DNA of 64,000 bases from Candidatus Desulfofervidus auxilii (lineage in GTDB: Bacteria; Desulfobacterota; Desulfofervidia; Desulfofervidales; Desulfofervidaceae). The stretch is from contig JAJSZS010000012.1 in the NCBI GenBank assembly GCA_030262725.1, positions 1 to 64,000 of the forward strand. Reading direction: 5' to 3'. Made by a program: the position numbers and the translations under genes. Positions within the stretch are counted from its first letter, which is position 1; the number at the start of each line of letters is the position of its first letter. Below the pieces are notes generated by a model, which did no database searches, was not told the origin of the DNA, and saw only the letters and a program-made list of their open reading frames with translations. Below are positions 1-64,000 of this stretch, piece by piece.

Positions 1-17
1 TAAAGAAATTGTTGTTA

Positions 18-62
18 TCATAAAAAGGATAAAACTAATAAACCTATACTTTTAAGTGCCAT
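18..62 (-). CDS. Possible 14-residue hydrophobic peptide or disrupted gene start
   Basis: An ATG at 62 lies seven bases after a strong ribosome binding site (TAAGGAGGTG, complement of 70-79) and opens a frame of only 14 codons, MALKSIGLLVLSFL, then TGA. A second ATG at 21-19 overlaps that stop in an ATGA arrangement and its frame runs off the window edge (MITTISL...). It could be a leader peptide coupled to the next gene, or a signal peptide broken by a frameshift. The excellent ribosome site is seen; everything else is inference, and the downstream gene is not visible. Confidence 0.35.
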   Translation of the reverse strand: MALKSIGLLVLSFL

Positions 63-122
63 ACTTTATCACCTCCTTAGTTACCAAACTCTATGGGTTT
101 TGACGGAAATTCAAAGTTTTTC

Positions 123-866
123 TCATTGGTTAAAATCTTTAACATAAATTGCATTTTTCTTAGGATTGTTCCGATCATAAACAACAATAACAATTTTATC
201 AAACTTTGATAAAAATTTTGAAAAAGGAAACCATTCTTTAGATTTATAAGTTATGCCTTTCTCGTCAGTAAATTCATAATAAACTGTAGTTCCTGTTTTC
301 TTTAAAATAATCCCTTTTGTCTTTATGCCATTTTTATATAAAAAATTAATTTTTTTCACATCATTAATAATATAAAAAATAACAGCTAAATTTATTAAAA
401 ATAAAAAAATAAAAATACTCATATAAATCCCCCTAGCAATTAAAGGAGATTTGTTATTAACAATAAGGCTTATAGAAGGATTTTCAGGCAAATATTTTAT
501 TTTTATTTTATCGCCTGGATTTATATTATTAAATAATTTTCTCCCTACTTCTTCTTTTTGTCTTATTAATTTTTGTTTTTGATCAAGAAATTCATAATAT
601 ATTAAAGCATAACCACCACGAAATCCCGTAAGTTCTTTTTTAAGAATATGAGCTATTGTAACAATTCCTCTTTTTTTTAAAAGAATATGTTTTTTTCTTA
701 AATTGTAAAAACGCTTTATAGAAACAAAACTGAAAATAAAACTTGTTAAAAAAAGACAAATTAGAATAAATAAGAAACTTTTGCCATATTTTAGCACTAA
801 AATATTCATAAAATATTTTTTTAAAAATTTTTTATTGAAAAAATTTATATAACAAAAGTGTAACAC
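123..866 (-). CDS. DUF3592-like membrane protein next to the RHS gene; candidate immunity protein
   Basis: Two predicted membrane helices (near residues 30-50 and 150-170), each followed by a similar soluble beta-rich segment, including a KIKYLPENPS motif in the first and a VVYDRNNPK motif in the second. This tandem layout resembles DUF3592 proteins. The longest frame opens with GTG at 866, inside the 3' end of the RHS gene (22-base overlap); an ATG at 809 is an alternative and would begin just before the first helix. Neither has a clear ribosome site. Position directly after an RHS gene is where immunity genes of polymorphic toxins usually lie; that role is inference only. No enzyme motif is visible. 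Confidence 0.6.
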   Translation of the reverse strand: MLHFCYINFFNKKFLKKYFMNILVLKYGKSFLFILICLFLTSFIFSFVSIKRFYNLRKKHILLKKRGIVTIAHILKKELTGFRGGYALIYYEFLDQKQKLIRQKEEVGRKLFNNINPGDKIKIKYLPENPSISLIVNNKSPLIARGIYMSIFIFLFLINLAVIFYIINDVKKINFLYKNGIKTKGIILKKTGTTVYYEFTDEKGITYKSKEWFPFSKFLSKFDKIVIVVYDRNNPKKNAIYVKDFNQ

Positions 867-3800
867 CCACCAACGTCACAACCTGCACCTCCACCCCAGA
901 CTCGTGAACAACCAAATGTAAAAGTTAAATCCGGTATCCCTATACAAAGTTGACAACTAATTACCCAAGCACTACAAGAAACACATATAGACCATCCTCC
1001 ACCTGCTTTTTTACAAGTACTAATTCCACCTCCTACCCCTCCACTCTTGCTAATTTTATCCCCTTTTCCTGGTGTACAAATTCCTACACATACTGTCACC
1101 ATGTTCGCACAAGTTATACCACATTCATCTTTACAACAGCCGAATGTGTAAGAAACAGAACCACCAATACCAACATACCAAGGTGTAGGAATACATATGC
1201 TACCACCTCCGCCTGCACCTAATCCCCATGCACCAAGTGGATCTATATAATTAACAGGATTATTAAAAGCATAACTGTAACTTTGGAAACTACAACCTTT
1301 AATACAATATATTAAAGGATCTTTACAGTTAAATCTGCCTATTATTGGATTATAATATCTTAATCTATAAAAGTACAATTCCGAATCAATATCTAACTCC
1401 CGTGAAGTAAATTTATAAGGATTATTTATTGTCCCAGTTTGAGCAGTAATACTTCCAAACGCATCGTATTCATATGCAGTTATCAAGTTTTGAGCAGTGT
1501 CTGTTAATCCAGTCACACTGCCTAGACCATCTTTATGATAATACACAATACTCCCTTCAGCTATCCTACTAATTAAATCATCTATGGTTAAAGTCGTGAC
1601 ATAATGCGCTTTTGTTGCTCCTTCATTATTTAACTCTTGCAGGACATTTTCTCTATCAAGTAAGTAATAAGTTGTCCCACTGCTATCAACCTTTTTAATC
1701 CGCCTTCCATCAGGACTATATGCAAATGAATTTGTTAAACCATTTGGATAGGTAATTCCAATCAGCCTGTTTTCATAATCATATTGATAATTTGTTATCC
1801 CGCTTGCGTCCGTTTTACTAATAGTATTCCCATTATTATCATAGGCAAAAGTCACGTTCCCCGCTTGCAGGAGCCTGTTTGCTGCATCATAGGTGTAATT
1901 AATTACGTTTCCATTGTCATTCATACTCAAACGATTACCAACCGGATCATAGGTATAAGTAACTGTGCGTCCATCTGGATAGACTACTTTTGTTAACCGA
2001 TAAAGCTTATCATATTCATAGGTGGTAACGTCGCCATTTGCCTCCTTCATAGAAAGCCTGTTGCCAACATTATCATAGGTATATTCATAGCTTGAGATGA
2101 TCTCTCCGTTTGATTTTTTGTTGACTAAGGAAAGCAACTCCCCACAACAGCTACTGTAAGTATAAATAGCTTTAGTGCCATTTGGATAAGTGATGCTGAT
2201 GCGCCTACCTAAAGCATCATAGGTAAAAGTAGTCACCCCACCTGTAGGGTCTGTTAAGGAAATTAACCTATTTAGGGCATCATAGGTATAAGTTGTTACT
2301 CCACCATCTGGATCAGTCATAGAAATACGATTGCCTACTTCATCATAGTTATAAGTAATGGTCTTTTCTGGAAGATCAAATATTTTTTCTGTCTTACTGA
2401 TTAACCGATTAAGTGCATCATAAGTAAATGTTGCCTGATAGTTTGGTGAAGTAACAGAAATCAGGTTCCCCACAGCATCATAAGCATATTGCACAGTGCT
2501 TCCATCAGGATATCTAATCCGGATAAGCCTATTTAAAGCATCATAGTCATAATACGTTGTTCGACCATTAGCATCAGTACGACTTATTTTATTACCTACA
2601 GCATCATAGCTATAACGAGTAGTATGCCCTAAAGGGTCAGTAATACTTATTAAACGATTTAACTTGTCATAAGTATAAGTAGTCTTATGTCCGTTGGCAT
2701 CTTTAATGCTGGTTAAATTGCCAACGGCATCATAAGTATATTGGGTTATGCCGCCCTCTGCATCTATTACCTTTATCAAACGCCCATAGATATCATATTC
2801 ATACCTCGTCGTATTTCCGTTAGGATCTGTAACACTGGTTAAATTTCCATTGGCATCATATGTATAAGTGGTCGTTTTGCCGGCGGGATTTATTACTTTG
2901 ACAAGTCGACCTAGGACATCATATTCATAAGTAGTAGTGTTTCCTAAAGCATCTGTTATGCTGGTACGATTGCCCAATATATCATAAGTAAAGGTTGTAG
3001 TATTGCCTAGGGCATCTGTTATACTTGTAAGATTTCCATATTCATCGTAGCTATAATGAGTAGTATTTCCCCTAGCGTCGGTTACGCTTATAAGGTTGCC
3101 CCTCTCATCATAGGCATATTGAGTCACATTGCCCAGAGCATCAATTCGCTTGATTAAGTTTCCACGTTCATCATATTCAAAGGTAGTAGTGTGTCCCAAA
3201 GGATCAGTAATGCTTTTTATTTTATTAAATGTAGAATCATATGTATATGTAATTGTGTTACCTAAGGGATTGGTGGCAGTAAGCAGGTTACCATTAGAAT
3301 CATAAGTATATGTAGTTGTATAGCCACGCTTATCCTTAACACTGGTTCTGTTGAAATTTTCATCCCATGTAAGATAGCTTGAGTTTCCATACGCATCAAC
3401 TTTTCTTGTAAGGTGACCTGTTTCGTCATAATAATAGTAAGTATAATGGCCTCTTGGATCCCTTACCAATGTATAATTAGGATAATAATACAGGTTATAG
3501 GTTCTCCCTTGTTCTGTGTAAGTTTTTACTCTATCTTGGCTATCATAAGTAATAGCTTTTATTACATTGCCATCGTTATTCTTAACCCTTATAAGGTTAT
3601 GATTATCATCATATTCATAATAAATGCTATTACCTGCAGGGTCGGTATATTGAATTAAGTTGCCCGCTTCATCATAGGCATAAGAAAATACCCTTCCGGC
3701 AGGGTCGGTAATGGTGGCAATCTTGCCATTTGGTCCGTAGGAGAATTCTAATTTCCTCCCGGCAGGATCAGTAATGCTTATTAACTTTGCGCCCGAATAG

Positions 3801-4408
3801 GAGAGGGTAACTTTATTACCATTTAAATCCTCAATGCTAGTAAGAAAGCCTTCTTGATTGAAATTATATTTAATTCCTGTGCTTATTTTGGTATATGTAA
3901 AGGTACCATCAGAATTTCTAACTAATGGGTCAGACCACCCACCTTTTGGTGTATAAGTTCCATCTGGATTTTCATCAAATCTTCTTCGCTTGCCGTCTCC
4001 ATCTCTTATAATTACGTAATAGTTTCCTTTACTATCTGTCGTTCTAATAAGCCTGATATTATAAGTAAAGTTCCATCCATAACCAATGGGGCCATTGTAC
4101 CAATCTCGGCTGTGGTATATCCTTGTAATTTCTAACGGAATACGGCCAGGTATAAATAAGTCTTTATGTACATATTCATAATTACCTGTGCTTGCATACA
4201 CGGGAGAGGCTTTTGTAGAAGATTCACATTTTTTAGGTGGTTTTTGTTCTGGTTTTGGAGGTTTAGGCATAGTTGTTTTATGTCCCTGGTCATAAGGATA
4301 ATGCCAGGCATAAGAAGATGATGGTAAATAGGTACCTATAGACCAAAAGATAAATACAAATATTAAAATTTGACTTATATTTTTTTTCCCTTTAAATTTA
4401 CGCAACAT
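845..4408 (-). CDS. RHS/YD-repeat exported protein with cysteine-rich C-terminal tail
   Basis: A protein of about 1187 residues. An N-terminal hydrophobic segment (residues about 12-33) looks like a signal peptide. A DUF6531-type RHS N-terminal domain follows (ASPVYASTGNYEYVHKDLF), then about 33 YD repeats, then the RHS-associated core (YYHKDGLGSVTGLTD, YFYRLRYYNPIIGRF, NNPVNYIDPLG). After the core comes a tail of about 120 residues with 15 cysteines and many glycines. RHS proteins form a hollow beta shell around a variable C-terminal domain that is often a toxin; the tail here matches no toxin family I recognise. The ATG at 4408 is chosen because AGGAGGTG sits 8 bases upstream; a GTG at 4417 falls within that ribosome site. 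The gene lies 16 bases after the PKD-protein gene, so the two are probably co-transcribed. Confidence 0.88.
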   Translation of the reverse strand: MLRKFKGKKNISQILIFVFIFWSIGTYLPSSSYAWHYPYDQGHKTTMPKPPKPEQKPPKKCESSTKASPVYASTGNYEYVHKDLFIPGRIPLEITRIYHSRDWYNGPIGYGWNFTYNIRLIRTTDSKGNYYVIIRDGDGKRRRFDENPDGTYTPKGGWSDPLVRNSDGTFTYTKISTGIKYNFNQEGFLTSIEDLNGNKVTLSYSGAKLISITDPAGRKLEFSYGPNGKIATITDPAGRVFSYAYDEAGNLIQYTDPAGNSIYYEYDDNHNLIRVKNNDGNVIKAITYDSQDRVKTYTEQGRTYNLYYYPNYTLVRDPRGHYTYYYYDETGHLTRKVDAYGNSSYLTWDENFNRTSVKDKRGYTTTYTYDSNGNLLTATNPLGNTITYTYDSTFNKIKSITDPLGHTTTFEYDERGNLIKRIDALGNVTQYAYDERGNLISVTDARGNTTHYSYDEYGNLTSITDALGNTTTFTYDILGNRTSITDALGNTTTYEYDVLGRLVKVINPAGKTTTYTYDANGNLTSVTDPNGNTTRYEYDIYGRLIKVIDAEGGITQYTYDAVGNLTSIKDANGHKTTYTYDKLNRLISITDPLGHTTRYSYDAVGNKISRTDANGRTTYYDYDALNRLIRIRYPDGSTVQYAYDAVGNLISVTSPNYQATFTYDALNRLISKTEKIFDLPEKTITYNYDEVGNRISMTDPDGGVTTYTYDALNRLISLTDPTGGVTTFTYDALGRRISITYPNGTKAIYTYSSCCGELLSLVNKKSNGEIISSYEYTYDNVGNRLSMKEANGDVTTYEYDKLYRLTKVVYPDGRTVTYTYDPVGNRLSMNDNGNVINYTYDAANRLLQAGNVTFAYDNNGNTISKTDASGITNYQYDYENRLIGITYPNGLTNSFAYSPDGRRIKKVDSSGTTYYLLDRENVLQELNNEGATKAHYVTTLTIDDLISRIAEGSIVYYHKDGLGSVTGLTDTAQNLITAYEYDAFGSITAQTGTINNPYKFTSRELDIDSELYFYRLRYYNPIIGRFNCKDPLIYCIKGCSFQSYSYAFNNPVNYIDPLGAWGLGAGGGGSICIPTPWYVGIGGSVSYTFGCCKDECGITCANMVTVCVGICTPGKGDKISKSGGVGGGISTCKKAGGGWSICVSCSAWVISCQLCIGIPDLTFTFGCSRVWGGGAGCDVGGCYTFVI
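1700..3835 (-). repeat. YD (RHS) repeat array within the RHS gene
   Basis: About 33 coding repeats of roughly 63 bases (21 codons), with the protein consensus NTTTYTYDxxGNLTSITDPxG. The DNA copies are diverged (different codons), so the array is held by protein selection rather than recent tandem duplication. One unit (near residue 770) is interrupted by a CCGELLSLVNKKSNGE segment, a common variant in RHS proteins. The repeats are expected to build a spiralling beta-sheet cocoon. Confidence 0.9.
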
Positions 4409-4424
4409 AATTTGCACCTCCTAC

Positions 4425-6923
4425 TTAATAGAATAAAATTACATGTGCGTATCTGGTTAAAGAATGATTTCCTTGGTTGTCTATAGCTTTAATGCCTATA
4501 TGATAGGCAGTATCAATAACATATTCTCCAACCTCATTTTTTCCATCCCAAGTAATAGTATTTTCACCAGCAGGTAGATTGCTTTGGGAGATGGTTCTTA
4601 CCAATGTATTATTAGAATCATAAATTTTCACAATTACATTAGCTGTTTTAGATAAAGTAAAGGAAATATTTAATTGTCTAAAACCTGTAGGTATAGGTTC
4701 GTCAGGGCAATAATAATTTGGATCTGCTGAAAGATCAGTAATCTCTGGTTTGCTTCCTTCTACAACGACTCCGTTAGGAGATATATCATAAGACCAAATG
4801 GTCACTAACCATCGTGTGTTTGGAGGAACCATCGTGCCATCGTCCTTCATCCCATCCCAATAAATGGTATGAGAACCTCTTCCTTGAGGTTCAAATTGTA
4901 AAAGTGTCCTTACCCTTTCTCCATAATAGCTATAAGGGCAAATATCTGCGACTACTTTGCTCGCTACCGGTACATTATAGGTAATGGTACAGAATTGATC
5001 CTCATAAGGGGCAAATGTAGATGGAAAGCTCGCGCTATAACCACCAATAGAACGCCTCGTACCTGTTATACCTGTTCCTGTTAAATCATAAGTTTGGCTA
5101 AGCCCACCTGGCATAATAGCCTCAGCCACGAAATAATACACACCATCGGGAACGATATTACCATGGTTATCTGTTCCATCCCAAACATCTTCGTAGGTAC
5201 CAGCAGTCCTCTCCTCGCCATTTACTAAATATCTCACTATTTGACCATTACTATCTTTAACCAAAATATTTATAATAGCGCTGCCAGAATATTGCGTAGT
5301 TATCGTAACTGTATCTCCTTGAGAGGGATTTATAGTATCTTTATCCCTGCTCAAGGAGAGTATAATGTTCACATTAATCCTTATACTTGCATACCCCTCC
5401 ATTCCCGCTTCATCTATGGCTTTTAAAGTAGCATCAAAAATACCACCTTCATAATAAGTATAAGTCACATCTGCTGAAGTCTCTGAGCTCCAGTCAAATA
5501 TACCATCATTATCAAAATCCCATTCGTATCTAATTATATTTCCATTGGGACTAGTAGCACTGCCAGAAAAATGAACTGTTAATGGTGCACTTCCATTTGT
5601 TGGAGAAGCACTTACATTAACAGTAGGAGAACCTGCGGGTTGTGGTCTGATAATAACAGAAGAAGTAGCTGTAGCATTAGCTACATCTGTTACCTTAAGA
5701 GTAGCATAAAATGTGCCTACTGAATAATAAGTATAAGAAGTGTCAGGAGAAGTATCTGATTCCCAATCATATACCCCATCACCATCAAAGTCCCACTCAT
5801 ATTTAACAATAGCCCCATTAGGACTACTAGCTGTGCCTGTAAAGTTTACAGTTAAAGGAATAGGTCCATTTGTAGGGGTAGCACTGGCTGAAACCACAGG
5901 AGGAGCACTAGAGACCGCAATAGTAATACTGGCCTCATCTGTTAGCCCAACATTATCTATTACCTTTAAAGTAGCTTGATAAACACCAGGAGTTCTATAG
6001 GTATATTTACTTGTAGTAGGAATATAATCAGTCCTATCATATATACCATCTCCATTGTAATCCCATTGATAACGAATTACAGTGCCTACTGTATCTATTG
6101 CTTCAGGGGTAAAAGTTACAGTTAAAGGGACAACCCCACTTGTTGGAGAGGCATGGGGAATAGCTTGAAGTGGTTTTACAGTAAATTTAGATGTAATAGT
6201 AGAAGTATTTCCTGCATAGTCACTGATTTGAGCAGTAATTACATTTTCTCCTATAGGCAAATCAGTTACAACTTGATAGGTAGCTTGAGTATCAGTAATT
6301 GCAAATAGACTAGTACTATCTACCCCATTTATTTCTACATAAAAAGTTGTTGAATCTATGCCAGACTCAGCATCAGAATAAGTGATTACAATTTGAGGTT
6401 TTGTTTCAGTTATAACTGAACCATCTTGAGGCGAAATAGAAATACTAGGAGGTACTGTATCTGTAGGAGGCCCAGTAATAGAAATTTCAACATCTCCATA
6501 GGCTAGACTTCCAGCAGCATTATAATAAGTAGCACCCTCTGAATCTTTTATTTCTATACTTACATAATCTGGTGAACCATCTGTTACCTCAAAAATAAAT
6601 GTATATCCACTAACTCTGTTTACTATACATTCACCTTTAATAGTAGCCTTGTTATCGGAAACAATAAATGATGTAATAGAAGCACTGGCAACTATTAATC
6701 TTATTTCCTGATCAGTATATTTTAGCAAACCACTTGGAGCAGCTTCTCCTGCTGTATAGTTTACATCCACTTGAAAAGTACATCTATACCTACCTTTCAT
6801 AAACCAGCCACCACCAGTAGCACTGCCTGGGATATTTGCAAAAGTTTTATGGGAAAGGAGAAAAAATATAATGAATAGGAAAAAGAGCAATATTTGAATC
6901 TTACTTTTTAAATTACTTTTCAT
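4425..6923 (-). CDS. Exported multi-domain protein with three PKD domains and FlgD-like modules
   Basis: About 832 residues. A lysine-rich N terminus and long hydrophobic segment ending near TFANIPG is a signal peptide. Then comes a GGGWFMKGRYRCTFQVDV domain, an Ig-like domain (PPSISISPQDGSVI), three PKD domains each with the W-D-(F/Y)-(D/N)-G-D-G core (YQWDYNGDGIYD, YEWDFDGDGVYD, YEWDFDNDGIFD), and at the C terminus FlgD-type Ig modules (AGTYEDVWDGTDNHGN, PAGENTITWDGKNEVG). Such proteins act at the cell surface or in the periplasm in adhesion or assembly. Two ATG codons (6950, 6923) each have their own GGAGG site; 6923 gives the normal signal peptide. It is probably the first gene of an operon with the RHS gene. 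Confidence 0.8.
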   Translation of the reverse strand: MKSNLKSKIQILLFFLFIIFFLLSHKTFANIPGSATGGGWFMKGRYRCTFQVDVNYTAGEAAPSGLLKYTDQEIRLIVASASITSFIVSDNKATIKGECIVNRVSGYTFIFEVTDGSPDYVSIEIKDSEGATYYNAAGSLAYGDVEISITGPPTDTVPPSISISPQDGSVITETKPQIVITYSDAESGIDSTTFYVEINGVDSTSLFAITDTQATYQVVTDLPIGENVITAQISDYAGNTSTITSKFTVKPLQAIPHASPTSGVVPLTVTFTPEAIDTVGTVIRYQWDYNGDGIYDRTDYIPTTSKYTYRTPGVYQATLKVIDNVGLTDEASITIAVSSAPPVVSASATPTNGPIPLTVNFTGTASSPNGAIVKYEWDFDGDGVYDWESDTSPDTSYTYYSVGTFYATLKVTDVANATATSSVIIRPQPAGSPTVNVSASPTNGSAPLTVHFSGSATSPNGNIIRYEWDFDNDGIFDWSSETSADVTYTYYEGGIFDATLKAIDEAGMEGYASIRINVNIILSLSRDKDTINPSQGDTVTITTQYSGSAIINILVKDSNGQIVRYLVNGEERTAGTYEDVWDGTDNHGNIVPDGVYYFVAEAIMPGGLSQTYDLTGTGITGTRRSIGGYSASFPSTFAPYEDQFCTITYNVPVASKVVADICPYSYYGERVRTLLQFEPQGRGSHTIYWDGMKDDGTMVPPNTRWLVTIWSYDISPNGVVVEGSKPEITDLSADPNYYCPDEPIPTGFRQLNISFTLSKTANVIVKIYDSNNTLVRTISQSNLPAGENTITWDGKNEVGEYVIDTAYHIGIKAIDNQGNHSLTRYAHVILFY

Positions 6924-6979
6924 AATGTTTCCTCCAAATTTACTTTTCATAAAAACTTCCTCCAAAAATTACTTAAGAA

Positions 6980-7008
6980 TTTATAGATTTTGCGAGAAGG
7001 GTATTTAA
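6980..7008 (-). promoter_or_regulatory. Candidate promoter for the PKD-RHS operon
   Basis: On the minus strand, TTAAAT (7008-7003), 17 bases, then TATAAA (6985-6980). The -10 box is good and the -35 box is poor (3 of 6 matches). Predicted transcription start is about 25-50 bases before the two possible start codons. Confidence 0.35.
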
Positions 7009-7035
7009 CCCAATGATGAAAATAATACCTATAAT

Positions 7036-7126
7036 AGTTGGAAACTCTTAAAGAGAAATAAAAATACACCTCACTTCATTAAAAAATTTAATTATCCTAA
7101 CTTTCTTTTATTTATAGTTTCCAACT
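7036..7126. repeat. Perfect 11-base inverted repeat, arms 69 bases apart
   Basis: AGTTGGAAACT at 7036-7046 and its exact reverse complement AGTTTCCAACT at 7116-7126, in the 233-base gap between the PKD-protein and PEP-CTERM genes. The spacing is too long for an intrinsic terminator and there is no ORF between the arms. Function unknown. Nothing else was seen in the gap apart from the promoter candidate at 6980-7008. Confidence 0.5.
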
Positions 7127-7156
7127 TTTTAAAAATAACTTGTCGTTTTCTTTTTG

Positions 7157-7690
7157 TCAAGAAAAATTTTGTCTTCTAATTTTCTTTCTAACTAGAGCAA
7201 GACTAGCTAAACCACTTCCTATAAGTAATAAAGTGGCAGGTTCTGGAACAGGACCTACGGTATTGCCAAATGCATAGTCATCAGGATAAGCAGCACCCCA
7301 TGCACCAGCATCATAGGTAATCGTTCCAGGGGAGCCATAGCTTTTAAATGAAAATCCTGAAAGAGAACCACCCGGGGCAATATCATAAGTAGGCCAAGTA
7401 GAATACCATTCAACCCAATTACCAGCAACCATATAATCCCAGCCTGTAGGTGAAACAATGTCAAAAACAGAAACAGCAGGAAATAGGTCAAAAATTCCTA
7501 CATAATCTGGACTATTTTGGTCATTTGCTATTTCATAGTTATATGTATATACAGCAGTAACAGGATCATATGTGACTGTTGTATTCACATGCACAATGGG
7601 AATGGCTAAAACCAATCTTGAGATGACTATAATTGTAAGTACTGCTATAACTATTGTTAAAAACTTTATTTTTTTCACCGCTTTCTTCAT
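7157..7690 (-). CDS. PEP-CTERM sorting-domain exported protein
   Basis: 177 residues: an N-terminal signal sequence (hydrophobic residues about 9-30), a small beta-rich body, and a C-terminal PEP-CTERM signal made of VPEPATLLLIGSGLASLAL plus a basic tail (VRKKIRRQ). Such proteins are cut and anchored by an exosortase and are usually linked to exopolysaccharide or biofilm. No exosortase gene is in this window. The ATG at 7690 is chosen because GGAGGG lies four bases upstream; a longer frame to 7747 lacks a ribosome site. A TATAAA (about 7708-7713, minus strand) could be its -10 box. The body has no domain I recognise. Confidence 0.85.
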   Translation of the reverse strand: MKKAVKKIKFLTIVIAVLTIIVISRLVLAIPIVHVNTTVTYDPVTAVYTYNYEIANDQNSPDYVGIFDLFPAVSVFDIVSPTGWDYMVAGNWVEWYSTWPTYDIAPGGSLSGFSFKSYGSPGTITYDAGAWGAAYPDDYAFGNTVGPVPEPATLLLIGSGLASLALVRKKIRRQNFS

Positions 7691-8145
7691 ATTACCCTCC
7701 TTCTTCTGTTTTTTATACCTTTCAACACAAGAATCAAAATTTTTCATATTTATTAACTACAAATCTCGTCCTGCTTCATGAGAAAGAGATTTCCCATAAA
7801 ATGGAAAATATTTTCCTTTTAAATATATAGATTTTTTCTATAAAATAAGACTTAATCAAATAGTTATGTGAAAAAGATTTCCATAGATGAAAAAAATTTA
7901 TCAAGAAAAAAATTTTGATGTTTTTAAAAATTACCTTAAAAACCTTAAACAAAAGCAACTTTCTACCCCCACTTTATGTAAATGATTGTGCAATAAATAT
8001 GCCAATAATTCTAGTTTTAAACTTTTAGCAGTAGTAATAATATGAAAAATCATTTTTTAAATAGTCTGCTAAGACTTTTAAGGCTTTATATAATCATTTT
8101 TATCATTAACTTGTATATAACAAAGTTTTTATTTTTAGCTAGCAA
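7691..8145. other. AT-rich intergenic region, no gene seen
   Basis: About 455 bases between the divergently placed PEP-CTERM and ubiD genes, very AT-rich and rich in short A and T runs. I see no convincing ORF, RNA gene or terminator. An imperfect direct repeat, GAAAGAGATTTCCCATA near 7782-7798 and GAAAAAGATTTCCATAG near 7870-7886, and an isolated TATAAT at 8089-8094 (plus strand, no good -35) are the only patterns noted. Confidence 0.5.
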
Positions 8146-8174
8146 TTGCTTTTTTTTTATGAATGTGGCAGATT
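8146..8174 (+). promoter_or_regulatory. Candidate leaderless promoter of ubiD operon
   Basis: TTGCTT (8146-8151), 17 bases, CAGATT (8169-8174), then six bases to the ATG at 8181. The geometry puts the transcription start on the start codon, matching the absence of a ribosome site. The boxes are imperfect; support comes mainly from the same geometry at kdsA, lptC and others in this window. Confidence 0.4.
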
Positions 8175-8180
8175 AAGCAT

Positions 8181-9629
8181 ATGCCTTATAAAGATTTACA
8201 AGCCTTTATTAAGGCACTTGAAAAAGAAGGTGAGTTATGTCGAATTAAGGAACCAGTAAGTCCTTATTTAGAGATTACTGAAATTACTGATAGGGTATGC
8301 AAAAGACATGGGCCTGCGCTTTTATTTGAAAATGTTATTGGACATAGTATTCCAGTTTTAACAAATGCATTTGGTTCTTTTAAAAGGATGTGTATGGCAT
8401 TAGGAGTAAACAGTTTAGATGAATTGGGCAATGAGATATTAACTTTTTTTGAGATAGAAAAGCCAGATAGTTTGATAAAAAAGATAAAACTTTTGCCAAA
8501 GTTAAAGAGATTAAGCAATATGTTTCCAAAGTTGATAAAAAAAGCACCCTGTCAAGAAGTGATTTTAAAGGGAGAAGATATAGATTTAATGAAGTTTCCT
8601 ATTTTGCATTGTTGGCCATTAGATGGAGGCCCATTCATCACTTTACCCTTAGTGTTTACTAAGCATCCTATTACCAAAATCCGCAATGTTGGTATGTATC
8701 GGATGCAGGTTTACGATAAGTGTACTACTGGTATGCATTGGCATCCTCATAAAGGTGGGGCACAACATTATCGTGTAGCTGAAGAACTTGGAGAACGTTT
8801 AGAGGTGGCTGTTGCCATTGGGCCTGATCCTATTATGACTTATGCTGCTACTGCCCCTTTACCAGAAGATATAGATGAAGTTGTATTTGCTGGTTTTTTA
8901 AAAGGAGAACCTATAGAGATGGTCAAATGTATTACTATTGACCATGAAGTACCAGCTACCAGTCAAATTGTTCTTGAAGGCTATGTAGAACCAAAAGAAA
9001 GGCGTATTGAAGGCCCATTTGGAGATCATACGGGTTATTATTCTTTACCTGAAAATTATCCTGTATTTCATATTACATGTATTACTCACCGTAAGGACTT
9101 AATTTATCCTGCTACTATTGTTGGACGTCCGCCTCAAGAAGACTGTTATATTGCAAAGGCAACAGAAAGATTATTTTTGCCTTTAATTAAAAAACAATTA
9201 CCTGAAATTGTAGATATTAATCTACCTATTGAAGGTGTGTTTCATAATATTGCTTTTATTTCCATTGATAAGCGTTATCCTGGTCATGCCAAAAAAGTTA
9301 TGCATGCAATTTGGGGTATGGGACAGCTTTCTTTTACAAAAATTATTGTTATTTTTGATAAAGATGTAAATGTTCAAAATATTTCTGAAGTCCTTTGGCG
9401 ATTGGGAAATAATATTGATCCAAAAAGAGACATAGTTTTTGTAGAAGGGCCTGTAGATGCATTAGACCATGCCTCTCCTTTGCCTTTATTAGGTAGTAAA
9501 ATGGGAATAGATGCTACTAGAAAATGGAAAGAAGAAGGATTTACAAGGAAATGGCCTCCTGATATTGAGATGAAAAAAGAAGTAAAGGAAAAGATAGATA
9601 AGTTGTGGGAAAGACTGGGTATAAAATAA
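8181..9629 (+). CDS. mqnL: UbiD-family prenyl-FMN-dependent decarboxylase, probably for menaquinone synthesis
   Basis: 482 residues, full length for UbiD. Family landmarks are NVGMYRMQ (with the catalytic arginine), HWHPHKGGAQHY and EGPFGDHTGYYS (with an active-site glutamate). These enzymes use prenylated FMN and Mn to decarboxylate aromatic or unsaturated acids. Beside a ubiX, a ubiA-type prenyltransferase and a nucleosidase, the likely substrate is the naphthoate intermediate of the futalosine menaquinone route, so MqnL is the best name; a UbiD acting on another acid is possible. ATG 8181 is chosen over 8163 because family members begin close to YKDLQAFIKALEKEGEL. The end overlaps ubiX by 25 bases. 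Confidence 0.85.
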   Translation: MPYKDLQAFIKALEKEGELCRIKEPVSPYLEITEITDRVCKRHGPALLFENVIGHSIPVLTNAFGSFKRMCMALGVNSLDELGNEILTFFEIEKPDSLIKKIKLLPKLKRLSNMFPKLIKKAPCQEVILKGEDIDLMKFPILHCWPLDGGPFITLPLVFTKHPITKIRNVGMYRMQVYDKCTTGMHWHPHKGGAQHYRVAEELGERLEVAVAIGPDPIMTYAATAPLPEDIDEVVFAGFLKGEPIEMVKCITIDHEVPATSQIVLEGYVEPKERRIEGPFGDHTGYYSLPENYPVFHITCITHRKDLIYPATIVGRPPQEDCYIAKATERLFLPLIKKQLPEIVDINLPIEGVFHNIAFISIDKRYPGHAKKVMHAIWGMGQLSFTKIIVIFDKDVNVQNISEVLWRLGNNIDPKRDIVFVEGPVDALDHASPLPLLGSKMGIDATRKWKEEGFTRKWPPDIEMKKEVKEKIDKLWERLGIK

Positions 9630-10186
9630 ATCCTTATATTTTAGCCATTACTGGAGCAAGTGGAGCTATTTATGCAAAGACATTGATTGAATTTTTTTAT
9701 AAAAAAAATTTGCCTTTAATCTGTTTAGTTTCAGAAGTAGGTAAAAAAGTTTGGGAATGGGAAATAGGTATATCAATAGAAAAGACATTGCCAGCTAATA
9801 TCACCCTTCATTTTGAAAATGACTGGTGGGCACCTATAGCTAGTGGAAGTGTGAAAGTAAAAGGCATGGTTATTATGCCTTGCTCTATGGGTACATTAGC
9901 AGCTATTGCTCAAGGATTAGCTCATAACTTAATTCAGCGTACAGCAGATGTTATGCTTAAAGAAAAAAAGAGATTAATCCTTGTACCTAGAGAAACACCT
10001 TTAAATATTATTCATCTTAAAAATATGCTTCAATTGGCTAAAGCAGGAGCTATTATCTTACCAGCTATGCCTGGTTTTTATCATAAACCAAAAAATATTC
10101 AGGATTTGATAAATTTCATTGTAGGAAGAGTTTTAGATCATTTAGGATTAGAACATGATTTAGTAAAAGAGTGGAAATATGTTTAA
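9605..10186 (+). CDS. ubiX: UbiX-family flavin prenyltransferase (makes prenyl-FMN)
   Basis: 193 residues, normal for UbiX. It shows the flavin-binding start ILAITGASGAIYAKTL, the PCSMGTLAAIAQGLAHNLIQR segment and RETPLNIIHLKNM, all typical of the family. It joins a dimethylallyl group to FMN to make the cofactor of UbiD, so its overlap with the ubiD gene is functionally sensible (MqnM in the futalosine pathway). The start is a GTG inside the end of ubiD; no ATG is available before the flavin-binding motif. No strong ribosome site, suggesting translational coupling. Confidence 0.88.
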   Translation: MGKTGYKINPYILAITGASGAIYAKTLIEFFYKKNLPLICLVSEVGKKVWEWEIGISIEKTLPANITLHFENDWWAPIASGSVKVKGMVIMPCSMGTLAAIAQGLAHNLIQRTADVMLKEKKRLILVPRETPLNIIHLKNMLQLAKAGAIILPAMPGFYHKPKNIQDLINFIVGRVLDHLGLEHDLVKEWKYV

Positions 10187-11033
10187 AAAGTTAAAAATTA
10201 CATTAAATATGATCAAGTTTGAACACAGTATCTTTGCCTTACCTTTTGCCTTTATTGGTGCATTTTTAGCTCAAAAAGGCATACCTCCTTTAGAAAAGTG
10301 CTTTTGGATATTGATTGCTATGGTGAGTATTAGAAGTGCAGCTATGGCTTTTAATCGTGTTGTGGATATGGATATTGATGCCAAAAATCCGAGAACAAAA
10401 GATAGAGCATTACCAAAAGGACTTTTAACTACTCGCTGGGTACATGGTTTTATTGCTTCATGTATTATTGTATTTTTTATTTCTACTTATCATCTTAACC
10501 AATTTGTATTTCATCTTTCTCCTTATGCTGTTATTATTGCCACTGTTTATTCATATACAAAGCGTTTTACTTGGCTTACCCATTTATTTTTAGGCATTGC
10601 AATAGGGTTAGCTCCACTTGGAGGCTGGCTTGCTATAAAACCATCTTTTGAAATTACTCCTCTTTTGCTGATGGCAGGTGTAGCATTTTGGGTGGCAGGA
10701 TTTGATATTATTTATGCCTGTTTAGATTATGAATTTGATAAAAAATATAAAATCCATTCTATTCCAGTACGTTTTGGTATAAAAAATGCTTTATATATTT
10801 CTGCTTTTTCCCATTTTATTACAATTTTATGCTTTTATTTTGCAGGGAAATGTGCTCAATTAAAACCTATTTATTTTTACGGGTTAATAGCAACAGGTTT
10901 AATCCTTATGGGAGAACATTTGCTGGTTAAGCCTTCTGATCTCTCAAAAGTTAATGTTGCTTTTTTCACTTTTAATGGTATTTTTTCCATTGTTATGTTT
11001 TTGCTTGTCTGTTTAAGTTTGCCATGGATATAA
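10179..11033 (+). CDS. mqnP: UbiA-family prenyltransferase, likely menaquinone synthesis (MqnP)
   Basis: 284 residues with eight or nine membrane helices. The first aspartate-rich motif NRVVDMDIDAKNPRT (NxxxDxxxD) binds the prenyl diphosphate via Mg; a second motif, DIIYACLDYEFDKKY, is also present. It attaches a polyprenyl chain to the aromatic ring in the inner membrane. Sitting after ubiD and ubiX and overlapping both neighbours by a few bases, it fits MqnP of the futalosine pathway. UbiA in a ubiquinone pathway is unlikely, given an anaerobic sulfate reducer. Confidence 0.85.
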   Translation: MFKKLKITLNMIKFEHSIFALPFAFIGAFLAQKGIPPLEKCFWILIAMVSIRSAAMAFNRVVDMDIDAKNPRTKDRALPKGLLTTRWVHGFIASCIIVFFISTYHLNQFVFHLSPYAVIIATVYSYTKRFTWLTHLFLGIAIGLAPLGGWLAIKPSFEITPLLLMAGVAFWVAGFDIIYACLDYEFDKKYKIHSIPVRFGIKNALYISAFSHFITILCFYFAGKCAQLKPIYFYGLIATGLILMGEHLLVKPSDLSKVNVAFFTFNGIFSIVMFLLVCLSLPWI

Positions 11034-11656
11034 AATCTGATGCTTTGATCATTGCCCATCCTTTAGATTTAAATTTTTTTCTTTCATTATTATCAAAACC
11101 TGATAAAAAACAACCTCTCTATTTAGCAAAATTATTTTTATTTCCATCATTAACAATTGTTGGACCTTGTCTTGGTGCTCCTCAACTTATTTTAATTTTA
11201 GAAAAATTAATAAAAATTGGTATAAAAAAAATTCTTTTTTGGGGTTGGTGTGGAGGTGTAGGTCCTAATTTAAAAATTGGTGATATTATTTTGCCTTTAG
11301 AAGCAAGAAAAAACACAAAAATTTTTCTACCTAAAAGAAATTTCTTAAACTACCTTATTGCTAATCTGCCATTTCCCTATCATTCAGGGTCAATATTTTC
11401 TATTGAAAATCCATATGAACTTAAAAAAGAAACTATTTTAATTTATCAAAAGCTTGGGATTATGGCTATTGACATGGAGACAGCTACTCTTTATGAATTT
11501 TCTGTTAAAAAAGAAATAGAAGTTGCCTCTTTATTAATAGTATCAGACATTTTTAAACCTGATTGGAAAGAAGGATTTACACATCCTTCATTTAAAGATA
11601 CAAGAAAAAAATTAGCTAAATGGTTATTTGAAAAATATGAAAGAAAAATCATTTAA
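11024..11656 (+). CDS. mqnB: Nucleoside phosphorylase/hydrolase family protein, possible futalosine hydrolase
   Basis: 210 residues of the PNP/MTAN fold. Seen: GWCGGVGPNLKIGDIILP (phosphate/ribose-side loop) and GIMAIDMETATLYEF, the typical substrate-binding methionine-glutamate segment. Overlap with the UbiA gene and the pathway context suggest futalosine hydrolase (MqnB), which releases hypoxanthine from futalosine. The sequence alone cannot exclude a 5'-methylthioadenosine/5'-deoxyadenosine nucleosidase or another nucleoside phosphorylase. Confidence 0.6.
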   Translation: MDIKSDALIIAHPLDLNFFLSLLSKPDKKQPLYLAKLFLFPSLTIVGPCLGAPQLILILEKLIKIGIKKILFWGWCGGVGPNLKIGDIILPLEARKNTKIFLPKRNFLNYLIANLPFPYHSGSIFSIENPYELKKETILIYQKLGIMAIDMETATLYEFSVKKEIEVASLLIVSDIFKPDWKEGFTHPSFKDTRKKLAKWLFEKYERKII

Positions 11657-12773
11657 TTTTTGTCTTGCTCGCTTTCTTTTCACCCTTACTTATTGGGCAG
11701 TTCTTGCCTATATTCCATTACTTCTTAAAAATTATGGTCTAAGAGATGATCAAATTGGCATCTTAGTTGGTGCTTATTCTATAGGTGCTTTTTTACCTAT
11801 GCTTCCTATGGGAATACTTCTTGATCTATTTTCTTCAAAAATACTTTTTTTCTTTTCACTTGGTCTTTTTTTTATTTATATTGGTGGTCTCTTTTATTTT
11901 AAATCATTTTTACCTCTCCTTTTAGCAGTATTTATAGGAGGAATTGGAGCAGGTGGATTCATTATCCTTTTGCCTTCTGCTTTTTTTAAAATTGTAGGAG
12001 AATCAAAAAAAGAGATTGCTATTTTTCAAGCAGCTAGTTATTTAGGTTTTGGATTAGGGCCGTTTTTTGGTGGTATTATATTACGCTTTATTTCAGTTAA
12101 TTATTTTTTTTATTTTGCAATAATTAGTGCACTTTTTCTTGCTATTGTTCTTTTCACCCTTCCTGATGTAAAACCTGTTCAATTTGAACTCAAATCTTAT
12201 CTTACTGATCTTAAAAATCCTGCTATTTGGCCTATTATAATTACTATGTTAGTTATGGGACTCCATTTTGGAGCAGAAAGAACTGCTTTGGTTCTTTTTC
12301 TTAAAGAGAATATTAAAGTTTCAGCTTTTTATATTGGCATTTTTTTTAGTGTTATTGGACTTTGGATGGCTTTAATTTCTCCAATTATGGCTCGAATAAA
12401 AACCCAAGATTTTTTCTGGCTTGCTTTGAGTTTGGGATGGTCAGGACTTTTTCAATTTTTTACAGGACTTACTTGGAATTTTCCTAGCTTTTTATTTACC
12501 CGCCTTTTACATACAGCAGGAGATTCTTTATTTTTATTAGAAATTAATTTTATTATTGTCTGTCTTTTTCCAGGAGAAAGGCTTGGAGGACACTCAGGAT
12601 TTTTATTTACTTTAAGAAGCATCTCTGTCTTTTTAGGAGCCAGTATTACTGGACTAATTAACCAACATTTAGGTTATGCCTGGACATTTTTTGTAAGTGG
12701 ATTTGTAAGTCTTATTTGGGCATGGGCGCTTAGGGGTTTATTTTCAAAAAAATTTGTGCTATTAAAACCCTAA
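11637..12773 (+). CDS. Major facilitator superfamily transporter
   Basis: 378 residues from the ATG at 11637 with about twelve membrane helices. The loop after helix 2 has a weak MFS signature (GILLDLFSSK). An upstream TTG at 11628 in the same frame is less likely as start. It overlaps the nucleosidase gene by 20 bases, so it is in the same operon. The substrate cannot be read from the sequence; no charged substrate-binding residues stand out. Confidence 0.75.
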   Translation: MKEKSFNFCLARFLFTLTYWAVLAYIPLLLKNYGLRDDQIGILVGAYSIGAFLPMLPMGILLDLFSSKILFFFSLGLFFIYIGGLFYFKSFLPLLLAVFIGGIGAGGFIILLPSAFFKIVGESKKEIAIFQAASYLGFGLGPFFGGIILRFISVNYFFYFAIISALFLAIVLFTLPDVKPVQFELKSYLTDLKNPAIWPIIITMLVMGLHFGAERTALVLFLKENIKVSAFYIGIFFSVIGLWMALISPIMARIKTQDFFWLALSLGWSGLFQFFTGLTWNFPSFLFTRLLHTAGDSLFLLEINFIIVCLFPGERLGGHSGFLFTLRSISVFLGASITGLINQHLGYAWTFFVSGFVSLIWAWALRGLFSKKFVLLKP

Positions 12774-12785
12774 TATGAGGTCTTT

Positions 12786-13373
12786 ATGCTAAGTGCCAAA
12801 TTAGGTGGCAAATTGGACAAATATATTGTTAGATGTTTACCTAAAAATATTTCTCCTAATACTTATACTTTACTTGGTCTAGTTGTAACTGTAATTGCTA
12901 GTCTTTCTCTTGCATTTGGCTATTTTACAATAGGGGGATTTTTTATTTTTTTTGCAGGATTTTTTGATATGGCTGATGGGGCAATTGCTCGTACAACAGG
13001 AAGAACCTCTGAATTTGGCGGTTTTTTAGATTCAGTTATAGACCGCTATGGAGACCTATTTTTCTTTTTTGGGCTTTGTTTTCATTATTATCATATACGT
13101 GATGCTTTTCTTTTATTTTGCACTCTTTTTACCATTGCTGGTAGCCTTTTGACTTCTTATACTAGGGCAAGAGCAGAAATATTTTTAAATCATAAATGTA
13201 ATATTGGACTAATAGAAAGACCTGAAAGGATCATTTTGCTTGGTATAGGAGCATTATTTAATTCATTCACATATATTATTCCCATTCTTGCAATTTTAAG
13301 CAATCTTACTGTTTTTCAACGTATTTACTATGTCTGGAGAAAAACCGAGACATTAAAACCAAATAATGAATGA
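12786..13373 (+). CDS. CDP-alcohol phosphatidyltransferase family membrane enzyme
   Basis: 195 residues with about five to six membrane helices and the complete CDP-alcohol signature, DMADGAIARTTG followed by GGFLDSVIDR (D-x2-D-G-x2-A-R-x8-G-x3-D-x3-D), with all aspartates kept. It transfers a phosphatidyl group from CDP-diacylglycerol to an alcohol (glycerol-phosphate, inositol-phosphate or similar) in the inner membrane. Which alcohol is unknown. GAGGT lies about six bases before the ATG. It overlaps the aldolase gene by 8 bases. Confidence 0.82.
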   Translation: MLSAKLGGKLDKYIVRCLPKNISPNTYTLLGLVVTVIASLSLAFGYFTIGGFFIFFAGFFDMADGAIARTTGRTSEFGGFLDSVIDRYGDLFFFFGLCFHYYHIRDAFLLFCTLFTIAGSLLTSYTRARAEIFLNHKCNIGLIERPERIILLGIGALFNSFTYIIPILAILSNLTVFQRIYYVWRKTETLKPNNE

Positions 13374-14001
13374 TTTAAACAATTTGAAAAAACAACTAAT
13401 TCTTATAGGACGCACCCTTTATCAGCGAGGACTTATTAGTGGAAATACAGGAAATTTAAGTGTGCGATTAAGTGGAGGAAAATTTTTGGTCACGCCAACA
13501 CGAAAAAATAAAGGATTTTTAAAAGATGAAGATTTACTTATTGTAAATATTGATGGAAAGGTAGTTGAGGGAAAAGGAGAACCTACCTCTGAGCTCCCTA
13601 TGCATATTTCTATTTATCAGCATTGCCCTAAAGTAAATGCTATTGTCCATGCTCATCCCCCTTTTACTGTAGCTCTTACTTTAGTTGGTTTTCGATTAGA
13701 TTATCCTTATTTACCTGAAGCTATTCCTTTAAAAATTGGAATGGCTACTTACAGCACCCCAGGCACTAGAGAAGTACCTGACACACTCCTTAATCTCCTT
13801 GCCAAACACAAAGTTATTATTTTAGAAAGGCATGGAGCAGTTACAATGGGTAAAGATTTATTTGAAGCTTTTGATTTAATGGATGAATTAGAGCATATTG
13901 CTCGTATATATTGGGCAGCACGTTGTCTTGGCACATTTACCCCTCTTTCTCTTGCTCAACTTAAGCGATATCGAGAAGTTTGGATTAATGAAAAAGATTA
14001 A
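13366..14001 (+). CDS. Class II aldolase/adducin family protein (fuculose-phosphate aldolase-like)
   Basis: 211 residues. Seen: SGNTGNLSVRL (phosphate-binding loop), SELPMHISIY (catalytic glutamate), VHAHPPFTVAL (two zinc histidines) and ERHGAVTMG (third zinc histidine). These zinc aldolases cleave sugar-1-phosphates to DHAP and an aldehyde; some act in salvage of 5'-deoxyadenosine or methylthioadenosine products. The nucleosidase three genes upstream is compatible with such salvage but does not prove it. The stop codon shares TTAA with the convergent kinase gene. Confidence 0.8.
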   Translation: MNDLNNLKKQLILIGRTLYQRGLISGNTGNLSVRLSGGKFLVTPTRKNKGFLKDEDLLIVNIDGKVVEGKGEPTSELPMHISIYQHCPKVNAIVHAHPPFTVALTLVGFRLDYPYLPEAIPLKIGMATYSTPGTREVPDTLLNLLAKHKVIILERHGAVTMGKDLFEAFDLMDELEHIARIYWAARCLGTFTPLSLAQLKRYREVWINEKD

Positions 14002-15497
14002 GCTTCTTTTAATGCTTCTTCTAATTTTACAGCAAGTTGATTTATGCTAAATGGTTTTTGAATAAAGATTTTTGCATCTGTTTCAGGATAATCTATTTTT
14101 GGATAACCTGACATATAAACTACTTTTATATTAGGATGCAACGTAGATAAACGCTTTGCTAATTCATAACCATTTATATCTGGCATCACTACATCTGTTA
14201 AAAGTAGATGTAATGGCCCTGAATATGCCTCAGCTAATTTAATTGCTTCTTCACCATTTTTGGCAAAAAGAGCTTTATAACCTAATTCTTGAAGCATATC
14301 TTTTAAGACTTCCCTTATAGCCTCATCATCCTCGGCTACTAAAATAGTTTTTCCACCACCTAATGTTATATTTGATGTTTCTGCTTCTTCTTGAAAAAAA
14401 ACATTAGACTTTGTTTTTGGCAAATATATCTTAATTGTAGTCCCTTTATTTGACTCAGAATAAATTCTTATACAACCTTTCATTTGATTTACAATACCAT
14501 ATACAATAGACAATCCTAAACCAGTTCCATCTTTTTTTGTTGTAAAAAATGGCTCAAAACAGTGTTGTTTAATTTGCTCATCCATACCTATTCCTGTATC
14601 AGTTACACTGAGCACAACATAATCGCCTGGTCTAATTCCACGTATAGAAGCAAATTTTTTATCTAATCTTGTATTTTTTGTTTCAATTATCAATTTTCCA
14701 CCTTCAGGCATAGCTTCTCTAGCATTAGTAATGAGATTCATAAGAACCTGTTCAATTTGACTCACATCTGCTTCTACTTCCCACAATTCTTTTTCTAAGA
14801 GGAATTCACATTGAATATCTTCGCCAATAATGCGAACAATCATTTCTTTCATATCATTCACAATTTGGTTAAGATTAATAGGTGTTGTTTCTACTACATG
14901 CTTACGGCTAAAAAGCAAAAGTCGTTGAATAAGATTAGCAGCTCGACCTGAAAGTTGATTTATTTGGTAAATGTACTTCCATCTTGGGTCACGTTCATTC
15001 ATTTTTCCTAATAAAAGTTGACAATAACCTATTATTCCTTGAAGAATATTATTAAAATCATGGGCTATAGTCCCTACTAGCCGACCAATAGCTTCCATCT
15101 TTTGAGCCTGAATCAATTGAGCCTCAAGCTGTTTATAGGCAGTAATGTCTCTTAGTACAGAAAGTGTAGTTTTCCCATCAGGCAAAAGAATAACTGTACG
15201 ATCAATTATCTTTTTTTCACCTTTTTTCGTCAAAAGAGTGAATTCATATCGAGATGGTGCAAGCTCTGGATTTAATCTTCTTTTTTCATGATATTCACTC
15301 AGTTGTTTTCTATCTTCAGGAGCTACATAATCTAAAAATGATTTACCAATCACTGCTTCTGCTTTTTCTCCAACAAGAGACAAAAAAGCAGCATTTGCCA
15401 TTTTTATTTTTGCATCACTACCTACAAGTACAATTGGATCAGGACTTTTTTCAAAAAGTAACTTATATTCTACAGATTCTTCATCTTCTTTATTCAT
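13998..15497 (-). CDS. Hybrid sensor histidine kinase (PAS-HisKA-HATPase-receiver)
   Basis: 499 residues, no membrane helix, so a cytoplasmic sensor. Order: PAS domain (about 10-120), HisKA with phosphoacceptor His146 in TIAHDFNNIL, HATPase with the N box (NLITNAREAMPEGG), G1 box (TDTGIGM) and G2 box (GTGLGLSIV), then a C-terminal receiver domain (ILVAEDDEAIRE, phosphoacceptor aspartate in LLLTDVVMPD, lysine in FIQKPF). All catalytic residues appear intact. No separate response regulator or output gene adjoins it; the promoter at 15540-15568 suggests a single-gene unit. Confidence 0.9.
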   Translation of the reverse strand: MNKEDEESVEYKLLFEKSPDPIVLVGSDAKIKMANAAFLSLVGEKAEAVIGKSFLDYVAPEDRKQLSEYHEKRRLNPELAPSRYEFTLLTKKGEKKIIDRTVILLPDGKTTLSVLRDITAYKQLEAQLIQAQKMEAIGRLVGTIAHDFNNILQGIIGYCQLLLGKMNERDPRWKYIYQINQLSGRAANLIQRLLLFSRKHVVETTPINLNQIVNDMKEMIVRIIGEDIQCEFLLEKELWEVEADVSQIEQVLMNLITNAREAMPEGGKLIIETKNTRLDKKFASIRGIRPGDYVVLSVTDTGIGMDEQIKQHCFEPFFTTKKDGTGLGLSIVYGIVNQMKGCIRIYSESNKGTTIKIYLPKTKSNVFFQEEAETSNITLGGGKTILVAEDDEAIREVLKDMLQELGYKALFAKNGEEAIKLAEAYSGPLHLLLTDVVMPDINGYELAKRLSTLHPNIKVVYMSGYPKIDYPETDAKIFIQKPFSINQLAVKLEEALKEA

Positions 15498-15539
15498 TTC
15501 TTTCTTAAAAATTTAAATTTAAACATTTAAATTTTTTGA

Positions 15540-15568
15540 AAGTTAACACAATTAAAAAAATATGTCAA
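15540..15568 (-). promoter_or_regulatory. Sigma-70-type promoter of the hybrid kinase gene
   Basis: On the minus strand TTGACA (15568-15563), 17 bases, TAACTT (15545-15540). The -35 box is perfect and the spacer ideal. Predicted start is about 15533, leaving about a 35-base leader that contains an AAATTT-rich palindromic stretch. Confidence 0.7.
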
Positions 15569-15599
15569 TTTAAAATAATGGAATAAACGTAATATAATG

Positions 15600-16472
15600 T
15601 TACTTTAAAATTTCTTTTAAAAATTCTTTAAATTTTTCCCCAAACTCAGGATGTTTTAAACCAAAAACAACATTAGCCTGTAAATAGCCAAGCTTTTCTC
15701 CAGCATCATAACGTCTACCTTCAAATTCATAGGCATAAACAACATTCATTTGACTATAACGATGCAATGCGTCAGTCAATTGTAACTCACCCCCGCGTCC
15801 AAATGGAATTCGTTCTAATATAGGAAAAATTTCCGGAGTAAGAATATAACGACCAATTACCCCTAAATCTGAAGGGGCTTCTTCAGGTAAAGGTTTTTCT
15901 ATAAGCCCTTTTGCTTTATAAAGACGTTCTTTTATATATTCTGGTTCTATTACCCCATAACGAGAAATCTCTTCTAAAGGCACTTTTTCTACTGCTACTA
16001 CTGGCGCTCCTGTTTCTTGAAATATTTCACTTAATTGAGCAATGCATGGCTTCTCACTATCTACTAAATCATCAGGGAGTAATACAGCAAAAGGTTCATC
16101 AAATATTAAAGGTTTTGCACATAAAATAGCATGTCCAAGTCCTAAAGGATATTTTTGACGAACTGAAATAATGTTTATCATACGTACAAGATGTTTAATG
16201 ATTGTTAAAGTTTTTCTTTTTCCTCTTTGATCAAGTATTGTCTCTAATTCAAAATCACTATCAAAGTGATTTTCAATAGCAGATTTCCCCTGACGAGTCA
16301 CTAAAATAATCTCTGTAATATCACTAGCTAATGCCTCTTCTACAATATATTGAATTAACGGTTTATCTACTACTGGCAACATCTCCTTTGGAACTGCTTT
16401 TGTGGCTGGTAAAATACGAGTACCTAGTCCAGCTACTGGTATTACTGCTTTTTTTACTGGCTTTTTCTTCAT
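15600..16472 (-). CDS. galU: UTP-glucose-1-phosphate uridylyltransferase
   Basis: 290 residues, typical GalU length. Nucleotidyltransferase signature AVIPVAGLGTRILPATKAVPKEMLP near the start, then DKPLIQYIVEEAL, LPDDLVDSEKPC, GVIEPEYI and GRYILTPEIF. It makes UDP-glucose for LPS and exopolysaccharide. GGAG lies six bases before the ATG at 16472. It is divergent from the SDR gene; the only neighbour on the same strand is the kinase downstream, which has its own promoter. Confidence 0.93.
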   Translation of the reverse strand: MKKKPVKKAVIPVAGLGTRILPATKAVPKEMLPVVDKPLIQYIVEEALASDITEIILVTRQGKSAIENHFDSDFELETILDQRGKRKTLTIIKHLVRMINIISVRQKYPLGLGHAILCAKPLIFDEPFAVLLPDDLVDSEKPCIAQLSEIFQETGAPVVAVEKVPLEEISRYGVIEPEYIKERLYKAKGLIEKPLPEEAPSDLGVIGRYILTPEIFPILERIPFGRGGELQLTDALHRYSQMNVVYAYEFEGRRYDAGEKLGYLQANVVFGLKHPEFGEKFKEFLKEILK

Positions 16473-16497
16473 CTTCTTCTCCTATTTTTGCAAGAAT

Positions 16498-16526
16498 TTG
16501 CTTTACTAGCATAACTCTTATATAAT
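16498..16526 (+). promoter_or_regulatory. Sigma-70-type promoter of the SDR-uvrA-like unit
   Basis: TTGCTT (16498-16503), 17 bases, consensus TATAAT (16521-16526), with the start codon 14 bases later. The predicted leader is only about seven bases and has no Shine-Dalgarno sequence, so translation is close to leaderless. Confidence 0.72.
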
Positions 16527-16540
16527 ACATCAAAAATAAA

Positions 16541-17233
16541 ATGGCAATGAAAACAATTTTTATTACTGGAGGAGCAAGAGGTATAGGCAAAGCTATTGCT
16601 TTTGAATGTTTTAAAAGAGGGATAAAACAAATAGTCATTACAGCAAAAACTGAAGAAATACTTTTTGAAACAAAAGAAATGCTTTCGAAAATGGGGGCTA
16701 AAATATTAGCTTTTAAAGCAGATGTAAGGAATATAGAAGTTATGAAAAGAGTTTTTAATGAAACTATAAAAACCTTTGGCAAGATAGATATTCTTATCAA
16801 TAATGCTGGTATAGCTCAAAGAAAACTTTTTATAGAGATTACTCCTTCAGATTGGGATGAAATTATTGATACTAATTTAAAAGGTATATTTATTTGTACT
16901 TATTTAGTTTTACCTTATATGATAGCCAGGAAAGATGGTATTATTATAAATATTGCATCTGGTGCAGGGAAAACAGGATTTCCAGAACTTTCTATATATT
17001 GCGCTTCAAAATTTGGAGTTGTTGGATTTACAGAAGCTTTAGCAAAAGAATTAAAAAATTTAGGTATAAAAGTTTATGCTATTTGTCCTGGTGGAACAGA
17101 TACAAGAATGTATCGCTCATTGTTTCCAGAAAGAAAGCCTTTATATGGACCTGAAAAAGTAGCAAAAGTAGTAAGTGAATTAATATTTGGTGAAAGAACA
17201 GTGCCTTTAGGATATTGTGTTGAAGTTTACTAA
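16541..17233 (+). CDS. Short-chain dehydrogenase/reductase
   Basis: 230 residues. Rossmann nucleotide-binding TGGARGIG at about residues 9-16, NNAG, catalytic serine in NIASGAGK and YCASK (catalytic tyrosine and lysine), then CPGGTDTRM. An NAD(P)H oxidoreductase resembling 3-oxoacyl-ACP reductases, but the substrate is not determined; no fatty acid genes adjoin it. A second ATG two codons in (16547) is equally possible. The gene is followed after two bases by the UvrA-like gene, so they probably form one transcript. Confidence 0.82.
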   Translation: MAMKTIFITGGARGIGKAIAFECFKRGIKQIVITAKTEEILFETKEMLSKMGAKILAFKADVRNIEVMKRVFNETIKTFGKIDILINNAGIAQRKLFIEITPSDWDEIIDTNLKGIFICTYLVLPYMIARKDGIIINIASGAGKTGFPELSIYCASKFGVVGFTEALAKELKNLGIKVYAICPGGTDTRMYRSLFPERKPLYGPEKVAKVVSELIFGERTVPLGYCVEVY

Positions 17234-17235
17234 AA

Positions 17236-19647
17236 ATGGATAAATTAATTCTTGAAGAAGTAACTGAACATAATTTAAAAGGATTTAACTTATGTATTCC
17301 TAAACATAAACTAATAGTCATAACTGGCGTTAGTGGATCTGGAAAATCAACCCTTGCTTTTGATGTAATTTACAAAGAGGGTCAAAGAAGATATTTAATG
17401 GCTATTCACCCAGCTATAAAACGTTTTTTACCAAGATTTGAAAAAACAAAAGTAAAAAATATCATTGGGCTTTCTCCTACATTAGGAATAAAACAACAAG
17501 TGGCAGCATTTAATCCTAGATCCACTGTTGGTACTTTAACAGAAATATATGATTTTTTACGTATTCTTTATGCTAAAGTTGCACTGCCTTATTGCCCTTA
17601 TTGTAACATACCTATTCCTAAATATACTATGCCTGAAATTATTAAAAAAATACTTTCTTTACCTAAAGGAGAAAAATGCATCATTCTTGCACCTATTGTC
17701 ATTAAAGGGGAAAAAGATTGGAAAAGATATATTAGAGAAGGTTTTATTAAGGCAAAAATTGATGACCATATTTATGATTTAACCGAAGAAATTCCTCCAT
17801 TAACACAAAAAGCAGATATAGTTGTTGATCGTCTTATTATTAAAGATCATATTAAAACACGTTTAAGAGATTCATTGGAATTGGCATTTAAATTAGCTAA
17901 TGGGAAAGTTAAAATAGAAATCCTTGAAAAGAATAAAACTTTATTTTTTAGTTTAGAATCTATATGCAATCAATGTGGTTTTCGCTTTCCTCCAATTACA
18001 CCTTTAATTTTTTCCTTTAATAATCCTTTTGGTGCCTGCCCTGTATGTCAGGGAATAGGAGAAAAGGAAGGAAAGGTTTGCCCAGCTTGTAAGGGAAAAC
18101 GTCTTAAATCAGAAGCACTTGCAATAAAACTTAATGGTAAAGATATTGCCTCAATTAGTGAATTACCAGTAAAAGAATTACTTTTTTTCTTAAAATCTAT
18201 TGATTTTTCATCCCAACAAAAAATTATCGCTATACCAATTTTAAAAGAAATAGAAAAAAGGATAAAAAATCTTTCTATTTTAGGTATTGATTATTTGCCT
18301 CTTAATCGACCTGTTACAAAAGTATCCACCGGTGAATACCAACGATTAATAATTGCTCTTTATTTAACACATCCTTTAAGTGACGTAATTTTTATCTTAG
18401 ATGAACCTACTACTGGTCTTCATCCAAAAGAAGTAGAAAAATTGATTTCTATTTTAAAAATATTAAGAGATATGGGGAACACAATATTAATTGTAGAACA
18501 TGATCTTCAAATAATTTCTAATGCTGATTATATAATTGAACTTGGGCCAGGGGCAGGGGAAAAAGGTGGGAAACTTATTTTCTCTGGTACTTTTCAAAAA
18601 TTTAAAAAAAGCAATACCATCACTGCTCAATATCTTTTAGGTAAGAAAATATATTTTCGCCAAAAACGATATTCTGATAAATATTTAATTATAGAAAAAG
18701 CAGCAGCTCGCAATTTAAAATCTATTACTGTATCTATTCCTTTAAATTGTTTTACTTGTATTACAGGTGTAAGTGGAAGTGGGAAAAGTGCTTTGGCAAT
18801 TGATGTACTTTATAATTATGTAAAACAATGGTTAGCAAAAAAAGAGATTACTGTGCCAGTAAAAGAAATAAAAGGAGTAGAAAATATCAAACAAGTTGTT
18901 CTTATTGATGCCCAGCCTATTGGCCGCACACATAAATCAAATCCAGCTACTTATATTGGTCTTTTTAGTCATATTAGACATTTATTTGCCAATTTACCAG
19001 AATCAAAGGCAAGGGGATATACACCTGAAAAATTTAGTCTCAATACAAAAGGAGGAAGATGTGAAGTCTGCCAAGGAGAAGGAGTTATTAAAATTGAAAT
19101 GCCACTTTTACCAGAAGTTTATCTTACTTGTGAAACTTGTGAAGGAAAGCGTTTTAATGAAGAAGTATTAGAAATAAAATTTAAAGGCAAAAATATAGCT
19201 GAGGTATTAGAAATGACTGTTGCAGAAGCATATGGATTTTTTCGCCATATACCCTATATAAAAAAATATCTTGAAATTATGATGAAAGTTGGTTTGGGCT
19301 ACCTTCAATTAGGACAACCTGCACCTAGTCTTTCTGGAGGAGAAGCACAGCGACTTAAACTTGCTAGAGAATTAATAAAAGGTAACAATAATGTTCTTTA
19401 TATTTTAGATGAACCCAGTATGGGATTACATTTAGAAGATATAAGAAAACTTTTAGAGCTCTTAGAAAAACTGCTTGAAAAAAATAATACAATAGTTATT
19501 GTTGAACATCACCCAGAGATAATAAAAGCAGCAGATTATGTCATTGAATTGGGGCCAGGTGCTGGAAATGATGGAGGATATCTGATAAAAAGTTATGCAC
19601 CACCTTTTACTACATTTCTACCTGATTTTTTGGCTTCAGCTAAATAA
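17236..19647 (+). CDS. UvrA-like ABC ATPase, shortened (lacks the insertion domain)
   Basis: 803 residues against about 940 for standard UvrA. Two ABC modules are present: Walker A GVSGSGKS at about 31-38 and again in the second half; Walker B FILDEPTTGLHP and YILDEPSMGLH; second signature PSLSGGEAQRL is canonical, while the first is divergent (VSTGEYQRL). The zinc module CEVCQGEGVIKIEM...CETCEGKRF is kept. Between GACPVCQGIG and CPACKGKRLKSEALA only about six residues remain where standard UvrA has a long DNA-binding insertion domain. The UvrB-binding region seems present. It may be a UvrA paralogue or a minimal UvrA; whether another uvrA exists in the genome is not visible. Confidence 0.8.
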   Translation: MDKLILEEVTEHNLKGFNLCIPKHKLIVITGVSGSGKSTLAFDVIYKEGQRRYLMAIHPAIKRFLPRFEKTKVKNIIGLSPTLGIKQQVAAFNPRSTVGTLTEIYDFLRILYAKVALPYCPYCNIPIPKYTMPEIIKKILSLPKGEKCIILAPIVIKGEKDWKRYIREGFIKAKIDDHIYDLTEEIPPLTQKADIVVDRLIIKDHIKTRLRDSLELAFKLANGKVKIEILEKNKTLFFSLESICNQCGFRFPPITPLIFSFNNPFGACPVCQGIGEKEGKVCPACKGKRLKSEALAIKLNGKDIASISELPVKELLFFLKSIDFSSQQKIIAIPILKEIEKRIKNLSILGIDYLPLNRPVTKVSTGEYQRLIIALYLTHPLSDVIFILDEPTTGLHPKEVEKLISILKILRDMGNTILIVEHDLQIISNADYIIELGPGAGEKGGKLIFSGTFQKFKKSNTITAQYLLGKKIYFRQKRYSDKYLIIEKAAARNLKSITVSIPLNCFTCITGVSGSGKSALAIDVLYNYVKQWLAKKEITVPVKEIKGVENIKQVVLIDAQPIGRTHKSNPATYIGLFSHIRHLFANLPESKARGYTPEKFSLNTKGGRCEVCQGEGVIKIEMPLLPEVYLTCETCEGKRFNEEVLEIKFKGKNIAEVLEMTVAEAYGFFRHIPYIKKYLEIMMKVGLGYLQLGQPAPSLSGGEAQRLKLARELIKGNNNVLYILDEPSMGLHLEDIRKLLELLEKLLEKNNTIVIVEHHPEIIKAADYVIELGPGAGNDGGYLIKSYAPPFTTFLPDFLASAK

Positions 19648-20486
19648 GTAGCTACTCTATGTAAAAGTGTACCAGCTGTATCTCCTTTTTTAAAGGCAGT
19701 TACTCCAATACTTATTGTTACTCGATTATCAATCCCTCGCTGATGTGGCAAGTTTCTTTCATAAGTAGCTTTTCTTAAACGCTCTGCTGTCATCATTCCT
19801 CGTTCTAAATTTGCATCAGCTATGATAGCAACAAAGCGTCCTCCTTTATAACGAAAAAGAGTATCACCAGACCTTAACAAACTACACCAAAAAACAGCAA
19901 GAACTTGAAGTAAACTGTCTCCAAATTGATGACCATAAATATCATTATAACGAGTAAAATGATCCACATCCATCATAAGGGTTGAAAAAACTTTTTCAAA
20001 CTTTTCTCCATGATAACATTTAAGAGTCAATTCAGTCTCTAATGCCAGATTATTCATTAAGCCAGTAAGAGGATCAGTCATTGCTGCTTTTTTTAGAGCT
20101 TTTTGATTTTCAAGAAATGCTATCCAATTTTTTATTCTCAATTCAAGTTCATTAAGATTAATAGGCTTTACCATAATATCTAAAGGTGAAAATGGTAAAG
20201 CCCTCAGGTTTTGTCTTTCTTCTTCTTCAAGTAAAAAAATAATAGGAACCTCTTTTAAAATAATATGGTTCTTTATCTCTTTTATTATTTCAAAACCATC
20301 TTTGTCAGGTAAAGTAGGATCAAACACTATGAGATCAGGGACTTCTTCTAAACAGGCATTTAATACTTTTTCTCCTAAAAAAACCCATTTTGTTTTAAAT
20401 TTATTATTTTCAAAAACTAATAAAAGCAATTTGGCAATAGACGCATTATCTTCCACTATAAGTACACATAAATTAAGCTCATCCAT
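19593..20486 (-). CDS. Response regulator with receiver and degenerate GGDEF domain
   Basis: 297 residues: receiver domain (1-120) with acidic VEDN and phosphoacceptor Asp56 in VFDPTLPDKDGFE, lysine in MVKPIN; then a GGDEF fold (about 130-297) starting with TDPLTGLMN. The catalytic RYGGDEF loop is RYKGGRF (residues 212-218), so the metal/catalytic acidic residues are lost and diguanylate cyclase activity is unlikely. It may bind GTP or c-di-GMP, or act through protein contacts. Its 3' end overlaps the convergent UvrA-like gene by 55 bases. The ATG follows the atpE terminator by only about 13 bases, with AGGAA as ribosome site. Confidence 0.85.
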   Translation of the reverse strand: MDELNLCVLIVEDNASIAKLLLLVFENNKFKTKWVFLGEKVLNACLEEVPDLIVFDPTLPDKDGFEIIKEIKNHIILKEVPIIFLLEEEERQNLRALPFSPLDIMVKPINLNELELRIKNWIAFLENQKALKKAAMTDPLTGLMNNLALETELTLKCYHGEKFEKVFSTLMMDVDHFTRYNDIYGHQFGDSLLQVLAVFWCSLLRSGDTLFRYKGGRFVAIIADANLERGMMTAERLRKATYERNLPHQRGIDNRVTISIGVTAFKKGDTAGTLLHRVATYLAEAKKSGRNVVKGGA

Positions 20487-20498
20487 TTTAATTCCTGA

Positions 20499-20538
20499 TA
20501 AAAAAATAATGGCCGGGAGATAAACTCCCGGCCATTAT
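20499..20538 (-). terminator. Intrinsic terminator of the atpZIBE operon
   Basis: A perfect 14-bp stem (arms 20506-20519 and 20525-20538, core GGCCGGGAG) with a five-base loop, followed on the minus strand by seven T. It lies six bases after the atpE stop codon. Confidence 0.92.
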
Positions 20539-20543
20539 ATGAA

Positions 20544-20915
20544 TTAACCTACTTCTAAACCAACAAACTTGGCGAGTGGCTTTGCCATTGGGTAGGCATA
20601 GAGGAGAATTAACTCAACAACCAAGGTATAAATAACTAGAGATTCAATCATAGCAAGACCAATCAAGAGAGTAACTGTGATCTTACCAGAAGCCTCAGGA
20701 TTTCTTGCAATACCTTCCACTGCGCTCTTAAGACCCCAACCTTGTCCCAAAGAACCGCCAAAAGCAGCTATAGCAATACCAAAACCAGCTACAAAAACAG
20801 TTGTAATAAAGAACTTCAAACCAGTAGGTCCTACAGCAGCTGCTTCCTGAGCCAACGCCAAGTTAGTTAAAGCCAAAACCAATGCTCCAGCTAAAAGTGC
20901 TACCTTCGTCCTCAT
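20544..20915 (-). CDS. atpE: ATP synthase F0 subunit c with N-terminal signal-like segment
   Basis: 123 residues, longer than the common 75-90, because of an N-terminal hydrophobic segment (residues 1-22, ending LALAQE) that looks like a cleaved signal. Helix 1 has Gln58 (GGSLGQGW); the loop is ARNPEA; helix 2 has the ion-carrying Glu91 in [10 protein letters not shown]. Gln58, Glu91, Ser92 and Tyr96 match the Na+ coordination pattern of Ilyobacter-type c rings, although the usual Thr after Ser is Leu. A second glutamate, Glu101, sits in the same helix (LVVELILLY). AGGAGGTG before the ATG is strong, fitting high demand for this subunit. Confidence 0.95.
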
Positions 20916-20947
20916 CCCTTACACCTCCTTTTAAAAGAATTTTAAAA

Positions 20948-20968
20948 TAAGCGGCCTTCTCCCGCTTA
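20948..20968 (-). promoter_or_regulatory. Hairpin between atpB and atpE
   Basis: A 7-bp stem (TAAGCGG/CCGCTTA, arms 20948-20954 and 20962-20968) with a seven-base loop overlaps the atpB stop codon. There is no clean T run, so it may be an mRNA processing or stability element that raises atpE output relative to atpB rather than a terminator. Confidence 0.4.
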
Positions 20969-21658
20969 ATGAGCCTCTTCAATTGCTCCTGCAATATACA
21001 TTGTACATAACATATAAAAGATAAAAGCTTGGATAAAACATAATAAGATAAATAAGAAATATAAAGGAACTGGTGCTAAATAAGCACCAGCTAAGAAAAT
21101 CAAAAGACCAATAATTAATTCTTTAGCCACAATATTTCCAAAAAGTCGGAAAGTCAGAGAAAGGATACGAGCAAGACGTCCTATTATTTCAATAGGAATA
21201 AATAAAATAGCTAAAGGAAGAATTGGGCCTGTATAATGTCTAATGTATTTTGCACCATGTTTTTTAAGACCTACAAATTCTGCAAAGATTACACCCACAA
21301 CAGCCATGGATAAATTGGTATTTAAATTTGCTGTTGGTGCCATAAGTCCTGGTGCAAGCCCCATTACATTACATAAAAAGATATATATAAACAAAGTAGC
21401 TACAAGTGGGTAATAAGGTCTTCCCTCTTCTCCTGTAATACCTATTGTAAATTCCTCTAAACCTCCAATAATTAGTTCCCACACATTTTGAACTTTTGTG
21501 GGAACAAGTGGTCTAATACTGCTTTTTGCCCAAATTGCCATAAGAATCAGAATTATCATAGCTAACCAACTATTTACTAGTTGAGGATAATGATGGGCAA
21601 ATTCTCCAAGTCCTATTTTTTCAAACAAAACTGTCATAAAAAGAATTGGGTGTTCCAT
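20966..21658 (-). CDS. atpB: ATP synthase F0 subunit a
   Basis: 230 residues, about six membrane helices. The essential arginine is in SLTFRLFGNIVAKELI; other landmarks are NLNTNLSMAV and YYPLVATLFIYIFLCNVMGL. It forms the ion half-channels facing the c ring. A good ribosome site (AGGAGGTAAC) precedes the ATG, three bases after the atpI stop. Order atpZ-atpI-atpB-atpE without atpF, H, A, G, D or C shows that F1 genes are encoded elsewhere. Confidence 0.95.
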   Translation of the reverse strand: MEHPILFMTVLFEKIGLGEFAHHYPQLVNSWLAMIILILMAIWAKSSIRPLVPTKVQNVWELIIGGLEEFTIGITGEEGRPYYPLVATLFIYIFLCNVMGLAPGLMAPTANLNTNLSMAVVGVIFAEFVGLKKHGAKYIRHYTGPILPLAILFIPIEIIGRLARILSLTFRLFGNIVAKELIIGLLIFLAGAYLAPVPLYFLFILLCFIQAFIFYMLCTMYIAGAIEEAH

Positions 21659-21661
21659 CTG

Positions 21662-22045
21662 TTACCTCCTATTAAAAATTATTTCTTTTGTTTCCATTAA
21701 TGCTAAAAGAAAAAGGTTAATTACTACTACTGAAAGACCTAAAACAAGACCAAAAATACTTACCCATCCTTTAATAAGTATTATTGAAATAATTATGCCA
21801 ATAACAAATAAACGTAATAAAGATTTAGGAACCACACCTTCTTTAGTTTTATTTACTAAAAGTGTATTTACTAAGGTATGATGTAAAAGATGAAAATTAA
21901 TATTAACTAATAATCCCCCTATTAAAATTCCTAAACTTAATCGCCAAGACATAAAAGGAATAGAAATAATCAATAATATACTTAATACTATCCAATTTCT
22001 TTTTTTTAAGATAGAAGGTAATTTGTCAAAATTAGTTTCAATCAT
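21662..22045 (-). CDS. atpI: ATP synthase subunit I-like membrane protein
   Basis: 127 residues from the ATG at 22045, with four membrane helices in AtpI-like spacing and a conserved NFHLLHHTL segment after helix 2. It likely helps c-ring assembly or Mg uptake, as proposed for AtpI. A longer frame to 22180 would cover most of the atpZ gene and has no ribosome site, while GGGAA precedes 22045. The start overlaps the atpZ stop by one base (TAATG). Confidence 0.78.
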   Translation of the reverse strand: MIETNFDKLPSILKKRNWIVLSILLIISIPFMSWRLSLGILIGGLLVNINFHLLHHTLVNTLLVNKTKEGVVPKSLLRLFVIGIIISIILIKGWVSIFGLVLGLSVVVINLFLLALMETKEIIFNRR

Positions 22046-22305
22046 TAAATTCCCTTTTTTTTCCCTTCGCGTTGTATCCGCTTCATTATAATAAAAACAT
22101 TCCTGAACCCTGCAATTACTCCAAAAATCAGAAAAAGTACAATTAAACAATGTGGAAATGGCCAAGTTATCTTTAACCATTTGTCCAAGTAATAACCAAT
22201 CGCAAGACCAATAATAATTGATAATACAATCGCAAATCCAATTTGCGTTGCATATGTTATTAACTTACTAAACTCAGCAAAAAATTCCTTTAATTCTTTA
22301 AGCAT
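22045..22305 (-). CDS. atpZ: AtpZ/AtpI-type F0F1 ATPase accessory protein
   Basis: 86 residues, two membrane helices with the AtpZ pattern: YATQIGFAIVLSIIIGLAIG, YYLDKWLKI, then FLIFGVIAGFRNVF. It is the first gene of the F0 operon. The ATG has no obvious Shine-Dalgarno (only A-rich bases before it), and no promoter of good quality was found directly before it. Confidence 0.82.
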   Translation of the reverse strand: MLKELKEFFAEFSKLITYATQIGFAIVLSIIIGLAIGYYLDKWLKITWPFPHCLIVLFLIFGVIAGFRNVFIIMKRIQREGKKKGI

Positions 22306-22318
22306 TCAAATTTTTTTC

Positions 22319-22348
22319 TTGACTATCATAATATGAAAAAAAAGTCAA
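22319..22348. repeat. Inverted TTGACT/AGTCAA repeat in the atpZ-era divergent region
   Basis: TTGACT at 22319-22324 and AGTCAA at 22343-22348, 18 bases apart, in the 130-base gap between the divergent atpZ and era genes. Read outward or inward they look like -35 boxes on both strands, but no matching -10 box at 16-18 bases was found for atpZ. It could be an operator or chance. Confidence 0.3.
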
Positions 22349-22401
22349 CCTTATAGTTTTGACCTCCTTAAATCCTTTATTGGCATTTTAAATTGTGCTT
22401 A

Positions 22402-22429
22402 TTGACTTTTTTTGAAAAAATGTTACCAA
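22402..22429 (+). promoter_or_regulatory. Candidate leaderless promoter of era
   Basis: TTGACT (22402-22407), 16 bases, TACCAA (22424-22429), then six bases to the ATG at 22436. The -10 box is weak. It is listed because the gene lacks a ribosome site and the layout repeats that seen at other genes here. Confidence 0.4.
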
Positions 22430-22435
22430 AATTCT

Positions 22436-23335
22436 ATGACATTTAAATCTGGATTTGTTTCTATTATTGGAGCACCAAATGTAGGAAAATCTACTTTTTT
22501 AAATGCTCTATTACAGCAAAAAATTGCTATTACTTCTTCAAAGCCACAAACTACTAGATACAAAATTAAAGGAGTATTACATTTACCTGAAGCTCAAATT
22601 ATATTTGTAGATACTCCTGGAATTCATGAAGCAAGTATTCCTTATAACAAGTATATGGTGCAATTGGCTGTTGAAACCTTGCAAGAAGTAGATTTGATTT
22701 TGCTTATGATAGAGCCTTTTCCAAAAGGATTAGAGGACGGACGTCATATTATTTACACTTATTTAAAAGAGGTACCTGAAAAACCATCTATTTTACTTAT
22801 AAATAAAATTGATAAAATTGCTAAACCTCAACTTCTTCCTATTATTGATGAGTTTAGAAAACTTCATCCTTTTAAAGCGCTTATTCCTATTTCTGCCTTA
22901 AAGCAAGCAGGTTTAGAAGATACATTAAAAGAAATCCTTCAATATCTTCCTGAAGGTCCTAAATATTACCCTGAAGATATAATTACAGATCAAACAGAGC
23001 GTCAGATAGTTGCAGAAATTATTAGAGAAAAAATTATTAATACAACACGTGATGAAATACCTTATAGTGTAGCAGTAACTGTTGAGGAGTTTAGGGAAAT
23101 CCCAGAAAAGGACATGCTTTATATTAGTGCGATTATCCATGTAGAAAGAGATTCTCAAAAAGGTATTATTATAGGTAAAAAAGGGCAAAAATTAAAAAGT
23201 ATTGGTCAGGCAGCCAGAGAAGAATTGGAAGTCATCTTTGGCAAAAAACTTTTTTTAGATTTATTTGTACGTGTACAGCCCTATTGGCGACGTGATCCAA
23301 AAACATGGGGAAAATTAGGGCTTAGATTTTCATAA
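22436..23335 (+). CDS. era: GTPase Era (16S rRNA processing and 30S assembly)
   Basis: 299 residues, the usual Era length. G domain: GAPNVGKST (G1), KPQTTR (G2), DTPG (G3), NKIDKI (G4) and ISALK (G5). The C-terminal KH domain contains GIIIGKKGQKLKSIG. It binds the 3' end of 16S rRNA and promotes 30S maturation. The ATG at 22436 gives the typical start before FKSGFVSIIGAPN; an earlier in-frame TTG at 22412 is less likely. One base separates it from fabD. Confidence 0.94.
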   Translation: MTFKSGFVSIIGAPNVGKSTFLNALLQQKIAITSSKPQTTRYKIKGVLHLPEAQIIFVDTPGIHEASIPYNKYMVQLAVETLQEVDLILLMIEPFPKGLEDGRHIIYTYLKEVPEKPSILLINKIDKIAKPQLLPIIDEFRKLHPFKALIPISALKQAGLEDTLKEILQYLPEGPKYYPEDIITDQTERQIVAEIIREKIINTTRDEIPYSVAVTVEEFREIPEKDMLYISAIIHVERDSQKGIIIGKKGQKLKSIGQAAREELEVIFGKKLFLDLFVRVQPYWRRDPKTWGKLGLRFS

Positions 23336-23336
23336 A

Positions 23337-24263
23337 ATGATTGCCTTTTTATTTCCAGGACAGGGTTCACAATATATTGGTATGGGAAAGGATATATGGG
23401 AAAAATCGCAAAAAGTAAAAGAAATATTTACTCTAGCTAGCGATATATGTAACATAGACTTAGTTAAATTGTGTTTTGAAGGCCCTATTGAAGAATTAAC
23501 AAAAACAATTAACCTTCAACCTGCTTTAACTGCCGTAGAAATTAGTATTTTTTCATGTTTATTAGAAAAAAATATATTACCTGAAGCTGTAGCAGGTCAT
23601 AGTTTAGGAGAATATCCAGCACTTTATGCTGCTGGTGTACTTTCTCTTGAAGATACATTTAAGGCAGTGAAAGAAAGGGCATATTTTATGGAAGAAGCTG
23701 CTAAAAAACATCCTGGAAGTATGCTTGCCATTGTTAAATTAGACTTGGAGACAGTAAAAAATATATTGATAGAATATAAAGAGGCAGAGCTGGCTAATTA
23801 TAATTCTCCTCAACAAATTGTTATTAGTGGAAATCCTAAAATTTTAACAAAAATTTCGCAAAGAATAAAAGATTTAGGTGGACGTGGGATTCCTTTAAAA
23901 GTAAGTGGAGCTTGGCATAGTTCTTTTATAAAAGAAGCACAAGAAAGATTTAAAGAATTTCTTGAAAATATATCTTTTAAAGCTCCAAAAATTAAGATAT
24001 ATTTTAATGTAACAGCTAAAACAGAAACCGATCCAGAAAAAATTAAAGAGATTATGTGGAAACAATTATGTTCACCTGTACTTTGGTGTGAAGAAATTAA
24101 AAATATATATAAAGATGGAATTGACACATTTGTAGAAGTTGGACCAAAACAGGTACTTGCTGGTCTTTTAAAATACATTTTGCCTAAAGATAGTTATAAA
24201 GTTTTTACAGTAGAGAATATTTCTGATATTCAAAAATTATCTAAAGATTGGGAGGAAAAATGA
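23337..24263 (+). CDS. fabD: Malonyl-CoA:ACP transacylase
   Basis: 308 residues. GQGSQYIGMGKD at the start, catalytic serine in GHSLGEYPALYAAG, SGAWHSSFI with the catalytic histidine, and VEVGPKQVLAGL. It loads malonyl onto acyl carrier protein for fatty acid synthesis in the cytoplasm. The other fab genes are not nearby; it lies between era and a HEAT-repeat gene, overlapping the latter by 4 bases. Confidence 0.94.
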   Translation: MIAFLFPGQGSQYIGMGKDIWEKSQKVKEIFTLASDICNIDLVKLCFEGPIEELTKTINLQPALTAVEISIFSCLLEKNILPEAVAGHSLGEYPALYAAGVLSLEDTFKAVKERAYFMEEAAKKHPGSMLAIVKLDLETVKNILIEYKEAELANYNSPQQIVISGNPKILTKISQRIKDLGGRGIPLKVSGAWHSSFIKEAQERFKEFLENISFKAPKIKIYFNVTAKTETDPEKIKEIMWKQLCSPVLWCEEIKNIYKDGIDTFVEVGPKQVLAGLLKYILPKDSYKVFTVENISDIQKLSKDWEEK

Positions 24264-25342
24264 AATTACCTTTTCCAGAAACCCCTAGATGTCCATTTTG
24301 TAACCAAATAATTGAACCTCCAAAAGAATTACGTCAAAGAAAGCCAAATGAATTTCCAGTAGGTATATGTGAACATTGTGGTGCAGTGTATGCTTATGAT
24401 GTCTCAGGGAAAAATAGAGGAGCAGCCTTTCTTGAAGCCCTTTTATTTGCATGTAATTATGATTGGGATTTATGTCTTCAATTATCACCAGGAAAGGATT
24501 ATGAAGATGCTTGGATAGAACATTATGATGGCATTACCCATACAGTAGTGCCAACAGAATCATTTGAAGGAAGGTCAATCCCTGGTGTCCTTATCTTTGT
24601 TAAAACTCATAAGGAAATTCAAGAGGTTACTCAGCCTATTATAAAAGAAAAAATGAAAGAAGCTCTTCCAAAAATCACACATAAAATATGTCCTAAAGCA
24701 TTTTCTAAAAAAGAAATACGTAAAATGGTAATGGAAAATAAAGTAGAAGAAATTATATCTTTGGCTGAAAAAGATACAAGAGTAGTAACTGAATTGCAAC
24801 GGATGCTTTATGTTGTAGATGAATCATTGCGTTGGCGTACTATCGAAATCTTAGGAAAAGTAAGTGAAAGATTAGCAGATAAAAGACCAGATGTTATTAG
24901 CAAACTGCTTTATCGTCTTCTTTATAGCACTTCTGATTCAGCAGCTTCGGCTTGGGGAGCTATTGAAGCTGCAGCTACTATCATCAGCTATAGACCAGAT
25001 ATATTCGCTGATTATGTTCGTTCTCTTTTTTCATTTTTCTTAGATAAAGAATTACATAGAGAACTCACATGGGCTATTGGTAGAATTGCTGGTAAAAAGC
25101 CAGAACTTGTTAGATATGCCTTTTCTACCCTTTGCTCTTTTTTAAAAGCAGAAGATCCTGTTTTAAGAGGTTATGCGGTTTGGGCTTTAGGTGAAATGAA
25201 AAACAAAGAAGCTATAAAAGAGATAAAAGCATTGGAAAATGATAATCATTTTATACGTATATATAAAGATGGAGAAGTAAAAGAAGAAACAATAAGCCAA
25301 TTAGTTAAGGAAGCTACTGCTAAACTTGAAGGATGCTTATAA
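24260..25342 (+). CDS. HEAT-repeat protein with N-terminal zinc ribbon (DVU0298-like)
   Basis: 360 residues from the ATG at 24260 (GGAGG seven bases upstream). An N-terminal zinc ribbon (CPFC...CEHC, residues about 9-40) is followed by a conserved domain with a YEDAWIEHYDGITH segment and then HEAT/PBS-lyase-type helical repeats (about 180-330; RWRTIEILGKVSERL, GYAVWALGEMKNKEA). I recognise it as resembling a protein family known from sulfate reducers (DVU0298); its function is unknown. It overlaps the next gene by 10 bases. Confidence 0.72.
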   Translation: MKLPFPETPRCPFCNQIIEPPKELRQRKPNEFPVGICEHCGAVYAYDVSGKNRGAAFLEALLFACNYDWDLCLQLSPGKDYEDAWIEHYDGITHTVVPTESFEGRSIPGVLIFVKTHKEIQEVTQPIIKEKMKEALPKITHKICPKAFSKKEIRKMVMENKVEEIISLAEKDTRVVTELQRMLYVVDESLRWRTIEILGKVSERLADKRPDVISKLLYRLLYSTSDSAASAWGAIEAAATIISYRPDIFADYVRSLFSFFLDKELHRELTWAIGRIAGKKPELVRYAFSTLCSFLKAEDPVLRGYAVWALGEMKNKEAIKEIKALENDNHFIRIYKDGEVKEETISQLVKEATAKLEGCL

Positions 25343-26409
25343 AGTATCTTGTTTCTTCTCCTTATGGGGATATTACGGTAAGTAAAGAAAAGTTATTGCT
25401 TCCTTTAGATGGAGATCCACTAAAAACACCTTATGAAAATTATTTTTCCTCTATATATATTTTTATTCAAAATAAGCTTAAATCTATATTAAAAATTTTA
25501 AGTGAAAAATTTAATAGAATTATTTTTTCAAAAGATATTAAAGAAGTCTTAATTAGAGCTGAAAAACATGGTTTTTTTTATCATCCAGCTAGTGTAGAAT
25601 TTATAATAGATAGGGAAAAAATAAAATTTGGAGTAAATGTAGCTATTTCTGAAATAGGGAAAAAATGGTTAAAGGAAGAATTTAAAATTTTAAAAGAATT
25701 AAATCAAAAGTTTAATCCATCTTATTTACCAAAAGTTTATTTTTCAGATGAAATAAATTATATGCAGATGGTATTTATTGACTGGTTTGAAGATTATCAT
25801 GAATTTCATCTTTCAAAAAATGAAGAAGAAAAACAAATATTAACTCTTTGGGATTTTAACCAAGGTTATAGAGTACTTTCAAAAAAACAGGCATTTGAGA
25901 TATACAAACAGGCTGCAAAAATCCTTACTTATTATTATGATATTGAAAATTTTAATCAGATTTATCCTTGGCATCATGCGGCAGGTGATTTTGTAGCAAA
26001 AGTAGAAGATGAAAGGATAGATGTAAGGCTTACTACTGTTAGAAAATATGAACCAGTTATTGTATTTTATGAAAAAAATTGTGCTAACATTCTTATTGCT
26101 CTTTTTTATTTTTTCTTAGATTTGACTTTAAGAATGAGAATTGACCGATTAGATGGTGTAGGAGAAATCCTTTGGGCAGATGATTATTGCCTTTATGCAA
26201 CAGTTGAGGGTTTTTTTGATGCATTAAAATCAAAAACTGATTTAAATAAATTTTTATGCTTATTAAAATCTTTTAATCTTTCAGAGCTAAAGCTTGCTTT
26301 TGAAGGGTTAATAAAATTATATGAAGGAAAAGAAGAATATTTTTTAATAACTAAAAATTTAGAAGAACACATTAAAAAACTTCATACTATTCTACAAACT
26401 CTCCTTTAA
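25333..26409 (+). CDS. Unrecognised conserved-looking protein, possibly kinase-like fold
   Basis: 358 residues, soluble. I do not recognise the family. A central part reads like a distant protein-kinase or aminoglycoside-phosphotransferase fold: EEFKILKELNQKFNPSYLPKVYF, then a hinge-like MQMVFIDWFEDYHEFHL, then IYPWHHAAGDFVAK where such kinases have their HxD loop. The catalytic aspartate pattern is not clearly conserved, so this is a weak inference. It is translationally coupled to the HEAT-repeat gene, suggesting a shared job. Its 3' end overlaps the convergent YkgJ-type gene by 23 bases. Confidence 0.7.
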   Translation: MLIKYLVSSPYGDITVSKEKLLLPLDGDPLKTPYENYFSSIYIFIQNKLKSILKILSEKFNRIIFSKDIKEVLIRAEKHGFFYHPASVEFIIDREKIKFGVNVAISEIGKKWLKEEFKILKELNQKFNPSYLPKVYFSDEINYMQMVFIDWFEDYHEFHLSKNEEEKQILTLWDFNQGYRVLSKKQAFEIYKQAAKILTYYYDIENFNQIYPWHHAAGDFVAKVEDERIDVRLTTVRKYEPVIVFYEKNCANILIALFYFFLDLTLRMRIDRLDGVGEILWADDYCLYATVEGFFDALKSKTDLNKFLCLLKSFNLSELKLAFEGLIKLYEGKEEYFLITKNLEEHIKKLHTILQTLL

Positions 26410-27022
26410 GGATTAATTCTAAAGGTAATTTTAAAGCCCAAGATAAAGGCATCATAAGAAGAGATCTTTCAGGATGAGCTGAGCCAAATTTTATTAAAAG
26501 TTCTTCTGAAAGCTTATTAAGCTCATGATATATTTTATCTAATCGAATAGTTGGATAAGTTACTCCTTTTTGAAAACCAGAAAGACCACAGACACAAACT
26601 TTCCCATCTTCAACAGTAAAAGGTACACCATATATGCGACAAATAATGGGACGTTTTTCATAAAGTATACATTCATCACTTCTTGTTAAAAAAGGACATC
26701 TTACTCGCTGTTTCCCCAAACCATAAGCCTTCATCTTTGGATCATCATCAAATACACTAAGCCTATCCTTTGCTCGCCATATATCAGCTTCAGCCTTTTC
26801 TACTTGGCGAAAAATATCTTTTTTTATCCTTGTATCTAAACGGTTAAAATGATAATTTAAATAAGCTGCCTCTATTGGGAATAAACCAAAAGGAGCATAA
26901 CAACAGTCACAGCAATGAATACGACATCTTACAGCACCAGGATATTTTTCTTGAATACTGCGAAAAAGAATATCTGCTTTTTTGGCTAAAAATTCGTATC
27001 TTTCAAATAAATCACCGAGCAT
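26387..27022 (-). CDS. YkgJ-family cysteine cluster protein
   Basis: 211 residues from ATG 27022 (AGGGAA upstream); a longer frame to 27103 overlaps the TPR gene and adds a spurious hydrophobic stretch. Cysteines follow the YkgJ/zinc-iron chelating domain pattern: RCRIHCCDCCYAPFG, RCPFLTRSDECILYEKRPIICRIYG, VCVCG. These bind a metal, likely zinc or an Fe-S cluster; the role is unknown. It overlaps the upstream TPR gene by 11 bases and lies downstream of the dsr operon. Confidence 0.8.
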   Translation of the reverse strand: MLGDLFERYEFLAKKADILFRSIQEKYPGAVRCRIHCCDCCYAPFGLFPIEAAYLNYHFNRLDTRIKKDIFRQVEKAEADIWRAKDRLSVFDDDPKMKAYGLGKQRVRCPFLTRSDECILYEKRPIICRIYGVPFTVEDGKVCVCGLSGFQKGVTYPTIRLDKIYHELNKLSEELLIKFGSAHPERSLLMMPLSWALKLPLELILKGEFVE

Positions 27023-27644
27023 TTTCCCTATAAGATTCAAGCAATTTAATAAAATCTGGATGAGGATCAAAACCAAGCTCAATAGCTTTATCAAGATGCT
27101 CAATTGCTTTTTTATAATCTCCTTTTAAGTAATAAGCATAAGCGAGATTATTATGACCAAGAGCAAAATTAGGTGCCATTTTAAGCATTTTTTTATTTAT
27201 CTCAATACTTTTTTCTACATCTCCTTTTTGAAGATAAGCATTAGCCAAATTACACATAGCTTGTACAATTTTAGGATTCAACTCAAGTGCCTTTTCTAAA
27301 GCTTCAATAGCTTTATCTGTTTCACCAAGTTGTAGATAGGCAAAACCTAAATTAGCATATCCTCTCGCATATCTAGGTTCTATTTCTATAGCCCGTAAAT
27401 TTGCTTTAACAACATTTTCCATCTCACCTTTTTTAAAATAGATATAGCCAAGATTAACATAGGCTTCAAACATCCGAAGACCTTCATCAATAGATTCCTC
27501 AAATGCTTCTATTGCCTCATCTAATTTACCTTGATGCATAAGAGCTACACCAAGATTGTAATAAGCACTAGCACATTCTGGGTTTTCTAAAAGCAATCTT
27601 TTTTGTTTAAGAATAAACTCTTCAATTGTTTGAGGTCTTTTCAT
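27012..27644 (-). CDS. Tetratricopeptide repeat protein downstream of dsrABD
   Basis: 210 residues, five to six TPR motifs from about residue 25 to 200 (CASAYYNLGVALMHQGKLDEA, GYANLGFAYLQLGETDKAI, GHNNLAYAYYLKGDYKKAI). No signal peptide or membrane helix, so cytoplasmic. A scaffold for protein contacts; partner unknown. TAGGGAG precedes the ATG. It starts about 50 bases after the dsr terminator, so it has its own promoter or depends on readthrough. Confidence 0.85.
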   Translation of the reverse strand: MKRPQTIEEFILKQKRLLLENPECASAYYNLGVALMHQGKLDEAIEAFEESIDEGLRMFEAYVNLGYIYFKKGEMENVVKANLRAIEIEPRYARGYANLGFAYLQLGETDKAIEALEKALELNPKIVQAMCNLANAYLQKGDVEKSIEINKKMLKMAPNFALGHNNLAYAYYLKGDYKKAIEHLDKAIELGFDPHPDFIKLLESYRENAR

Positions 27645-27692
27645 AATTACTCCCTATAGAAACAGATTAGACGTTTGAGATAATTAAAAATC

Positions 27693-27728
27693 ATAAAAAA
27701 AGGGTGGCTGTTACCAGCCACCCTTTTA
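27693..27728 (-). terminator. Intrinsic terminator of dsrABD
   Basis: A stem of about 13 bp (core GGGTGGCTG/CAGCCACCC, arms 27698-27710 and 27715-27727) with a four-base loop, followed on the minus strand by a T run. It starts about five bases after the dsrD stop codon. Confidence 0.92.
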
Positions 27729-27732
27729 TTTT

Positions 27733-27984
27733 TTATTCACCTGTACCTGCCTTTTCTGCAGAAATACCCCTTCCTTTCAGACCATACATAGTTGTACTGC
27801 CAGTAGAAAAATATTCTAAAACACCTTCATTTACCAATTCTGTGGCTGCTTTTTTAATATCTCTTGATTTAGCATCCGGAATAACCTTCTTCACTGCCTT
27901 TTCCATATCTTTAAAATAAAACTTAGTCTTCTTCCCCTTCCCCGCATACTCAACAATCACTTTTTTAATATCTTCAAGTCCCAT
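27733..27984 (-). CDS. dsrD: Dissimilatory sulfite reductase regulatory subunit DsrD
   Basis: 83 residues with a winged-helix fold. The sequence DIKKVIVEYAGKGKKTKFYFKDMEKAVKK matches DsrD, and the position after dsrB is the standard one. DsrD activates DsrAB allosterically. Its presence supports sulfite reduction rather than sulfur oxidation. ATG 27984 is chosen because GAGGTG is six bases upstream; a GTG at 27993 lies in that ribosome site. Confidence 0.93.
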   Translation of the reverse strand: MGLEDIKKVIVEYAGKGKKTKFYFKDMEKAVKKVIPDAKSRDIKKAATELVNEGVLEYFSTGSTTMYGLKGRGISAEKAGTGE

Positions 27985-28006
27985 ATTTATCACCTCTTTT
28001 CATAAA

Positions 28007-29191
28007 TTATTTTTTAAGCCCGCCTACGGCCTCAGCTATCTTCCATACATGATCTGTGTACTTAAATTGTGTTGTTGTTCTATATGTATCATAGGCCAGG
28101 CGGTAATCATCAAGTAAATGCCAAGTAAATGGTATTTCACATAATTCAAAGAATCTTTCCCAACCAATCCTTTCTGCCCATTCTCCAAGTCTTTCATATT
28201 TTCTAGCATGTTTAGCATAAACCTCAACAATCTTTCTAATAGTCTTTGTTACTTCTGGCCAACGTGGTGGATTATTAGGTAAATAGTCTACAACTACTTT
28301 AGAGAATTTAGGACCACTCTTTCTATTTGAAATTTTTCCTCCTGCAAGGATAACTATACCATCACCTTCTTTATCTGCTAATGGTGTAGCCATACACATT
28401 GTATAACAATTTCCACAGAACATACATCTTTGTTCATTTACTCTAACTGTCTTTGTCCCATCTTCCAAAGTTACTGGACGAATGGCACCTAAAGGACAAG
28501 CAGCTACTACTAATGGAATTTCACAAACTTTTGATATTACCTCATCATCAATCATAGGTGGTTTACGATGATAACCAAGAATAGCAATATCAGAACAGTG
28601 AACTGCTCCACACATGTTTAAACAACAGGCAAGAGATACTCTTAATTTCGCTGGCAGTGTCATGCTCTTAAAATAGTCAAATAATTCATCCATAACAGAT
28701 TTTACCACACCAGATGCATCTGTAGCTGGTGTATGGCAATGAATCCAACCTTGGGTATGAACAATATTTGTAATAGAACAACCTGTGCCACCTACTGGAA
28801 ACTTATAACTACCTGCAGGGAATTTTCTGCTTTCTAAATCTTTCTTTAATTCTCTAGCTTTTTCTTCGCTATCGGTAATAAACTCAACACAATTGCGTGT
28901 TGTCCATCTAACATAACCATCACAATATTTATCTGCAATATCACAAATCTCACGTATATGCTCAGCAGTCATTAATCTAGCACCACCAACCCTTACCGTA
29001 TATACCTTTTCACCTGTTTCAGAAACATGCATTAAAATCCCTGGTTCTAATATTTCATGATATAACCATTTTCCATAATTCCTCCTAATAATAGGAGGGA
29101 AAAACTGCCAATAATGTGGTGGCCCAATATCTGTAATCCTATTTTCTAATGGTTTTTCTGGATCATAATAACCATATTTCCCTTTAGACAT
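28007..29191 (-). CDS. dsrB: Dissimilatory sulfite reductase beta subunit
   Basis: 394 residues. It has the siroheme/4Fe-4S residues ([19 protein letters not shown] region), [24 protein letters not shown], and a ferredoxin domain with [12 protein letters not shown]. With DsrA it forms the cytoplasmic alpha2beta2 enzyme that reduces sulfite, passing the sulfur to DsrC. AGGAGGTG precedes the ATG; 15 bases separate it from dsrA. Confidence 0.97.
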
Positions 29192-29206
29192 AGCACACCT
29201 CCTTTT

Positions 29207-30646
29207 TTATCTTGGATGTCTCTTTCTAAATTCTTTAATATCTCTCTTCCACCCACCAGGCACTTCTTCTTCTTTCCAATAAATATATGGGTTAGAGCGA
29301 GGTTCTTTTACCATCTGTGGTGCTGGTGGTATCTCAAGAATTTCTGTAACAAACCGCCACAGACCCCAACGCTGAATTAATTCACCTAAACGCTCACGAT
29401 TCTTACCTTCTTCCATCCACCAATCCCAAACTTTTTCAACAATTGCCTTTATATTATCATAAGGCTTTTCTGTATACATAAATGGGATACCTACTAAAGA
29501 CATCTGCGCACCTTCAAGAATAGGTGCTTTAGCACCAAAAAGGATGCTTAAGCCTGTATCTACACCTGGTCTTAATGCCCTTGGCATAACAGCAATACAA
29601 TGCATACAACGTACACATTCTTTATTATCAATCTTTAATTCCTTCCCATCCCATTCCATACATTGGGCAGGACAGAGATCAATTACTTCTTTTTGAATAT
29701 CAAATGGACCCCAATCTCTGTCTCTAAAAGCACCTCCATTAGGTGGAATTTCTCCTGCTACATACGCTCTTACTGCTTCTTGATCAATGCGAATTTCATC
29801 TTTCCAAGTACCAATATAAGACATATCTGCTCTAGCAATACTAGCTACACAGCAGTTTGGACAACCATCAAACTTAAATTTAAATTTATATGGAAATGCT
29901 GGTCTATGTAATTCATCTTGATAATACATAGTCATTTCATAACACATATCCTGTGTATCTATCATAGCCCATTCACACCTTGCCTTCCCAATACAACAAG
30001 AAGGAGTTCTTAAATTTGAACCAGAACCACCTAAGTCAACACCCAAATCATGGGTTAAATCAAAGAATATAGGTTCTAATTGTTCAGTAACAGCTCCTAA
30101 AAAGACAGTATCACCAGTGGAACCATGCATGTTTGTAACACCACTACCACGATATTCACAAATGTCCATTAAACCTCTTAAATAATCTGTGTTATAAAAC
30201 TTACTAGCAGGCTGATTAATCCTAAGAGTATGAAATGCCCAAATTGCAGGAAATTTCTCTTGCTGATCAGAATATCTACCAATTACACCACCTCCATAAC
30301 CAAATACACCAATAATTCCACCATGTTTCCAATGAGTTTCTTTATCTATATAAGAAAGCTCAAGCTGACCTAATAAATCTTCACAACATTCTACTGGTCC
30401 TTGCAAATTCTCTTGCCCAAGTTTACGCCTATGTAAAGCCTCTCTTTTTAAATCACTAACAAAGCTAGGCCAAGGTCCTTTCTCTAGCTCTTCAAGCATA
30501 GGAATATCATGTTTGATTTTAAATTCTTTTAATTCTTCTTCAGTATAATTGTGTAATTGTTCGTCAGTAAAAATCCTTATATCTTCATAAGTTCTATGAC
30601 CTTCTACTTCTTTATCCCACATTTTTTCTTGCCCTTCAGCTGCCAT
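29207..30646 (-). CDS. dsrA: Dissimilatory sulfite reductase alpha subunit
   Basis: 479 residues, a little longer than many DsrA because of an N-terminal extension (MAAEGQEKMWDKEVEGHR). Siroheme-linked cluster cysteines are in TPSCCIGKARCEWA and DGCPNCCVASIARADM; the ferredoxin domain is CVRCMHCIAVMPRALRPG. It has its own promoter (30751-30779) and an unusual leader with three Shine-Dalgarno-like sites and a short upstream ORF. The functional ribosome site is GGAGG at 30655-30660. Confidence 0.97.
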   Translation of the reverse strand: MAAEGQEKMWDKEVEGHRTYEDIRIFTDEQLHNYTEEELKEFKIKHDIPMLEELEKGPWPSFVSDLKREALHRRKLGQENLQGPVECCEDLLGQLELSYIDKETHWKHGGIIGVFGYGGGVIGRYSDQQEKFPAIWAFHTLRINQPASKFYNTDYLRGLMDICEYRGSGVTNMHGSTGDTVFLGAVTEQLEPIFFDLTHDLGVDLGGSGSNLRTPSCCIGKARCEWAMIDTQDMCYEMTMYYQDELHRPAFPYKFKFKFDGCPNCCVASIARADMSYIGTWKDEIRIDQEAVRAYVAGEIPPNGGAFRDRDWGPFDIQKEVIDLCPAQCMEWDGKELKIDNKECVRCMHCIAVMPRALRPGVDTGLSILFGAKAPILEGAQMSLVGIPFMYTEKPYDNIKAIVEKVWDWWMEEGKNRERLGELIQRWGLWRFVTEILEIPPAPQMVKEPRSNPYIYWKEEEVPGGWKRDIKEFRKRHPR

Positions 30647-30692
30647 ATCTTTTACCTCCTTCTTTTGTTTTTGGATTTTTCAAATTTACCAT
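30636..30692 (-). CDS. Short upstream ORF in the dsrA leader (18 codons)
   Basis: ATG at 30692, reading MVNLKNPKTKEGGKRYGS, ends 11 bases inside dsrA (stop 30638-30636). A Shine-Dalgarno AGGAGG lies 14 bases upstream (30707-30712), a longer spacing than usual. The dsrA ribosome site (GGA GGT) is inside this ORF, so translating ribosomes would cover it and end beside the dsrA start, allowing coupling. It is real as a sequence; use is unproven. Confidence 0.35.
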   Translation of the reverse strand: MVNLKNPKTKEGGKRYGS

Positions 30693-30706
30693 ATTTTTTA
30701 ACCAAA

Positions 30707-30779
30707 CCTCCTTTAACTTCCACCTCCTTCCTTCTTCTGTTGTATTTTCAAATATAATCTGCTCTTTCATTTTTGTCAA
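30707..30779 (-). promoter_or_regulatory. dsrA promoter and leader with orphan Shine-Dalgarno sites
   Basis: Minus strand TTGACA (30779-30774), 17 bases, TATATT (30756-30751): near-consensus. The -35 box begins about nine bases after the qmoC stop. GGAAGGAGG (complement of 30723-30731) begins 20 bases after the -10 box, about +14, with no start codon at a suitable distance. A second AGGAGG follows at 30707-30712. Leader length about 98 bases. Confidence 0.82.
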
Positions 30780-30787
30780 GAAAAAAT

Positions 30788-31906
30788 TTATACTTTTCCA
30801 TAATATCTTTCATGAACCATCGCCACTGTTCTATAAACAAGATGAGCAAATTTGGAATAAGGTAAGTAAACAAAAAGTGTAAATACAAAGCCTACATGTA
30901 TTAAATATGAACCATAAGCTAATTTTGCAATATGAATTAATCTAAAAAACTCTGCACAAAATCCAGTGATACCTACTGCTAAAATAACAATAATTAAACT
31001 CCAATCCCAATAAGTAGAAACAGTTTGTTTATCTTGTATTCTATTAATAAGAATAGTTAAAATTCCAATAAGAAGAAGTATTCCACCTAAATTAGCCAAA
31101 ATCTTTACAGGATGGCTTAATGGGAATGGTATTTCTATATGAAGAATATATTCAGCTAACACATCTATAGAAGTTACAATAGCTAAGGCAATAAAACTCC
31201 ATAATAGCAACATATGAGGTAATGCTCTACCTTTATTTGCCTCACATTTATAAAAACGGCTATGAGCTAAAATTTCTTTTAAAGTTGATATAATTATGCC
31301 TATCCATCCTCCTTTTAAAATCAACTGAAATCTACTTGGTGGTTCAAGTCCTTCACTCATGTCATCCCAAAATTGTTTTATGCTTTTTACTAAAGAAACA
31401 ATAAGAAAAAAAGTAAGGGGAAGAAAGACAGCATCTATATAATAAGTAGGCAAGAAATTAGAAGGACGAATTTCTTCTCCAGTTGGTCTGTGTCCAGTAA
31501 TTGCAAGTAGAAGCAATAGAATAACAATAGGAAATGCTATTAATAATGGAAGAGATTTAGGAGTCTTTACAAAATTCACTAACCATTTTGGACGTGCATA
31601 TTCATTAATTACATATGCTCTAATAGCAGCTAGAACATCACCTGGTCGTGCACCACGTGGGCAATAAAGAGAACAATCATTACAATTATGACATAACCAT
31701 ACTGCAGGATCCTTCACTAACTTATCTTTCTGACCCCATTGAGCAAGAATCATCTGTCTACGTGGAAATGGATTTTCTTCTGGTGCAAGTGGGCAGACTA
31801 CTGCACAAGTAGCACACTGAAAACATTTTTTTACCGAATCCCCACCTAATTCTATTATGCCCTTAATAAAATTTACATCTGGCTCCACCACACGACCATT
31901 TGCCAT
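30788..31906 (-). CDS. qmoC: Quinone-interacting membrane oxidoreductase subunit C
   Basis: 372 residues. The N-terminal HdrC-like part has two CxxCxxCxxxC clusters (CFQCATCAVVCP and CHNCNDCSLYCPRGARPGD); the C-terminal HdrE/NarI-like part has about six membrane helices with several histidines for heme b. It takes electrons from menaquinol in the membrane and passes them to QmoAB for APS reduction. It starts 12 bases after qmoB. No terminator was seen before the dsr promoter, so some dsr transcript may come from qmo readthrough. Confidence 0.95.
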   Translation of the reverse strand: MANGRVVEPDVNFIKGIIELGGDSVKKCFQCATCAVVCPLAPEENPFPRRQMILAQWGQKDKLVKDPAVWLCHNCNDCSLYCPRGARPGDVLAAIRAYVINEYARPKWLVNFVKTPKSLPLLIAFPIVILLLLLAITGHRPTGEEIRPSNFLPTYYIDAVFLPLTFFLIVSLVKSIKQFWDDMSEGLEPPSRFQLILKGGWIGIIISTLKEILAHSRFYKCEANKGRALPHMLLLWSFIALAIVTSIDVLAEYILHIEIPFPLSHPVKILANLGGILLLIGILTILINRIQDKQTVSTYWDWSLIIVILAVGITGFCAEFFRLIHIAKLAYGSYLIHVGFVFTLFVYLPYSKFAHLVYRTVAMVHERYYGKV

Positions 31907-31918
31907 CTTAAACCCTCC

Positions 31919-34162
31919 TTACCATCCTTTAAATGGATTGGGACCTAACTCTTTAATTCTAGCAATAAAATTATCAACAATTTCAGGTAGCTTATTATAA
32001 TCAGTAATTGCTACCTGAACTAATTGCGCCCTTTCTGCTTCAAGACCTAAATTATCTAATGTCTCCTGAAGCTTACCCATGCGATAATTAGCAAGTTCAC
32101 TACCTCTTACAAAATGACACTGATAATCATCTCCATATTTGCAGCCCAAGAGTAAAACACCATCTATACCACGAGATAAAGCGTCTGAAATAAAAACAAG
32201 ATTCACAGAACCAAGACAACGGACAGGTATCACTCTTAACAATGGTGAATAATGCAAATGATTAATTCCTGCCATATCTAAAGCAGGATAAGCATCATTT
32301 TCACAAGCAAAACAAAGAATTCTCAATTTCTCTTCATCATCTTCAGGTACAGATATAGCTTTAATCATAGAAGAAATAATATCTATATTATAATTTTGGA
32401 AACCAACAATCCTTTCAGGACAAGCACCCATACATACACCGCAACGGCGACATCTAAAAACATTAGGTTTAGGTGTACCTTTTTCATCCTCATCAAGGGC
32501 ACCAAATGGACATTCTTGTGTACAACGTTTACATTGTGTACATCTTTGGAAGAAAAATACAGGAAAGCTTAAATCACCTGCTCTTGGATGAACAGCTCCA
32601 CCACGAGATTCTAATTCCATACACTGGATAGCTTTTAAAGCAGCACCAGTAGCATCTCTAATACATCCATCAATATCTAAAGGTTGACGGACACAACCAG
32701 CTGGATAAATACCTGTGCGTCTTGATTCATATGGGAAACAGATAAAGTTTGAATCAGCTAAACTGTATTTTAAAACAGGTACTTCTGGTCCTTGACGATA
32801 AGCTAAGTTCAAAATACCTTCCCAAGGTTGGGGTGTTTCTGCAATAGTTTTTTCAATTACTTCTGGCTCCTCTTGACCAGTTAAACCATATCGTTGAAAT
32901 ACCTCTTCACGAGTAGTAGGTAATCCTTCCATAGTAGATACCATTCCTATAGCTAATACTACAAGGTCTGCTTTTACTGTAATTTTTTCACCAAGAAGGG
33001 TGTTATCTACTTCAACATTTAAAGTTTTATCTTCATTTTCAGTAATACCAACTATATCACCTTTTGTAAGGAAGATACCTGGATCATTTTGTGCATTTTT
33101 ATAGAATTCTTCATATTGACCTGGTGTACGCATATCTCGATAAAAAATATATGCTTTTGCTTCACTATTTAAAGTACGCACATACATAGCTTGTTTCAAA
33201 GATACTAAACAGCAGTAAGAGGAACAATAAGGTAAATGATCTTTATCTCTTTGACCAGCGCATAAGATAAAAACTACATTTTTAGCAGGTTGACCAGTAG
33301 CAGGAGATGTTATTTGGCCTTTTTTGGCCATTTCTTCCATTTCAATATTTGTAATTACATTTTTAAATTTTCCATAACCAAGATGCTCCAACTTATTAGC
33401 ATCATAAGGTTTAAAACCTGTTGCTAAAATAATTGTGCCAACAGTTATTTGTTCTGTACTGCTTCCCTTTAATGTAACTTTAAAATGACCTGGTTGCCCT
33501 TCTGTTTTTTCAATTGTAGTAGAAGTATAAACTTTAATTTTTGGATGAGTTTGGACTGCTCTAATTTTTTCTTCAATTCCCGTATCCATTAATTCTTTAT
33601 AAGGTGGAGAGCTAGGATATGTTTTCCACCATTTTGCTACCCATCCACCTAATTGAGCCTCTTTTTCTATTAATATTACATCATAATTAGCATTAGCTGC
33701 CTCAAGAGCAGCTGTTAAACCTGTAATACCACCTCCAACAACAAGAATGGTTTTATTATATGGCTCTTCCTCTGAATAACCAGTTGGAATCTCCACCTTT
33801 TGTGCTTTAGCAACAGCCATCCTTAAATAATCTTCTGCCATTTCTTGAGTAAAATCATTTTTAGGAGATTGACACCAAGCTACTCCCTCTCTTATATTTG
33901 CTCTCTCTACAACTATCTCTGGCCCAAAATTAAAAACATCCCAATTTACACGATGAGAACAAGCAGCAATAATAACCGTATTAATCCCTTCCTTTTCTAT
34001 ATCTTCTTTAATTAATTTTAATCCATCTGCTAAACAAAGGCTTTCGTGTGTTTTACACGGCAATTTTAATTCTTCTGTTACTACTTGGGAGAGTTTTTCT
34101 ATATCAATTGCATCCCCAATACCACACCCTGTACAAATATAAACACTAAGTTTTTTTTCCAT
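31919..34162 (-). CDS. qmoB: Quinone-interacting membrane oxidoreductase subunit B
   Basis: 747 residues, HdrA-like. After an N-terminal CTGCGIGDAID segment comes FAD-binding ILVVGGGITGLTAALEA (about residue 145), HdrA-type CSSYCCLVSLKQAMYV, two ferredoxin clusters (CTQCKRCTQECPFGALD, CRRCGVCMGACPERIVG), and an MvhD/FlpD-like C-terminal domain (GVLLLGCKYGDDYQCHFVRG). It is the electron-transfer core of Qmo between the membrane subunit and AprBA. It is eight bases from qmoA. Confidence 0.95.
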   Translation of the reverse strand: MEKKLSVYICTGCGIGDAIDIEKLSQVVTEELKLPCKTHESLCLADGLKLIKEDIEKEGINTVIIAACSHRVNWDVFNFGPEIVVERANIREGVAWCQSPKNDFTQEMAEDYLRMAVAKAQKVEIPTGYSEEEPYNKTILVVGGGITGLTAALEAANANYDVILIEKEAQLGGWVAKWWKTYPSSPPYKELMDTGIEEKIRAVQTHPKIKVYTSTTIEKTEGQPGHFKVTLKGSSTEQITVGTIILATGFKPYDANKLEHLGYGKFKNVITNIEMEEMAKKGQITSPATGQPAKNVVFILCAGQRDKDHLPYCSSYCCLVSLKQAMYVRTLNSEAKAYIFYRDMRTPGQYEEFYKNAQNDPGIFLTKGDIVGITENEDKTLNVEVDNTLLGEKITVKADLVVLAIGMVSTMEGLPTTREEVFQRYGLTGQEEPEVIEKTIAETPQPWEGILNLAYRQGPEVPVLKYSLADSNFICFPYESRRTGIYPAGCVRQPLDIDGCIRDATGAALKAIQCMELESRGGAVHPRAGDLSFPVFFFQRCTQCKRCTQECPFGALDEDEKGTPKPNVFRCRRCGVCMGACPERIVGFQNYNIDIISSMIKAISVPEDDEEKLRILCFACENDAYPALDMAGINHLHYSPLLRVIPVRCLGSVNLVFISDALSRGIDGVLLLGCKYGDDYQCHFVRGSELANYRMGKLQETLDNLGLEAERAQLVQVAITDYNKLPEIVDNFIARIKELGPNPFKGW

Positions 34163-34169
34163 TTTAGAA

Positions 34170-35423
34170 TTACCTCCTCACAATGGATTGAATGGCTTTA
34201 AGTGCTGCTGCTGTAGCGTCTTGAACTGAAGAAGCCACATCCATTGGTCTTTTAGCACATCCAGCAGGATAAATACCACTATCAGAATTAGAAACAATAA
34301 AATTAAAATCATCATAAGAAACATCGGCTGGGACTTTTTCCTCAGCCGTTACTGGCATCATGCCAGTAGCAAGGACTACCATATCTACTTCTTGTGATGT
34401 TCTTTTGCCAGATAAAATATCTTCAGCCTCAACTAATAAACTTTTATCAGGTTTTTCAGTGATTTTTGCCACTTTTCCTTTAATAAAATAAACATCCTTA
34501 TATTCTTTTATCCGATTATAAAAATCTTCAAAACGGCCATATGCTCTTAAATCAATATAAAAGATATAAACTTTAGCATCAGGATATTGTTCTTTAACAT
34601 ATCCAGCCTGTTTCATGGAGGCTAAACAACAAATTGCTGAACAATAAGGTAGGTGATTTTCATCACGTGAACCTGCACATTGGACAAATGCTATACTCTT
34701 TATTTCTTTATTATCTGAAGGTCTTAATATTTTCCCTTTTGTTGGGCCATTTACAGCTGCCAGTCTTTCCATCATAACATTAGTGATAACATTTTTATAT
34801 TTACCAAAACCAAGGTTATCCATTTTAGTTGCATCATAGGGTTTCCAACCTGTAGCCCAAATAATGGCACCTACTTTTAAATTTACTGTTTTTTCTTTCT
34901 CCTCTAAATTTATTGCTTTATAAGCGCATGCCTGAACACATTTACCACATTTGTCACATACAGTATCATCTATTACATATTTAGCAGGAAAAGCCATTTC
35001 ATGTGGCAGATAAATAGCTTTTGTCTTTGAAAGACCATAATTAAATTCATCATCTCTTTCTATTGGGCAAACCTCAACACATTTTCCACAAATAGTACAA
35101 TTGTTATTAACATAACGAGGTTTCAATTTTATAGTAACATCAAAATTGCCTGCTTGACCTGAAATCTTTTCTACTTCAGCTAAAGTAAAGAATTTTATAC
35201 GTGGATTGTCTTTAATACGCCTAAAATTTATTTCTAAACCACAATAGGGAGGGCAAAGTTTCGGGAAATAATGATGTAACTGAGCAACTCTTCCGCCAAG
35301 ATACGGCCGCTTTTCAACAAGAATAACATCATAACCAACCTCACCAATCTCTACTGCTGCTGTTAAACCACTCATGCCCCCACCAACGACTAAAATAGTT
35401 TGCGTACTTTTTCCCTCTGCCAT
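34170..35423 (-). CDS. qmoA: Quinone-interacting membrane oxidoreductase subunit A
   Basis: 417 residues, HdrA-like flavoprotein: FAD motif ILVVGGGMSGLTAAVE near the start, CSAICCLASMKQAGYV, and two Fe-S cysteine sets (CTICGKCVEVCP, CDKCGKCVQAC). It is a cytoplasmic partner of QmoB and is expected to contact AprBA. It follows a strong terminator after aprA; no clear separate promoter is visible in the 66 bases between terminator and start, so expression may be by readthrough. Confidence 0.95.
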   Translation of the reverse strand: MAEGKSTQTILVVGGGMSGLTAAVEIGEVGYDVILVEKRPYLGGRVAQLHHYFPKLCPPYCGLEINFRRIKDNPRIKFFTLAEVEKISGQAGNFDVTIKLKPRYVNNNCTICGKCVEVCPIERDDEFNYGLSKTKAIYLPHEMAFPAKYVIDDTVCDKCGKCVQACAYKAINLEEKEKTVNLKVGAIIWATGWKPYDATKMDNLGFGKYKNVITNVMMERLAAVNGPTKGKILRPSDNKEIKSIAFVQCAGSRDENHLPYCSAICCLASMKQAGYVKEQYPDAKVYIFYIDLRAYGRFEDFYNRIKEYKDVYFIKGKVAKITEKPDKSLLVEAEDILSGKRTSQEVDMVVLATGMMPVTAEEKVPADVSYDDFNFIVSNSDSGIYPAGCAKRPMDVASSVQDATAAALKAIQSIVRR

Positions 35424-35473
35424 TCTAATCCTCCACTTATTCTTTACCCGTCAACATCGAATTCGTGATAAAA

Positions 35474-35514
35474 AGAAAAAATTAAAAAACCGGGTGCCCT
35501 TAAGGGCACCCGGC
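35474..35514 (-). terminator. Intrinsic terminator between aprA and qmoA
   Basis: A perfect palindrome, arms 35490-35499 and 35504-35513 (CCGGGTGCCC/GGGCACCCGG) around TTAA, followed on the minus strand by T-rich bases. It lies about eight bases after the aprA stop. It should set apr transcript levels above qmo. Confidence 0.92.
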
Positions 35515-35521
35515 ATATTAA

Positions 35522-37429
35522 TTAGTCAATGGGTAATGGGATATAAGGTCTCTCAAACATTTCCCACTCACCGGTCTCAGGATTAATCTTGGAAAGCACA
35601 AACTTCTTCCAGTTCTGCTCATCAATATCTGGATAATCAGAACGATAGTAATAACCAGGCCATCTGGTCTCCTTCCTATAAAGGAGATGACGCATATGAC
35701 ATTCAGCTGTAATCAAACGATGATAGTTTTCCCATGCACGCATCAACTCATGAAGATTTTCAGCAGCTAGTTTTTCAGAGTCTTCTTTAAGCATCTGGAG
35801 CTTTTCTAAACCTCTCAACAGTGCAGGTTCATTAGTAGTGTATTGTGTACCAATACCACCTGCATATTCATCCATAATCTTATTAAGACGGAATACAAAC
35901 TGTTTAGGTCTGATGTAGAATGGATTTACATTAGGATCAGTGGTATAACCCTTATGTTCCTCAAAGGTCTTAAGAGGTCTGTATACCAAATCCATCAATT
36001 CTTTTACATCACCACGAGGTTTGGGTTCAAAATCCTTATGATCAAGGATGTATTTAATAGCTGCTTTTGCAGCAATCCTTCCTTCTGCATGAGAACCAGA
36101 AGAGAACTTATGGGCAGAAGCACCCACACCATCACCAGCAGTAAATAGACCTTCTACTGTAGTCATACGGTTGTACATACCAGGGAAGTCAGACTTATAT
36201 TCTTCAGGCATAAGGTCTTCTGGACCACAACACCAAGCACCATTAGCACCAGAGTGAGAGCCCATAAGATATGGTTCTGAAGGCATAATCTCAGATTTGA
36301 CCTTTTCAGGCTCAACGTTTTCAGCAGCCCAGAGGATTGACTGGCTTACTGTCATATCAAGGAAGTCTTCCCATGCCTCAGCTTCAAGCTTCTTTGCACG
36401 CTTTGGATCTGCCTCCATAATAGCCTTCATTGCAGCTTCAGTTCTCATAAAGATTGGGAACTTTCCTCCAAACATATCAAGCATCATAGCATGGTTTCTC
36501 AAACAAGTAGGAGTTGGTTTAACAAGACCATAAGGAGCGTATTTTTCAATATCTGCCTTTCTGGTCTTCATATATTCTTCATCAAATGCATTAGTAGCAT
36601 AAGCTTTAAACAGTAAGAACCAAGCACCTACTGGACCATAACCATCTTTATAACGGGCAGGAACAAAGCGGCATTCCATATTTACATGAGCAGCACCTAC
36701 TTCTAACATCATAGAATAAGTAGAACCAGCATTCCAAGGAGGATACCATGCACGACCATAACCTTCACCTGTGGAACGTGGACGGAAAATGTGCACTGCA
36801 CCACCACAGGCAACTATAATTGCTTTTGCTTTAAAGAAATAGAATTTATTTTCTCTTACACTAAAACCAACTGCACCAGCAATTCTATTAGGATGATTTT
36901 CATCTAATAAAAGTTTTACAACAAATACACGTTCAAGGATATTTTCTTCACCAAGAGCATTCTTTGCTGCTTCAGCCACAATGCACTTATAAGACTCACC
37001 ATTAATCATAATCTGCCAAGTACCTTCACGAACATATTTGCCTTCTTCATTCTTCCAAATAGGAAGACCCCATTTTTCAAAAAGATGAACTGAACCATCT
37101 ACATGTCTACCTACATCATAAACTAGGTCTTCACGTACAACACCCATTAAATCTTGACGAACATACTTTACATATTCTTCAGGAGTTCTGTCACCTTTTG
37201 TACCACCTACCTCTGGAGCAGCTCTTCCACTCATTCCAAGATATGTATTGATGGCGGATAAACCTTGAGCGACTGCACCACTTCTTTCTAAGGCTGCCTT
37301 ATCTACTAAAATCACTTTAATATCATCACCAGCCCAATATTTTGCTTCCACAGCCGCCCCACAGGCAGCCATACCGCCACCAACAATTAATAAATCAGTA
37401 TTAATTTCGACAACTTCAAATTCTGCCAT
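35522..37429 (-). CDS. aprA: Adenylylsulfate (APS) reductase alpha subunit
   Basis: 635 residues, usual length. FAD motif LLIVGGGMAACGAAVEA at the start, VDKAALERSGAVAQGLSAIN, substrate-site RPRSTGEGYGRAWYPPWNAG and GVGASAHKFSSGSHAEGR. With AprB it reduces APS to sulfite and AMP in the cytoplasm, using electrons from Qmo. It follows aprB after 26 bases with an AGGAGGTAAG ribosome site. Confidence 0.97.
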   Translation of the reverse strand: MAEFEVVEINTDLLIVGGGMAACGAAVEAKYWAGDDIKVILVDKAALERSGAVAQGLSAINTYLGMSGRAAPEVGGTKGDRTPEEYVKYVRQDLMGVVREDLVYDVGRHVDGSVHLFEKWGLPIWKNEEGKYVREGTWQIMINGESYKCIVAEAAKNALGEENILERVFVVKLLLDENHPNRIAGAVGFSVRENKFYFFKAKAIIVACGGAVHIFRPRSTGEGYGRAWYPPWNAGSTYSMMLEVGAAHVNMECRFVPARYKDGYGPVGAWFLLFKAYATNAFDEEYMKTRKADIEKYAPYGLVKPTPTCLRNHAMMLDMFGGKFPIFMRTEAAMKAIMEADPKRAKKLEAEAWEDFLDMTVSQSILWAAENVEPEKVKSEIMPSEPYLMGSHSGANGAWCCGPEDLMPEEYKSDFPGMYNRMTTVEGLFTAGDGVGASAHKFSSGSHAEGRIAAKAAIKYILDHKDFEPKPRGDVKELMDLVYRPLKTFEEHKGYTTDPNVNPFYIRPKQFVFRLNKIMDEYAGGIGTQYTTNEPALLRGLEKLQMLKEDSEKLAAENLHELMRAWENYHRLITAECHMRHLLYRKETRWPGYYYRSDYPDIDEQNWKKFVLSKINPETGEWEMFERPYIPLPID

Positions 37430-37455
37430 AATTTCTTACCTCCTAATTTTTTTGC

Positions 37456-37902
37456 TTACTTTTTAATAGTAGGTAATTCGCCTACTTCCAATACTTCAGG
37501 TTCTGCAAAAAGATAATTATCACCTATCTTGGAACGATCTGCTGGAGGATAACCAGCATATACATCAATTGAACCTTCTGGGGTTGTCCGAATTGGGAAT
37601 TTAAACCGTTTAATTAGACCATTTCTGAATTTTACTGTCCACATAATAGAATCTGTACCACGCATTGGGATAACACTTGCTCCCAATGGTACAAAATCAG
37701 TATAACCTCTTACTTCAATAGCCTGTTGTGGACAGATCTTCACACAAGAATAACATTCCCAACACATATCAGGCTCTTGATTATAAGCCTTCATGATCTC
37801 CCTATTAAGCACCATCAAATCATTTGGACAAATATACTGACATGCTGTTCTGGGAGCAGATTGACACCCATCACATTTTTCTACTTTTACAAAACTTGGC
37901 AT
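37456..37902 (-). CDS. aprB: Adenylylsulfate (APS) reductase beta subunit
   Basis: 148 residues. An eight-cysteine, two-cluster ferredoxin domain: KCDGCQSAPRTACQYICP and CWECYSCVKICPQQAIEVRGY. A C-terminal tail embraces AprA. It feeds electrons to the AprA flavin. GGAGGTG precedes the ATG at 37902. First gene of the apr-qmo unit. Confidence 0.97.
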   Translation of the reverse strand: MPSFVKVEKCDGCQSAPRTACQYICPNDLMVLNREIMKAYNQEPDMCWECYSCVKICPQQAIEVRGYTDFVPLGASVIPMRGTDSIMWTVKFRNGLIKRFKFPIRTTPEGSIDVYAGYPPADRSKIGDNYLFAEPEVLEVGELPTIKK

Positions 37903-37975
37903 ACTTACACCTCCATTTTTTGTTTTAAGCTAAAAATAAGTCTATTTTTTTATCTTTATAACTTATCCCATCCCA

Positions 37976-38032
37976 CCTCCTTTCTCCCTTTTAACCAGTG
38001 GTATATATAACATAAGCTCATGATTCTGTCAA
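37976..38032 (-). promoter_or_regulatory. aprBA promoter with orphan Shine-Dalgarno near the 5' end
   Basis: Minus strand TTGACA (38032-38027), 17 bases, TATATA (38009-38004). Predicted start about 37997, leader about 95 bases. GAAAGGAGG (complement of 37976-37984) begins 20 bases after the -10 box; only an ATG-GGA-TAA minimal ORF (37971-37963) follows it. The true aprB ribosome site is at 37908-37914. GAAAGGAGG equals the core of the Stab-SD mRNA stabiliser known from Bacillus cry3A. Confidence 0.85.
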
Positions 38033-38060
38033 GGAAAAAATTTATTTTTTTATTTTTTTA

Positions 38061-38089
38061 CTGGCATAAGGCACTATTTTATGTTAAAT
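38061..38089 (+). promoter_or_regulatory. Candidate leaderless promoter of the CDF transporter gene
   Basis: CTGGCA (38061-38066), 17 bases, TTAAAT (38084-38089), seven bases to the GTG start at 38097. Four of six matches in each box. Divergent from the aprBA promoter. Confidence 0.45.
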
Positions 38090-38096
38090 TGAATTT

Positions 38097-38945
38097 GTGG
38101 AATGTAGTGAAAAAGTAGCAGTTTATTCTGTTTTTTTTAATACTTCTCTTGTTATATTAAAATATTTTTTTGCTCAGTTTTCTGGAAGTCTTGCCATTAT
38201 GGCAGATGCTATTCACTCACTTACAGATGTAATTGCCTCATTGGCTATTCTAGTAGGTATAAAAATCTCAAAACGCCAATCTAAACAATTCCCTTATGGT
38301 CTTTATAAAGTTGAAAATCTTGTTTCTCTAGCTATGTCTATTCTTATAATATGGGTTGGCTTTGAAATTATTAAAATAGCCTTTGGTCGTGAATGTCAGA
38401 TTAAAACAACACAATTACCTTTAACTTTATTCGGCATATTTTTAATCATTATATTTACCTTTCTTTTTTCAAAATACGAATATAATGTAGGCGAAAGACT
38501 TAATTCTCCAAGCCTTATTAGTGATGCTCAACATATAAAAGCTGATATGCTTTCTACTGTAGTAGTATTTGCAGGATTAATTGGAGAATATTTGAATGTT
38601 CATCTTGATAGAACAGTTGCCTTTTTAGTAGCTTTATTTGTTATAAAAGCTGGAGGTAAAATTTTTATTGAAAGTATAAAAATATTATTAGAAGCCTCTC
38701 TTGATGCCTCAACATTAGAAAAAGTAAAAAATATTGTGCTTTCACATCCAGCTGTAAAAGAAATTAAAGAAATTCGGGGAAGAAGTTCAGGAAGGTATAA
38801 ATTTATTGAACTTATTTTGATCTTAAAAGTATCTGAATTTAAAAAGGCCCATTCTGTTACAGAAGAAATTGAAAAAAAGATTAAGGAAGAAATTTTGGGT
38901 GTTGATCATGTTCTCATCCATTATGAGCCTTTAGAGAGAGATTAA
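38097..38945 (+). CDS. Cation diffusion facilitator family metal exporter
   Basis: 282 residues with about five to six membrane helices and a cytoplasmic C-terminal domain. Metal sites are ADAIHSLTD (helix 2) and SDAQHIKADMLST (helix 5), the H/DxxxD pattern of Zn/Fe/Mn transporters; a cytoplasmic HSVTEEIEKKI segment is typical of the dimer domain. It exports divalent metals against the proton gradient; the metal is not determined. GTG start, no ribosome site. Its stop codon shares TTAA with the convergent acs gene. Confidence 0.9.
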   Translation: MECSEKVAVYSVFFNTSLVILKYFFAQFSGSLAIMADAIHSLTDVIASLAILVGIKISKRQSKQFPYGLYKVENLVSLAMSILIIWVGFEIIKIAFGRECQIKTTQLPLTLFGIFLIIIFTFLFSKYEYNVGERLNSPSLISDAQHIKADMLSTVVVFAGLIGEYLNVHLDRTVAFLVALFVIKAGGKIFIESIKILLEASLDASTLEKVKNIVLSHPAVKEIKEIRGRSSGRYKFIELILILKVSEFKKAHSVTEEIEKKIKEEILGVDHVLIHYEPLERD

Positions 38946-40870
38946 TCAGCTAAAGTAGTCAAATCGCCAGGATCAAGTCCTAATTCTCTTGCCTTTAATA
39001 CACGATGCATAATCTTTCCATCTCTTGTTTTTGGAAGACTATCTACAAATTCAATTGATTTAATAATGACAATAGAACCAAGCACTTTTCTTACATGTTT
39101 TCTTAATTCTTTATCTAATTCTTCACTAGGTTTATATTTTGCTTTTAGTACTACAAATACCTTAGCTACCTCACCTTTAATTGGATCAGGTACACCAATA
39201 CAGGCTGCTTCTGCTACAGCATGATGAGATACAAAGGCACTTTCTACTTCAACTGTACCAATTCGATAACCTCCAATATTCATTACATCATCTGCCCGAC
39301 CTTGAATCCAAAAGTAACCATCTTCATCTTTTCTGGCTACATCGCCAGTGGTATAAACTCCGCCAGGAATTATTTCCCAGTATTGTTCTTTATATTTTTG
39401 TGGATCTCCCCATAATGTTCTAAACATAGCAGGCCATGGTCGCTTAATAACAAGAAACCCACCTTTGCCTGCTGGCACAGGTTTACCTTCTTTATCTACT
39501 ACATCAGCAATAACCCCAGGAAATGGTTTTGTTGCTGAACCAGGTTTTAAAAGAGCTACAGGTAAAGGAGTAATCATAAACATACCTGTTTCTGTCTGCC
39601 ACCAAGTATCCATAATAGGACACCTTTCTCGACCAACATTTTCATAATACCAAATCCAAGCCTCAGGATTTATAGGTTCACCTACTGTACCTAATAGACG
39701 AAGTGTCTTTAAACTATATCGGCGAGGAAGTTCTCGCCCAAATCGCATAAGCATCCTGATAGTAGTGGGAGCAGTATAAAGAACAGTAATACCAAATTTA
39801 TCAATAATTTGCCACATTCTGTCAGGTTTAGGATAAAGAGGATGACCTTCATACATTACTGTTGTTGCTCCACAAAGTAGTGGACCATAAATAAGATAAC
39901 TATGACCTGTCACCCAACCTACATCAGCTGCACACCAATATATATCTGTTTCTTTAATATCAAATACCCATTTTAAAGTCCGGTAGACTCCTACCATATA
40001 ACCACCATGAACATGAAGAACACCTTTAGGCTCTCCTGTTGTACCAGAAGTATGAAGAATGTATAAAGGATGCTCAGCATCTAAAATTTCAGTCTCACAT
40101 TCCTCAGAAGCACCTTCCATTAAATCATGCCACCAAAGATAACGACCATCTGACATATCAATAGGTTCTCCTGTCCTTTTCACCACAATTACATGCTCAA
40201 CACTAGGAGACTCAAGCATTGCTTCATCTACTAAATCTTTTAAAAGAATTATTTTTCCATTTCGATAAGCACCATCAGCTGTTACAATTATTTTTGCTTT
40301 AGTATCATTTATTCTCTCTTTAAGAGCTGTAGCACTAAAACCTGCATAAACTACAGTGTGGATAGCACCAATTTTAGCACAGCCAAGCATAGCAATAGCT
40401 GTTTCAAGTAGATTAGGCATATAAATAACTACTCGATCACCCTTTTTCACACCCAGTGATTTTAAAACATTTCCAAATTGGTTTACCCGCCGATAAAGTT
40501 CATAATAAGTTAATTTCTTTTTTTGTTCAGGTGGCTCACCTTGCCAGATGATAGCTACTTTATTTTTTCGAAAACCATTAATGTGTCTATCAACTGCATT
40601 ATGTACAATATTACATTTTGCCCCAACAAACCATTTGTAAAATGGAGCATTACTTTCATCTAGCACTTTATCCCATTTTTTAAACCATTCTAATTCTTCG
40701 GCAGCTTCTTCCCAAAATCCCTCCAAATCATGAGTACCTCTTTCTAAAGCCTCCTGATATTCTTTAGGACTAACATTAGCTTCTACTACTACTTCAGGTA
40801 ATGGGCGAAATACTCGTGCCTCTTCTAAAAGAGCCTCTATTGTTTCTTTAAACTCTATCTTTTCAGCCAT
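38942..40870 (-). CDS. acs: Acetyl-CoA synthetase (AMP-forming)
   Basis: 642 residues, standard length. AMP-binding YILHTSGTTGEPKGV, acetate-pocket DTWWQTETGMFM, hinge GRADDVMNIGGYRIG and the C-terminal lysine loop LPKTRDGKIMHR (the acetylation-controlled lysine). It activates acetate to acetyl-CoA, useful for acetate uptake or assimilation. It has its own promoter and AGGAGG site, and lies 60 bases after a LytTR regulator gene. Confidence 0.95.
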   Translation of the reverse strand: MAEKIEFKETIEALLEEARVFRPLPEVVVEANVSPKEYQEALERGTHDLEGFWEEAAEELEWFKKWDKVLDESNAPFYKWFVGAKCNIVHNAVDRHINGFRKNKVAIIWQGEPPEQKKKLTYYELYRRVNQFGNVLKSLGVKKGDRVVIYMPNLLETAIAMLGCAKIGAIHTVVYAGFSATALKERINDTKAKIIVTADGAYRNGKIILLKDLVDEAMLESPSVEHVIVVKRTGEPIDMSDGRYLWWHDLMEGASEECETEILDAEHPLYILHTSGTTGEPKGVLHVHGGYMVGVYRTLKWVFDIKETDIYWCAADVGWVTGHSYLIYGPLLCGATTVMYEGHPLYPKPDRMWQIIDKFGITVLYTAPTTIRMLMRFGRELPRRYSLKTLRLLGTVGEPINPEAWIWYYENVGRERCPIMDTWWQTETGMFMITPLPVALLKPGSATKPFPGVIADVVDKEGKPVPAGKGGFLVIKRPWPAMFRTLWGDPQKYKEQYWEIIPGGVYTTGDVARKDEDGYFWIQGRADDVMNIGGYRIGTVEVESAFVSHHAVAEAACIGVPDPIKGEVAKVFVVLKAKYKPSEELDKELRKHVRKVLGSIVIIKSIEFVDSLPKTRDGKIMHRVLKARELGLDPGDLTTLAD

Positions 40871-40893
40871 AAATTTTTTCCTCCTTAACTGTT

Positions 40894-40922
40894 TTTATAG
40901 GTAATATTATATTATTTGTCAA
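40894..40922 (-). promoter_or_regulatory. Sigma-70-type promoter of acs
   Basis: Minus strand TTGACA (40922-40917), 17 bases, TATAAA (40899-40894). Eight bases after the lytTR stop; leader about 17 bases with AGGAGG. Confidence 0.8.
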
Positions 40923-40930
40923 TTTAACAT

Positions 40931-41755
40931 TTAAAGACCAAGAATCTCTTTAAGCTGTTTAAGTCGGCGGCGACTAATAGGAATCTCTATTTTATGCTTT
41001 CCTGTAGTCCGCAGATAAAAAGTACCCCCAGGCATTGGAGCAATTTCCACCACTTGATCAAGATTTACCAAATATTTTCGATGGACACGGAAAAAAGAAG
41101 AACCAGAAAAGCGTTCTTCTAAAGATTTTAAGCTAAAAGAGGCAAAAAATTTTTCTTCTGCAGTATAAATATAAGTATAATCACCATAAGCCTCAACAAA
41201 AATAATCTGAGAATAAGGAATGAGAATGTGACGTCCACCTTTTTCCACTGGTAATTTTTGAATTAAAGGAGTTTCACGTCTTTCTCTTTGCCAGCTTCTT
41301 TTTAAAGCAGCAAAAAGTTCATTTTCATCAAAAGCCTGAGGTGGTATTGAAATTTTTTCTCTTCCTTCCCCTTCTTTTTTCCGCAATATTCTTTCCCAAC
41401 GTTGTGCTCTTTCAATAGCTGCAATTAATCTTGACTTTTCCACTGGTTTTATTAAATAATCAACTGCATCTAAAGTGAAGGCTTCGGCTGCATAATTTTC
41501 ATTGTCAGCTAAGAAAATTAAAAGAAAAACATAACCAGCTCTAGTTAAGCTTTTAGCAAATTCAAGACCATTCATATCTGCTAATGTTACATCAGTTAAT
41601 AGGAGATCATAGGAGATTGCTTTAATTAGTTGAATTGCTTCCTTAGCCACAGGTGTTTCCCCTACTATCTGTACAGTACTTAGATCACTTAAGTACTTCC
41701 GAATTCTAGCCCTTTCTTCACAACTAGCTGAAACAATTAAAGTCTTTAAACTCAT
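40931..41755 (-). CDS. LytTR-family response regulator
   Basis: 274 residues: receiver domain (1-120, phosphoacceptor Asp55 in LLLTDVTLADMNGLEFA, lysine in DYLIKPVEK), a linker, and a C-terminal LytTR DNA-binding domain (about 170-274: IPYSQIIFVEAYGDYTYIY, FFRVHRKYLVNLDQV). It likely controls transcription; acs lies immediately downstream on the same strand and is the obvious candidate target. No sensor kinase of the LytS type is in the window. Confidence 0.9.
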   Translation of the reverse strand: MSLKTLIVSASCEERARIRKYLSDLSTVQIVGETPVAKEAIQLIKAISYDLLLTDVTLADMNGLEFAKSLTRAGYVFLLIFLADNENYAAEAFTLDAVDYLIKPVEKSRLIAAIERAQRWERILRKKEGEGREKISIPPQAFDENELFAALKRSWQRERRETPLIQKLPVEKGGRHILIPYSQIIFVEAYGDYTYIYTAEEKFFASFSLKSLEERFSGSSFFRVHRKYLVNLDQVVEIAPMPGGTFYLRTTGKHKIEIPISRRRLKQLKEILGL

Positions 41756-41794
41756 CTTATTAAAATGCCAAGAATATAAAAAAACTATATTTAA

Positions 41795-41823
41795 AGGTTA
41801 ACTTAAAAAATGCTTATCGTCAA
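41795..41823 (-). promoter_or_regulatory. Promoter of the LytTR regulator gene
   Basis: Minus strand TTGACG (41823-41818), 17 bases, TAACCT (41800-41795). Its -35 box directly abuts the moaA -35 box (41824-41829) on the other strand. Confidence 0.65.
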
Positions 41824-41852
41824 TTGACATTTTTTTAAAAATACTCTAGGAA
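41824..41852 (+). promoter_or_regulatory. Candidate leaderless promoter of moaA
   Basis: TTGACA (41824-41829), 17 bases, TAGGAA (41847-41852), five bases to ATG 41858. The -35 box is perfect; the -10 box is weak and overlaps an AGGAAA that could instead be a ribosome site. Confidence 0.5.
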
Positions 41853-41857
41853 AAAAC

Positions 41858-42835
41858 ATGCCTTTATATGACCCCTATGGGCGTCATATCAACTATTTAC
41901 GTATTTCTGTAACAGACCGTTGTAACCTTTATTGCTGTTATTGTCTTCCTAGAAAAAATATCAAAAAACTCCCTCATCATGAAATCTTGCGTTATGAAGA
42001 AATTGTGCATTTAGTTCGTATCATGGCAGAAATGGGTATTGAAAAAGTACGTATTACTGGTGGTGAACCATTAATAAGAAAAAATATAATATATTTAATC
42101 AAAAGACTTAAAAAAATCTCTAATATTAAAAAGATTTGTATGACCACTAATGGTACCCTTTTAAAAGAAATGGCTACTGAAATTTATCAAGCAGGTTTAA
42201 GACATATCAATATTAGTCTTGATACTCTAAATCCTAAAAAATATGCTTATATTACAAAAGTAAATGCTTTTTCTCATGTATGGACTGGAATAATGAAAGC
42301 ATTAGAAATAGGTTTTTCACCAGTAAAAATTAATATAGTATTGTTAAGGGGAATCAATGATGATGAAATATTAGATTTTGCTAAATTAACTTTAAATTAT
42401 CCATTACATATAAGATTTATTGAATTAATGCCACTTGTTTATACCTATATAGATTTTAATCAAGCTTTTATTTCCATAAATGAAGTTAAAAAAATTCTTG
42501 AAAAACTAGGAAATCTTGAAAGAATTCCTTCTTCAAATTTAGATGGTCCAGCACAAAGATTTAAATTAAAAGGTGGAATAGGAGAAATAGGTTTTATTGG
42601 TGCTTTAACTCAGCATTTTTGCAATAAATGTAATCGTTTACGTCTCACATCAGATGGAAAATTAAGGCCATGTCTTTTTTCAAATATTGAATGGGACTTA
42701 AAAACACCTTTACGTCAAGGAAAAGATGATAATATCCTTAAAACAATAATAAAAGAAGCTATTATTCATAAACCAAAATGGCATAGTTATAATAAATTTA
42801 ATATTCATTATCCTATGGTGTATATTGGGGGATGA
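41858..42835 (+). CDS. moaA: GTP 3',8-cyclase (molybdenum cofactor synthesis)
   Basis: 325 residues. Radical-SAM cluster CNLYCCYC near residue 25, RITGGEPL, and a second C-terminal cluster CNKCNRLRLTSDGKLRPCLF; the protein ends in Gly-Gly, typical for MoaA. It makes the cyclic pyranopterin precursor together with MoaC. No other moa gene is adjacent. Its 3' end overlaps the convergent TPR gene by 23 bases. Confidence 0.94.
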   Translation: MPLYDPYGRHINYLRISVTDRCNLYCCYCLPRKNIKKLPHHEILRYEEIVHLVRIMAEMGIEKVRITGGEPLIRKNIIYLIKRLKKISNIKKICMTTNGTLLKEMATEIYQAGLRHINISLDTLNPKKYAYITKVNAFSHVWTGIMKALEIGFSPVKINIVLLRGINDDEILDFAKLTLNYPLHIRFIELMPLVYTYIDFNQAFISINEVKKILEKLGNLERIPSSNLDGPAQRFKLKGGIGEIGFIGALTQHFCNKCNRLRLTSDGKLRPCLFSNIEWDLKTPLRQGKDDNILKTIIKEAIIHKPKWHSYNKFNIHYPMVYIGG

Positions 42836-43481
42836 TTCCCTTTGTTTTTAATTCAACCCAGATAGGAAGAAGAGGACTATTTTTATATTTTAAAGCAAGT
42901 TGATACATTTTTATTGCTTTAAGAGGATTTTTCTTTTCAGCAAGAAGACCTAAATGGGCATAAGCCCAAGCTGAAAGAAAATGATTTTGCCATTTTTCAA
43001 CTATTGTTTTAAGTATTTTTTCTGCTTCTAACCAATGCTTATGATTGAGATAATATACAGCTAAAGAATAATAGACAAAAGGCAAAAGTGGATCTTCATC
43101 TTTTGCTTTTTGGATATAAGCCATATAAAAATTTAATTCTTTTTCAGGTTGCTTTTCTCTATAAAAATCGGCAAGACTTAGATTAGCAAATTTAGCTACT
43201 GGTGTATGAGTATCTGCAATCTGTATTAAAGTTTTTATTGCTTTTTCTTTTTCACCTTTTTTCAATAAATTCTGAGCTTGGGCATAAAGGAAAAAACCTT
43301 TTTCTTTTTTCTTCTCCCACCAAGCTTTTCCTAAAAAAAATGTTGAAACAATTAAAATACAAATAACGCTGACAATAATAATTTGTTTTAAATTTTCTTT
43401 TACATATTCAACTAAACGATTAGGCCAAGCAACAAATTCATCAACTATAACAGTTTTTTTCTTTTTAATCTTTGTAACCAT
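42813..43481 (-). CDS. Membrane-anchored TPR protein (YfgM-like)
   Basis: 222 residues: a basic cytoplasmic N terminus, one membrane helix (about 34-52), then periplasmic TPR-like repeats (AQNLLKKGEKEKAIKTL, YYSLAVYYLNHKHWLEAEKIL, AYAHLGLLAEKKNPLKAI). The layout resembles YfgM, an ancillary SecYEG-associated chaperone, but assignment is by architecture only. The ATG has no ribosome site; the promoter sits six bases upstream. Confidence 0.75.
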   Translation of the reverse strand: MVTKIKKKKTVIVDEFVAWPNRLVEYVKENLKQIIIVSVICILIVSTFFLGKAWWEKKKEKGFFLYAQAQNLLKKGEKEKAIKTLIQIADTHTPVAKFANLSLADFYREKQPEKELNFYMAYIQKAKDEDPLLPFVYYSLAVYYLNHKHWLEAEKILKTIVEKWQNHFLSAWAYAHLGLLAEKKNPLKAIKMYQLALKYKNSPLLPIWVELKTKGIIPQYTP

Positions 43482-43487
43482 GTTTTT

Positions 43488-43516
43488 TAGGTATCATACT
43501 CTAAAAAAAGGGTCAA
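43488..43516 (-). promoter_or_regulatory. Candidate leaderless promoter of the YfgM-like gene
   Basis: Minus strand TTGACC (43516-43511), 17 bases, TACCTA (43493-43488), six bases to ATG 43481. Confidence 0.55.
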
Positions 43517-43532
43517 GTTATATCAGGATCCT

Positions 43533-43561
43533 TTGACATACATTTCTGATTTTGCTAGATT
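43533..43561 (+). promoter_or_regulatory. Leaderless promoter of kdsA
   Basis: TTGACA (43533-43538), 17 bases, TAGATT (43556-43561), seven bases to ATG 43569. Predicted transcription start falls on the start codon; no ribosome site is present. Confidence 0.7.
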
Positions 43562-43568
43562 TAGATTG

Positions 43569-44390
43569 ATGGTAAAAAAAATAAAAGTAGCTAATTTTCA
43601 AGTTGGAGAAAGACCTTTTGTTTTAATTGCAGGACCTTGTGTAATTGAAGGAGAAGAAATTACTTTTCGTACCGCTACTTTTTTAAAGAATTTAACACAA
43701 CGGCTTAACATTCCTTTTATTTTTAAAAGTTCTTATGATAAGGCAAATCGCACCTCTATTCATAGTTATCGTGGGCCAGGTTTAAAAGAAGGATTAAGAA
43801 TTCTAAAAAATATAAAGGAAACATTAAATATCCCTGTAATTTCTGATGTGCATTGTATACGAGAGGTAGATTTAGCAGCACAAGTGCTTGATGTTATTCA
43901 AGTCCCTGCCTTTTTATGTCGCCAAACGGATTTAATTTTGGCAGTAGCTGAAACAGGTCTTCCAATTAATATAAAAAAAGGGCAATTTCTTGCACCTTGG
44001 GATGTAAGGTATATTATCGAAAAGATAGTTTCAAAGGGAAATGAAAATATATTACTTACTGAAAGAGGGACTTCCTTTGGTTATAACAATCTTGTAGTAG
44101 ATTTTCGTTCTTTAATAATTATGCGCTCATTTGGCTATCCAGTAGTATTTGATGCTACTCATAGTGTGCAGTTGCCTGGTGGTAAAGGAAGCTGTTCTGG
44201 AGGACAAAGAGAATTTGTACCATATCTAGCTAAAGCAGCAATAGCAATAGGTGTAGATGCCATTTTTATGGAAGTGCATGAAGCACCAGAAAAGGCATTA
44301 TGTGATGGCCCAAATGCTTTGCCTTTAAATCAAGTTGAAGATTTATTAAAGGTTTTAAAAAGCATTGAACAGGCAATTAAAAATGCTTGA
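43569..44390 (+). CDS. kdsA: 3-deoxy-8-phosphooctulonate synthase (KDO-8-P synthase)
   Basis: 273 residues from ATG 43569. Seen: LIAGPCVIEG, FKSSYDKANRTSIHSYRGPG, PAFLCRQTDLILA, FDATHSVQLPGG. It condenses phosphoenolpyruvate with arabinose-5-phosphate to make the KDO of LPS. The CRQTD segment has the cysteine (of IQVPAFLCRQTD) seen in KdsA; metal dependence depends on another early position, which I did not assign. The earlier in-frame TTG at 43533 is the -35 box, so it is rejected as start. The stop overlaps kdsC. Confidence 0.94.
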   Translation: MVKKIKVANFQVGERPFVLIAGPCVIEGEEITFRTATFLKNLTQRLNIPFIFKSSYDKANRTSIHSYRGPGLKEGLRILKNIKETLNIPVISDVHCIREVDLAAQVLDVIQVPAFLCRQTDLILAVAETGLPINIKKGQFLAPWDVRYIIEKIVSKGNENILLTERGTSFGYNNLVVDFRSLIIMRSFGYPVVFDATHSVQLPGGKGSCSGGQREFVPYLAKAAIAIGVDAIFMEVHEAPEKALCDGPNALPLNQVEDLLKVLKSIEQAIKNA

Positions 44391-44880
44391 TTATGAAAAA
44401 TTCCTTTTAAAATTAAAAAAAATTAAAATACTTATAACTGATGTAGATGGAGTATGGACACCTGGAACATTAGGTTATATTGAGGGTGGAGAAGAGATAA
44501 AATATTTCCATGTTCATGATGGGTATGGTTTAAAAATGCTTATAGAAAATGGTATAGAAGTAGTAGTTGTTTCCACTCGTTATTCTGATGCTGTACAAAA
44601 ACGTTGTCGAGAATTGGGCATTCAATCTGTTTTTCAAGGAATTCAAAATAAAGAAGAAATTTTAAACAAACTTTTAGAAAAATACACTCAGGAAGAAATT
44701 GGCGTTATAGGAGATGATATATTGGATTTACCTCTTTTTGCTAAAGCAGGAGTAAAATTTACAGTAGCTAATGCTGTACAGGCAGTAAAAGAAAAAGCCG
44801 ATTATATAACAGCTGCTTCTGGAGGAGCGGGTGCATTGCGAGAAATTGCTGAATTAATCTTGAGCACCCGCAAAGATTAG
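44383..44880 (+). CDS. kdsC: 3-deoxy-D-manno-octulosonate 8-phosphate phosphatase
   Basis: 165 residues, HAD fold without cap. Motif I TDVDGVWTPG (both catalytic aspartates), motif II VVVSTRYSDAV, motif IV GDDILDLPLF, and GGAGALREI at the C terminus, typical KdsC. It removes phosphate from KDO-8-phosphate, the next step after KdsA. ATG 44383 overlaps the kdsA stop. Confidence 0.93.
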   Translation: MLDYEKFLLKLKKIKILITDVDGVWTPGTLGYIEGGEEIKYFHVHDGYGLKMLIENGIEVVVVSTRYSDAVQKRCRELGIQSVFQGIQNKEEILNKLLEKYTQEEIGVIGDDILDLPLFAKAGVKFTVANAVQAVKEKADYITAASGGAGALREIAELILSTRKD

Positions 44881-44886
44881 ATTTTC

Positions 44887-44915
44887 TTTACATTTTTTAG
44901 CTCTAATGCTATATT
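44887..44915 (+). promoter_or_regulatory. Leaderless promoter of the lptCAB operon
   Basis: TTTACA (44887-44892), 17 bases, TATATT (44910-44915), six bases to ATG 44922. Both boxes match five of six consensus bases. It sits in the 41-base gap after kdsC; there is no ribosome site. Confidence 0.75.
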
Positions 44916-44921
44916 AGAATT

Positions 44922-45464
44922 ATGAAAAGTAAGTTCTGGTATTTTATAATTGGTGGTTTGTGTTTAAATATTCTTTTAATGGCAGGTATTTATCTCTTCA
45001 GCCGTTTAAATACATTACCTAAACAAAAGATAATACCTGTTACTTATCTTTCAAACATTACTTATACTCAAATAGAAAATGGAATAAAAACTTGGGAACT
45101 TAAAGCTCAAGAAGCAAGAATGATTGAAAATAAAAAAGTAGCTTTAAAAGAGATAAAATTAATATTTTTTTTAAAAGATGGAACACCTTTATATGTAAAG
45201 GCAAAAACAGGATGGCTTGATTTAAACACAAAAGATATGGAACTAAAAGGAAATGTTAAGCTTTGGCAAAATAATGGCTTTGTATTTTTAAGTGATTATC
45301 TTAAATATATGCAGGCACGTTCTGTTTTTTTTACTGAATCACCTGTAACGTTAGAAGGGAATGGAATGCAACTTATGGCTGATGGAATGAAATATTTTGT
45401 CAATACGAAAAAATGGATATTTTCTCCAAGAGTAAAGACTTGGTTAAACGAATGGTTAGGATAA
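44922..45464 (+). CDS. lptC: LPS export protein LptC
   Basis: 180 residues: one N-terminal membrane helix (about 6-25) and a periplasmic beta-jellyroll domain. Typical phrases: WELKAQEARMIENKKVALKEIKLIFF, GWLDLNTKDMELKGNVKLW. It links the LptBFG transporter to LptA. Position before lptA and lptB is standard. Its end overlaps lptA by 13 bases. Confidence 0.9.
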   Translation: MKSKFWYFIIGGLCLNILLMAGIYLFSRLNTLPKQKIIPVTYLSNITYTQIENGIKTWELKAQEARMIENKKVALKEIKLIFFLKDGTPLYVKAKTGWLDLNTKDMELKGNVKLWQNNGFVFLSDYLKYMQARSVFFTESPVTLEGNGMQLMADGMKYFVNTKKWIFSPRVKTWLNEWLG

Positions 45465-45952
45465 AAATATTATTTTTTATTGGATTAATTCTACTTTCTA
45501 CTTTTGTTTTAGCAGAAACTGAACCACTTTATATTGAATCTAATGCACTTGAAGTGGATCAGAAACAAAATATAGCTATTTTTAAAGGAAATGTAAAAGC
45601 AAAACAAAAAGATATGGAACTTCAAGCAGATATAATGAAAGTATTTTATACAACAGAAAAAGGAAAAAAGACAAATCAAGCAACCATTAAACGGATTGAA
45701 GCTGAAGGTAATGTAGTTATTACTCAAGGGGAAAGAAAAGCTTTTGGTGAAAAGGCTATTTTTTATCGTACAGAGGGAAAAATAGTGCTTGAAGGAAATG
45801 CAAAATTGACTGAAGGGGATAATTGGATTGAGGGTGATGAAATGGTTTTTTTACTTAAGGAGAATAAAACTATTATTAAAGGATTAAAACAGCCAGTAGA
45901 AGCAGTACTTTATCCTGAAAAGAAAGATGAGTCATATTTTGAAGGCAGATAA
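45452..45952 (+). CDS. lptA: LPS transport periplasmic protein LptA
   Basis: 166 residues from ATG 45452, giving a clean signal peptide ([20 protein letters not shown]). The OstA-like domain follows: [48 protein letters not shown]-like [12 protein letters not shown]. It forms the periplasmic bridge for LPS. A longer frame from 45413 would spoil the signal peptide. It overlaps lptB by 26 bases. Confidence 0.9.
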
Positions 45953-46652
45953 TTTAACGAAAATTTATCGGGGACGTAAAGTAGTAGATGCTCTTTCTCT
46001 CTTTGTGCACTCAGGAGAAGTAGTGGGTCTTTTAGGACCAAATGGTGCAGGAAAAACTACTACTTTTTACATGATTGTAGGCTTAACTAAACCAGATAAT
46101 GGTCGAGTTATTTTGGATAATGAAGATATTACCAATGAACCTATGTATAAGCGTGCAAGAAAAGGAATTAACTATTTACCTCAAGAAGCTTCAATATTTC
46201 GAAAAATGACTGTATCAGAAAATATTTTAGCTATTCTTGAAACACTTGAGATTTCTCAACAAGAAAGACAGAAAAGATTACAAAGTTTACTTAAAGAACT
46301 ACGTTTAGAACATTTGGCACAAAATCAAGCTTCTACCCTCTCTGGAGGTGAAAGAAGGCGGGTAGAAATTACAAGGGCTTTGGTAACCTCTCCACTTTTT
46401 ATGATTTTAGATGAACCATTTGCTGGTATTGATCCCATTGCTGTTAGTGAAATTAAAGAAATTGTTTTACGTTTAAAACAACGTGGAATAGGTGTGCTTA
46501 TTTCTGATCATAATGTACGGGAGACTTTAAAAGTTTGTGATCGTGCTTATATTTTAAATGAGGGAAAAGTTTTAGAAAGTGGTACACCAGTAGAAATTGT
46601 CAATAGTCCATTAGCGCGAGAATTTTATTTAGGAGAGGACTTTGCTCTTTAG
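45927..46652 (+). CDS. lptB: LPS export ABC ATPase LptB
   Basis: 241 residues. Walker [13 protein letters not shown]-loop YLPQEASIF, signature [15 protein letters not shown], Walker [14 protein letters not shown], and H-loop [10 protein letters not shown]. It powers LPS extraction from the inner membrane with LptFG (not in the window). It is followed after nine bases by rpoN, a classical order in proteobacteria. Confidence 0.95.
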
Positions 46653-46661
46653 GAGGATCCA

Positions 46662-48044
46662 ATGGAACTAAAACAGGAAATGCGCATAACACAGCAACTA
46701 GTGATGACTCCTCAATTACAACAGGCAATTAAATTGCTTCAACTTTCTCGTATTGAGTTGTTAAATGTAATAAAGCATGAAATGGAAACAAATCCTGTTT
46801 TGGAAGAAGAATTTGAAATTGTAGAACAGACAAAAAAAATATCAGAAAAAGAACAAGAAATTAAAGAACTTCTTAAATTTATTTGGGAACAATATGATCA
46901 AGATGGACAGAGAGAAATAAATTGGTGGGAAAGAGAAGAAAAAGAAGAAATAAATTGGGAAAATTTTGTCACAAAAAGTCCCTCTCTTACCCAACATCTT
47001 CTTTGGCAATTACAACTTTCCTCTCTTTCAAAAAAAGAAAGACATATTGCTCGCTTTATTATTGGAAACTTAAATGAAAATGGCTATTTAACAGTTCCTT
47101 TAGAAGAAATCGCTTTACAAGCCGAAGTTACTATAGCTCAAGTAGAAGCAGTGTTAAAAAAGGTTCAGGAATTTGATCCAATAGGAGTAGCAGCACGTGA
47201 TTTAAAAGAGTGTTTATTAATCCAAGTAAAACATTATGGCATTAATAATCCATTAGTAGAATTAATCATTAATAATTATTTGCATTTTCTTGAAAAGAAA
47301 GATTTAAAAGGTATTTCTTCTGCCTTAAAACTACCTTTAGAAAAGGTAAAAGAAGCCGTAGAAATTATTTTACAACTTGAGCCTAAACCAGGTAGACAAT
47401 ATAGTAGTGAAACTCCTATTTATATTGTACCAGATCTTTATGTATTTAAAGTAGAAGATGATTATATTGTGGTATTAAATGATGAAGGATTTCCACGTTT
47501 ACGAATAAATGGATACTATAAGCAACTTTTAGAACAGAATAATTTATCAGAAAAAGTAAAAGATTTTATTCAAACTAAATTAAGGTCTGCAGCTTGGTTA
47601 CTTAAAAGTTTACATCAGCGAGAAAGAACTTTATATAAAGTAGCATGTAGCATTTTTAAATTTCAACGAGAATTTTTAGAAAAAGGCATTGAATATTTGC
47701 GACCATTAGTATTAAGAGATGTAGCTGAGGATGTAGGTGTACATGAATCTACAGTTAGTCGTGTAACAGCAAATAAATATGCTCAAACTCCTCATGGTTT
47801 ATTTGAACTAAAATTCTTTTTTAATTCAGGGATCAATGCTGATACAGGTGCATTGGCTACTGAAAGCATTAAAGCCAAAATTAGAGAAATTATTGCCTTA
47901 GAAGATCCAAATAAACCTTATAGTGATGAGCGTATTGCAGCTATTTTAAAAGAACAAGGCATAAATATTGCGCGACGCACAGTTGCTAAATATCGTGAAG
48001 CTATGGGAATTTTGCCATCTCATCAGAGAAAAAGGCTTCTATAA
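46662..48044 (+). CDS. rpoN: RNA polymerase sigma-54 factor
   Basis: 460 residues. Region I (MELKQEMRITQQLVMTPQLQQAIKLLQLS), core-binding region, HTH (VAEDVGVHESTVSRVTANKYAQTPHG) and the RpoN box ARRTVAKYRE near the C terminus. It needs enhancer-binding proteins; none is encoded in the window. AGGAGG precedes the ATG. Confidence 0.96.
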   Translation: MELKQEMRITQQLVMTPQLQQAIKLLQLSRIELLNVIKHEMETNPVLEEEFEIVEQTKKISEKEQEIKELLKFIWEQYDQDGQREINWWEREEKEEINWENFVTKSPSLTQHLLWQLQLSSLSKKERHIARFIIGNLNENGYLTVPLEEIALQAEVTIAQVEAVLKKVQEFDPIGVAARDLKECLLIQVKHYGINNPLVELIINNYLHFLEKKDLKGISSALKLPLEKVKEAVEIILQLEPKPGRQYSSETPIYIVPDLYVFKVEDDYIVVLNDEGFPRLRINGYYKQLLEQNNLSEKVKDFIQTKLRSAAWLLKSLHQRERTLYKVACSIFKFQREFLEKGIEYLRPLVLRDVAEDVGVHESTVSRVTANKYAQTPHGLFELKFFFNSGINADTGALATESIKAKIREIIALEDPNKPYSDERIAAILKEQGINIARRTVAKYREAMGILPSHQRKRLL

Positions 48045-48056
48045 ATGGAGGAAAAA

Positions 48057-48563
48057 ATGCAAATTTCAGTAACTTTTCGAAATATTAAACCTTCAGAAGG
48101 TATTAAAAATTATGCTGAAAAGAAAATAGGACGTCTAAAACGTTTTTTAAATACAGAAAATCTTGAAGCCAATCTTGTTCTTTCAATTGAAAAATTTCGT
48201 CATATTGCTGAATTAAATGTATGGGCTGATGGTGAACAACTCTATGGGCGTGAGGAGGCAGAAGATACTTATGCAGCTATTGACACCGTTGTGGATAAAA
48301 TTGAAAGGCAAATTGAAAAAAGGAAAATAAAGTATAGAAAAGGTGAAATTAGAGTGTCTAAACCAACAGAAGAAGTAGAAACGCCTAAAATAATAAAAAG
48401 TAATCGTTTTCAGTCTAAGCCAATGGATATAGAAGAAGCGTTAAAACAGTTAGAATTATCAGGTGAAGATTTAATTGTTTTTCTCAATGCTGAAACCAGA
48501 AATGTCAATGTACTTTATCGACAGAAGGATGGTACTTATGAATTAATTGAAGCAAATGTCTGA
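48057..48563 (+). CDS. hpf: Ribosome hibernation promoting factor, long form
   Basis: 168 residues from ATG 48057 (GGAGG seven bases upstream). The N-terminal HPF/YfiA domain (VTFRNIKPSEGIKNYAEKKIGRL, EDTYAAIDTVVDKIERQI) is followed by a linker and the C-terminal dimerisation domain (SKPMDIEEALKQLELSGEDLIVFLN). The long form forms 100S ribosome dimers in slow growth. It overlaps rapZ by 8 bases. Confidence 0.93.
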   Translation: MQISVTFRNIKPSEGIKNYAEKKIGRLKRFLNTENLEANLVLSIEKFRHIAELNVWADGEQLYGREEAEDTYAAIDTVVDKIERQIEKRKIKYRKGEIRVSKPTEEVETPKIIKSNRFQSKPMDIEEALKQLELSGEDLIVFLNAETRNVNVLYRQKDGTYELIEANV

Positions 48564-49440
48564 ATCTTTTTTCCCTTTAAAATTGGTCATTATTACTGGT
48601 ACTTCTGGAGGAGGAAAAAGCACAGCTTTAAAGACCTTTGAAGATTTAGGTTTTTTTTGTGTAGATAATCTTCCTCCCCCTCTTTTACCTAAATTTTTGG
48701 AATTAGCACAAAAGAGTCGAGTAGAAAGAATTGCATTAGTAATGGATGTTAGAGAAAGAGAATTTAGGGAAGAAGGTAATCAAGTACTACAAAAGTTAAT
48801 ACAAATTGGTTATAAACCAGAGATTTTATTTTTTGATGCTCAGGATGATGTTTTGTTACGAAGATTTAAAGAGACTAGAAGAAAACACCCACTTGCTCAG
48901 GAAGGTAAAACGTTAGCAGAAAGTATTGGAGAAGAAAGAAAATACTTAAATTCTATTAGACAGATGGCTACTCAAGTAGTTGATACCTCTTTTTTCAGTG
49001 TCCATGATTTAAAAAGATGGATAGAAGCTAGATATGCAAAAGCCATTTCACGTCAAATGCAGGTACAAATAATCTCCTTTGGTTTTAAATTTGGAATTCC
49101 ATCAGAAGCAGATCTTGTATTTGATGTACGTTTTTTACCAAATCCTCATTTTGTCCCAGAATTAAGACCTCTTAATGGAAGAAGTGAAGCTATAAAAAAT
49201 TTTTTTAAAAATGATATGCTTTTGAAAAAATTTATGGAAAAGTTATTGGATATGCTCAAGTTTCTCTTGCCTTTTTACCAATATGAAGGTAAACATTATT
49301 TAAATATTGCTATTGGTTGTACAGGAGGAAGACACCGTTCAGTATTTGTAGCTGAAAAATTATTAGAAATGCTTAAAAATAGTTTTTCAAAAAAGGATTA
49401 TCGCTTTTCTTTAATTCATAGAGATATTGAGGCACAATAA
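48556..49440 (+). CDS. rapZ: RapZ-family nucleotide-binding protein
   Basis: 294 residues. Walker A TGTSGGGKSTALKTFEDLGF, DNLPPPLLPKF, FFDAQDDVLLRRFKETRRKHPL and the C-terminal IGCTGGRHRSVFVAE domain. In E. coli RapZ controls amino-sugar synthesis via RNase E and small RNAs; in other bacteria the role is less clear. ATG 48556 preferred to a TTG at 48547. The stop overlaps the next start by one base. Confidence 0.93.
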   Translation: MSESFFPLKLVIITGTSGGGKSTALKTFEDLGFFCVDNLPPPLLPKFLELAQKSRVERIALVMDVREREFREEGNQVLQKLIQIGYKPEILFFDAQDDVLLRRFKETRRKHPLAQEGKTLAESIGEERKYLNSIRQMATQVVDTSFFSVHDLKRWIEARYAKAISRQMQVQIISFGFKFGIPSEADLVFDVRFLPNPHFVPELRPLNGRSEAIKNFFKNDMLLKKFMEKLLDMLKFLLPFYQYEGKHYLNIAIGCTGGRHRSVFVAEKLLEMLKNSFSKKDYRFSLIHRDIEAQ

Positions 49441-49831
49441 TGGTTGGTATTGTACTTGTAACTCATTGCAATTTAGGTAAAGCTTTGATAGAGGCTGCTC
49501 GTTTTATCAGTGGTAATTTAAGAAGAGTAAAAGCTGTTAGTGTTCAAGATGAAGGAATAGAAGATTTAAGAACAACTATTGCAAAAGCAATTGAAGCTGT
49601 AGATGAAGGTGATGGTGTATTAATCTTAACAGATATGTTTGGAGGTACTCCTTCAAATTTAAGTTTTTCCTTTCTTGAACCTGGGAAAAGGGAAGTTATT
49701 ACTGGAGTTAACTTGCCTATGCTTTTAAGTGCTATTAACAAACAAGACAGTGATCTAAAAACTCTTGCTGCTTTTGTTAAACAAAAAGCTATTAGTTCTA
49801 TTATTCATGCTACTGAAGAATTAAATCAGTA

Positions 49832-49832
<1 letters not shown>
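49440..49832 (+). CDS. PTS EIIA-Man-type protein
   Basis: 130 residues of the mannose-family EIIA fold. Phosphorylated His9 in LVTHCNLG, and LTDMFGGTPSNLSFSF. No EIIB, EIIC, HPr or EI gene follows in this window, so it is likely regulatory rather than a sugar importer. Its place after rapZ in the rpoN cluster is common in delta-type proteobacteria. It overlaps rapZ and rimI by one base each. Confidence 0.88.
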
Positions 49833-51306
<1,474 letters not shown>

Positions 51307-51319
51307 AGGGAGGTGAATT

Positions 51320-52522
51320 ATGCTTTATATTAATGAAATAGATATTAAAGAAAAGCGTTTATTTATCCGTGTGGATTGTAATGTCCCTTTAGATAATAAT
51401 TTAAATATTACGGATGATACTCGTATTAGAAGAATTTTGCCTACGATTAATTATGCACTTGATGAACATGCTATGATAATCCTTGCCTCTCATCTTGGAC
51501 GTCCGAAAGGGAAAAGGATACCAGAAATGAGTCTTGCTCCGGTAGCAAAAAGATTAAGCCGACTTTTGCATAAAGAAGTAAAACTTGCACCTGATTGTGT
51601 GGGAGAAGATGTAAAAAAGATGGTGGAAGCTATGAAACCAGGGGATGTAATTTTTTTAGAAAATTTAAGATTTCATCCTGGTGAAACAGAAAATGATCCA
51701 GAGTTTGCTAAAGAATTAGCTAGTTTAGCTGATATTTATATTAATGATGCATTTGCAGTTGCTCACCGAGCTCATGCTTCTGTAGTAGGGATAACTAAAT
51801 ATACAGAGTTGTGTGCGGCTGGATTTCTTATGAAAGATGAATTGACTTATTTTTACCGGGCAATGGAAGACCCTGCTAGACCTTTAGTGGCAGTAATTGG
51901 TGGAAGTAAAGTTTCTAGTAAGCTTGAAGCTTTAGAAAATCTATTAAAAAAAGTAGATAAATTAATCATTGGTGGGGCTATGGCTAATACATTTTTAAGG
52001 GCATTAGGCTATGAAGTAGGCAATTCTTTTGTTGAAGAAGATTTGTTTGATGTAGCAAAAAGATTAGTAAAAACAGCAAAATTAAATGGTATAAAACTTT
52101 ATCTGCCAGTAGATTGTGTTGTAGCTGAAGCTATTGAACCTAATGCAGAAACAAAGATTACAACTATCCAAGAAGTTCCTAAAAAGTGGTATATTTTAGA
52201 TATTGGCCCTGCTACTACTACCCTTTTTGGAGAAGCATTACAAAATGCCAAAACTATTATTTGGAATGGCCCTTTAGGAGCATTTGAAATGGATGCTTTT
52301 AGTAGGGGTACAATGGCTATGATACATCACATTACTAATACTTATGCCTTGACAATCGTAGGCGGTGGAGATACAGATGTAGCAATTCATAAAGCAGGTG
52401 CATGGGACAAATTTTCATATATTTCTACTGGTGGAGGGGCTTTTTTGGAATTGTTAGAAGGAAAAGTATTACCAGGTATAGCTGCTTTGGAAGAATGTGC
52501 AAGGAAGGTAAAAAGTGAATAG
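51320..52522 (+). CDS. pgk: Phosphoglycerate kinase
   Basis: 400 residues. [73 protein letters not shown] and GGGDTDVAI mark both lobes and the nucleotide site. It makes ATP from 1,3-bisphosphoglycerate, or the reverse for gluconeogenesis. GGGAGGTG site before ATG. Overlaps tpiA by 8 bases. Confidence 0.97.
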
Positions 52523-53267
52523 GACTCCTTTAATTGCTGGTAACTGGAAAATGTATAAAACAGTTTCTGAAGCTTTAACATGGGCAAAGGCTGTTTTACC
52601 ATATTTGCCTAATCCAGATGAAACTGAAGTAGCTGTTGCTCCTTCTTTTACTGCTCTTTATCCATTAGCTGAATTTTTAAAAGAAAGCCATTTAAAATTA
52701 GCAGCACAGGATGTCTTTTGGGAAAAAGAAGGAGCATATACTGGAGAGGTTTCTCCAACAATGTTAAAAGATATTGGTTGTGAGTATGTTATTATTGGTC
52801 ATTCTGAAAGAAGACAATATTTTGGAGAAACAGATGAAATAGTAGCAAAAAAGGTAAAAGCAGCTTTTACCTATGGTTTAAAACCTATTTTATGTATAGG
52901 TGAAAGGTTGGAAGAAAGAGAAAAAGGAGAAACTTTTTCTGTAGTTAAAAGACAATTATTTAAAGCTTTAACAGATATAGAAAAAATTGATACTTTAGTA
53001 ATTGCTTATGAACCTGTTTGGGCTATTGGTACTGGTAAAACAGCACTACCTGCTCAAGCTCAAGAAGTACATGCCTATTTGCGTCAATTAATAGCAGAAA
53101 AATGGGGAGAAAATGCAAATAATATACGTATTCTTTATGGTGGAAGTGTAAAACCTGAAAATATAAAAGCACTTATGGCAGAAGATGACATTGATGGTGT
53201 TTTAGTAGGTGGGGCTAGTTTAATAGCAGATAGTTTTATTAAAATTATGTGTTATGGGGTAAGATAA
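52515..53267 (+). CDS. tpiA: Triosephosphate isomerase
   Basis: 250 residues. GNWKMYKT start, catalytic histidine in [12 protein letters not shown], catalytic glutamate in [11 protein letters not shown], phosphate loop YGGSVKPEN and [12 protein letters not shown] start inside the end of pgk, with an AAGGAAGG site upstream. One base separates it from secG. Confidence 0.96.
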
Positions 53268-53268
53268 A

Positions 53269-53562
53269 ATGTTTACAGTTTTGATAATTTTACATATTTT
53301 AATTTGTTTAAGCTTAATTTTTATTATTCTACTTCAACGGGGACGTGGAGCAGAGATGGGAGTAACATTTGGTGGAGTTAGCCAAACTTTATTTGGGCCT
53401 GGTGGTTCAATGGATTTTCTCAATAAAGTAACTACTATTTTAGCAATTCTTTTCTTTATTACTTCTCTTTCCCTCAGTTATTTAGCAGCAAAAAAACAAA
53501 TAAGTCCTATAGAAAAACCACCAATAAGCCAAAATGTACAAACAGAAAAAACTAAAGATTAA
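53269..53562 (+). CDS. secG: Preprotein translocase subunit SecG
   Basis: 97 residues, two membrane helices. [27 protein letters not shown] is the conserved SecG loop. It is an accessory subunit of the SecYEG channel. It closes the plus-strand housekeeping series and overlaps the convergent trmFO gene by 11 bases. Confidence 0.92.
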
Positions 53563-54859
53563 AAATTTTTTCTTTCCACTTTTCTAAATCCTTTATAGCA
53601 CGTTCTACATAAGTTTTTATTCTTTCTTTTTTAGACATTTTTTGCTTTAAAGGAGCAAAAAGACCCCAATTTATATTTGAAGGCTGGAAGTCCTTTGTCA
53701 CTATATTTGTTAAATGGTTAATTAAAGCACCAAAAGCAGTAGTTGGAGGCGGAGCAATAAGAGGTTTGTTTTTTAATAAACGATAAGCATTTATCCCAGC
53801 TAAGATGCCAGTAGCAGCTGATTCTACATAGCCTTCCACACCACTCAATTGACCGGCAATAAAGATATTTGGTGCTTTTTTAAGACGCAAAAATTCATCT
53901 AATAATCTTGGAGCATCAATAAATGTATTGCGATGGACACTACCATAACGGGCAAATTCTGCTTTTTCTAAACCTGGTATAAGACGAAAAACGCGTCTTT
54001 GTTCAGACCACTTTAGCTTTGTCTGAAATCCCACCATATTATATAAAGTCCCTTCTTTATTATCTTGACGCAGTTGTACCACGGCATAAGGAGTTTTTCC
54101 TGTTCTTGGATCTTTCAACCCTACTGGTTTCATTGGGCCAAATCTTAAAGTATCTTTTCCCCTTTCAGCCATAACCTCTATAGGTAAGCAACCTTCAAAA
54201 AAACGAGGTTTTTCAAAAGGATGTAAAGGAACACGCTCTGCTTTTAAAAGAGCCTCATAAAAACGGTTATATTCTTTTTCATTTAATGGACAATTTATAT
54301 AGTCTTCACCTATACCATAACGGGAAGCACGAAAAGCAATATTTAAATTAATTGTCTCAGCATAAACAATAGGAGCAATAGCATCATAAAAATGAAGATG
54401 TGATTTCCCAGTAAGGCGAGAAAGACTTTCACTTAAAGCATCTGAAGTTAAAGGGCCTGTAGCTATAATAACAATACCTTCATTAGGTATCTCTGTCACT
54501 TCCTCACGTCGAATTTCAATTAAAGGATGTTCTTCTATTTTTTTTGTAATATAATGGGAAAATAATTCTCTATCCACAGCCAGAGCCTTACCTGCTGGTA
54601 TGGATGAAATTAAAGCTGCTTCTATAACAATAGAGCCTAAACAACGCATTTCTTCTTTTAAAAGTCCAACTGCAGTTGTAATTTCCTTTGAGCGTAAAGA
54701 ATTGCTACATACAAGTTCTGCTAAATAAGATGTTTTATGTGCGGGAGTAAAACGTTTTGGTCGCATTTCATATAAAACAACATATTCGCCTCTTTTTGCA
54801 ATTTGCCAAGCCGCTTCTACTCCTGCTAATCCACCACCAATTATTGAGATCTTTTTCAT
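53552..54859 (-). CDS. trmFO: Folate/FAD-dependent tRNA (uracil-54) methyltransferase
   Basis: 435 residues. FAD motif [77 protein letters not shown], all diagnostic of TrmFO. It methylates U54 in tRNA using methylenetetrahydrofolate. It overlaps the last MSHA-like gene by one base and so may be co-transcribed with it. Confidence 0.95.
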
Positions 54860-55767
54860 TAATTTCTTTCTTGAAGGGATTTTAAAAGAGAAAATTCACC
54901 TTTTTCTAGAGCTAATTTTTTAGAAATATTAAAATTTTGTTCTGCTTTTCTTTCCATTCCTTGTTGTTGATAAAATATACCTAAGTAATAATAAACATAA
55001 GGATTGGTTGGATCTAAAGCAAGTGCTTTTTGAAAATAATAATTTACTTTATTTAATTCTCCTGTCTTCCAAGCAATTACTGCTAAATTAATCATAGCCA
55101 TCACATCATTTGCCTCTAAAAAATATTTTTTTGCTTCCTCAAATTTTTTTTGTTTTAGGTAATTTACTCCCAATGCATTAAGTAAGGTTTTATCCTTTGG
55201 AACATATTGATAAGCAAGAAGTAAATCTTTTTGAGCTTTTTCAAAATTACCAAACATTTGCCAAATAATACCCCTATTGATAAGGGCTTCAGGATGAGCA
55301 GGATTAATATTTAAAATTTTATTGTATATTTTTAAAGCTTTATCTAAATGACCCAACTCCATTTGATAATAAGCTTGTTTTAAAAGGGCATTTAAATTTA
55401 TTGATTGTTTTTGTTTTAAAGAAATTTTTTTCTTAATTTTTCGATTTTGCCTTTTTGATACATTTTTTTTAATTTTTTTAGGATAAACATTTGATTGAGG
55501 AGCAGAGGTTGGTTTTACAATTTGTAATTTTCTATTAGGTAGTTTAATCTCTGATTTTTCTATTGTTTTTATTAAAATAGGTTTTGATATCTTTTCTGTC
55601 CTAAACTTTTTCCATCCCCATGTTGTGAAAATTATAATACATAAGAATATAGTTATTCCTATATAAAAAATTGGAAATCTCTTTTTTTCTTTTAAAAATA
55701 TTTTTATTTCTTTTTGTTCTGAAACTTCTTTTTTTGCTTTATTTAAGGCTTCTTCAATCAAACTCAT
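54859..55767 (-). CDS. Membrane-anchored TPR protein of the MSHA-like cluster (MshN-like)
   Basis: 302 residues: cytoplasmic [14 protein letters not shown] start, one membrane helix (about 31-50), a basic Lys-rich linker, then TPR repeats (about 125-290; [41 protein letters not shown]). The arrangement matches MshN, which follows mshM in MSHA loci. The start overlaps the ATPase gene by four bases. Confidence 0.75.
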
Positions 55768-56573
55768 ATTTCTAAATCTTTTAAAGCCATTTTCACTTCT
55801 TTTTTCCCAATCTTTGGTTTAGTATAAACATAACCAGCAATCAACGCCCTTTCTGAAATGAGATTTATTAATCTTGGCAATCCTTTGCTTGCTTTATGAA
55901 TAAGTTTTATCGCTTTTTTATCAAAAAGATTAGTTTGCCCTGCTTTAAGTAGCCTATAACTTATATAATCTGCTGTTTCTTCTCGGTTTAATGGCTCCAT
56001 TTTTGCTTTAATAGCAATACGTTGAGCTAATTGACGTAAAGAAGGACTTTTTATTTTTTGTCTTAATTCTGGTTGTCCAACAAGTAGAATTTGTATTAAT
56101 TTATCTTTATTTGTTTCAAAATTGGAGATTAAACGTAGCTCTTCTAAAATAAAATCAGGGGCTGCTTGAGCATCATCGATGATAAAAAGTACTTTTTTCC
56201 CTTTTTCATATTGAGATAAAAGATAATTATACATTTTTTGTAATAAAATAGATTTGCTTGCAAAGGGATCTATTTTATCAATTACCTTTAAATCCAATAG
56301 AAAAAAACTTAATAAATCTTCAGAAGAACGAAAAGTTGGATTAAAAAGATAAGCTCTTTCTACATTGTGATTTAATTGATTTAAAAAGTAACGTAAAAAT
56401 GATGTCTTTCCTACTCCTACTTCGCCTGTAATCATCATAAATCCCATATTTTGTTTTAAACCATAATGTAACAAATCAAGAAGACTTTTTATTTTAGGAG
56501 TAACAAAGAAATATTCTATATCTGGAGAAAGTTTAAAAGGATTTTCTTTTAATCCATAAAATGCTTCATACAT
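55764..56573 (-). CDS. ExeA/MshM-like AAA ATPase
   Basis: 269 residues. YGLKENPFKLSPD start, Walker A GEVGVGKTSF (about 50), Walker B VLFIIDDAQAAP, sensor-like LLVGQPELRQK and QRIAIKAKMEPL. ExeA-type ATPases help secretin assembly through the cell wall; MshM is the MSHA version. No peptidoglycan-binding domain is attached. It lies two bases after the secretin gene. Confidence 0.85.
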   Translation of the reverse strand: MYEAFYGLKENPFKLSPDIEYFFVTPKIKSLLDLLHYGLKQNMGFMMITGEVGVGKTSFLRYFLNQLNHNVERAYLFNPTFRSSEDLLSFFLLDLKVIDKIDPFASKSILLQKMYNYLLSQYEKGKKVLFIIDDAQAAPDFILEELRLISNFETNKDKLIQILLVGQPELRQKIKSPSLRQLAQRIAIKAKMEPLNREETADYISYRLLKAGQTNLFDKKAIKLIHKASKGLPRLINLISERALIAGYVYTKPKIGKKEVKMALKDLEI

Positions 56574-56575
56574 TT

Positions 56576-58483
56576 TTAATTTTCAATATGTTTATAACCC
56601 AATTTTTTTATTTTATTTATTTGCAAATATGGAGTGAGAACAATTACTAATTCAGACCTTTGCATTTCTTCAGTATTATATTTAAAAATATGTCCTAAAA
56701 TAGGCACACTAGATAGACCAGGCACTTTTTTCACAATTTTATTTTTATTTTCAAAAATAAGACCAGAAATAATAATAGATTGACCATTTTTTGCTCGCAC
56801 AATAGTACTTGTTTGACGGGTCTCTATAATAGGAATAGTTTGTGTAGGAGCTGAGGGAATGCCTGTTGGTACAGTCTTTTCTCCTACTTTTTTATTTATA
56901 GCTGGAACAATCTTTAAAATAATCTCCCCTTTTGGACTGATTTGAGGGGTTATATTTAAAGTTACACCTATAAAAAGAGGATTTACACGACTTGTTACTG
57001 TTGTTGTAGCTATGCCAGCTTGAGCAGCAGTAGTAGCTTGTTCATAAGTTACGTAAAAATCGTTTATTCCAACTGAAACAATTGCTGGTTGATTATTCAT
57101 AGTAAGTAATTGGGGTCTTGAAATAGCTTTAACTTCGCCTTGCGTTTTAAGAAAGGAAATTAAAGCTTCATTTGTCCATTGTAAAGCAAAGGAGGAAGTA
57201 GGTGTTTTAAGAATACCTACTTGTAAACCAGCCCCTGGAGCAGCTGGAAATGGAGATGTCATTAAAGGAGAATAAACACCCCCCATCCCCATTGCTCCCA
57301 TACCTCCTGCACCACCACTTTCTTCGGCTTGTTGTTCTATTTGAGCATTAATAACATTACGCAATTTAGGCATTTGATAAATTTCAAGCATTCCAGGAAA
57401 ACGTCCCCAATCTATACCTGTTTTTTGTGTCTCATCTAAGCTGACTTCAAATATTTGAACATCTATAAGCACTTGTCTGGAAATTTCCTCTTTTACTTTG
57501 GCAATAAATTTTTCTACTTTTTTCATATTCTGAGGAGTAGTTGTTACTATTACTGTGCCTGTTTGACGATCAATAACATAATTGCCTAACAATTGTTCTA
57601 TCTCAGTTGTTGTAGTTGATGTTACAGCTGTTTCTGCTTGAGTAGTCACCTCTGTTTCTGTTGATAAAGACTGTGGAATTTGCGGAATTTCCCCAAGTTC
57701 TAGTTGTTTTTTCCAAATACGTTGTTGTAAAGAAAGCAATTCTAATTGTTGTTTCTGCATTTTTCTTTGATACTCTTCTTGATAGGGTAAAAGAGCAAGT
57801 TGTTGCTGTAAAAGTTTACGATTATATTCTGATTGTAAAAGATTATAAAAAGGATCCTTTAAAATTTCTTTAAGACCTTTTTCAAAATTTTCCCAAAAGT
57901 TTATTACCTCACTGCTGCTTACAGAAATATCACCTACACTAGAAGCCGTTCCTGTAACTGTTTGTGTAGTCCCACCTTCATTACCAGAACTTAAAGATAC
58001 TTCTGTATTTGTCTGACCTCCTCTTATACTTACTACATAATCAATATGAAAGATTTTGGTTAACATACGAGAGATACGTAAGTAGCCAGGATAAACTTTG
58101 AAATAAAGGTCATGAGCATTAAGAATAGCTTGAAGTGCCTCGATAAAAGGAACATCTTTAAGATTTACATTGACTTTTTCATCAACCACTTCTTCATCTA
58201 TCACTAAATTGATTTCTATCTGTTTAGCTATAGATATAAGAAGTTGTTTTAAACTCATATCCTTTACTGAAATACTTATAGGTTTATTAAAGTCTGGATA
58301 ATCTTTTGGTTTTTTAGGTAATATAAGTGGGGGAGGTGGATTAACAATTTGTTGATTTATAGGATTTTTTTTAGGTATGTGTTTTTGAGTCTCTACTCTG
58401 ATTAGAGGTCTTTCCAATCTTATAGCTGTTTCACTACAGGCTAAAAAAGTTATTAAACAATTAATTATGAATAAAATCCTCAT
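56576..58483 (-). CDS. Secretin lipoprotein of the MSHA/type IV pilus family (MshL-like)
   Basis: 635 residues. N-terminal lipobox FLAC (Cys16), an STN/secretin N domain (MSLKQLLISIAKQIEINLVID), a Gln-rich coiled segment (about 220-265), then the secretin core (ISRPQLLTMNNQPAIVSVG, GQSIIISGLIFENKN, RSELVIVLTPYL). It forms the outer membrane gate. A Gly/Met-rich loop (GGAGGMGAMGMGGVY) lies in the core's N-terminal part. Confidence 0.88.
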   Translation of the reverse strand: MRILFIINCLITFLACSETAIRLERPLIRVETQKHIPKKNPINQQIVNPPPPLILPKKPKDYPDFNKPISISVKDMSLKQLLISIAKQIEINLVIDEEVVDEKVNVNLKDVPFIEALQAILNAHDLYFKVYPGYLRISRMLTKIFHIDYVVSIRGGQTNTEVSLSSGNEGGTTQTVTGTASSVGDISVSSSEVINFWENFEKGLKEILKDPFYNLLQSEYNRKLLQQQLALLPYQEEYQRKMQKQQLELLSLQQRIWKKQLELGEIPQIPQSLSTETEVTTQAETAVTSTTTTEIEQLLGNYVIDRQTGTVIVTTTPQNMKKVEKFIAKVKEEISRQVLIDVQIFEVSLDETQKTGIDWGRFPGMLEIYQMPKLRNVINAQIEQQAEESGGAGGMGAMGMGGVYSPLMTSPFPAAPGAGLQVGILKTPTSSFALQWTNEALISFLKTQGEVKAISRPQLLTMNNQPAIVSVGINDFYVTYEQATTAAQAGIATTTVTSRVNPLFIGVTLNITPQISPKGEIILKIVPAINKKVGEKTVPTGIPSAPTQTIPIIETRQTSTIVRAKNGQSIIISGLIFENKNKIVKKVPGLSSVPILGHIFKYNTEEMQRSELVIVLTPYLQINKIKKLGYKHIEN

Positions 58484-58851
58484 TTTAACGAAACTTTATA
58501 TATTTTTTTGCCTTTACGCAGTAAAATACACTTTTTTTTAATTTTTATAATTTTGAATCCATATATTGTTTCACCCTCTTTTATACTTTTTCCATCAAAA
58601 ATGGCTTTTTTATTTTTGTCTGTTATAATAATACCTTGAAGTTTTGGTAACTTATTCAAATTTCTTAAAAATGAAACCCACTCCCTTTCTTGCCAAGAAA
58701 GAAATGGCTCTTTATAAGAATGTTTTTTTATTTTCTCTAAATATGTTTGAACTTCTTTTAATGAAATTGATTCAAAAGCAAAGATATTTGCTATAGCAAA
58801 AAAACAAAGAGAAATAATTATTATGTATTTACAAACGATAAGCAAATTCAC
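58480..58851 (-). CDS. Small exported protein, MshK/PilP-like
   Basis: 123 residues: N-terminal signal/anchor (about 5-25) and a short domain ending GFKIIKIKKKCILLRKGKKIYKVSL, which resembles the beta-strand HR-like domain of PilP/GspC proteins that bind secretin. Identification rests mainly on position between the PilO-like and secretin genes. It overlaps both neighbours. Confidence 0.6.
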   Translation of the reverse strand: MNLLIVCKYIIIISLCFFAIANIFAFESISLKEVQTYLEKIKKHSYKEPFLSWQEREWVSFLRNLNKLPKLQGIIITDKNKKAIFDGKSIKEGETIYGFKIIKIKKKCILLRKGKKIYKVSLK

Positions 58852-59353
58852 AATTGACTCCTAAATCAATTTTTTTCTCTCTTTTTTTTATTTCGACTTT
58901 TTTAATCACAAAGACAGGAGGAAAATCTTCTAAATTTTTTAGAAGTTTTATAACTTGCATATAATTATTAAATTCACTTAAAAAGAAAATTTGAGCTATT
59001 GATACCGAAGATGGCGATTTGGGTAAAATAACTTCACATTTAAGTAATTTACCACCATAGGAATAAATAAGTTTATCAAAATAGTCCCGAAGAAAGGCTT
59101 CTGTTTCTATGTTATTTTTGAAAATTGCAACATTATTGACATATTTTTCATAATTAGGTGCTAAAATTTCTAAATTTTCTAAAGTAAAAAGTAATTCATT
59201 TTTCTCTTTTAATGTCTTTATTTTTGCTTGAGTAAGTTTTTTTAAATTGTCATTTTGATTTTTTAAATAAAAGTCTAAAACTATACTTATTATTATCAAG
59301 AAAAAAATAATAAGTGGTGGCCAAAAAATTTGAATAATTTTTTTAATCTTCAT
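58829..59353 (-). CDS. PilO/MshJ-like membrane protein
   Basis: 174 residues: one membrane helix (about 10-30), a coiled coil (about 32-65), then a ferredoxin-like periplasmic domain. Architecture of PilO/GspM. Part of the inner membrane alignment complex with the PilM/N-like protein. It overlaps neighbours on both sides. Confidence 0.65.
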   Translation of the reverse strand: MKIKKIIQIFWPPLIIFFLIIISIVLDFYLKNQNDNLKKLTQAKIKTLKEKNELLFTLENLEILAPNYEKYVNNVAIFKNNIETEAFLRDYFDKLIYSYGGKLLKCEVILPKSPSSVSIAQIFFLSEFNNYMQVIKLLKNLEDFPPVFVIKKVEIKKREKKIDLGVNCEFAYRL

Positions 59354-60683
59354 ATTTTATTTTTTTCAAATAAGCAGTTAAATGAAACTCACCTTCAGTA
59401 AAAAGTTTTATTGTGTTAAGTGTAATGTTTGTTAAAAATGGCATTTTTTTTATGTTTTCAAGAAAGCTTTGAAAAATAATGCCTCTTTTTGGTATTTCTT
59501 TTGTGTCTACTTTGCCACTTAATATAAGAACATATCCTGTTTCTTCGGGTATAAATGAAAGTTTTTCTAAATGTATTTCTTTAGGTAAAATATAAGGAAT
59601 AGTAGTAAGATAAATTTGAACAAATGAGCGTTTTTCTAAAAAATTTTTTATTTCATTTGCTTGATTTTGTAAGCACTTTAAGTAATTAAGCTTTTCACCT
59701 TGTTTTTTTATCTTTTGTTCTAATTTATTTAATTGTCTTGATACATCAAAATATATATTGGTTTGATATTGATAATTCGACCAATGATAAAATAAGTTTT
59801 GTATTATACCTAAAAAACATATTGATAAAACAAATACCGATAAAATGGATACTTTTTTAAGTTTTTTTTCTTGAAGAACTTCAGGTGGCAGGAAAGAGAT
59901 AAGTGAAGAAATAATATCAAGATTTGAAATAAAAATATCTAAAAATGGAACATCTTTAGAAAATTTTTTAAATTCAATTACTTCTGTTTTGACAATGGCA
60001 AGTTCTTCTGCCAATGTTTCTGAAAGTTTGGGAGTAAACCATGATGGAGGCATTAGTATTTTTAATTTTTCGGGTATTATTTTGTATTTTTGTTTGGCAT
60101 AAAAAAGAGACCTTTTTAATTCTAAAACAAGTTCTTGCCAAGAAACATCTACCTCAACATTTTTTAACTCAACTTTTCGATGAAAAAGAAAGATTTTATC
60201 TTTGAAAGCGAGAAAATAAACAATATTATTATTAAAAAATATAAAACAGTCTCCTTCTGATTCACTATATTTTTCACCAATTTTGACAAGTAAATCTAAT
60301 GTGCAAAATACATCCTTGATTTCAAACTTTTGTTTTTTTAACTTTTCCCAAAATGAGAAAATATTAAGTTTTGGTAGTACAAATAAAAGATAAAAACTTT
60401 CTTTTTCATCATTTCCTAAAAATCGCCATTTAAAAATAAGTTCTTTCTTTTTCATTTGTGTTAATTCTAAAGTTTCATAAAGCATGGTTTGATAAAGATT
60501 AATTTTTTGATGTTTTGGTAAGTTTAATCTTTTTATTTGAAATTTTTCATCATTTATTAACAAAATACCTTTACCTTTTGGTGGATTTTCAAGAAAGTCA
60601 TTAAAACTATATTTTTTTATTGTTCCTCCAGATGTTATATATGTTGTTTCTCCTTCCAAATATATTAAAAATTCTTCCCTCAT
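59343..60683 (-). CDS. PilM-PilN-like fusion (MshI/GspL-like)
   Basis: 446 residues. The N-terminal half (1-270) has the layout of an actin-like PilM/GspL cytoplasmic domain without clear nucleotide motifs; one membrane helix (about 278-298); then a coiled coil and a PilN-like periplasmic domain (LTTIPYILPKEIHLEKLSF, GYVLILSGKVDT). Such fusions are typical of GspL and MshI. It overlaps the PilC-like gene by four bases. Confidence 0.65.
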   Translation of the reverse strand: MREEFLIYLEGETTYITSGGTIKKYSFNDFLENPPKGKGILLINDEKFQIKRLNLPKHQKINLYQTMLYETLELTQMKKKELIFKWRFLGNDEKESFYLLFVLPKLNIFSFWEKLKKQKFEIKDVFCTLDLLVKIGEKYSESEGDCFIFFNNNIVYFLAFKDKIFLFHRKVELKNVEVDVSWQELVLELKRSLFYAKQKYKIIPEKLKILMPPSWFTPKLSETLAEELAIVKTEVIEFKKFSKDVPFLDIFISNLDIISSLISFLPPEVLQEKKLKKVSILSVFVLSICFLGIIQNLFYHWSNYQYQTNIYFDVSRQLNKLEQKIKKQGEKLNYLKCLQNQANEIKNFLEKRSFVQIYLTTIPYILPKEIHLEKLSFIPEETGYVLILSGKVDTKEIPKRGIIFQSFLENIKKMPFLTNITLNTIKLFTEGEFHLTAYLKKIKYED

Positions 60684-61873
60684 TTAATATTGCTTAACAT
60701 ATTATAAATAGGCCAAAGTACTGCAATAACAATTGTAAGAATCATTATAGCCACTAATATAAGTAAAATTGGTTCTAAAATAGAGGTAACCTTTTTTACA
60801 TCTCTATTTAACTCATTGTTAAAACATCTCACAAGTTCTTCAAAAGTTTCATCAAGTTTTCCCGTACTCTCACCTACTTTTACACCTCTTATGATCAATG
60901 GTGGGAAATCACCTGCTAATGCTATAGCTTCAGAGAAAGGTTCACCTTCTGCTAAAAATTGTTTAATTTTTTTTATTTTCTGAGCAAAAAATTTATTATC
61001 AACTATTTCTTTAACAATATCAAATGTTTCATAAATCTGAATGCCAGCACGATAAAGCATCCCCAAATATTTAAGTAATCTAACCATAGCTAGATTAAGA
61101 AAAAGAGAACCTAAATAAGGTAATTTTAATTTATATTTATCCCATAAAAACAACATCCTTTCTGAATAGCGAGAGATGAAAATAAAGACTATAAAAGCTA
61201 AAATAATACCTAAAAATAAAAACCAATAATGAACTATAAGGTTATTAAACAAGATAAGTAACTTTGTAGGTAAGGGGAGTGGCATATTAAGTTCTTTTAA
61301 AAACTTAACTAATTTGGGAATAACAAAAGTAATAAAAATTATAAGAGCAATTAAAATTAAGATTGAAACAATAGCAGGATAAATAAATGCCTGTTTAATT
61401 TTATTTTTTAAGTCATTCATCCATTCAAGATAAGTAGTTAGTTCCCAAAAGGATTTATCCAAATTACCTGAAGCTTCTCCTGCTTTAATAACAGCAGTAT
61501 AAAATGGTGGAAAAAGATGAGGATAATGAGAAAGGGCTTCAGAAAGAGATTGACCTGCTTGAATATTTAAAATAATGGTTTCAAGAATTTCTTTAAATGT
61601 ATGGTTTTTTATCATCTGTTTAAGCTCTGTCAAACCTTGCAAAATGGGGATGCCTGTGTGAAGGATATAATACATTTGTCTTGAAAACTCTATTAATATT
61701 TCTTGTTTTATCCTTTCTTTAAAAAGAAAGGAAAAATATTTTTTTCTAACATTAACTAAAGTTAATCCTTGACTTTTCAACCATTGATAAAGAGCCTGCT
61801 CATTTTCTAAATTAACTGAACCCTTAAAAATCTGTCCATTATTATCAATTGCTTGATAAACAAAAATTGGCAT
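60680..61873 (-). CDS. Type IV pilus/type II secretion inner membrane platform protein (PilC/GspF/MshG)
   Basis: 397 residues, two GspF domains with three membrane helices. FVYQAIDNNGQIFKGSVNLEN start, FSRQMYYILHTGIPILQGL, HYPHLFPPFYTAVIKAGEASGNLD, then the second copy SEAIALAGDFPPLIIRGVKVGESTGKLDE. It is the platform the ATPase turns on. One base from the upstream ATPase gene. Confidence 0.92.
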   Translation of the reverse strand: MPIFVYQAIDNNGQIFKGSVNLENEQALYQWLKSQGLTLVNVRKKYFSFLFKERIKQEILIEFSRQMYYILHTGIPILQGLTELKQMIKNHTFKEILETIILNIQAGQSLSEALSHYPHLFPPFYTAVIKAGEASGNLDKSFWELTTYLEWMNDLKNKIKQAFIYPAIVSILILIALIIFITFVIPKLVKFLKELNMPLPLPTKLLILFNNLIVHYWFLFLGIILAFIVFIFISRYSERMLFLWDKYKLKLPYLGSLFLNLAMVRLLKYLGMLYRAGIQIYETFDIVKEIVDNKFFAQKIKKIKQFLAEGEPFSEAIALAGDFPPLIIRGVKVGESTGKLDETFEELVRCFNNELNRDVKKVTSILEPILLILVAIMILTIVIAVLWPIYNMLSNIK

Positions 61874-61874
61874 T

Positions 61875-63584
61875 TTAAATTACTCTTAAAAGCTCATCAA
61901 GCGTAGTAATTCCATCTAGGATTTTATAAAGACCATCTTCAAACATAGAAATAAAACCTTGTTGTTTTAAAATTTTATTAATCTCTTCTTCATGTGCTTG
62001 ATGAGTAATTGCATCAGAAACTGATTCATTGACCTCAAAAATCTCAGTAATAATAGTGCGACCAAGATAGCCAGTATTATGACATCGGTCACAACCTTTA
62101 CCTTTAAAAAGTATGAATTCTTCAGCTAAATCTATTTTATCGCTTAAATAAGTTTTAATAATCTCTTTTTCTTTTGAAGAAGCACGGTAAGAGCTTTTGC
62201 AATATGGACAAATCTTCCTTACTAAACGTTGAGAAACTACACCAGCAAGCGATGAAGCTAGGATATACGGACTAATACCCATATAGAGTAAGCGAGAAAT
62301 AGCAGCCACAGCATAATTTGTATGTAATGTAGAAAGAATAAGATGTCCTGTAAGAGCAGCATGAATAGCTACTTCCAAAGTTTCCTTATCCCTGATTTCT
62401 CCTACAAGAATTATATCTGGATCCTGTCTAAGTATGGCTCTTAATCCACGTGCAAAAGTAAATCCAGCCTTTGGATTAATTTGTGATTGTCGAATAAATG
62501 GAAGCTCATATTCAATAGGGTCTTCTACTGTCATAATATTTACATCAGTAGAATTTAAATTTAACAAAGCAGCATATAAAGTAGTTGTCTTACCAGAACC
62601 AGTGGGGCCAGTTATAAGAATCATACCATAGTGGCGTCTTAAAAGGCGTTTGAATATATTAAGCTGATTCTCAGAAAAGCCTAATCCATCTATTTGAGTA
62701 ATAAGTTTAGTCTTATCTAAAATTCTTAAAACTACATTCTCACCTTCAGCTGTTGGGTATGTAGAAATACGTAAATCTATATTTCTACCAGCAAAGAAAA
62801 AATCCGCTCTCCCATCCTGAGGAAGGCGACTTTCAGATATATCCAGATTTGCCATTACCTTAATTCTTGAAATAATACTTTTTTGCAAATCCTTTGGTAA
62901 AAGATTCCATACATAAAGAATACCATCAATACGATAACGAATAACTAATGTATTTTTTTCTGGTTCAATATGAATATCTGTAGCTCTTTTTTTTATTCCA
63001 GTAACAATAATATAGTTAACAAGTTTGATTATTGGTGGTTCTTCTGCAGCAATTTCAGCTGTTCTTGCAGAATTTAAGGCTTGTTTTACAAGAGCATCAA
63101 ATGCTTCTTCTTCAGCATACCAAAGGTCAATTGCCTTGGCAATCTCAGATTCAGGTGCTACAATAGTATTGATAACCTTTCCTGTTAATTGACGTAAAGT
63201 ATCAACAGCTATAATATCAAAAGGGTCAGATACTATTACTGTAAGAACATTATTTTCTAAAGTAAGTGGAACAACTTTATATTCTAAAGCCACCTCATGA
63301 GGAACTGCATTTAAAGCCTCTGGATCAGGAATAATATTTTCAAGTGTGGATAAAAACTGTACACCAATATCTTTACTTAAAGCAGAAGAAATAGCAGTTT
63401 GATCAACAAAACCTAAATCTATGAGAATTTCTCCAAGTAATTTACCTGTACTTTTCTGAATTTCAAGAGCAATTTTTAATTGTTCTGGTGTAAGAAGACC
63501 TTTTTCAACTAAAATATCTCCTAATCTTTTTGCTTTTTTCTTATCTACTAAAAATTCTTGTTCTGTAACAATGGCTTCAGGCAT
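61875..63584 (-). CDS. Assembly ATPase of MSHA/type II secretion family (MshE/GspE/PilB)
   Basis: 569 residues. An N-terminal MshEN domain (LGDILVEKGLLTPEQLKIAL; LGEILIDLGFVDQTAISSAL), which in MshE binds c-di-GMP; Walker A ITGPTGSGKTTTLYAAL near residue 330; Asp box with ATDIHIEPE; Walker B GEIRDKETLEVAIHAALTGH; four-cysteine zinc site (CPYC...CDRC). It drives pilin polymerisation. The intact MshEN-type domain suggests control by c-di-GMP. Confidence 0.9.
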   Translation of the reverse strand: MPEAIVTEQEFLVDKKKAKRLGDILVEKGLLTPEQLKIALEIQKSTGKLLGEILIDLGFVDQTAISSALSKDIGVQFLSTLENIIPDPEALNAVPHEVALEYKVVPLTLENNVLTVIVSDPFDIIAVDTLRQLTGKVINTIVAPESEIAKAIDLWYAEEEAFDALVKQALNSARTAEIAAEEPPIIKLVNYIIVTGIKKRATDIHIEPEKNTLVIRYRIDGILYVWNLLPKDLQKSIISRIKVMANLDISESRLPQDGRADFFFAGRNIDLRISTYPTAEGENVVLRILDKTKLITQIDGLGFSENQLNIFKRLLRRHYGMILITGPTGSGKTTTLYAALLNLNSTDVNIMTVEDPIEYELPFIRQSQINPKAGFTFARGLRAILRQDPDIILVGEIRDKETLEVAIHAALTGHLILSTLHTNYAVAAISRLLYMGISPYILASSLAGVVSQRLVRKICPYCKSSYRASSKEKEIIKTYLSDKIDLAEEFILFKGKGCDRCHNTGYLGRTIITEIFEVNESVSDAITHQAHEEEINKILKQQGFISMFEDGLYKILDGITTLDELLRVI

Positions 63585-63616
63585 TTTACACCTTTAAATA
63601 TTTTTTATAGTATCGT

Positions 63617-64000
63617 TTATTTTTCTAAAGTTGTTCGATTAAAGAGAAAATCAGAAATAGTAACAAATTCAAAATCTTTGGATAATTGTGGTAATTCTTC
63701 TTTTAAAACAAGAAGAGTGGTTAAATAAGGATGGCAAATACCTAAGGCACTACCTTGAGTTTTTGCAAGATATGCTAATTGTTTTAAACGTTTTTTAATA
63801 CTTAAAATGTCTTGATTGTTGTCAAGAAAAAGGTCTGCTTTTACAGTAGGTAAACCAATTTTTTTAGCTACTTTATAAGCTACAGATTTTGGTGTAGTAA
63901 AGCTATCCACAAAATACAATCTATATTTTTTAATCTCACTTAGAACTAAAAACATAGCTTTAGTGTCTTGAGTAAATTTTGATCCCATATGGTTGTTTAC
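63617..64000 (-). CDS. Divergent polysaccharide deacetylase (DUF610/YibQ-like), partial
   Basis: C-terminal 127 residues of a gene that continues past the right edge; the in-frame VNNHMGSKFTQD at the edge is the family's NNHMGS motif, then FVDSFTTPKSVAYKVAKKIGLP, DIL...LAYLAKTQGSALGICHPYL. YibQ-type proteins are periplasmic and of uncertain substrate. The true start is outside the window. It lies 32 bases before the ATPase gene. Confidence 0.8.
   Translation of the reverse strand, partial: VNNHMGSKFTQDTKAMFLVLSEIKKYRLYFVDSFTTPKSVAYKVAKKIGLPTVKADLFLDNNQDILSIKKRLKQLAYLAKTQGSALGICHPYLTTLLVLKEELPQLSKDFEFVTISDFLFNRTTLEK

What the first reader, a model, noticed from the sequence alone, without database searches (positions are those of the whole stretch)
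123..4408. RHS protein with a 15-cysteine tail followed by a DUF3592-like membrane protein
Seen: after the RHS core the tail of about 120 residues holds 15 cysteines and many glycines, with two similar (S/T)(Y/F)TFGC segments, unlike any RHS toxin domain I know. The next gene overlaps it and encodes a two-helix membrane protein. Known: RHS C termini are variable and often toxic, with the immunity gene directly downstream. Inference: this may be an undescribed toxin/immunity pair acting at a membrane, or a disulfide- or metal-stabilised surface domain.
Basis: partly seen in the sequence, partly recalled or inferred. Interest (0 to 1): 0.62.

Follow-up and report, generated by a model that had tools for sequence, protein, structure and literature searches.

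The report
Exported RHS protein with cysteine-rich tail
A sulfate-reducer-type bacterium carries an exported RHS protein, of the kind bacteria often use as weapons, whose tip is unusually rich in cysteine and resembles nothing we could find, followed by a membrane protein that may protect the cell from it.

Summary
RHS protein 845-4417(-) ends in a 128-residue tail; its last 120 residues hold 15 Cys and 26 Gly, no His, and two TFGC segments that belong to a longer internal duplication. The tail has no relative in any collection searched and no Pfam, NCBIfam or PADLOC match. The protein has a signal-peptide-like start, and the genome lacks the T6SS sheath protein VipB, so Sec export is likely. 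Downstream is a two-helix membrane protein with weak but above-cutoff DUF3592 matches; the reported overlap depends on a GTG start and is probably not real. Its best relative is a 38% paralog in the same genome, at a LemA locus without RHS. Across the phylum DUF3592 is usually away from RHS (49 of 50 matches examined). One other genome family shows the same order (PKD/FlgD-type gene, signal-peptide RHS, cysteine-containing tail, DUF3592), so the pairing may be real but is weakly supported. Best reading: a Sec-exported RHS polymorphic toxin with an orphan, probably disulfide-stabilised tail acting outside the cytoplasm, and DUF3592 as candidate immunity protein. Toxicity and immunity are untested. 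New member of a known kind.

The parts
845..4417 (-). RHS/YD-repeat protein, 1190 aa from GTG 4417 (ATG at 4408)
   Evidence: Pfam RHS_repeat x24, DUF6531; TIGR01643, TIGR03696
4307..4408 (-). signal-peptide-like N terminus (basic, hydrophobic stretch, SSYA|W), read by eye
   Evidence: translation; hydrophobic 19-residue window 1.72; no signal-peptide predictor was run
1232..1468 (-). RHS-associated core (end of the shell), with three extra Cys near its end
   Evidence: TIGR03696; Cys positions
848..1231 (-). Cys/Gly-rich tail, 128 aa, 15 Cys, 30 Gly, 0 His
1130..1216 (-). internal repeat copy 1, ending in SYTFGC plus two residues
902..1006 (-). internal repeat copy 2, ending in TFTFGC plus two residues
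123..809 (-). DUF3592-like two-helix membrane protein (228 aa from ATG; 247 aa if GTG 866 is used); candidate immunity gene
   Evidence: Pfam 29 bits vs cut-off 25.3; two hydrophobic helices; codon signal
4425..6965 (-). upstream gene, 846 aa: post-COAP-1 domain, PKD and FlgD_ig modules; probably same operon (16 bases from the RHS ATG)

Best explanation
This is a Sec-exported RHS (YD-repeat) polymorphic toxin of a Gram-negative, sulfate-reducer-type bacterium. The RHS repeats would form the usual shell around the tail, and the tail would be released outside the producing cell or in the envelope of a neighbour. The tail is a small Cys/Gly-rich domain built from a duplicated unit; outside the cytoplasm its cysteines would be held in disulfides. 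Having no recognisable enzyme motif and a hydrophobic composition, it most likely acts on the envelope (membrane or periplasm) rather than as a nuclease. The downstream two-helix DUF3592 protein would sit in the inner membrane and neutralise it. Shown: RHS architecture, tail composition, duplication, absence of relatives, downstream membrane protein. Inferred: export, disulfides, toxicity, target, immunity.
For: RHS repeats, DUF6531 and the RHS-associated core directly before the tail; signal-peptide-like start and no T6SS VipB in the genome (0 of 1, control genome positive); secretin, T2SSE and T2SSF-type genes in the same window. The tail is unique while the shell is common: RHS core in 62 of 197 other relatives, tail in none. 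Same order (PKD/FlgD-like gene, signal-peptide RHS, tail with 7 Cys, DUF3592) in a distant genome of the phylum. Among 62 other RHS tails with a neighbour, tails with 7 or more Cys per 120 residues are followed by a protein with 2 or more predicted helices in 5 of 5 cases against 19 of 57 (Fisher 0.007; the cut-off was chosen after looking, and cut-offs 4-6 gave 0.03-0.08). Printed precedents: signal-peptide-bearing bacterial teneurin-like proteins with a membrane-active C terminus and downstream immunity genes (PMC13018210, passages); an RHS pore-former, Tse5 (PMC10684867, passages); two-helix immunity proteins of CDI ionophores (PMC11630599, passages).
Against: No toxicity data. DUF3592 is usually not next to RHS (49 of 50 matches examined), and the closest relative is a 38% paralog at a LemA locus. 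The tail could not be folded (pLDDT 31). The tail of the other RHS-DUF3592 case is not detectably homologous (not among the best). The contig ends 122 bases beyond the DUF3592 gene, so a further downstream gene may be missing. The four same-family and one same-order genomes lack an RHS core, so no close comparison exists.
Confidence: 0.42

Rival explanations
1. The tail is a toxin or other effector domain, but the DUF3592 gene is an unrelated envelope protein; the real immunity gene is elsewhere, for instance beyond the contig end.
For: Paralog of this DUF3592 in a LemA locus of the same genome, no RHS there; 49 of 50 DUF3592 matches examined are not near RHS; the contig ends 122 bases after the gene; AT-rich gene (22% GC) next to a 41% GC tail.
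Against: The gene is the immediate downstream neighbour on the same strand, and a second genome family shows the same order.
Confidence: 0.22
2. The tail is not a toxin but a disulfide-stabilised surface or adhesive domain at the tip of an exported RHS shell, as in an adhesin.
For: Operon with a PKD/FlgD_ig/post-COAP-1 surface-type protein; no enzyme-like motif; Gly/Cys-rich duplicated sequence; same operon type in another genome.
Against: Placement directly after the RHS-associated core, where described RHS proteins carry toxin domains; the tail is unique while the shell is shared, the usual sign of toxin diversification.
Confidence: 0.22
3. The tail binds a metal or an iron-sulfur cluster through its many cysteines.
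For: 15 Cys including CVSC and CQLC pairs (positions, sequence).
Against: No His and no recognised Fe-S or zinc family; the protein is probably exported, where disulfides are the usual fate of Cys.
Confidence: 0.08
4. The tail is a degenerate remnant or assembly artefact at a contig end.
For: Lies about 850 bases from a contig end; no relatives anywhere searched; a signal-like ORF cut short by a stop follows at the very end.
Against: Open frame with coding bias, 8 and 10 stops in the other frames; in-frame with the RHS core; internal duplication kept.
Confidence: 0.06

Closest known systems
Bacterial teneurin-like proteins (TLPs), PMC13018210
   Same: Signal-peptide-bearing YD-shell proteins with a small variable C terminus (one membrane-active only when exported) and a downstream immunity gene (passages)
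   Different: TLPs are defined by FN-plug, NHL and YD-shell domains; here only a weak, sub-cutoff TEN_YD-shell match (38.1 bits vs 50) and no FN-plug or NHL match; tail differs
RHS effector Tse5 with immunity Tsi5 (P. aeruginosa), PMC10684867
   Same: RHS shell, tail of similar size, membrane-acting tail (passages)
   Different: Tse5 is delivered by T6SS; this genome has no VipB match and the protein has a signal-like start; similarity to the Tse5 tail was not tested apart from the family and PDB scans
CDI ionophore toxins with two-helix CdiI immunity proteins, PMC11630599
   Same: Two-helix hydrophobic immunity protein next to the toxin (passages)
   Different: CdiI proteins are 72-100 residues; this one is 228 and carries DUF3592 stretches outside the helices; the toxin carrier is RHS, not CdiA
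RHS locus of genome G041, contig C56 (L087)
   Same: PKD/FlgD-type gene, signal-peptide RHS with Pro-rich linker, tail with 7 Cys, then DUF3592
   Different: Tail 214 aa, no detectable homology to this tail; its DUF3592 protein is 343 aa with a different layout

Membership tests
RHS polymorphic toxin | RHS/YD repeats forming a shell | tested here: met
   24 RHS_repeat stretches, 568 bits; YD_repeat_2x
RHS polymorphic toxin | RHS-associated core directly before the variable tail | tested here: met
   TIGR03696 65.3 bits vs cut-off 32.5; the curated PF03527 RHS model is below cut-off
RHS polymorphic toxin | C terminus variable between relatives sharing the shell | tested here: met
   Tail absent from 197 other relatives and 394 others of the phylum, while RHS core is in 62 of the 197 others
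RHS polymorphic toxin | Adjacent specific immunity gene | tested here: inconclusive
   A downstream gene is present; its pairing with RHS recurs in 1 of 50 examined DUF3592 matches
RHS polymorphic toxin | Toxic C-terminal domain | not testable with these tools
   no bench data; no known toxin family matches
T6SS-delivered RHS effector | T6SS in the genome | tested here: not met
   0 of 1 for VipB in a genome rated 99.99% complete; control E. coli positive
Teneurin-like protein (TLP) | FN-plug, NHL and teneurin YD-shell domains | tested here: not met
   only TEN_YD-shell, 38.1 bits below its 50-bit cut-off
DUF3592 (PF12158) | match above Pfam's gathering score | tested here: met
   29 bits vs 25.3 over two stretches; but not reached in the whole-genome scan at E 0.001

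The most novel reading that the evidence does not exclude
A new class of exported RHS toxins whose Cys/Gly-rich, disulfide-built tails act on the envelope of neighbours, with DUF3592 membrane proteins recruited from a LemA-linked housekeeping family as their immunity proteins, in anaerobic sulfate-reducer-type bacteria without T6SS.
Probability: 0.2. Interest if true: 0.62.

Novelty: new member of a known kind. Interest (0 to 1): 0.38.

Why it matters
If the tail is toxic, it would be an RHS effector domain built on disulfides rather than an enzyme fold, and would give a first role to DUF3592, a domain named in only 1 of 5.39 million held papers. It would also show RHS-based antagonism by Sec export in a bacterium without T6SS. 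If it is not toxic, it is one more variable RHS tail of unknown role.

Tried and rejected
Relatives of the tail: genome contigs, plasmids, PDB (one hit at E 0.033, not pursued), viral contigs (17), phages, 198 relatives (14) and 395 phylum genomes (46). The seven weak rows and three were rejected: eight of the ten carry internal stops in the matched frame (G036 is in both calls), and the other two (L027, L030) lie antisense to longer ORFs.

Relatives of the DUF3592 protein: genome contigs, viral contigs (59), plasmids (60): none. Relatives: two weak hits besides the paralog.

Homology between this tail and the other RHS tails: shuffle scores gave two at 1 of 200 shuffles, about what so many comparisons would give by chance; a two-copy repeat profile found nothing else below E 0.8. 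The Cys-rich tails of L126 (G088) and L087 (G041) look alike in composition only.

G388, of the same genus as G041, was examined to see whether the tail changes while DUF3592 stays: its contig C41 begins inside the DUF3592 gene, so nothing can be said; the G041 tail was not found in G388.

Structure: the tail alone gave pLDDT 31; the DUF3592 protein pLDDT 54. Neither was used for a fold search because confidence was too low. Tail and DUF3592 were not folded together.

Counts come from 72 loci (82 core-tail rows, window included), chosen as best-scoring or long RHS frames, not at random; one search used 63 of the 82 rows and dropped 19 (open or short tails, no ORF within 150 bases). Two of the five Cys-rich cases (L059, L100) come from one genome. 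Earlier regular-expression passes missed many tails and were replaced.

Full report
What is there. The RHS ORF (845..4417, minus strand) is 1190 residues from its GTG and starts more plausibly at the ATG at 4408. It begins with a basic, hydrophobic, signal-peptide-like stretch (by eye; no predictor was run), a short Pro-rich linker, DUF6531, 24 RHS repeats and the RHS-associated core. After YIDPLG come 128 residues with 15 Cys, 30 Gly, 4 Asp, 1 Glu, 6 Lys, 1 Arg and no His; all 15 Cys are in the last 120 residues. All 15 Cys codons are TGT. Three more Cys sit in the last part of the core.

The two TFGC segments are the ends of a longer duplication: AGGGxSIC...W...IG...TFGC occurs twice, about 70 residues apart. 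The score between halves was reached in 28 of 2000 shuffles, and two such motifs in 0 of 2000; the split into halves was made after seeing the motifs, so the first figure is only indicative.

Is it more than chance? Given 1.6% Cys in 23 long ORFs of the window, 15 of 120 has a probability near 1e-9 for one stretch. Among 81 other RHS tails from the phylum, the highest count per 120 residues is 11, then 10, 9 and 9. The frame is coding and the alternatives are full of stops. So the feature is real. Against uniqueness of composition: one of 45 other stop-free stretches of the window reaches 12 Cys in 120 codons, non-coding frames included.

Relatives. The only copy of the tail is this one: 0 of 197 other relatives and 0 of 394 others of the phylum have a credible match (weak hits rejected as described; the two sets overlap), and none was found in genome contigs, viral contigs, plasmids or phages. 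The two contig scans use exact short peptides and reach close relatives only. No family in Pfam, NCBIfam or PADLOC, and nothing useful in PHROGs (best E 0.41), matches the tail. The genome has one RHS gene; the four same-family genomes and the one same-order genome have no RHS core.

The downstream gene. It encodes two hydrophobic helices with DUF3592 stretches scoring 29 bits against a cut-off of 25.3, in a gene of only 22% GC. Its closest relative is in the same genome, contig C60, 38% identical over 226 residues, between LemA-like genes on a 4.3-kb contig with no RHS (LemA named from recall of its sequence, not from a scan). The DUF3592 family occurs in 43 of 395 phylum genomes, 51 matches. 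I looked around 50 of the 51 (one, G346, was not fetched): one, G041 contig C56, lies directly behind an RHS gene; the other 49 show no RHS in the flanks fetched, some of which were cut by contig ends, one of them inside the DUF3592 gene itself (G388 C41). The window's own pair is not among the 51 because it falls below the scan's threshold.

The G041 case. Its order is a PKD/FlgD-like gene, an RHS protein with signal-like start and Pro-rich linker, a 214-residue tail with 7 Cys, then a 343-residue protein with DUF3592 at 51.7 bits (PKD/FlgD in that locus read by eye). This repeats the window's order from the upstream gene onward. By rough arithmetic of my own (20 DUF3592 matches in 198 genomes; about 160 RHS cores; about 3000 genes a genome, assumed), chance adjacency would be expected well under once (about 0.005). 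That favours a real link between some RHS genes and DUF3592, but it rests on one independent case, and the two tails are not detectably homologous.

A wider pattern, to be taken with caution. In 62 other tail-neighbour pairs, all five tails with at least 7 Cys per 120 residues precede a protein with two or more predicted helices, against 19 of 57 for the rest (Fisher 0.007). Cut-offs of 4, 5 and 6 gave 0.037, 0.077 and 0.028, the cut-off was not fixed beforehand, and two of the five come from one genome. It would fit Cys-rich tails acting outside the cytoplasm and being blocked at the membrane.

Mechanism. The genome has no T6SS sheath protein VipB, so delivery by T6SS is unlikely; Sec export, perhaps followed by the type II/IV-pilus-like machinery seen at 56-64 kb, is the likeliest route. 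Published precedents exist for each step: exported teneurin-like YD-shell proteins with toxic C termini and downstream immunity genes, one of them membrane-active only when exported (PMC13018210, passages read); an RHS tail that forms pores (PMC10684867, passages); two-helix immunity proteins against ionophore toxins (PMC11630599, passages); and effectors that need disulfides made by DsbA (PMC5792426, passages). What is shown here is anatomy; export, disulfides, toxicity and immunity are inferences.

Literature. Searches for DUF3592 with rhs and immunity, for DUF3592 alone (1 paper, unrelated by its title and the start of its abstract), for cysteine-rich rhs with polymorphic toxin, and for rhs with disulfide and immunity terms listed no paper that, by title and abstract start, names such a tail or DUF3592 as an immunity family; I read only listings and the passages named.

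Verdict. The pair hypothesis is plausible, with one supporting case and a family-level pattern that speaks against it. Filed as a new member of a known kind (exported RHS polymorphic toxin, toxicity untested).

Noticed in passing
window 28007-37429: Sulfite-reductase-type pair, FlpD/Pyr_redox_2 and FAD proteins in a row, the layout of a dissimilatory sulfate-reduction cluster (dsrAB, qmo, apr named from recall).
   Followed up: partly
window 55764-63584: Secretin, T2SSE with MshEN, T2SSF and AAA_22 genes: a type II secretion or MSHA-pilus-like export set on the same contig as the RHS gene.
   Followed up: partly
window 7157-7747: Small protein with a PEP-CTERM sorting motif (29.6 bits) upstream of the RHS operon.
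   Followed up: no
L032 (G000:C60) 2479-3231: Second DUF3592 protein of the genome, 38% identical, flanked by LemA-like genes, suggesting a non-RHS role for this family.
   Followed up: partly
L126 544-948 and 948-1319: RHS tail with 11 Cys and 21% Gly in genome G088, overlapping a four-helix protein with a sub-cutoff DUF2157 match; similar style, no detectable homology.
   Followed up: partly
L100 463-798 and L059 1732-2070: Two further Cys-rich RHS tails (10 and 11 Cys) in genome G051, each followed by a 95-97 residue two-helix protein.
   Followed up: no
window 1-80, minus strand: Good ribosome-binding site and ATG, then a 14-residue signal-like reading frame ending in a stop at the contig edge; perhaps a damaged or misassembled gene start.
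   Followed up: no

Follow-up and report, generated by a model that had tools for sequence, protein, structure and literature searches.

Ribosome standby sites are upstream contacts of the 30S subunit, which are usually unstructured stretches and not 11-nt matches to the anti-Shine-Dalgarno sequence. In Bacillus, orphan Shine-Dalgarno (SD) sequences were found to stabilise mRNA (PMC4113751, PMC3997798), where such a site stops RNase J1 (PMC4113751). The Stab-SD of cry3A in Bacillus thuringiensis (Agaisse and Lereclus 1996; review PMC4113751) is placed near the 5' end, at -129. The strong 5' SDs of hbs and gsiB in Bacillus are likewise cited as protecting their mRNAs in PMC3997798. A 5'-bound ribosome in E. 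coli gives no protection against RNase E at a distance (PMC3997798).

Here we describe an orphan SD located in front of aprBA and dsrAB in a stretch of 64,000 nucleotides from Candidatus Desulfofervidus auxilii, which is referred to as the window. Both are marker operons of dissimilatory sulfate reduction. As in cry3A, where the gene downstream is very highly expressed, the element is an SD-like sequence in the 5' UTR which is complementary to the 3' end of 16S rRNA (the tail being taken from the literature) and appears to direct no translation. In contrast to the cry3A Stab-SD, it occurs in a gram-negative phylum and in Nitrospirota, it precedes core respiration operons, it is extended to 11 nt and keeps a set distance from the real SD, and the family of the window lacks RNase J. 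It would share with the SDs of hbs and gsiB a binding of the ribosome near the 5' end, which is linked to a long mRNA life, but those are the genes' own initiating SDs whereas the present element is separate from the initiating SD and has no start codon. As a candidate 30S contact upstream of and apart from the initiating site, it can also be compared with standby sites, from which it differs in its 11-nt anti-SD match and in a spacing of at least 63 nt. The openly accessible literature searched describes no post-transcriptional signal in aprBA or dsrAB leaders and no orphan SD in them, and an earlier description elsewhere is possible.

The aprB (37456..37902, (-)) and aprA (35522..37429, (-)) genes were identified with curated profile models as the beta (TIGR02060, 216.5 bits, cut-off 135.65) and alpha (TIGR02061, 1004 bits) subunits of adenylyl-sulfate reductase. 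A promoter is predicted upstream from a reading of the sequence, with a -35 hexamer TTGACA (38027..38032, (-); a consensus match only) separated by a 17-nt spacer from a -10 hexamer TATATA (38004..38009, (-)); its PWM score is 10.3 and 12% of shuffles were equally good. The orphan extended SD GAAAGGAGGTG, conserved as GRRRGGRGGTG in aprB leaders, is located at 37974..37984 (-) and contains the core GAAAGGAGG (37976..37984, (-)). It shows 11-nt complementarity to the 16S tail CACCUCCUUUC, a tail taken from the literature and not the host's own. The core begins 20 bases past the -10 box, as was correctly stated in the original prediction, and the orphan GGAGG lies 23 nt past it, with the predicted transcript start about 14 nt upstream of the orphan SD. 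The distance to the real start, given earlier as about 74 bases, is close to the 78 nt observed between the orphan GGAGG and the aprB ATG (37902). The real aprB SD is TGGAGGTG, whose GGAGG (37910..37914, (-)) is found 66 nt past the orphan one. As had been noted, no start codon follows the orphan SD except that of the two-codon frame ATG-GGA-TAA (37963..37971, (-)), where the ATG is 4 nt past the orphan GGAGG; this frame was not conserved in the leaders of relatives. Elsewhere in the window, we noticed a UvrA-like protein (17236-19647, (+)) of 803 aa as compared with models of 924-943 positions, with matches in two stretches.

The dsrA gene, encoding the alpha subunit of dissimilatory sulfite reductase (29207..30646, (-); TIGR02064, 567.7 bits), has a predicted promoter (score 16.2) composed of a -35 hexamer TTGACA (30774..30779, (-)), a 17-nt spacer and a -10 hexamer TATATT (30751..30756, (-)). 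The orphan extended SD GGAAGGAGGTG is located at 30721..30731 (-), and the same motif is found in dsrA leaders of other genera. Its GGAGG is 81 nt upstream of the dsrA ATG and 23 nt past the -10 box, the same gap as in aprBA, and thus the claim that the two leaders share the element class and its distance to the -10 box holds in the window. A second SD-like sequence, AAAGGAGG (30707..30714, (-)), was not observed in the family's other genomes. A GTG frame VEVKGGLVKKYGKFEKSKNKRRR (30723-30652, (-)) runs from inside the dsrA orphan SD to a TAA overlapping the real dsrA SD, which is possibly coincidental. In addition, DsrA is extended at its N-terminus by about 50 residues relative to TIGR02064 (30646-30497, (-)), which was also observed in the family's other genomes and in some others.

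The orphan SD in front of aprBA and dsrAB is a real and widely conserved element. Within the 64-kb window, GAAAGGAGG occurs once where 0.33 copies are expected, which is near chance, and therefore conservation had to decide its significance. We located aprB in 160 of the phylum's 394 genomes, and leaders were sampled from relatives and from about one genome per genus, together with 80 named loci from other taxa. In a strict test, AAGGAGG or GGAGGTG was sought between -150 and -40 in 98 non-duplicate aprB leaders of the phylum. A total of 49/98 leaders were positive, as compared with 1/98 on the antisense strand and a mean of 3.9 (maximum 9) in 200 dinucleotide shuffles. Control leaders of other nearby genes gave 7/165, several of them inside coding frames, and with GGGGGTG also allowed, 58/98 aprB leaders carry the element. 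When motifs were sought by EM without a preset pattern, GRRRGGRGGTG (the GAAAGGAGGTG of the window) was recovered in 65% of the 98 leaders and only a weak unrelated motif in the control leaders. The antisense run of this search covers the same windows reversed and is no control; the strand control is the 1/98 of the strict test.

The element was observed in aprB leaders of 29 of the 47 families sampled, where it is mostly present in all or none of the members. For example, it is found in 5/5 leaders of the window's family and in 6/6, 5/5 and 4/4 of others, while still others have 0/5, 0/4 and 0/3. Mapped on an AprB tree (177 rows), the element label requires 25 changes compared with 59 when the labels are shuffled. 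Nitrospirota also carry the element, often as GAGAGGGGGTGA, and it was found in none of the gammaproteobacterial loci sampled. Judging by AprB sequence types, the order to which Desulfovibrio vulgaris Hildenborough belongs also seems to be without it. Among dsrA leaders, 16/29 genomes (that of the window included) have it between -150 and -40, against none on the opposite strand. Sixteen genomes carry it in front of both apr and dsr, 11 in front of apr only and 2 in front of neither. The EM search of the dsrA windows yielded a motif matching that of aprB. Since the flanks of the leaders do not align, it is the element that is kept and not a copied leader.

The logo of the orphan site reads G-R-R-R-G-G-R-G-G-U-G. 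Pairing was computed against the Bacillus-type 16S tail of the literature, 5'-GAUCACCUCCUUUCU-3' (PMC6107228), from which the hosts' own tail may differ, and the 11-nt duplex presumes a host tail ending CCUCCUUUCU; no 16S 3' end was found in about 970 kb from five genomes, some stretches of which were masked. All 11 logo positions fit this tail, with G only opposite C, U opposite A and A or G opposite U, so that the purine variation is confined to positions opposite U. The G at -4 is 91-94% conserved, which is unexplained by the E. coli tail, and the GGGGGTG variants keep the pairing through G-U. With the Bacillus-type tail, the duplex energy was -20.2 kcal/mol for the orphan site and -12.6 kcal/mol for the real SD, the orphan being the stronger in 74/74 leaders; the 13-nt E. 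coli tail gave -16.2 and -12.4. Furthermore, the extended motif was found in 47/58 orphan sites but in 0/57 real SDs of the same genes. The predicted accessibility of the orphan site was not above that obtained with shuffled flanks, and masking by an internal anti-SD was found in 2 leaders where 1.1 are expected. In two families (f72 and f90; leaders L162, L173, L181, L186 and others), we noticed AACCTTTAGGAGG or a sequence near it just upstream of the real aprB SD; the CCTTT in this sequence might form pairs with the AAAGG in the orphan SD, but no covariation was observed.

Start codons at a spacing of 3-14 behind the apr orphan sites were observed in 9/58 leaders against 25 expected, and 0/500 shuffles were as low. 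T is rare in this stretch. The dsr sites point in the same direction, with a start codon behind 2/16 sites against 4.1 expected, in a set too small for significance. Because of this depletion, the site looks selected to bind without starting, which suggests that the orphan SD is non-initiating. The ATG-GGA-TAA of the window is one exception.

The distance to the real start, and not to the promoter, is the general conserved spacing of the orphan SD. The orphan and real GGAGG are 63-127 nt apart (median 77) with a sharp lower edge, and the 63-nt minimum would be roughly the room needed for two ribosomes side by side, judging from general footprint sizes. The true start is found at a median of 91 nt (apr) and 85 nt (dsr) from the orphan site, and of the 76 sites located between -40 and -160, 52 are 80-100 nt before the start. 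The gap between the -10 box and the orphan site is 23-65 nt in apr leaders and 21-23 nt in dsrA leaders of the window's family, about 70 nt in dsrA leaders of other families and 21-71 nt in relatives with clear predicted promoters. A fixed promoter distance was rejected because of this variation among relatives. The original prediction had placed the site at +14 and had made its validity depend on enrichment there in orthologous apr and dsr leaders. The orphan SD is indeed enriched across the phylum, but not at a fixed +14, which is a local feature of the window as the -10 distance is unconstrained in relatives.

A leader shared by highly expressed operons had also been proposed, and the same layout was found to precede other genes which are probably highly expressed. 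A census of the host genome by pattern searches and short stretches examined 56 AAGGAGGTG sites, where 25 are ordinary starts, 19 are in frames and 12 are neither. The 12 orphan-type sites include those of aprB, dsrA, a porin-like barrel, a secreted protein, a type IV pilin and a trypsin-like protein, and in these six cases a second SD is present and the next start is 58-83 nt on. Across 12 genomes, the two-SD pattern gave 59 matches, some of them in frames, compared with 5 for the reversed pattern. The leader matches include those of apr, dsr, a pilin, porins, a substrate-binding protein, an H+-pyrophosphatase and a multihaem cytochrome. Porins, pilins and the other genes with this layout probably encode abundant proteins.

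Some further sites in the host genome were noticed. At L222 (C1) and L233 (C3), an extended SD precedes a tiny frame (10 and 6 codons), and a second SD comes next in front of a porin-like and a trypsin-like protein, perhaps as a translated variant of the same layout. At L235 (C4, ~6392), CRISPR-like direct repeats ending ATGAGGGATTGAAAC adjoin a AAGGAGGTG site. At L239/L240 (C4, ~107420), copies of AAGGAGGTG on the two strands form an inverted repeat lying between a pair of divergent genes, which by eye are aspartate carbamoyltransferase-like and FmdE-like.

The conservation of the orphan SD points to a ribosome subunit parked there which protects or primes the apr and dsr messages. The sequences show a conserved motif whose positions follow the logic of 16S pairing, together with the missing starts, the spacing and the class of genes, and from these we infer 30S docking and mRNA protection at the site. 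The leader GRRRGGRGGUG would form a duplex of about 11 nt with the 16S rRNA 3' tail and, with no start codon at the right distance, the bound 30S would park without initiating. As the site is at least 63 nt upstream of the real SD, a second ribosome could initiate there simultaneously. The parked subunit would shield the leader and the 5' region of abundant mRNAs from decay, which in lineages without RNase J, such as that of the window, would involve hindering RNase E/G in its 5'-end-dependent entry; in relatives that possess RNase J, this exonuclease may be stopped by the subunit as well. mRNA protection is our best guess: we give about an even chance to the orphan SD being a non-initiating, high-affinity 30S docking site where the parked subunit most likely shields abundant mRNAs from decay. 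Counting against a 5'-end shield from RNase E is the variable promoter distance, as such a shield would prefer a 5'-proximal site, and protection alone does not explain why the spacing to the start has an upper limit.

RNase J is absent from this genome (99.99% complete) and from three relatives of the family, and RNase E/G is present in 16/16 genomes tested, this one included. Therefore, the Bacillus mechanism in which RNase J is stopped by the ribosome cannot operate here, and any protection must hinder RNase E/G or another enzyme. The likeness to Stab-SD that was originally put forward stands for the SD-like orphan and the avoidance of starts but not for the RNase J mechanism. The apr/dsr element is anatomically similar to Stab-SD and may act as one; membership is not claimed because the known mechanism is defined by the RNase J step, which cannot operate in this genome. 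In the wider phylum, the element was observed in 22/26 genomes with RNase J and in 12/23 without it (Fisher p=0.03, uncorrected for kinship). Relatedness among the genomes leaves only 5 independent pairs, about one of them informative, and on this weak raw association a dependence on RNase J was not adopted. In view of the E. coli result with RNase E (PMC3997798), confidence in protection stays moderate.

The main rival is standby loading, where the orphan SD raises the local 30S concentration and feeds the real start, affecting the translation rate and not the mRNA life. It takes this rank because the start distance is what is conserved (the 80-100 nt of the 52/76 sites) while the promoter distance varies, and the second SD at the real start in the listed leaders also fits with it. 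However, a direct hand-over across about 77 nt would require mRNA looping, the orphan and real sites show no covarying pairing, and a very strong 11-nt duplex should slow the release of 30S; we regard standby loading as rather unlikely. Early capture of 30S by the nascent leader, which through ribosome-RNA polymerase coupling or Rho masking would let long operons be completed, is more doubtful again. Several of the genes form long operons or encode abundant proteins and in the window the site emerges early from the polymerase (23 nt past -10), but the distance from -10 is about 70 nt in other families.

A protein-binding site (a CsrA-type GGA or a repressor operator) or a structured regulatory RNA could merely resemble an SD, given that the leaders are GGA-rich and the site is common to two operons of one pathway. 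This is improbable because the GGGGGTG variants lose GGA and keep the 16S pairing, the purines vary exactly opposite U, and the same layout is found before unrelated porins and pilins. No TIGR00202 match for a CsrA gene was found in this genome and no CsrA/RsmA site is assigned. A conserved RNA structure or Rfam family was rejected, with no Rfam match in the window or in 20 leader loci and no covarying structure in an alignment of 8 leader sequences. A regulatory uORF translated from the orphan SD (here Met-Gly-stop) is marginally less probable than such a binding site. The ATG 4 nt past the orphan GGAGG in the window and the two cases in the host genome with 6- and 10-codon frames would agree with it, but the depletion of start codons (9/58 against 25), with most relatives having none, and the absence of any conserved peptide oppose it; a leader-peptide attenuator was rejected as no conserved translated short frame was found. 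Chance occurrence in a purine-rich leader, which the near-expected single copy of GAAAGGAGG per 64 kb would allow, has a negligible probability and is already refuted by the 49/98 positive leaders against at most 9 in 200 shuffles and by the 49:1 strand bias.

Beyond mRNA protection at apr and dsr, we tentatively propose, at somewhat less than an even chance, a general leader class in Desulfobacterota and Nitrospirota where the docking site would set the abundance of the top messages independently of RNase J, unlike the Bacillus Stab-SD. The apr/dsr element would offer ample natural material for testing what orphan SDs do outside Bacillus, and the lineages without RNase J make it directly testable whether Stab-SD is only an RNase J barrier. 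If true, the element would be a ready part for tuning expression in sulfate reducers, and a conserved parked-ribosome element would give a first handle on how these organisms keep their apr and dsr mRNAs abundant.
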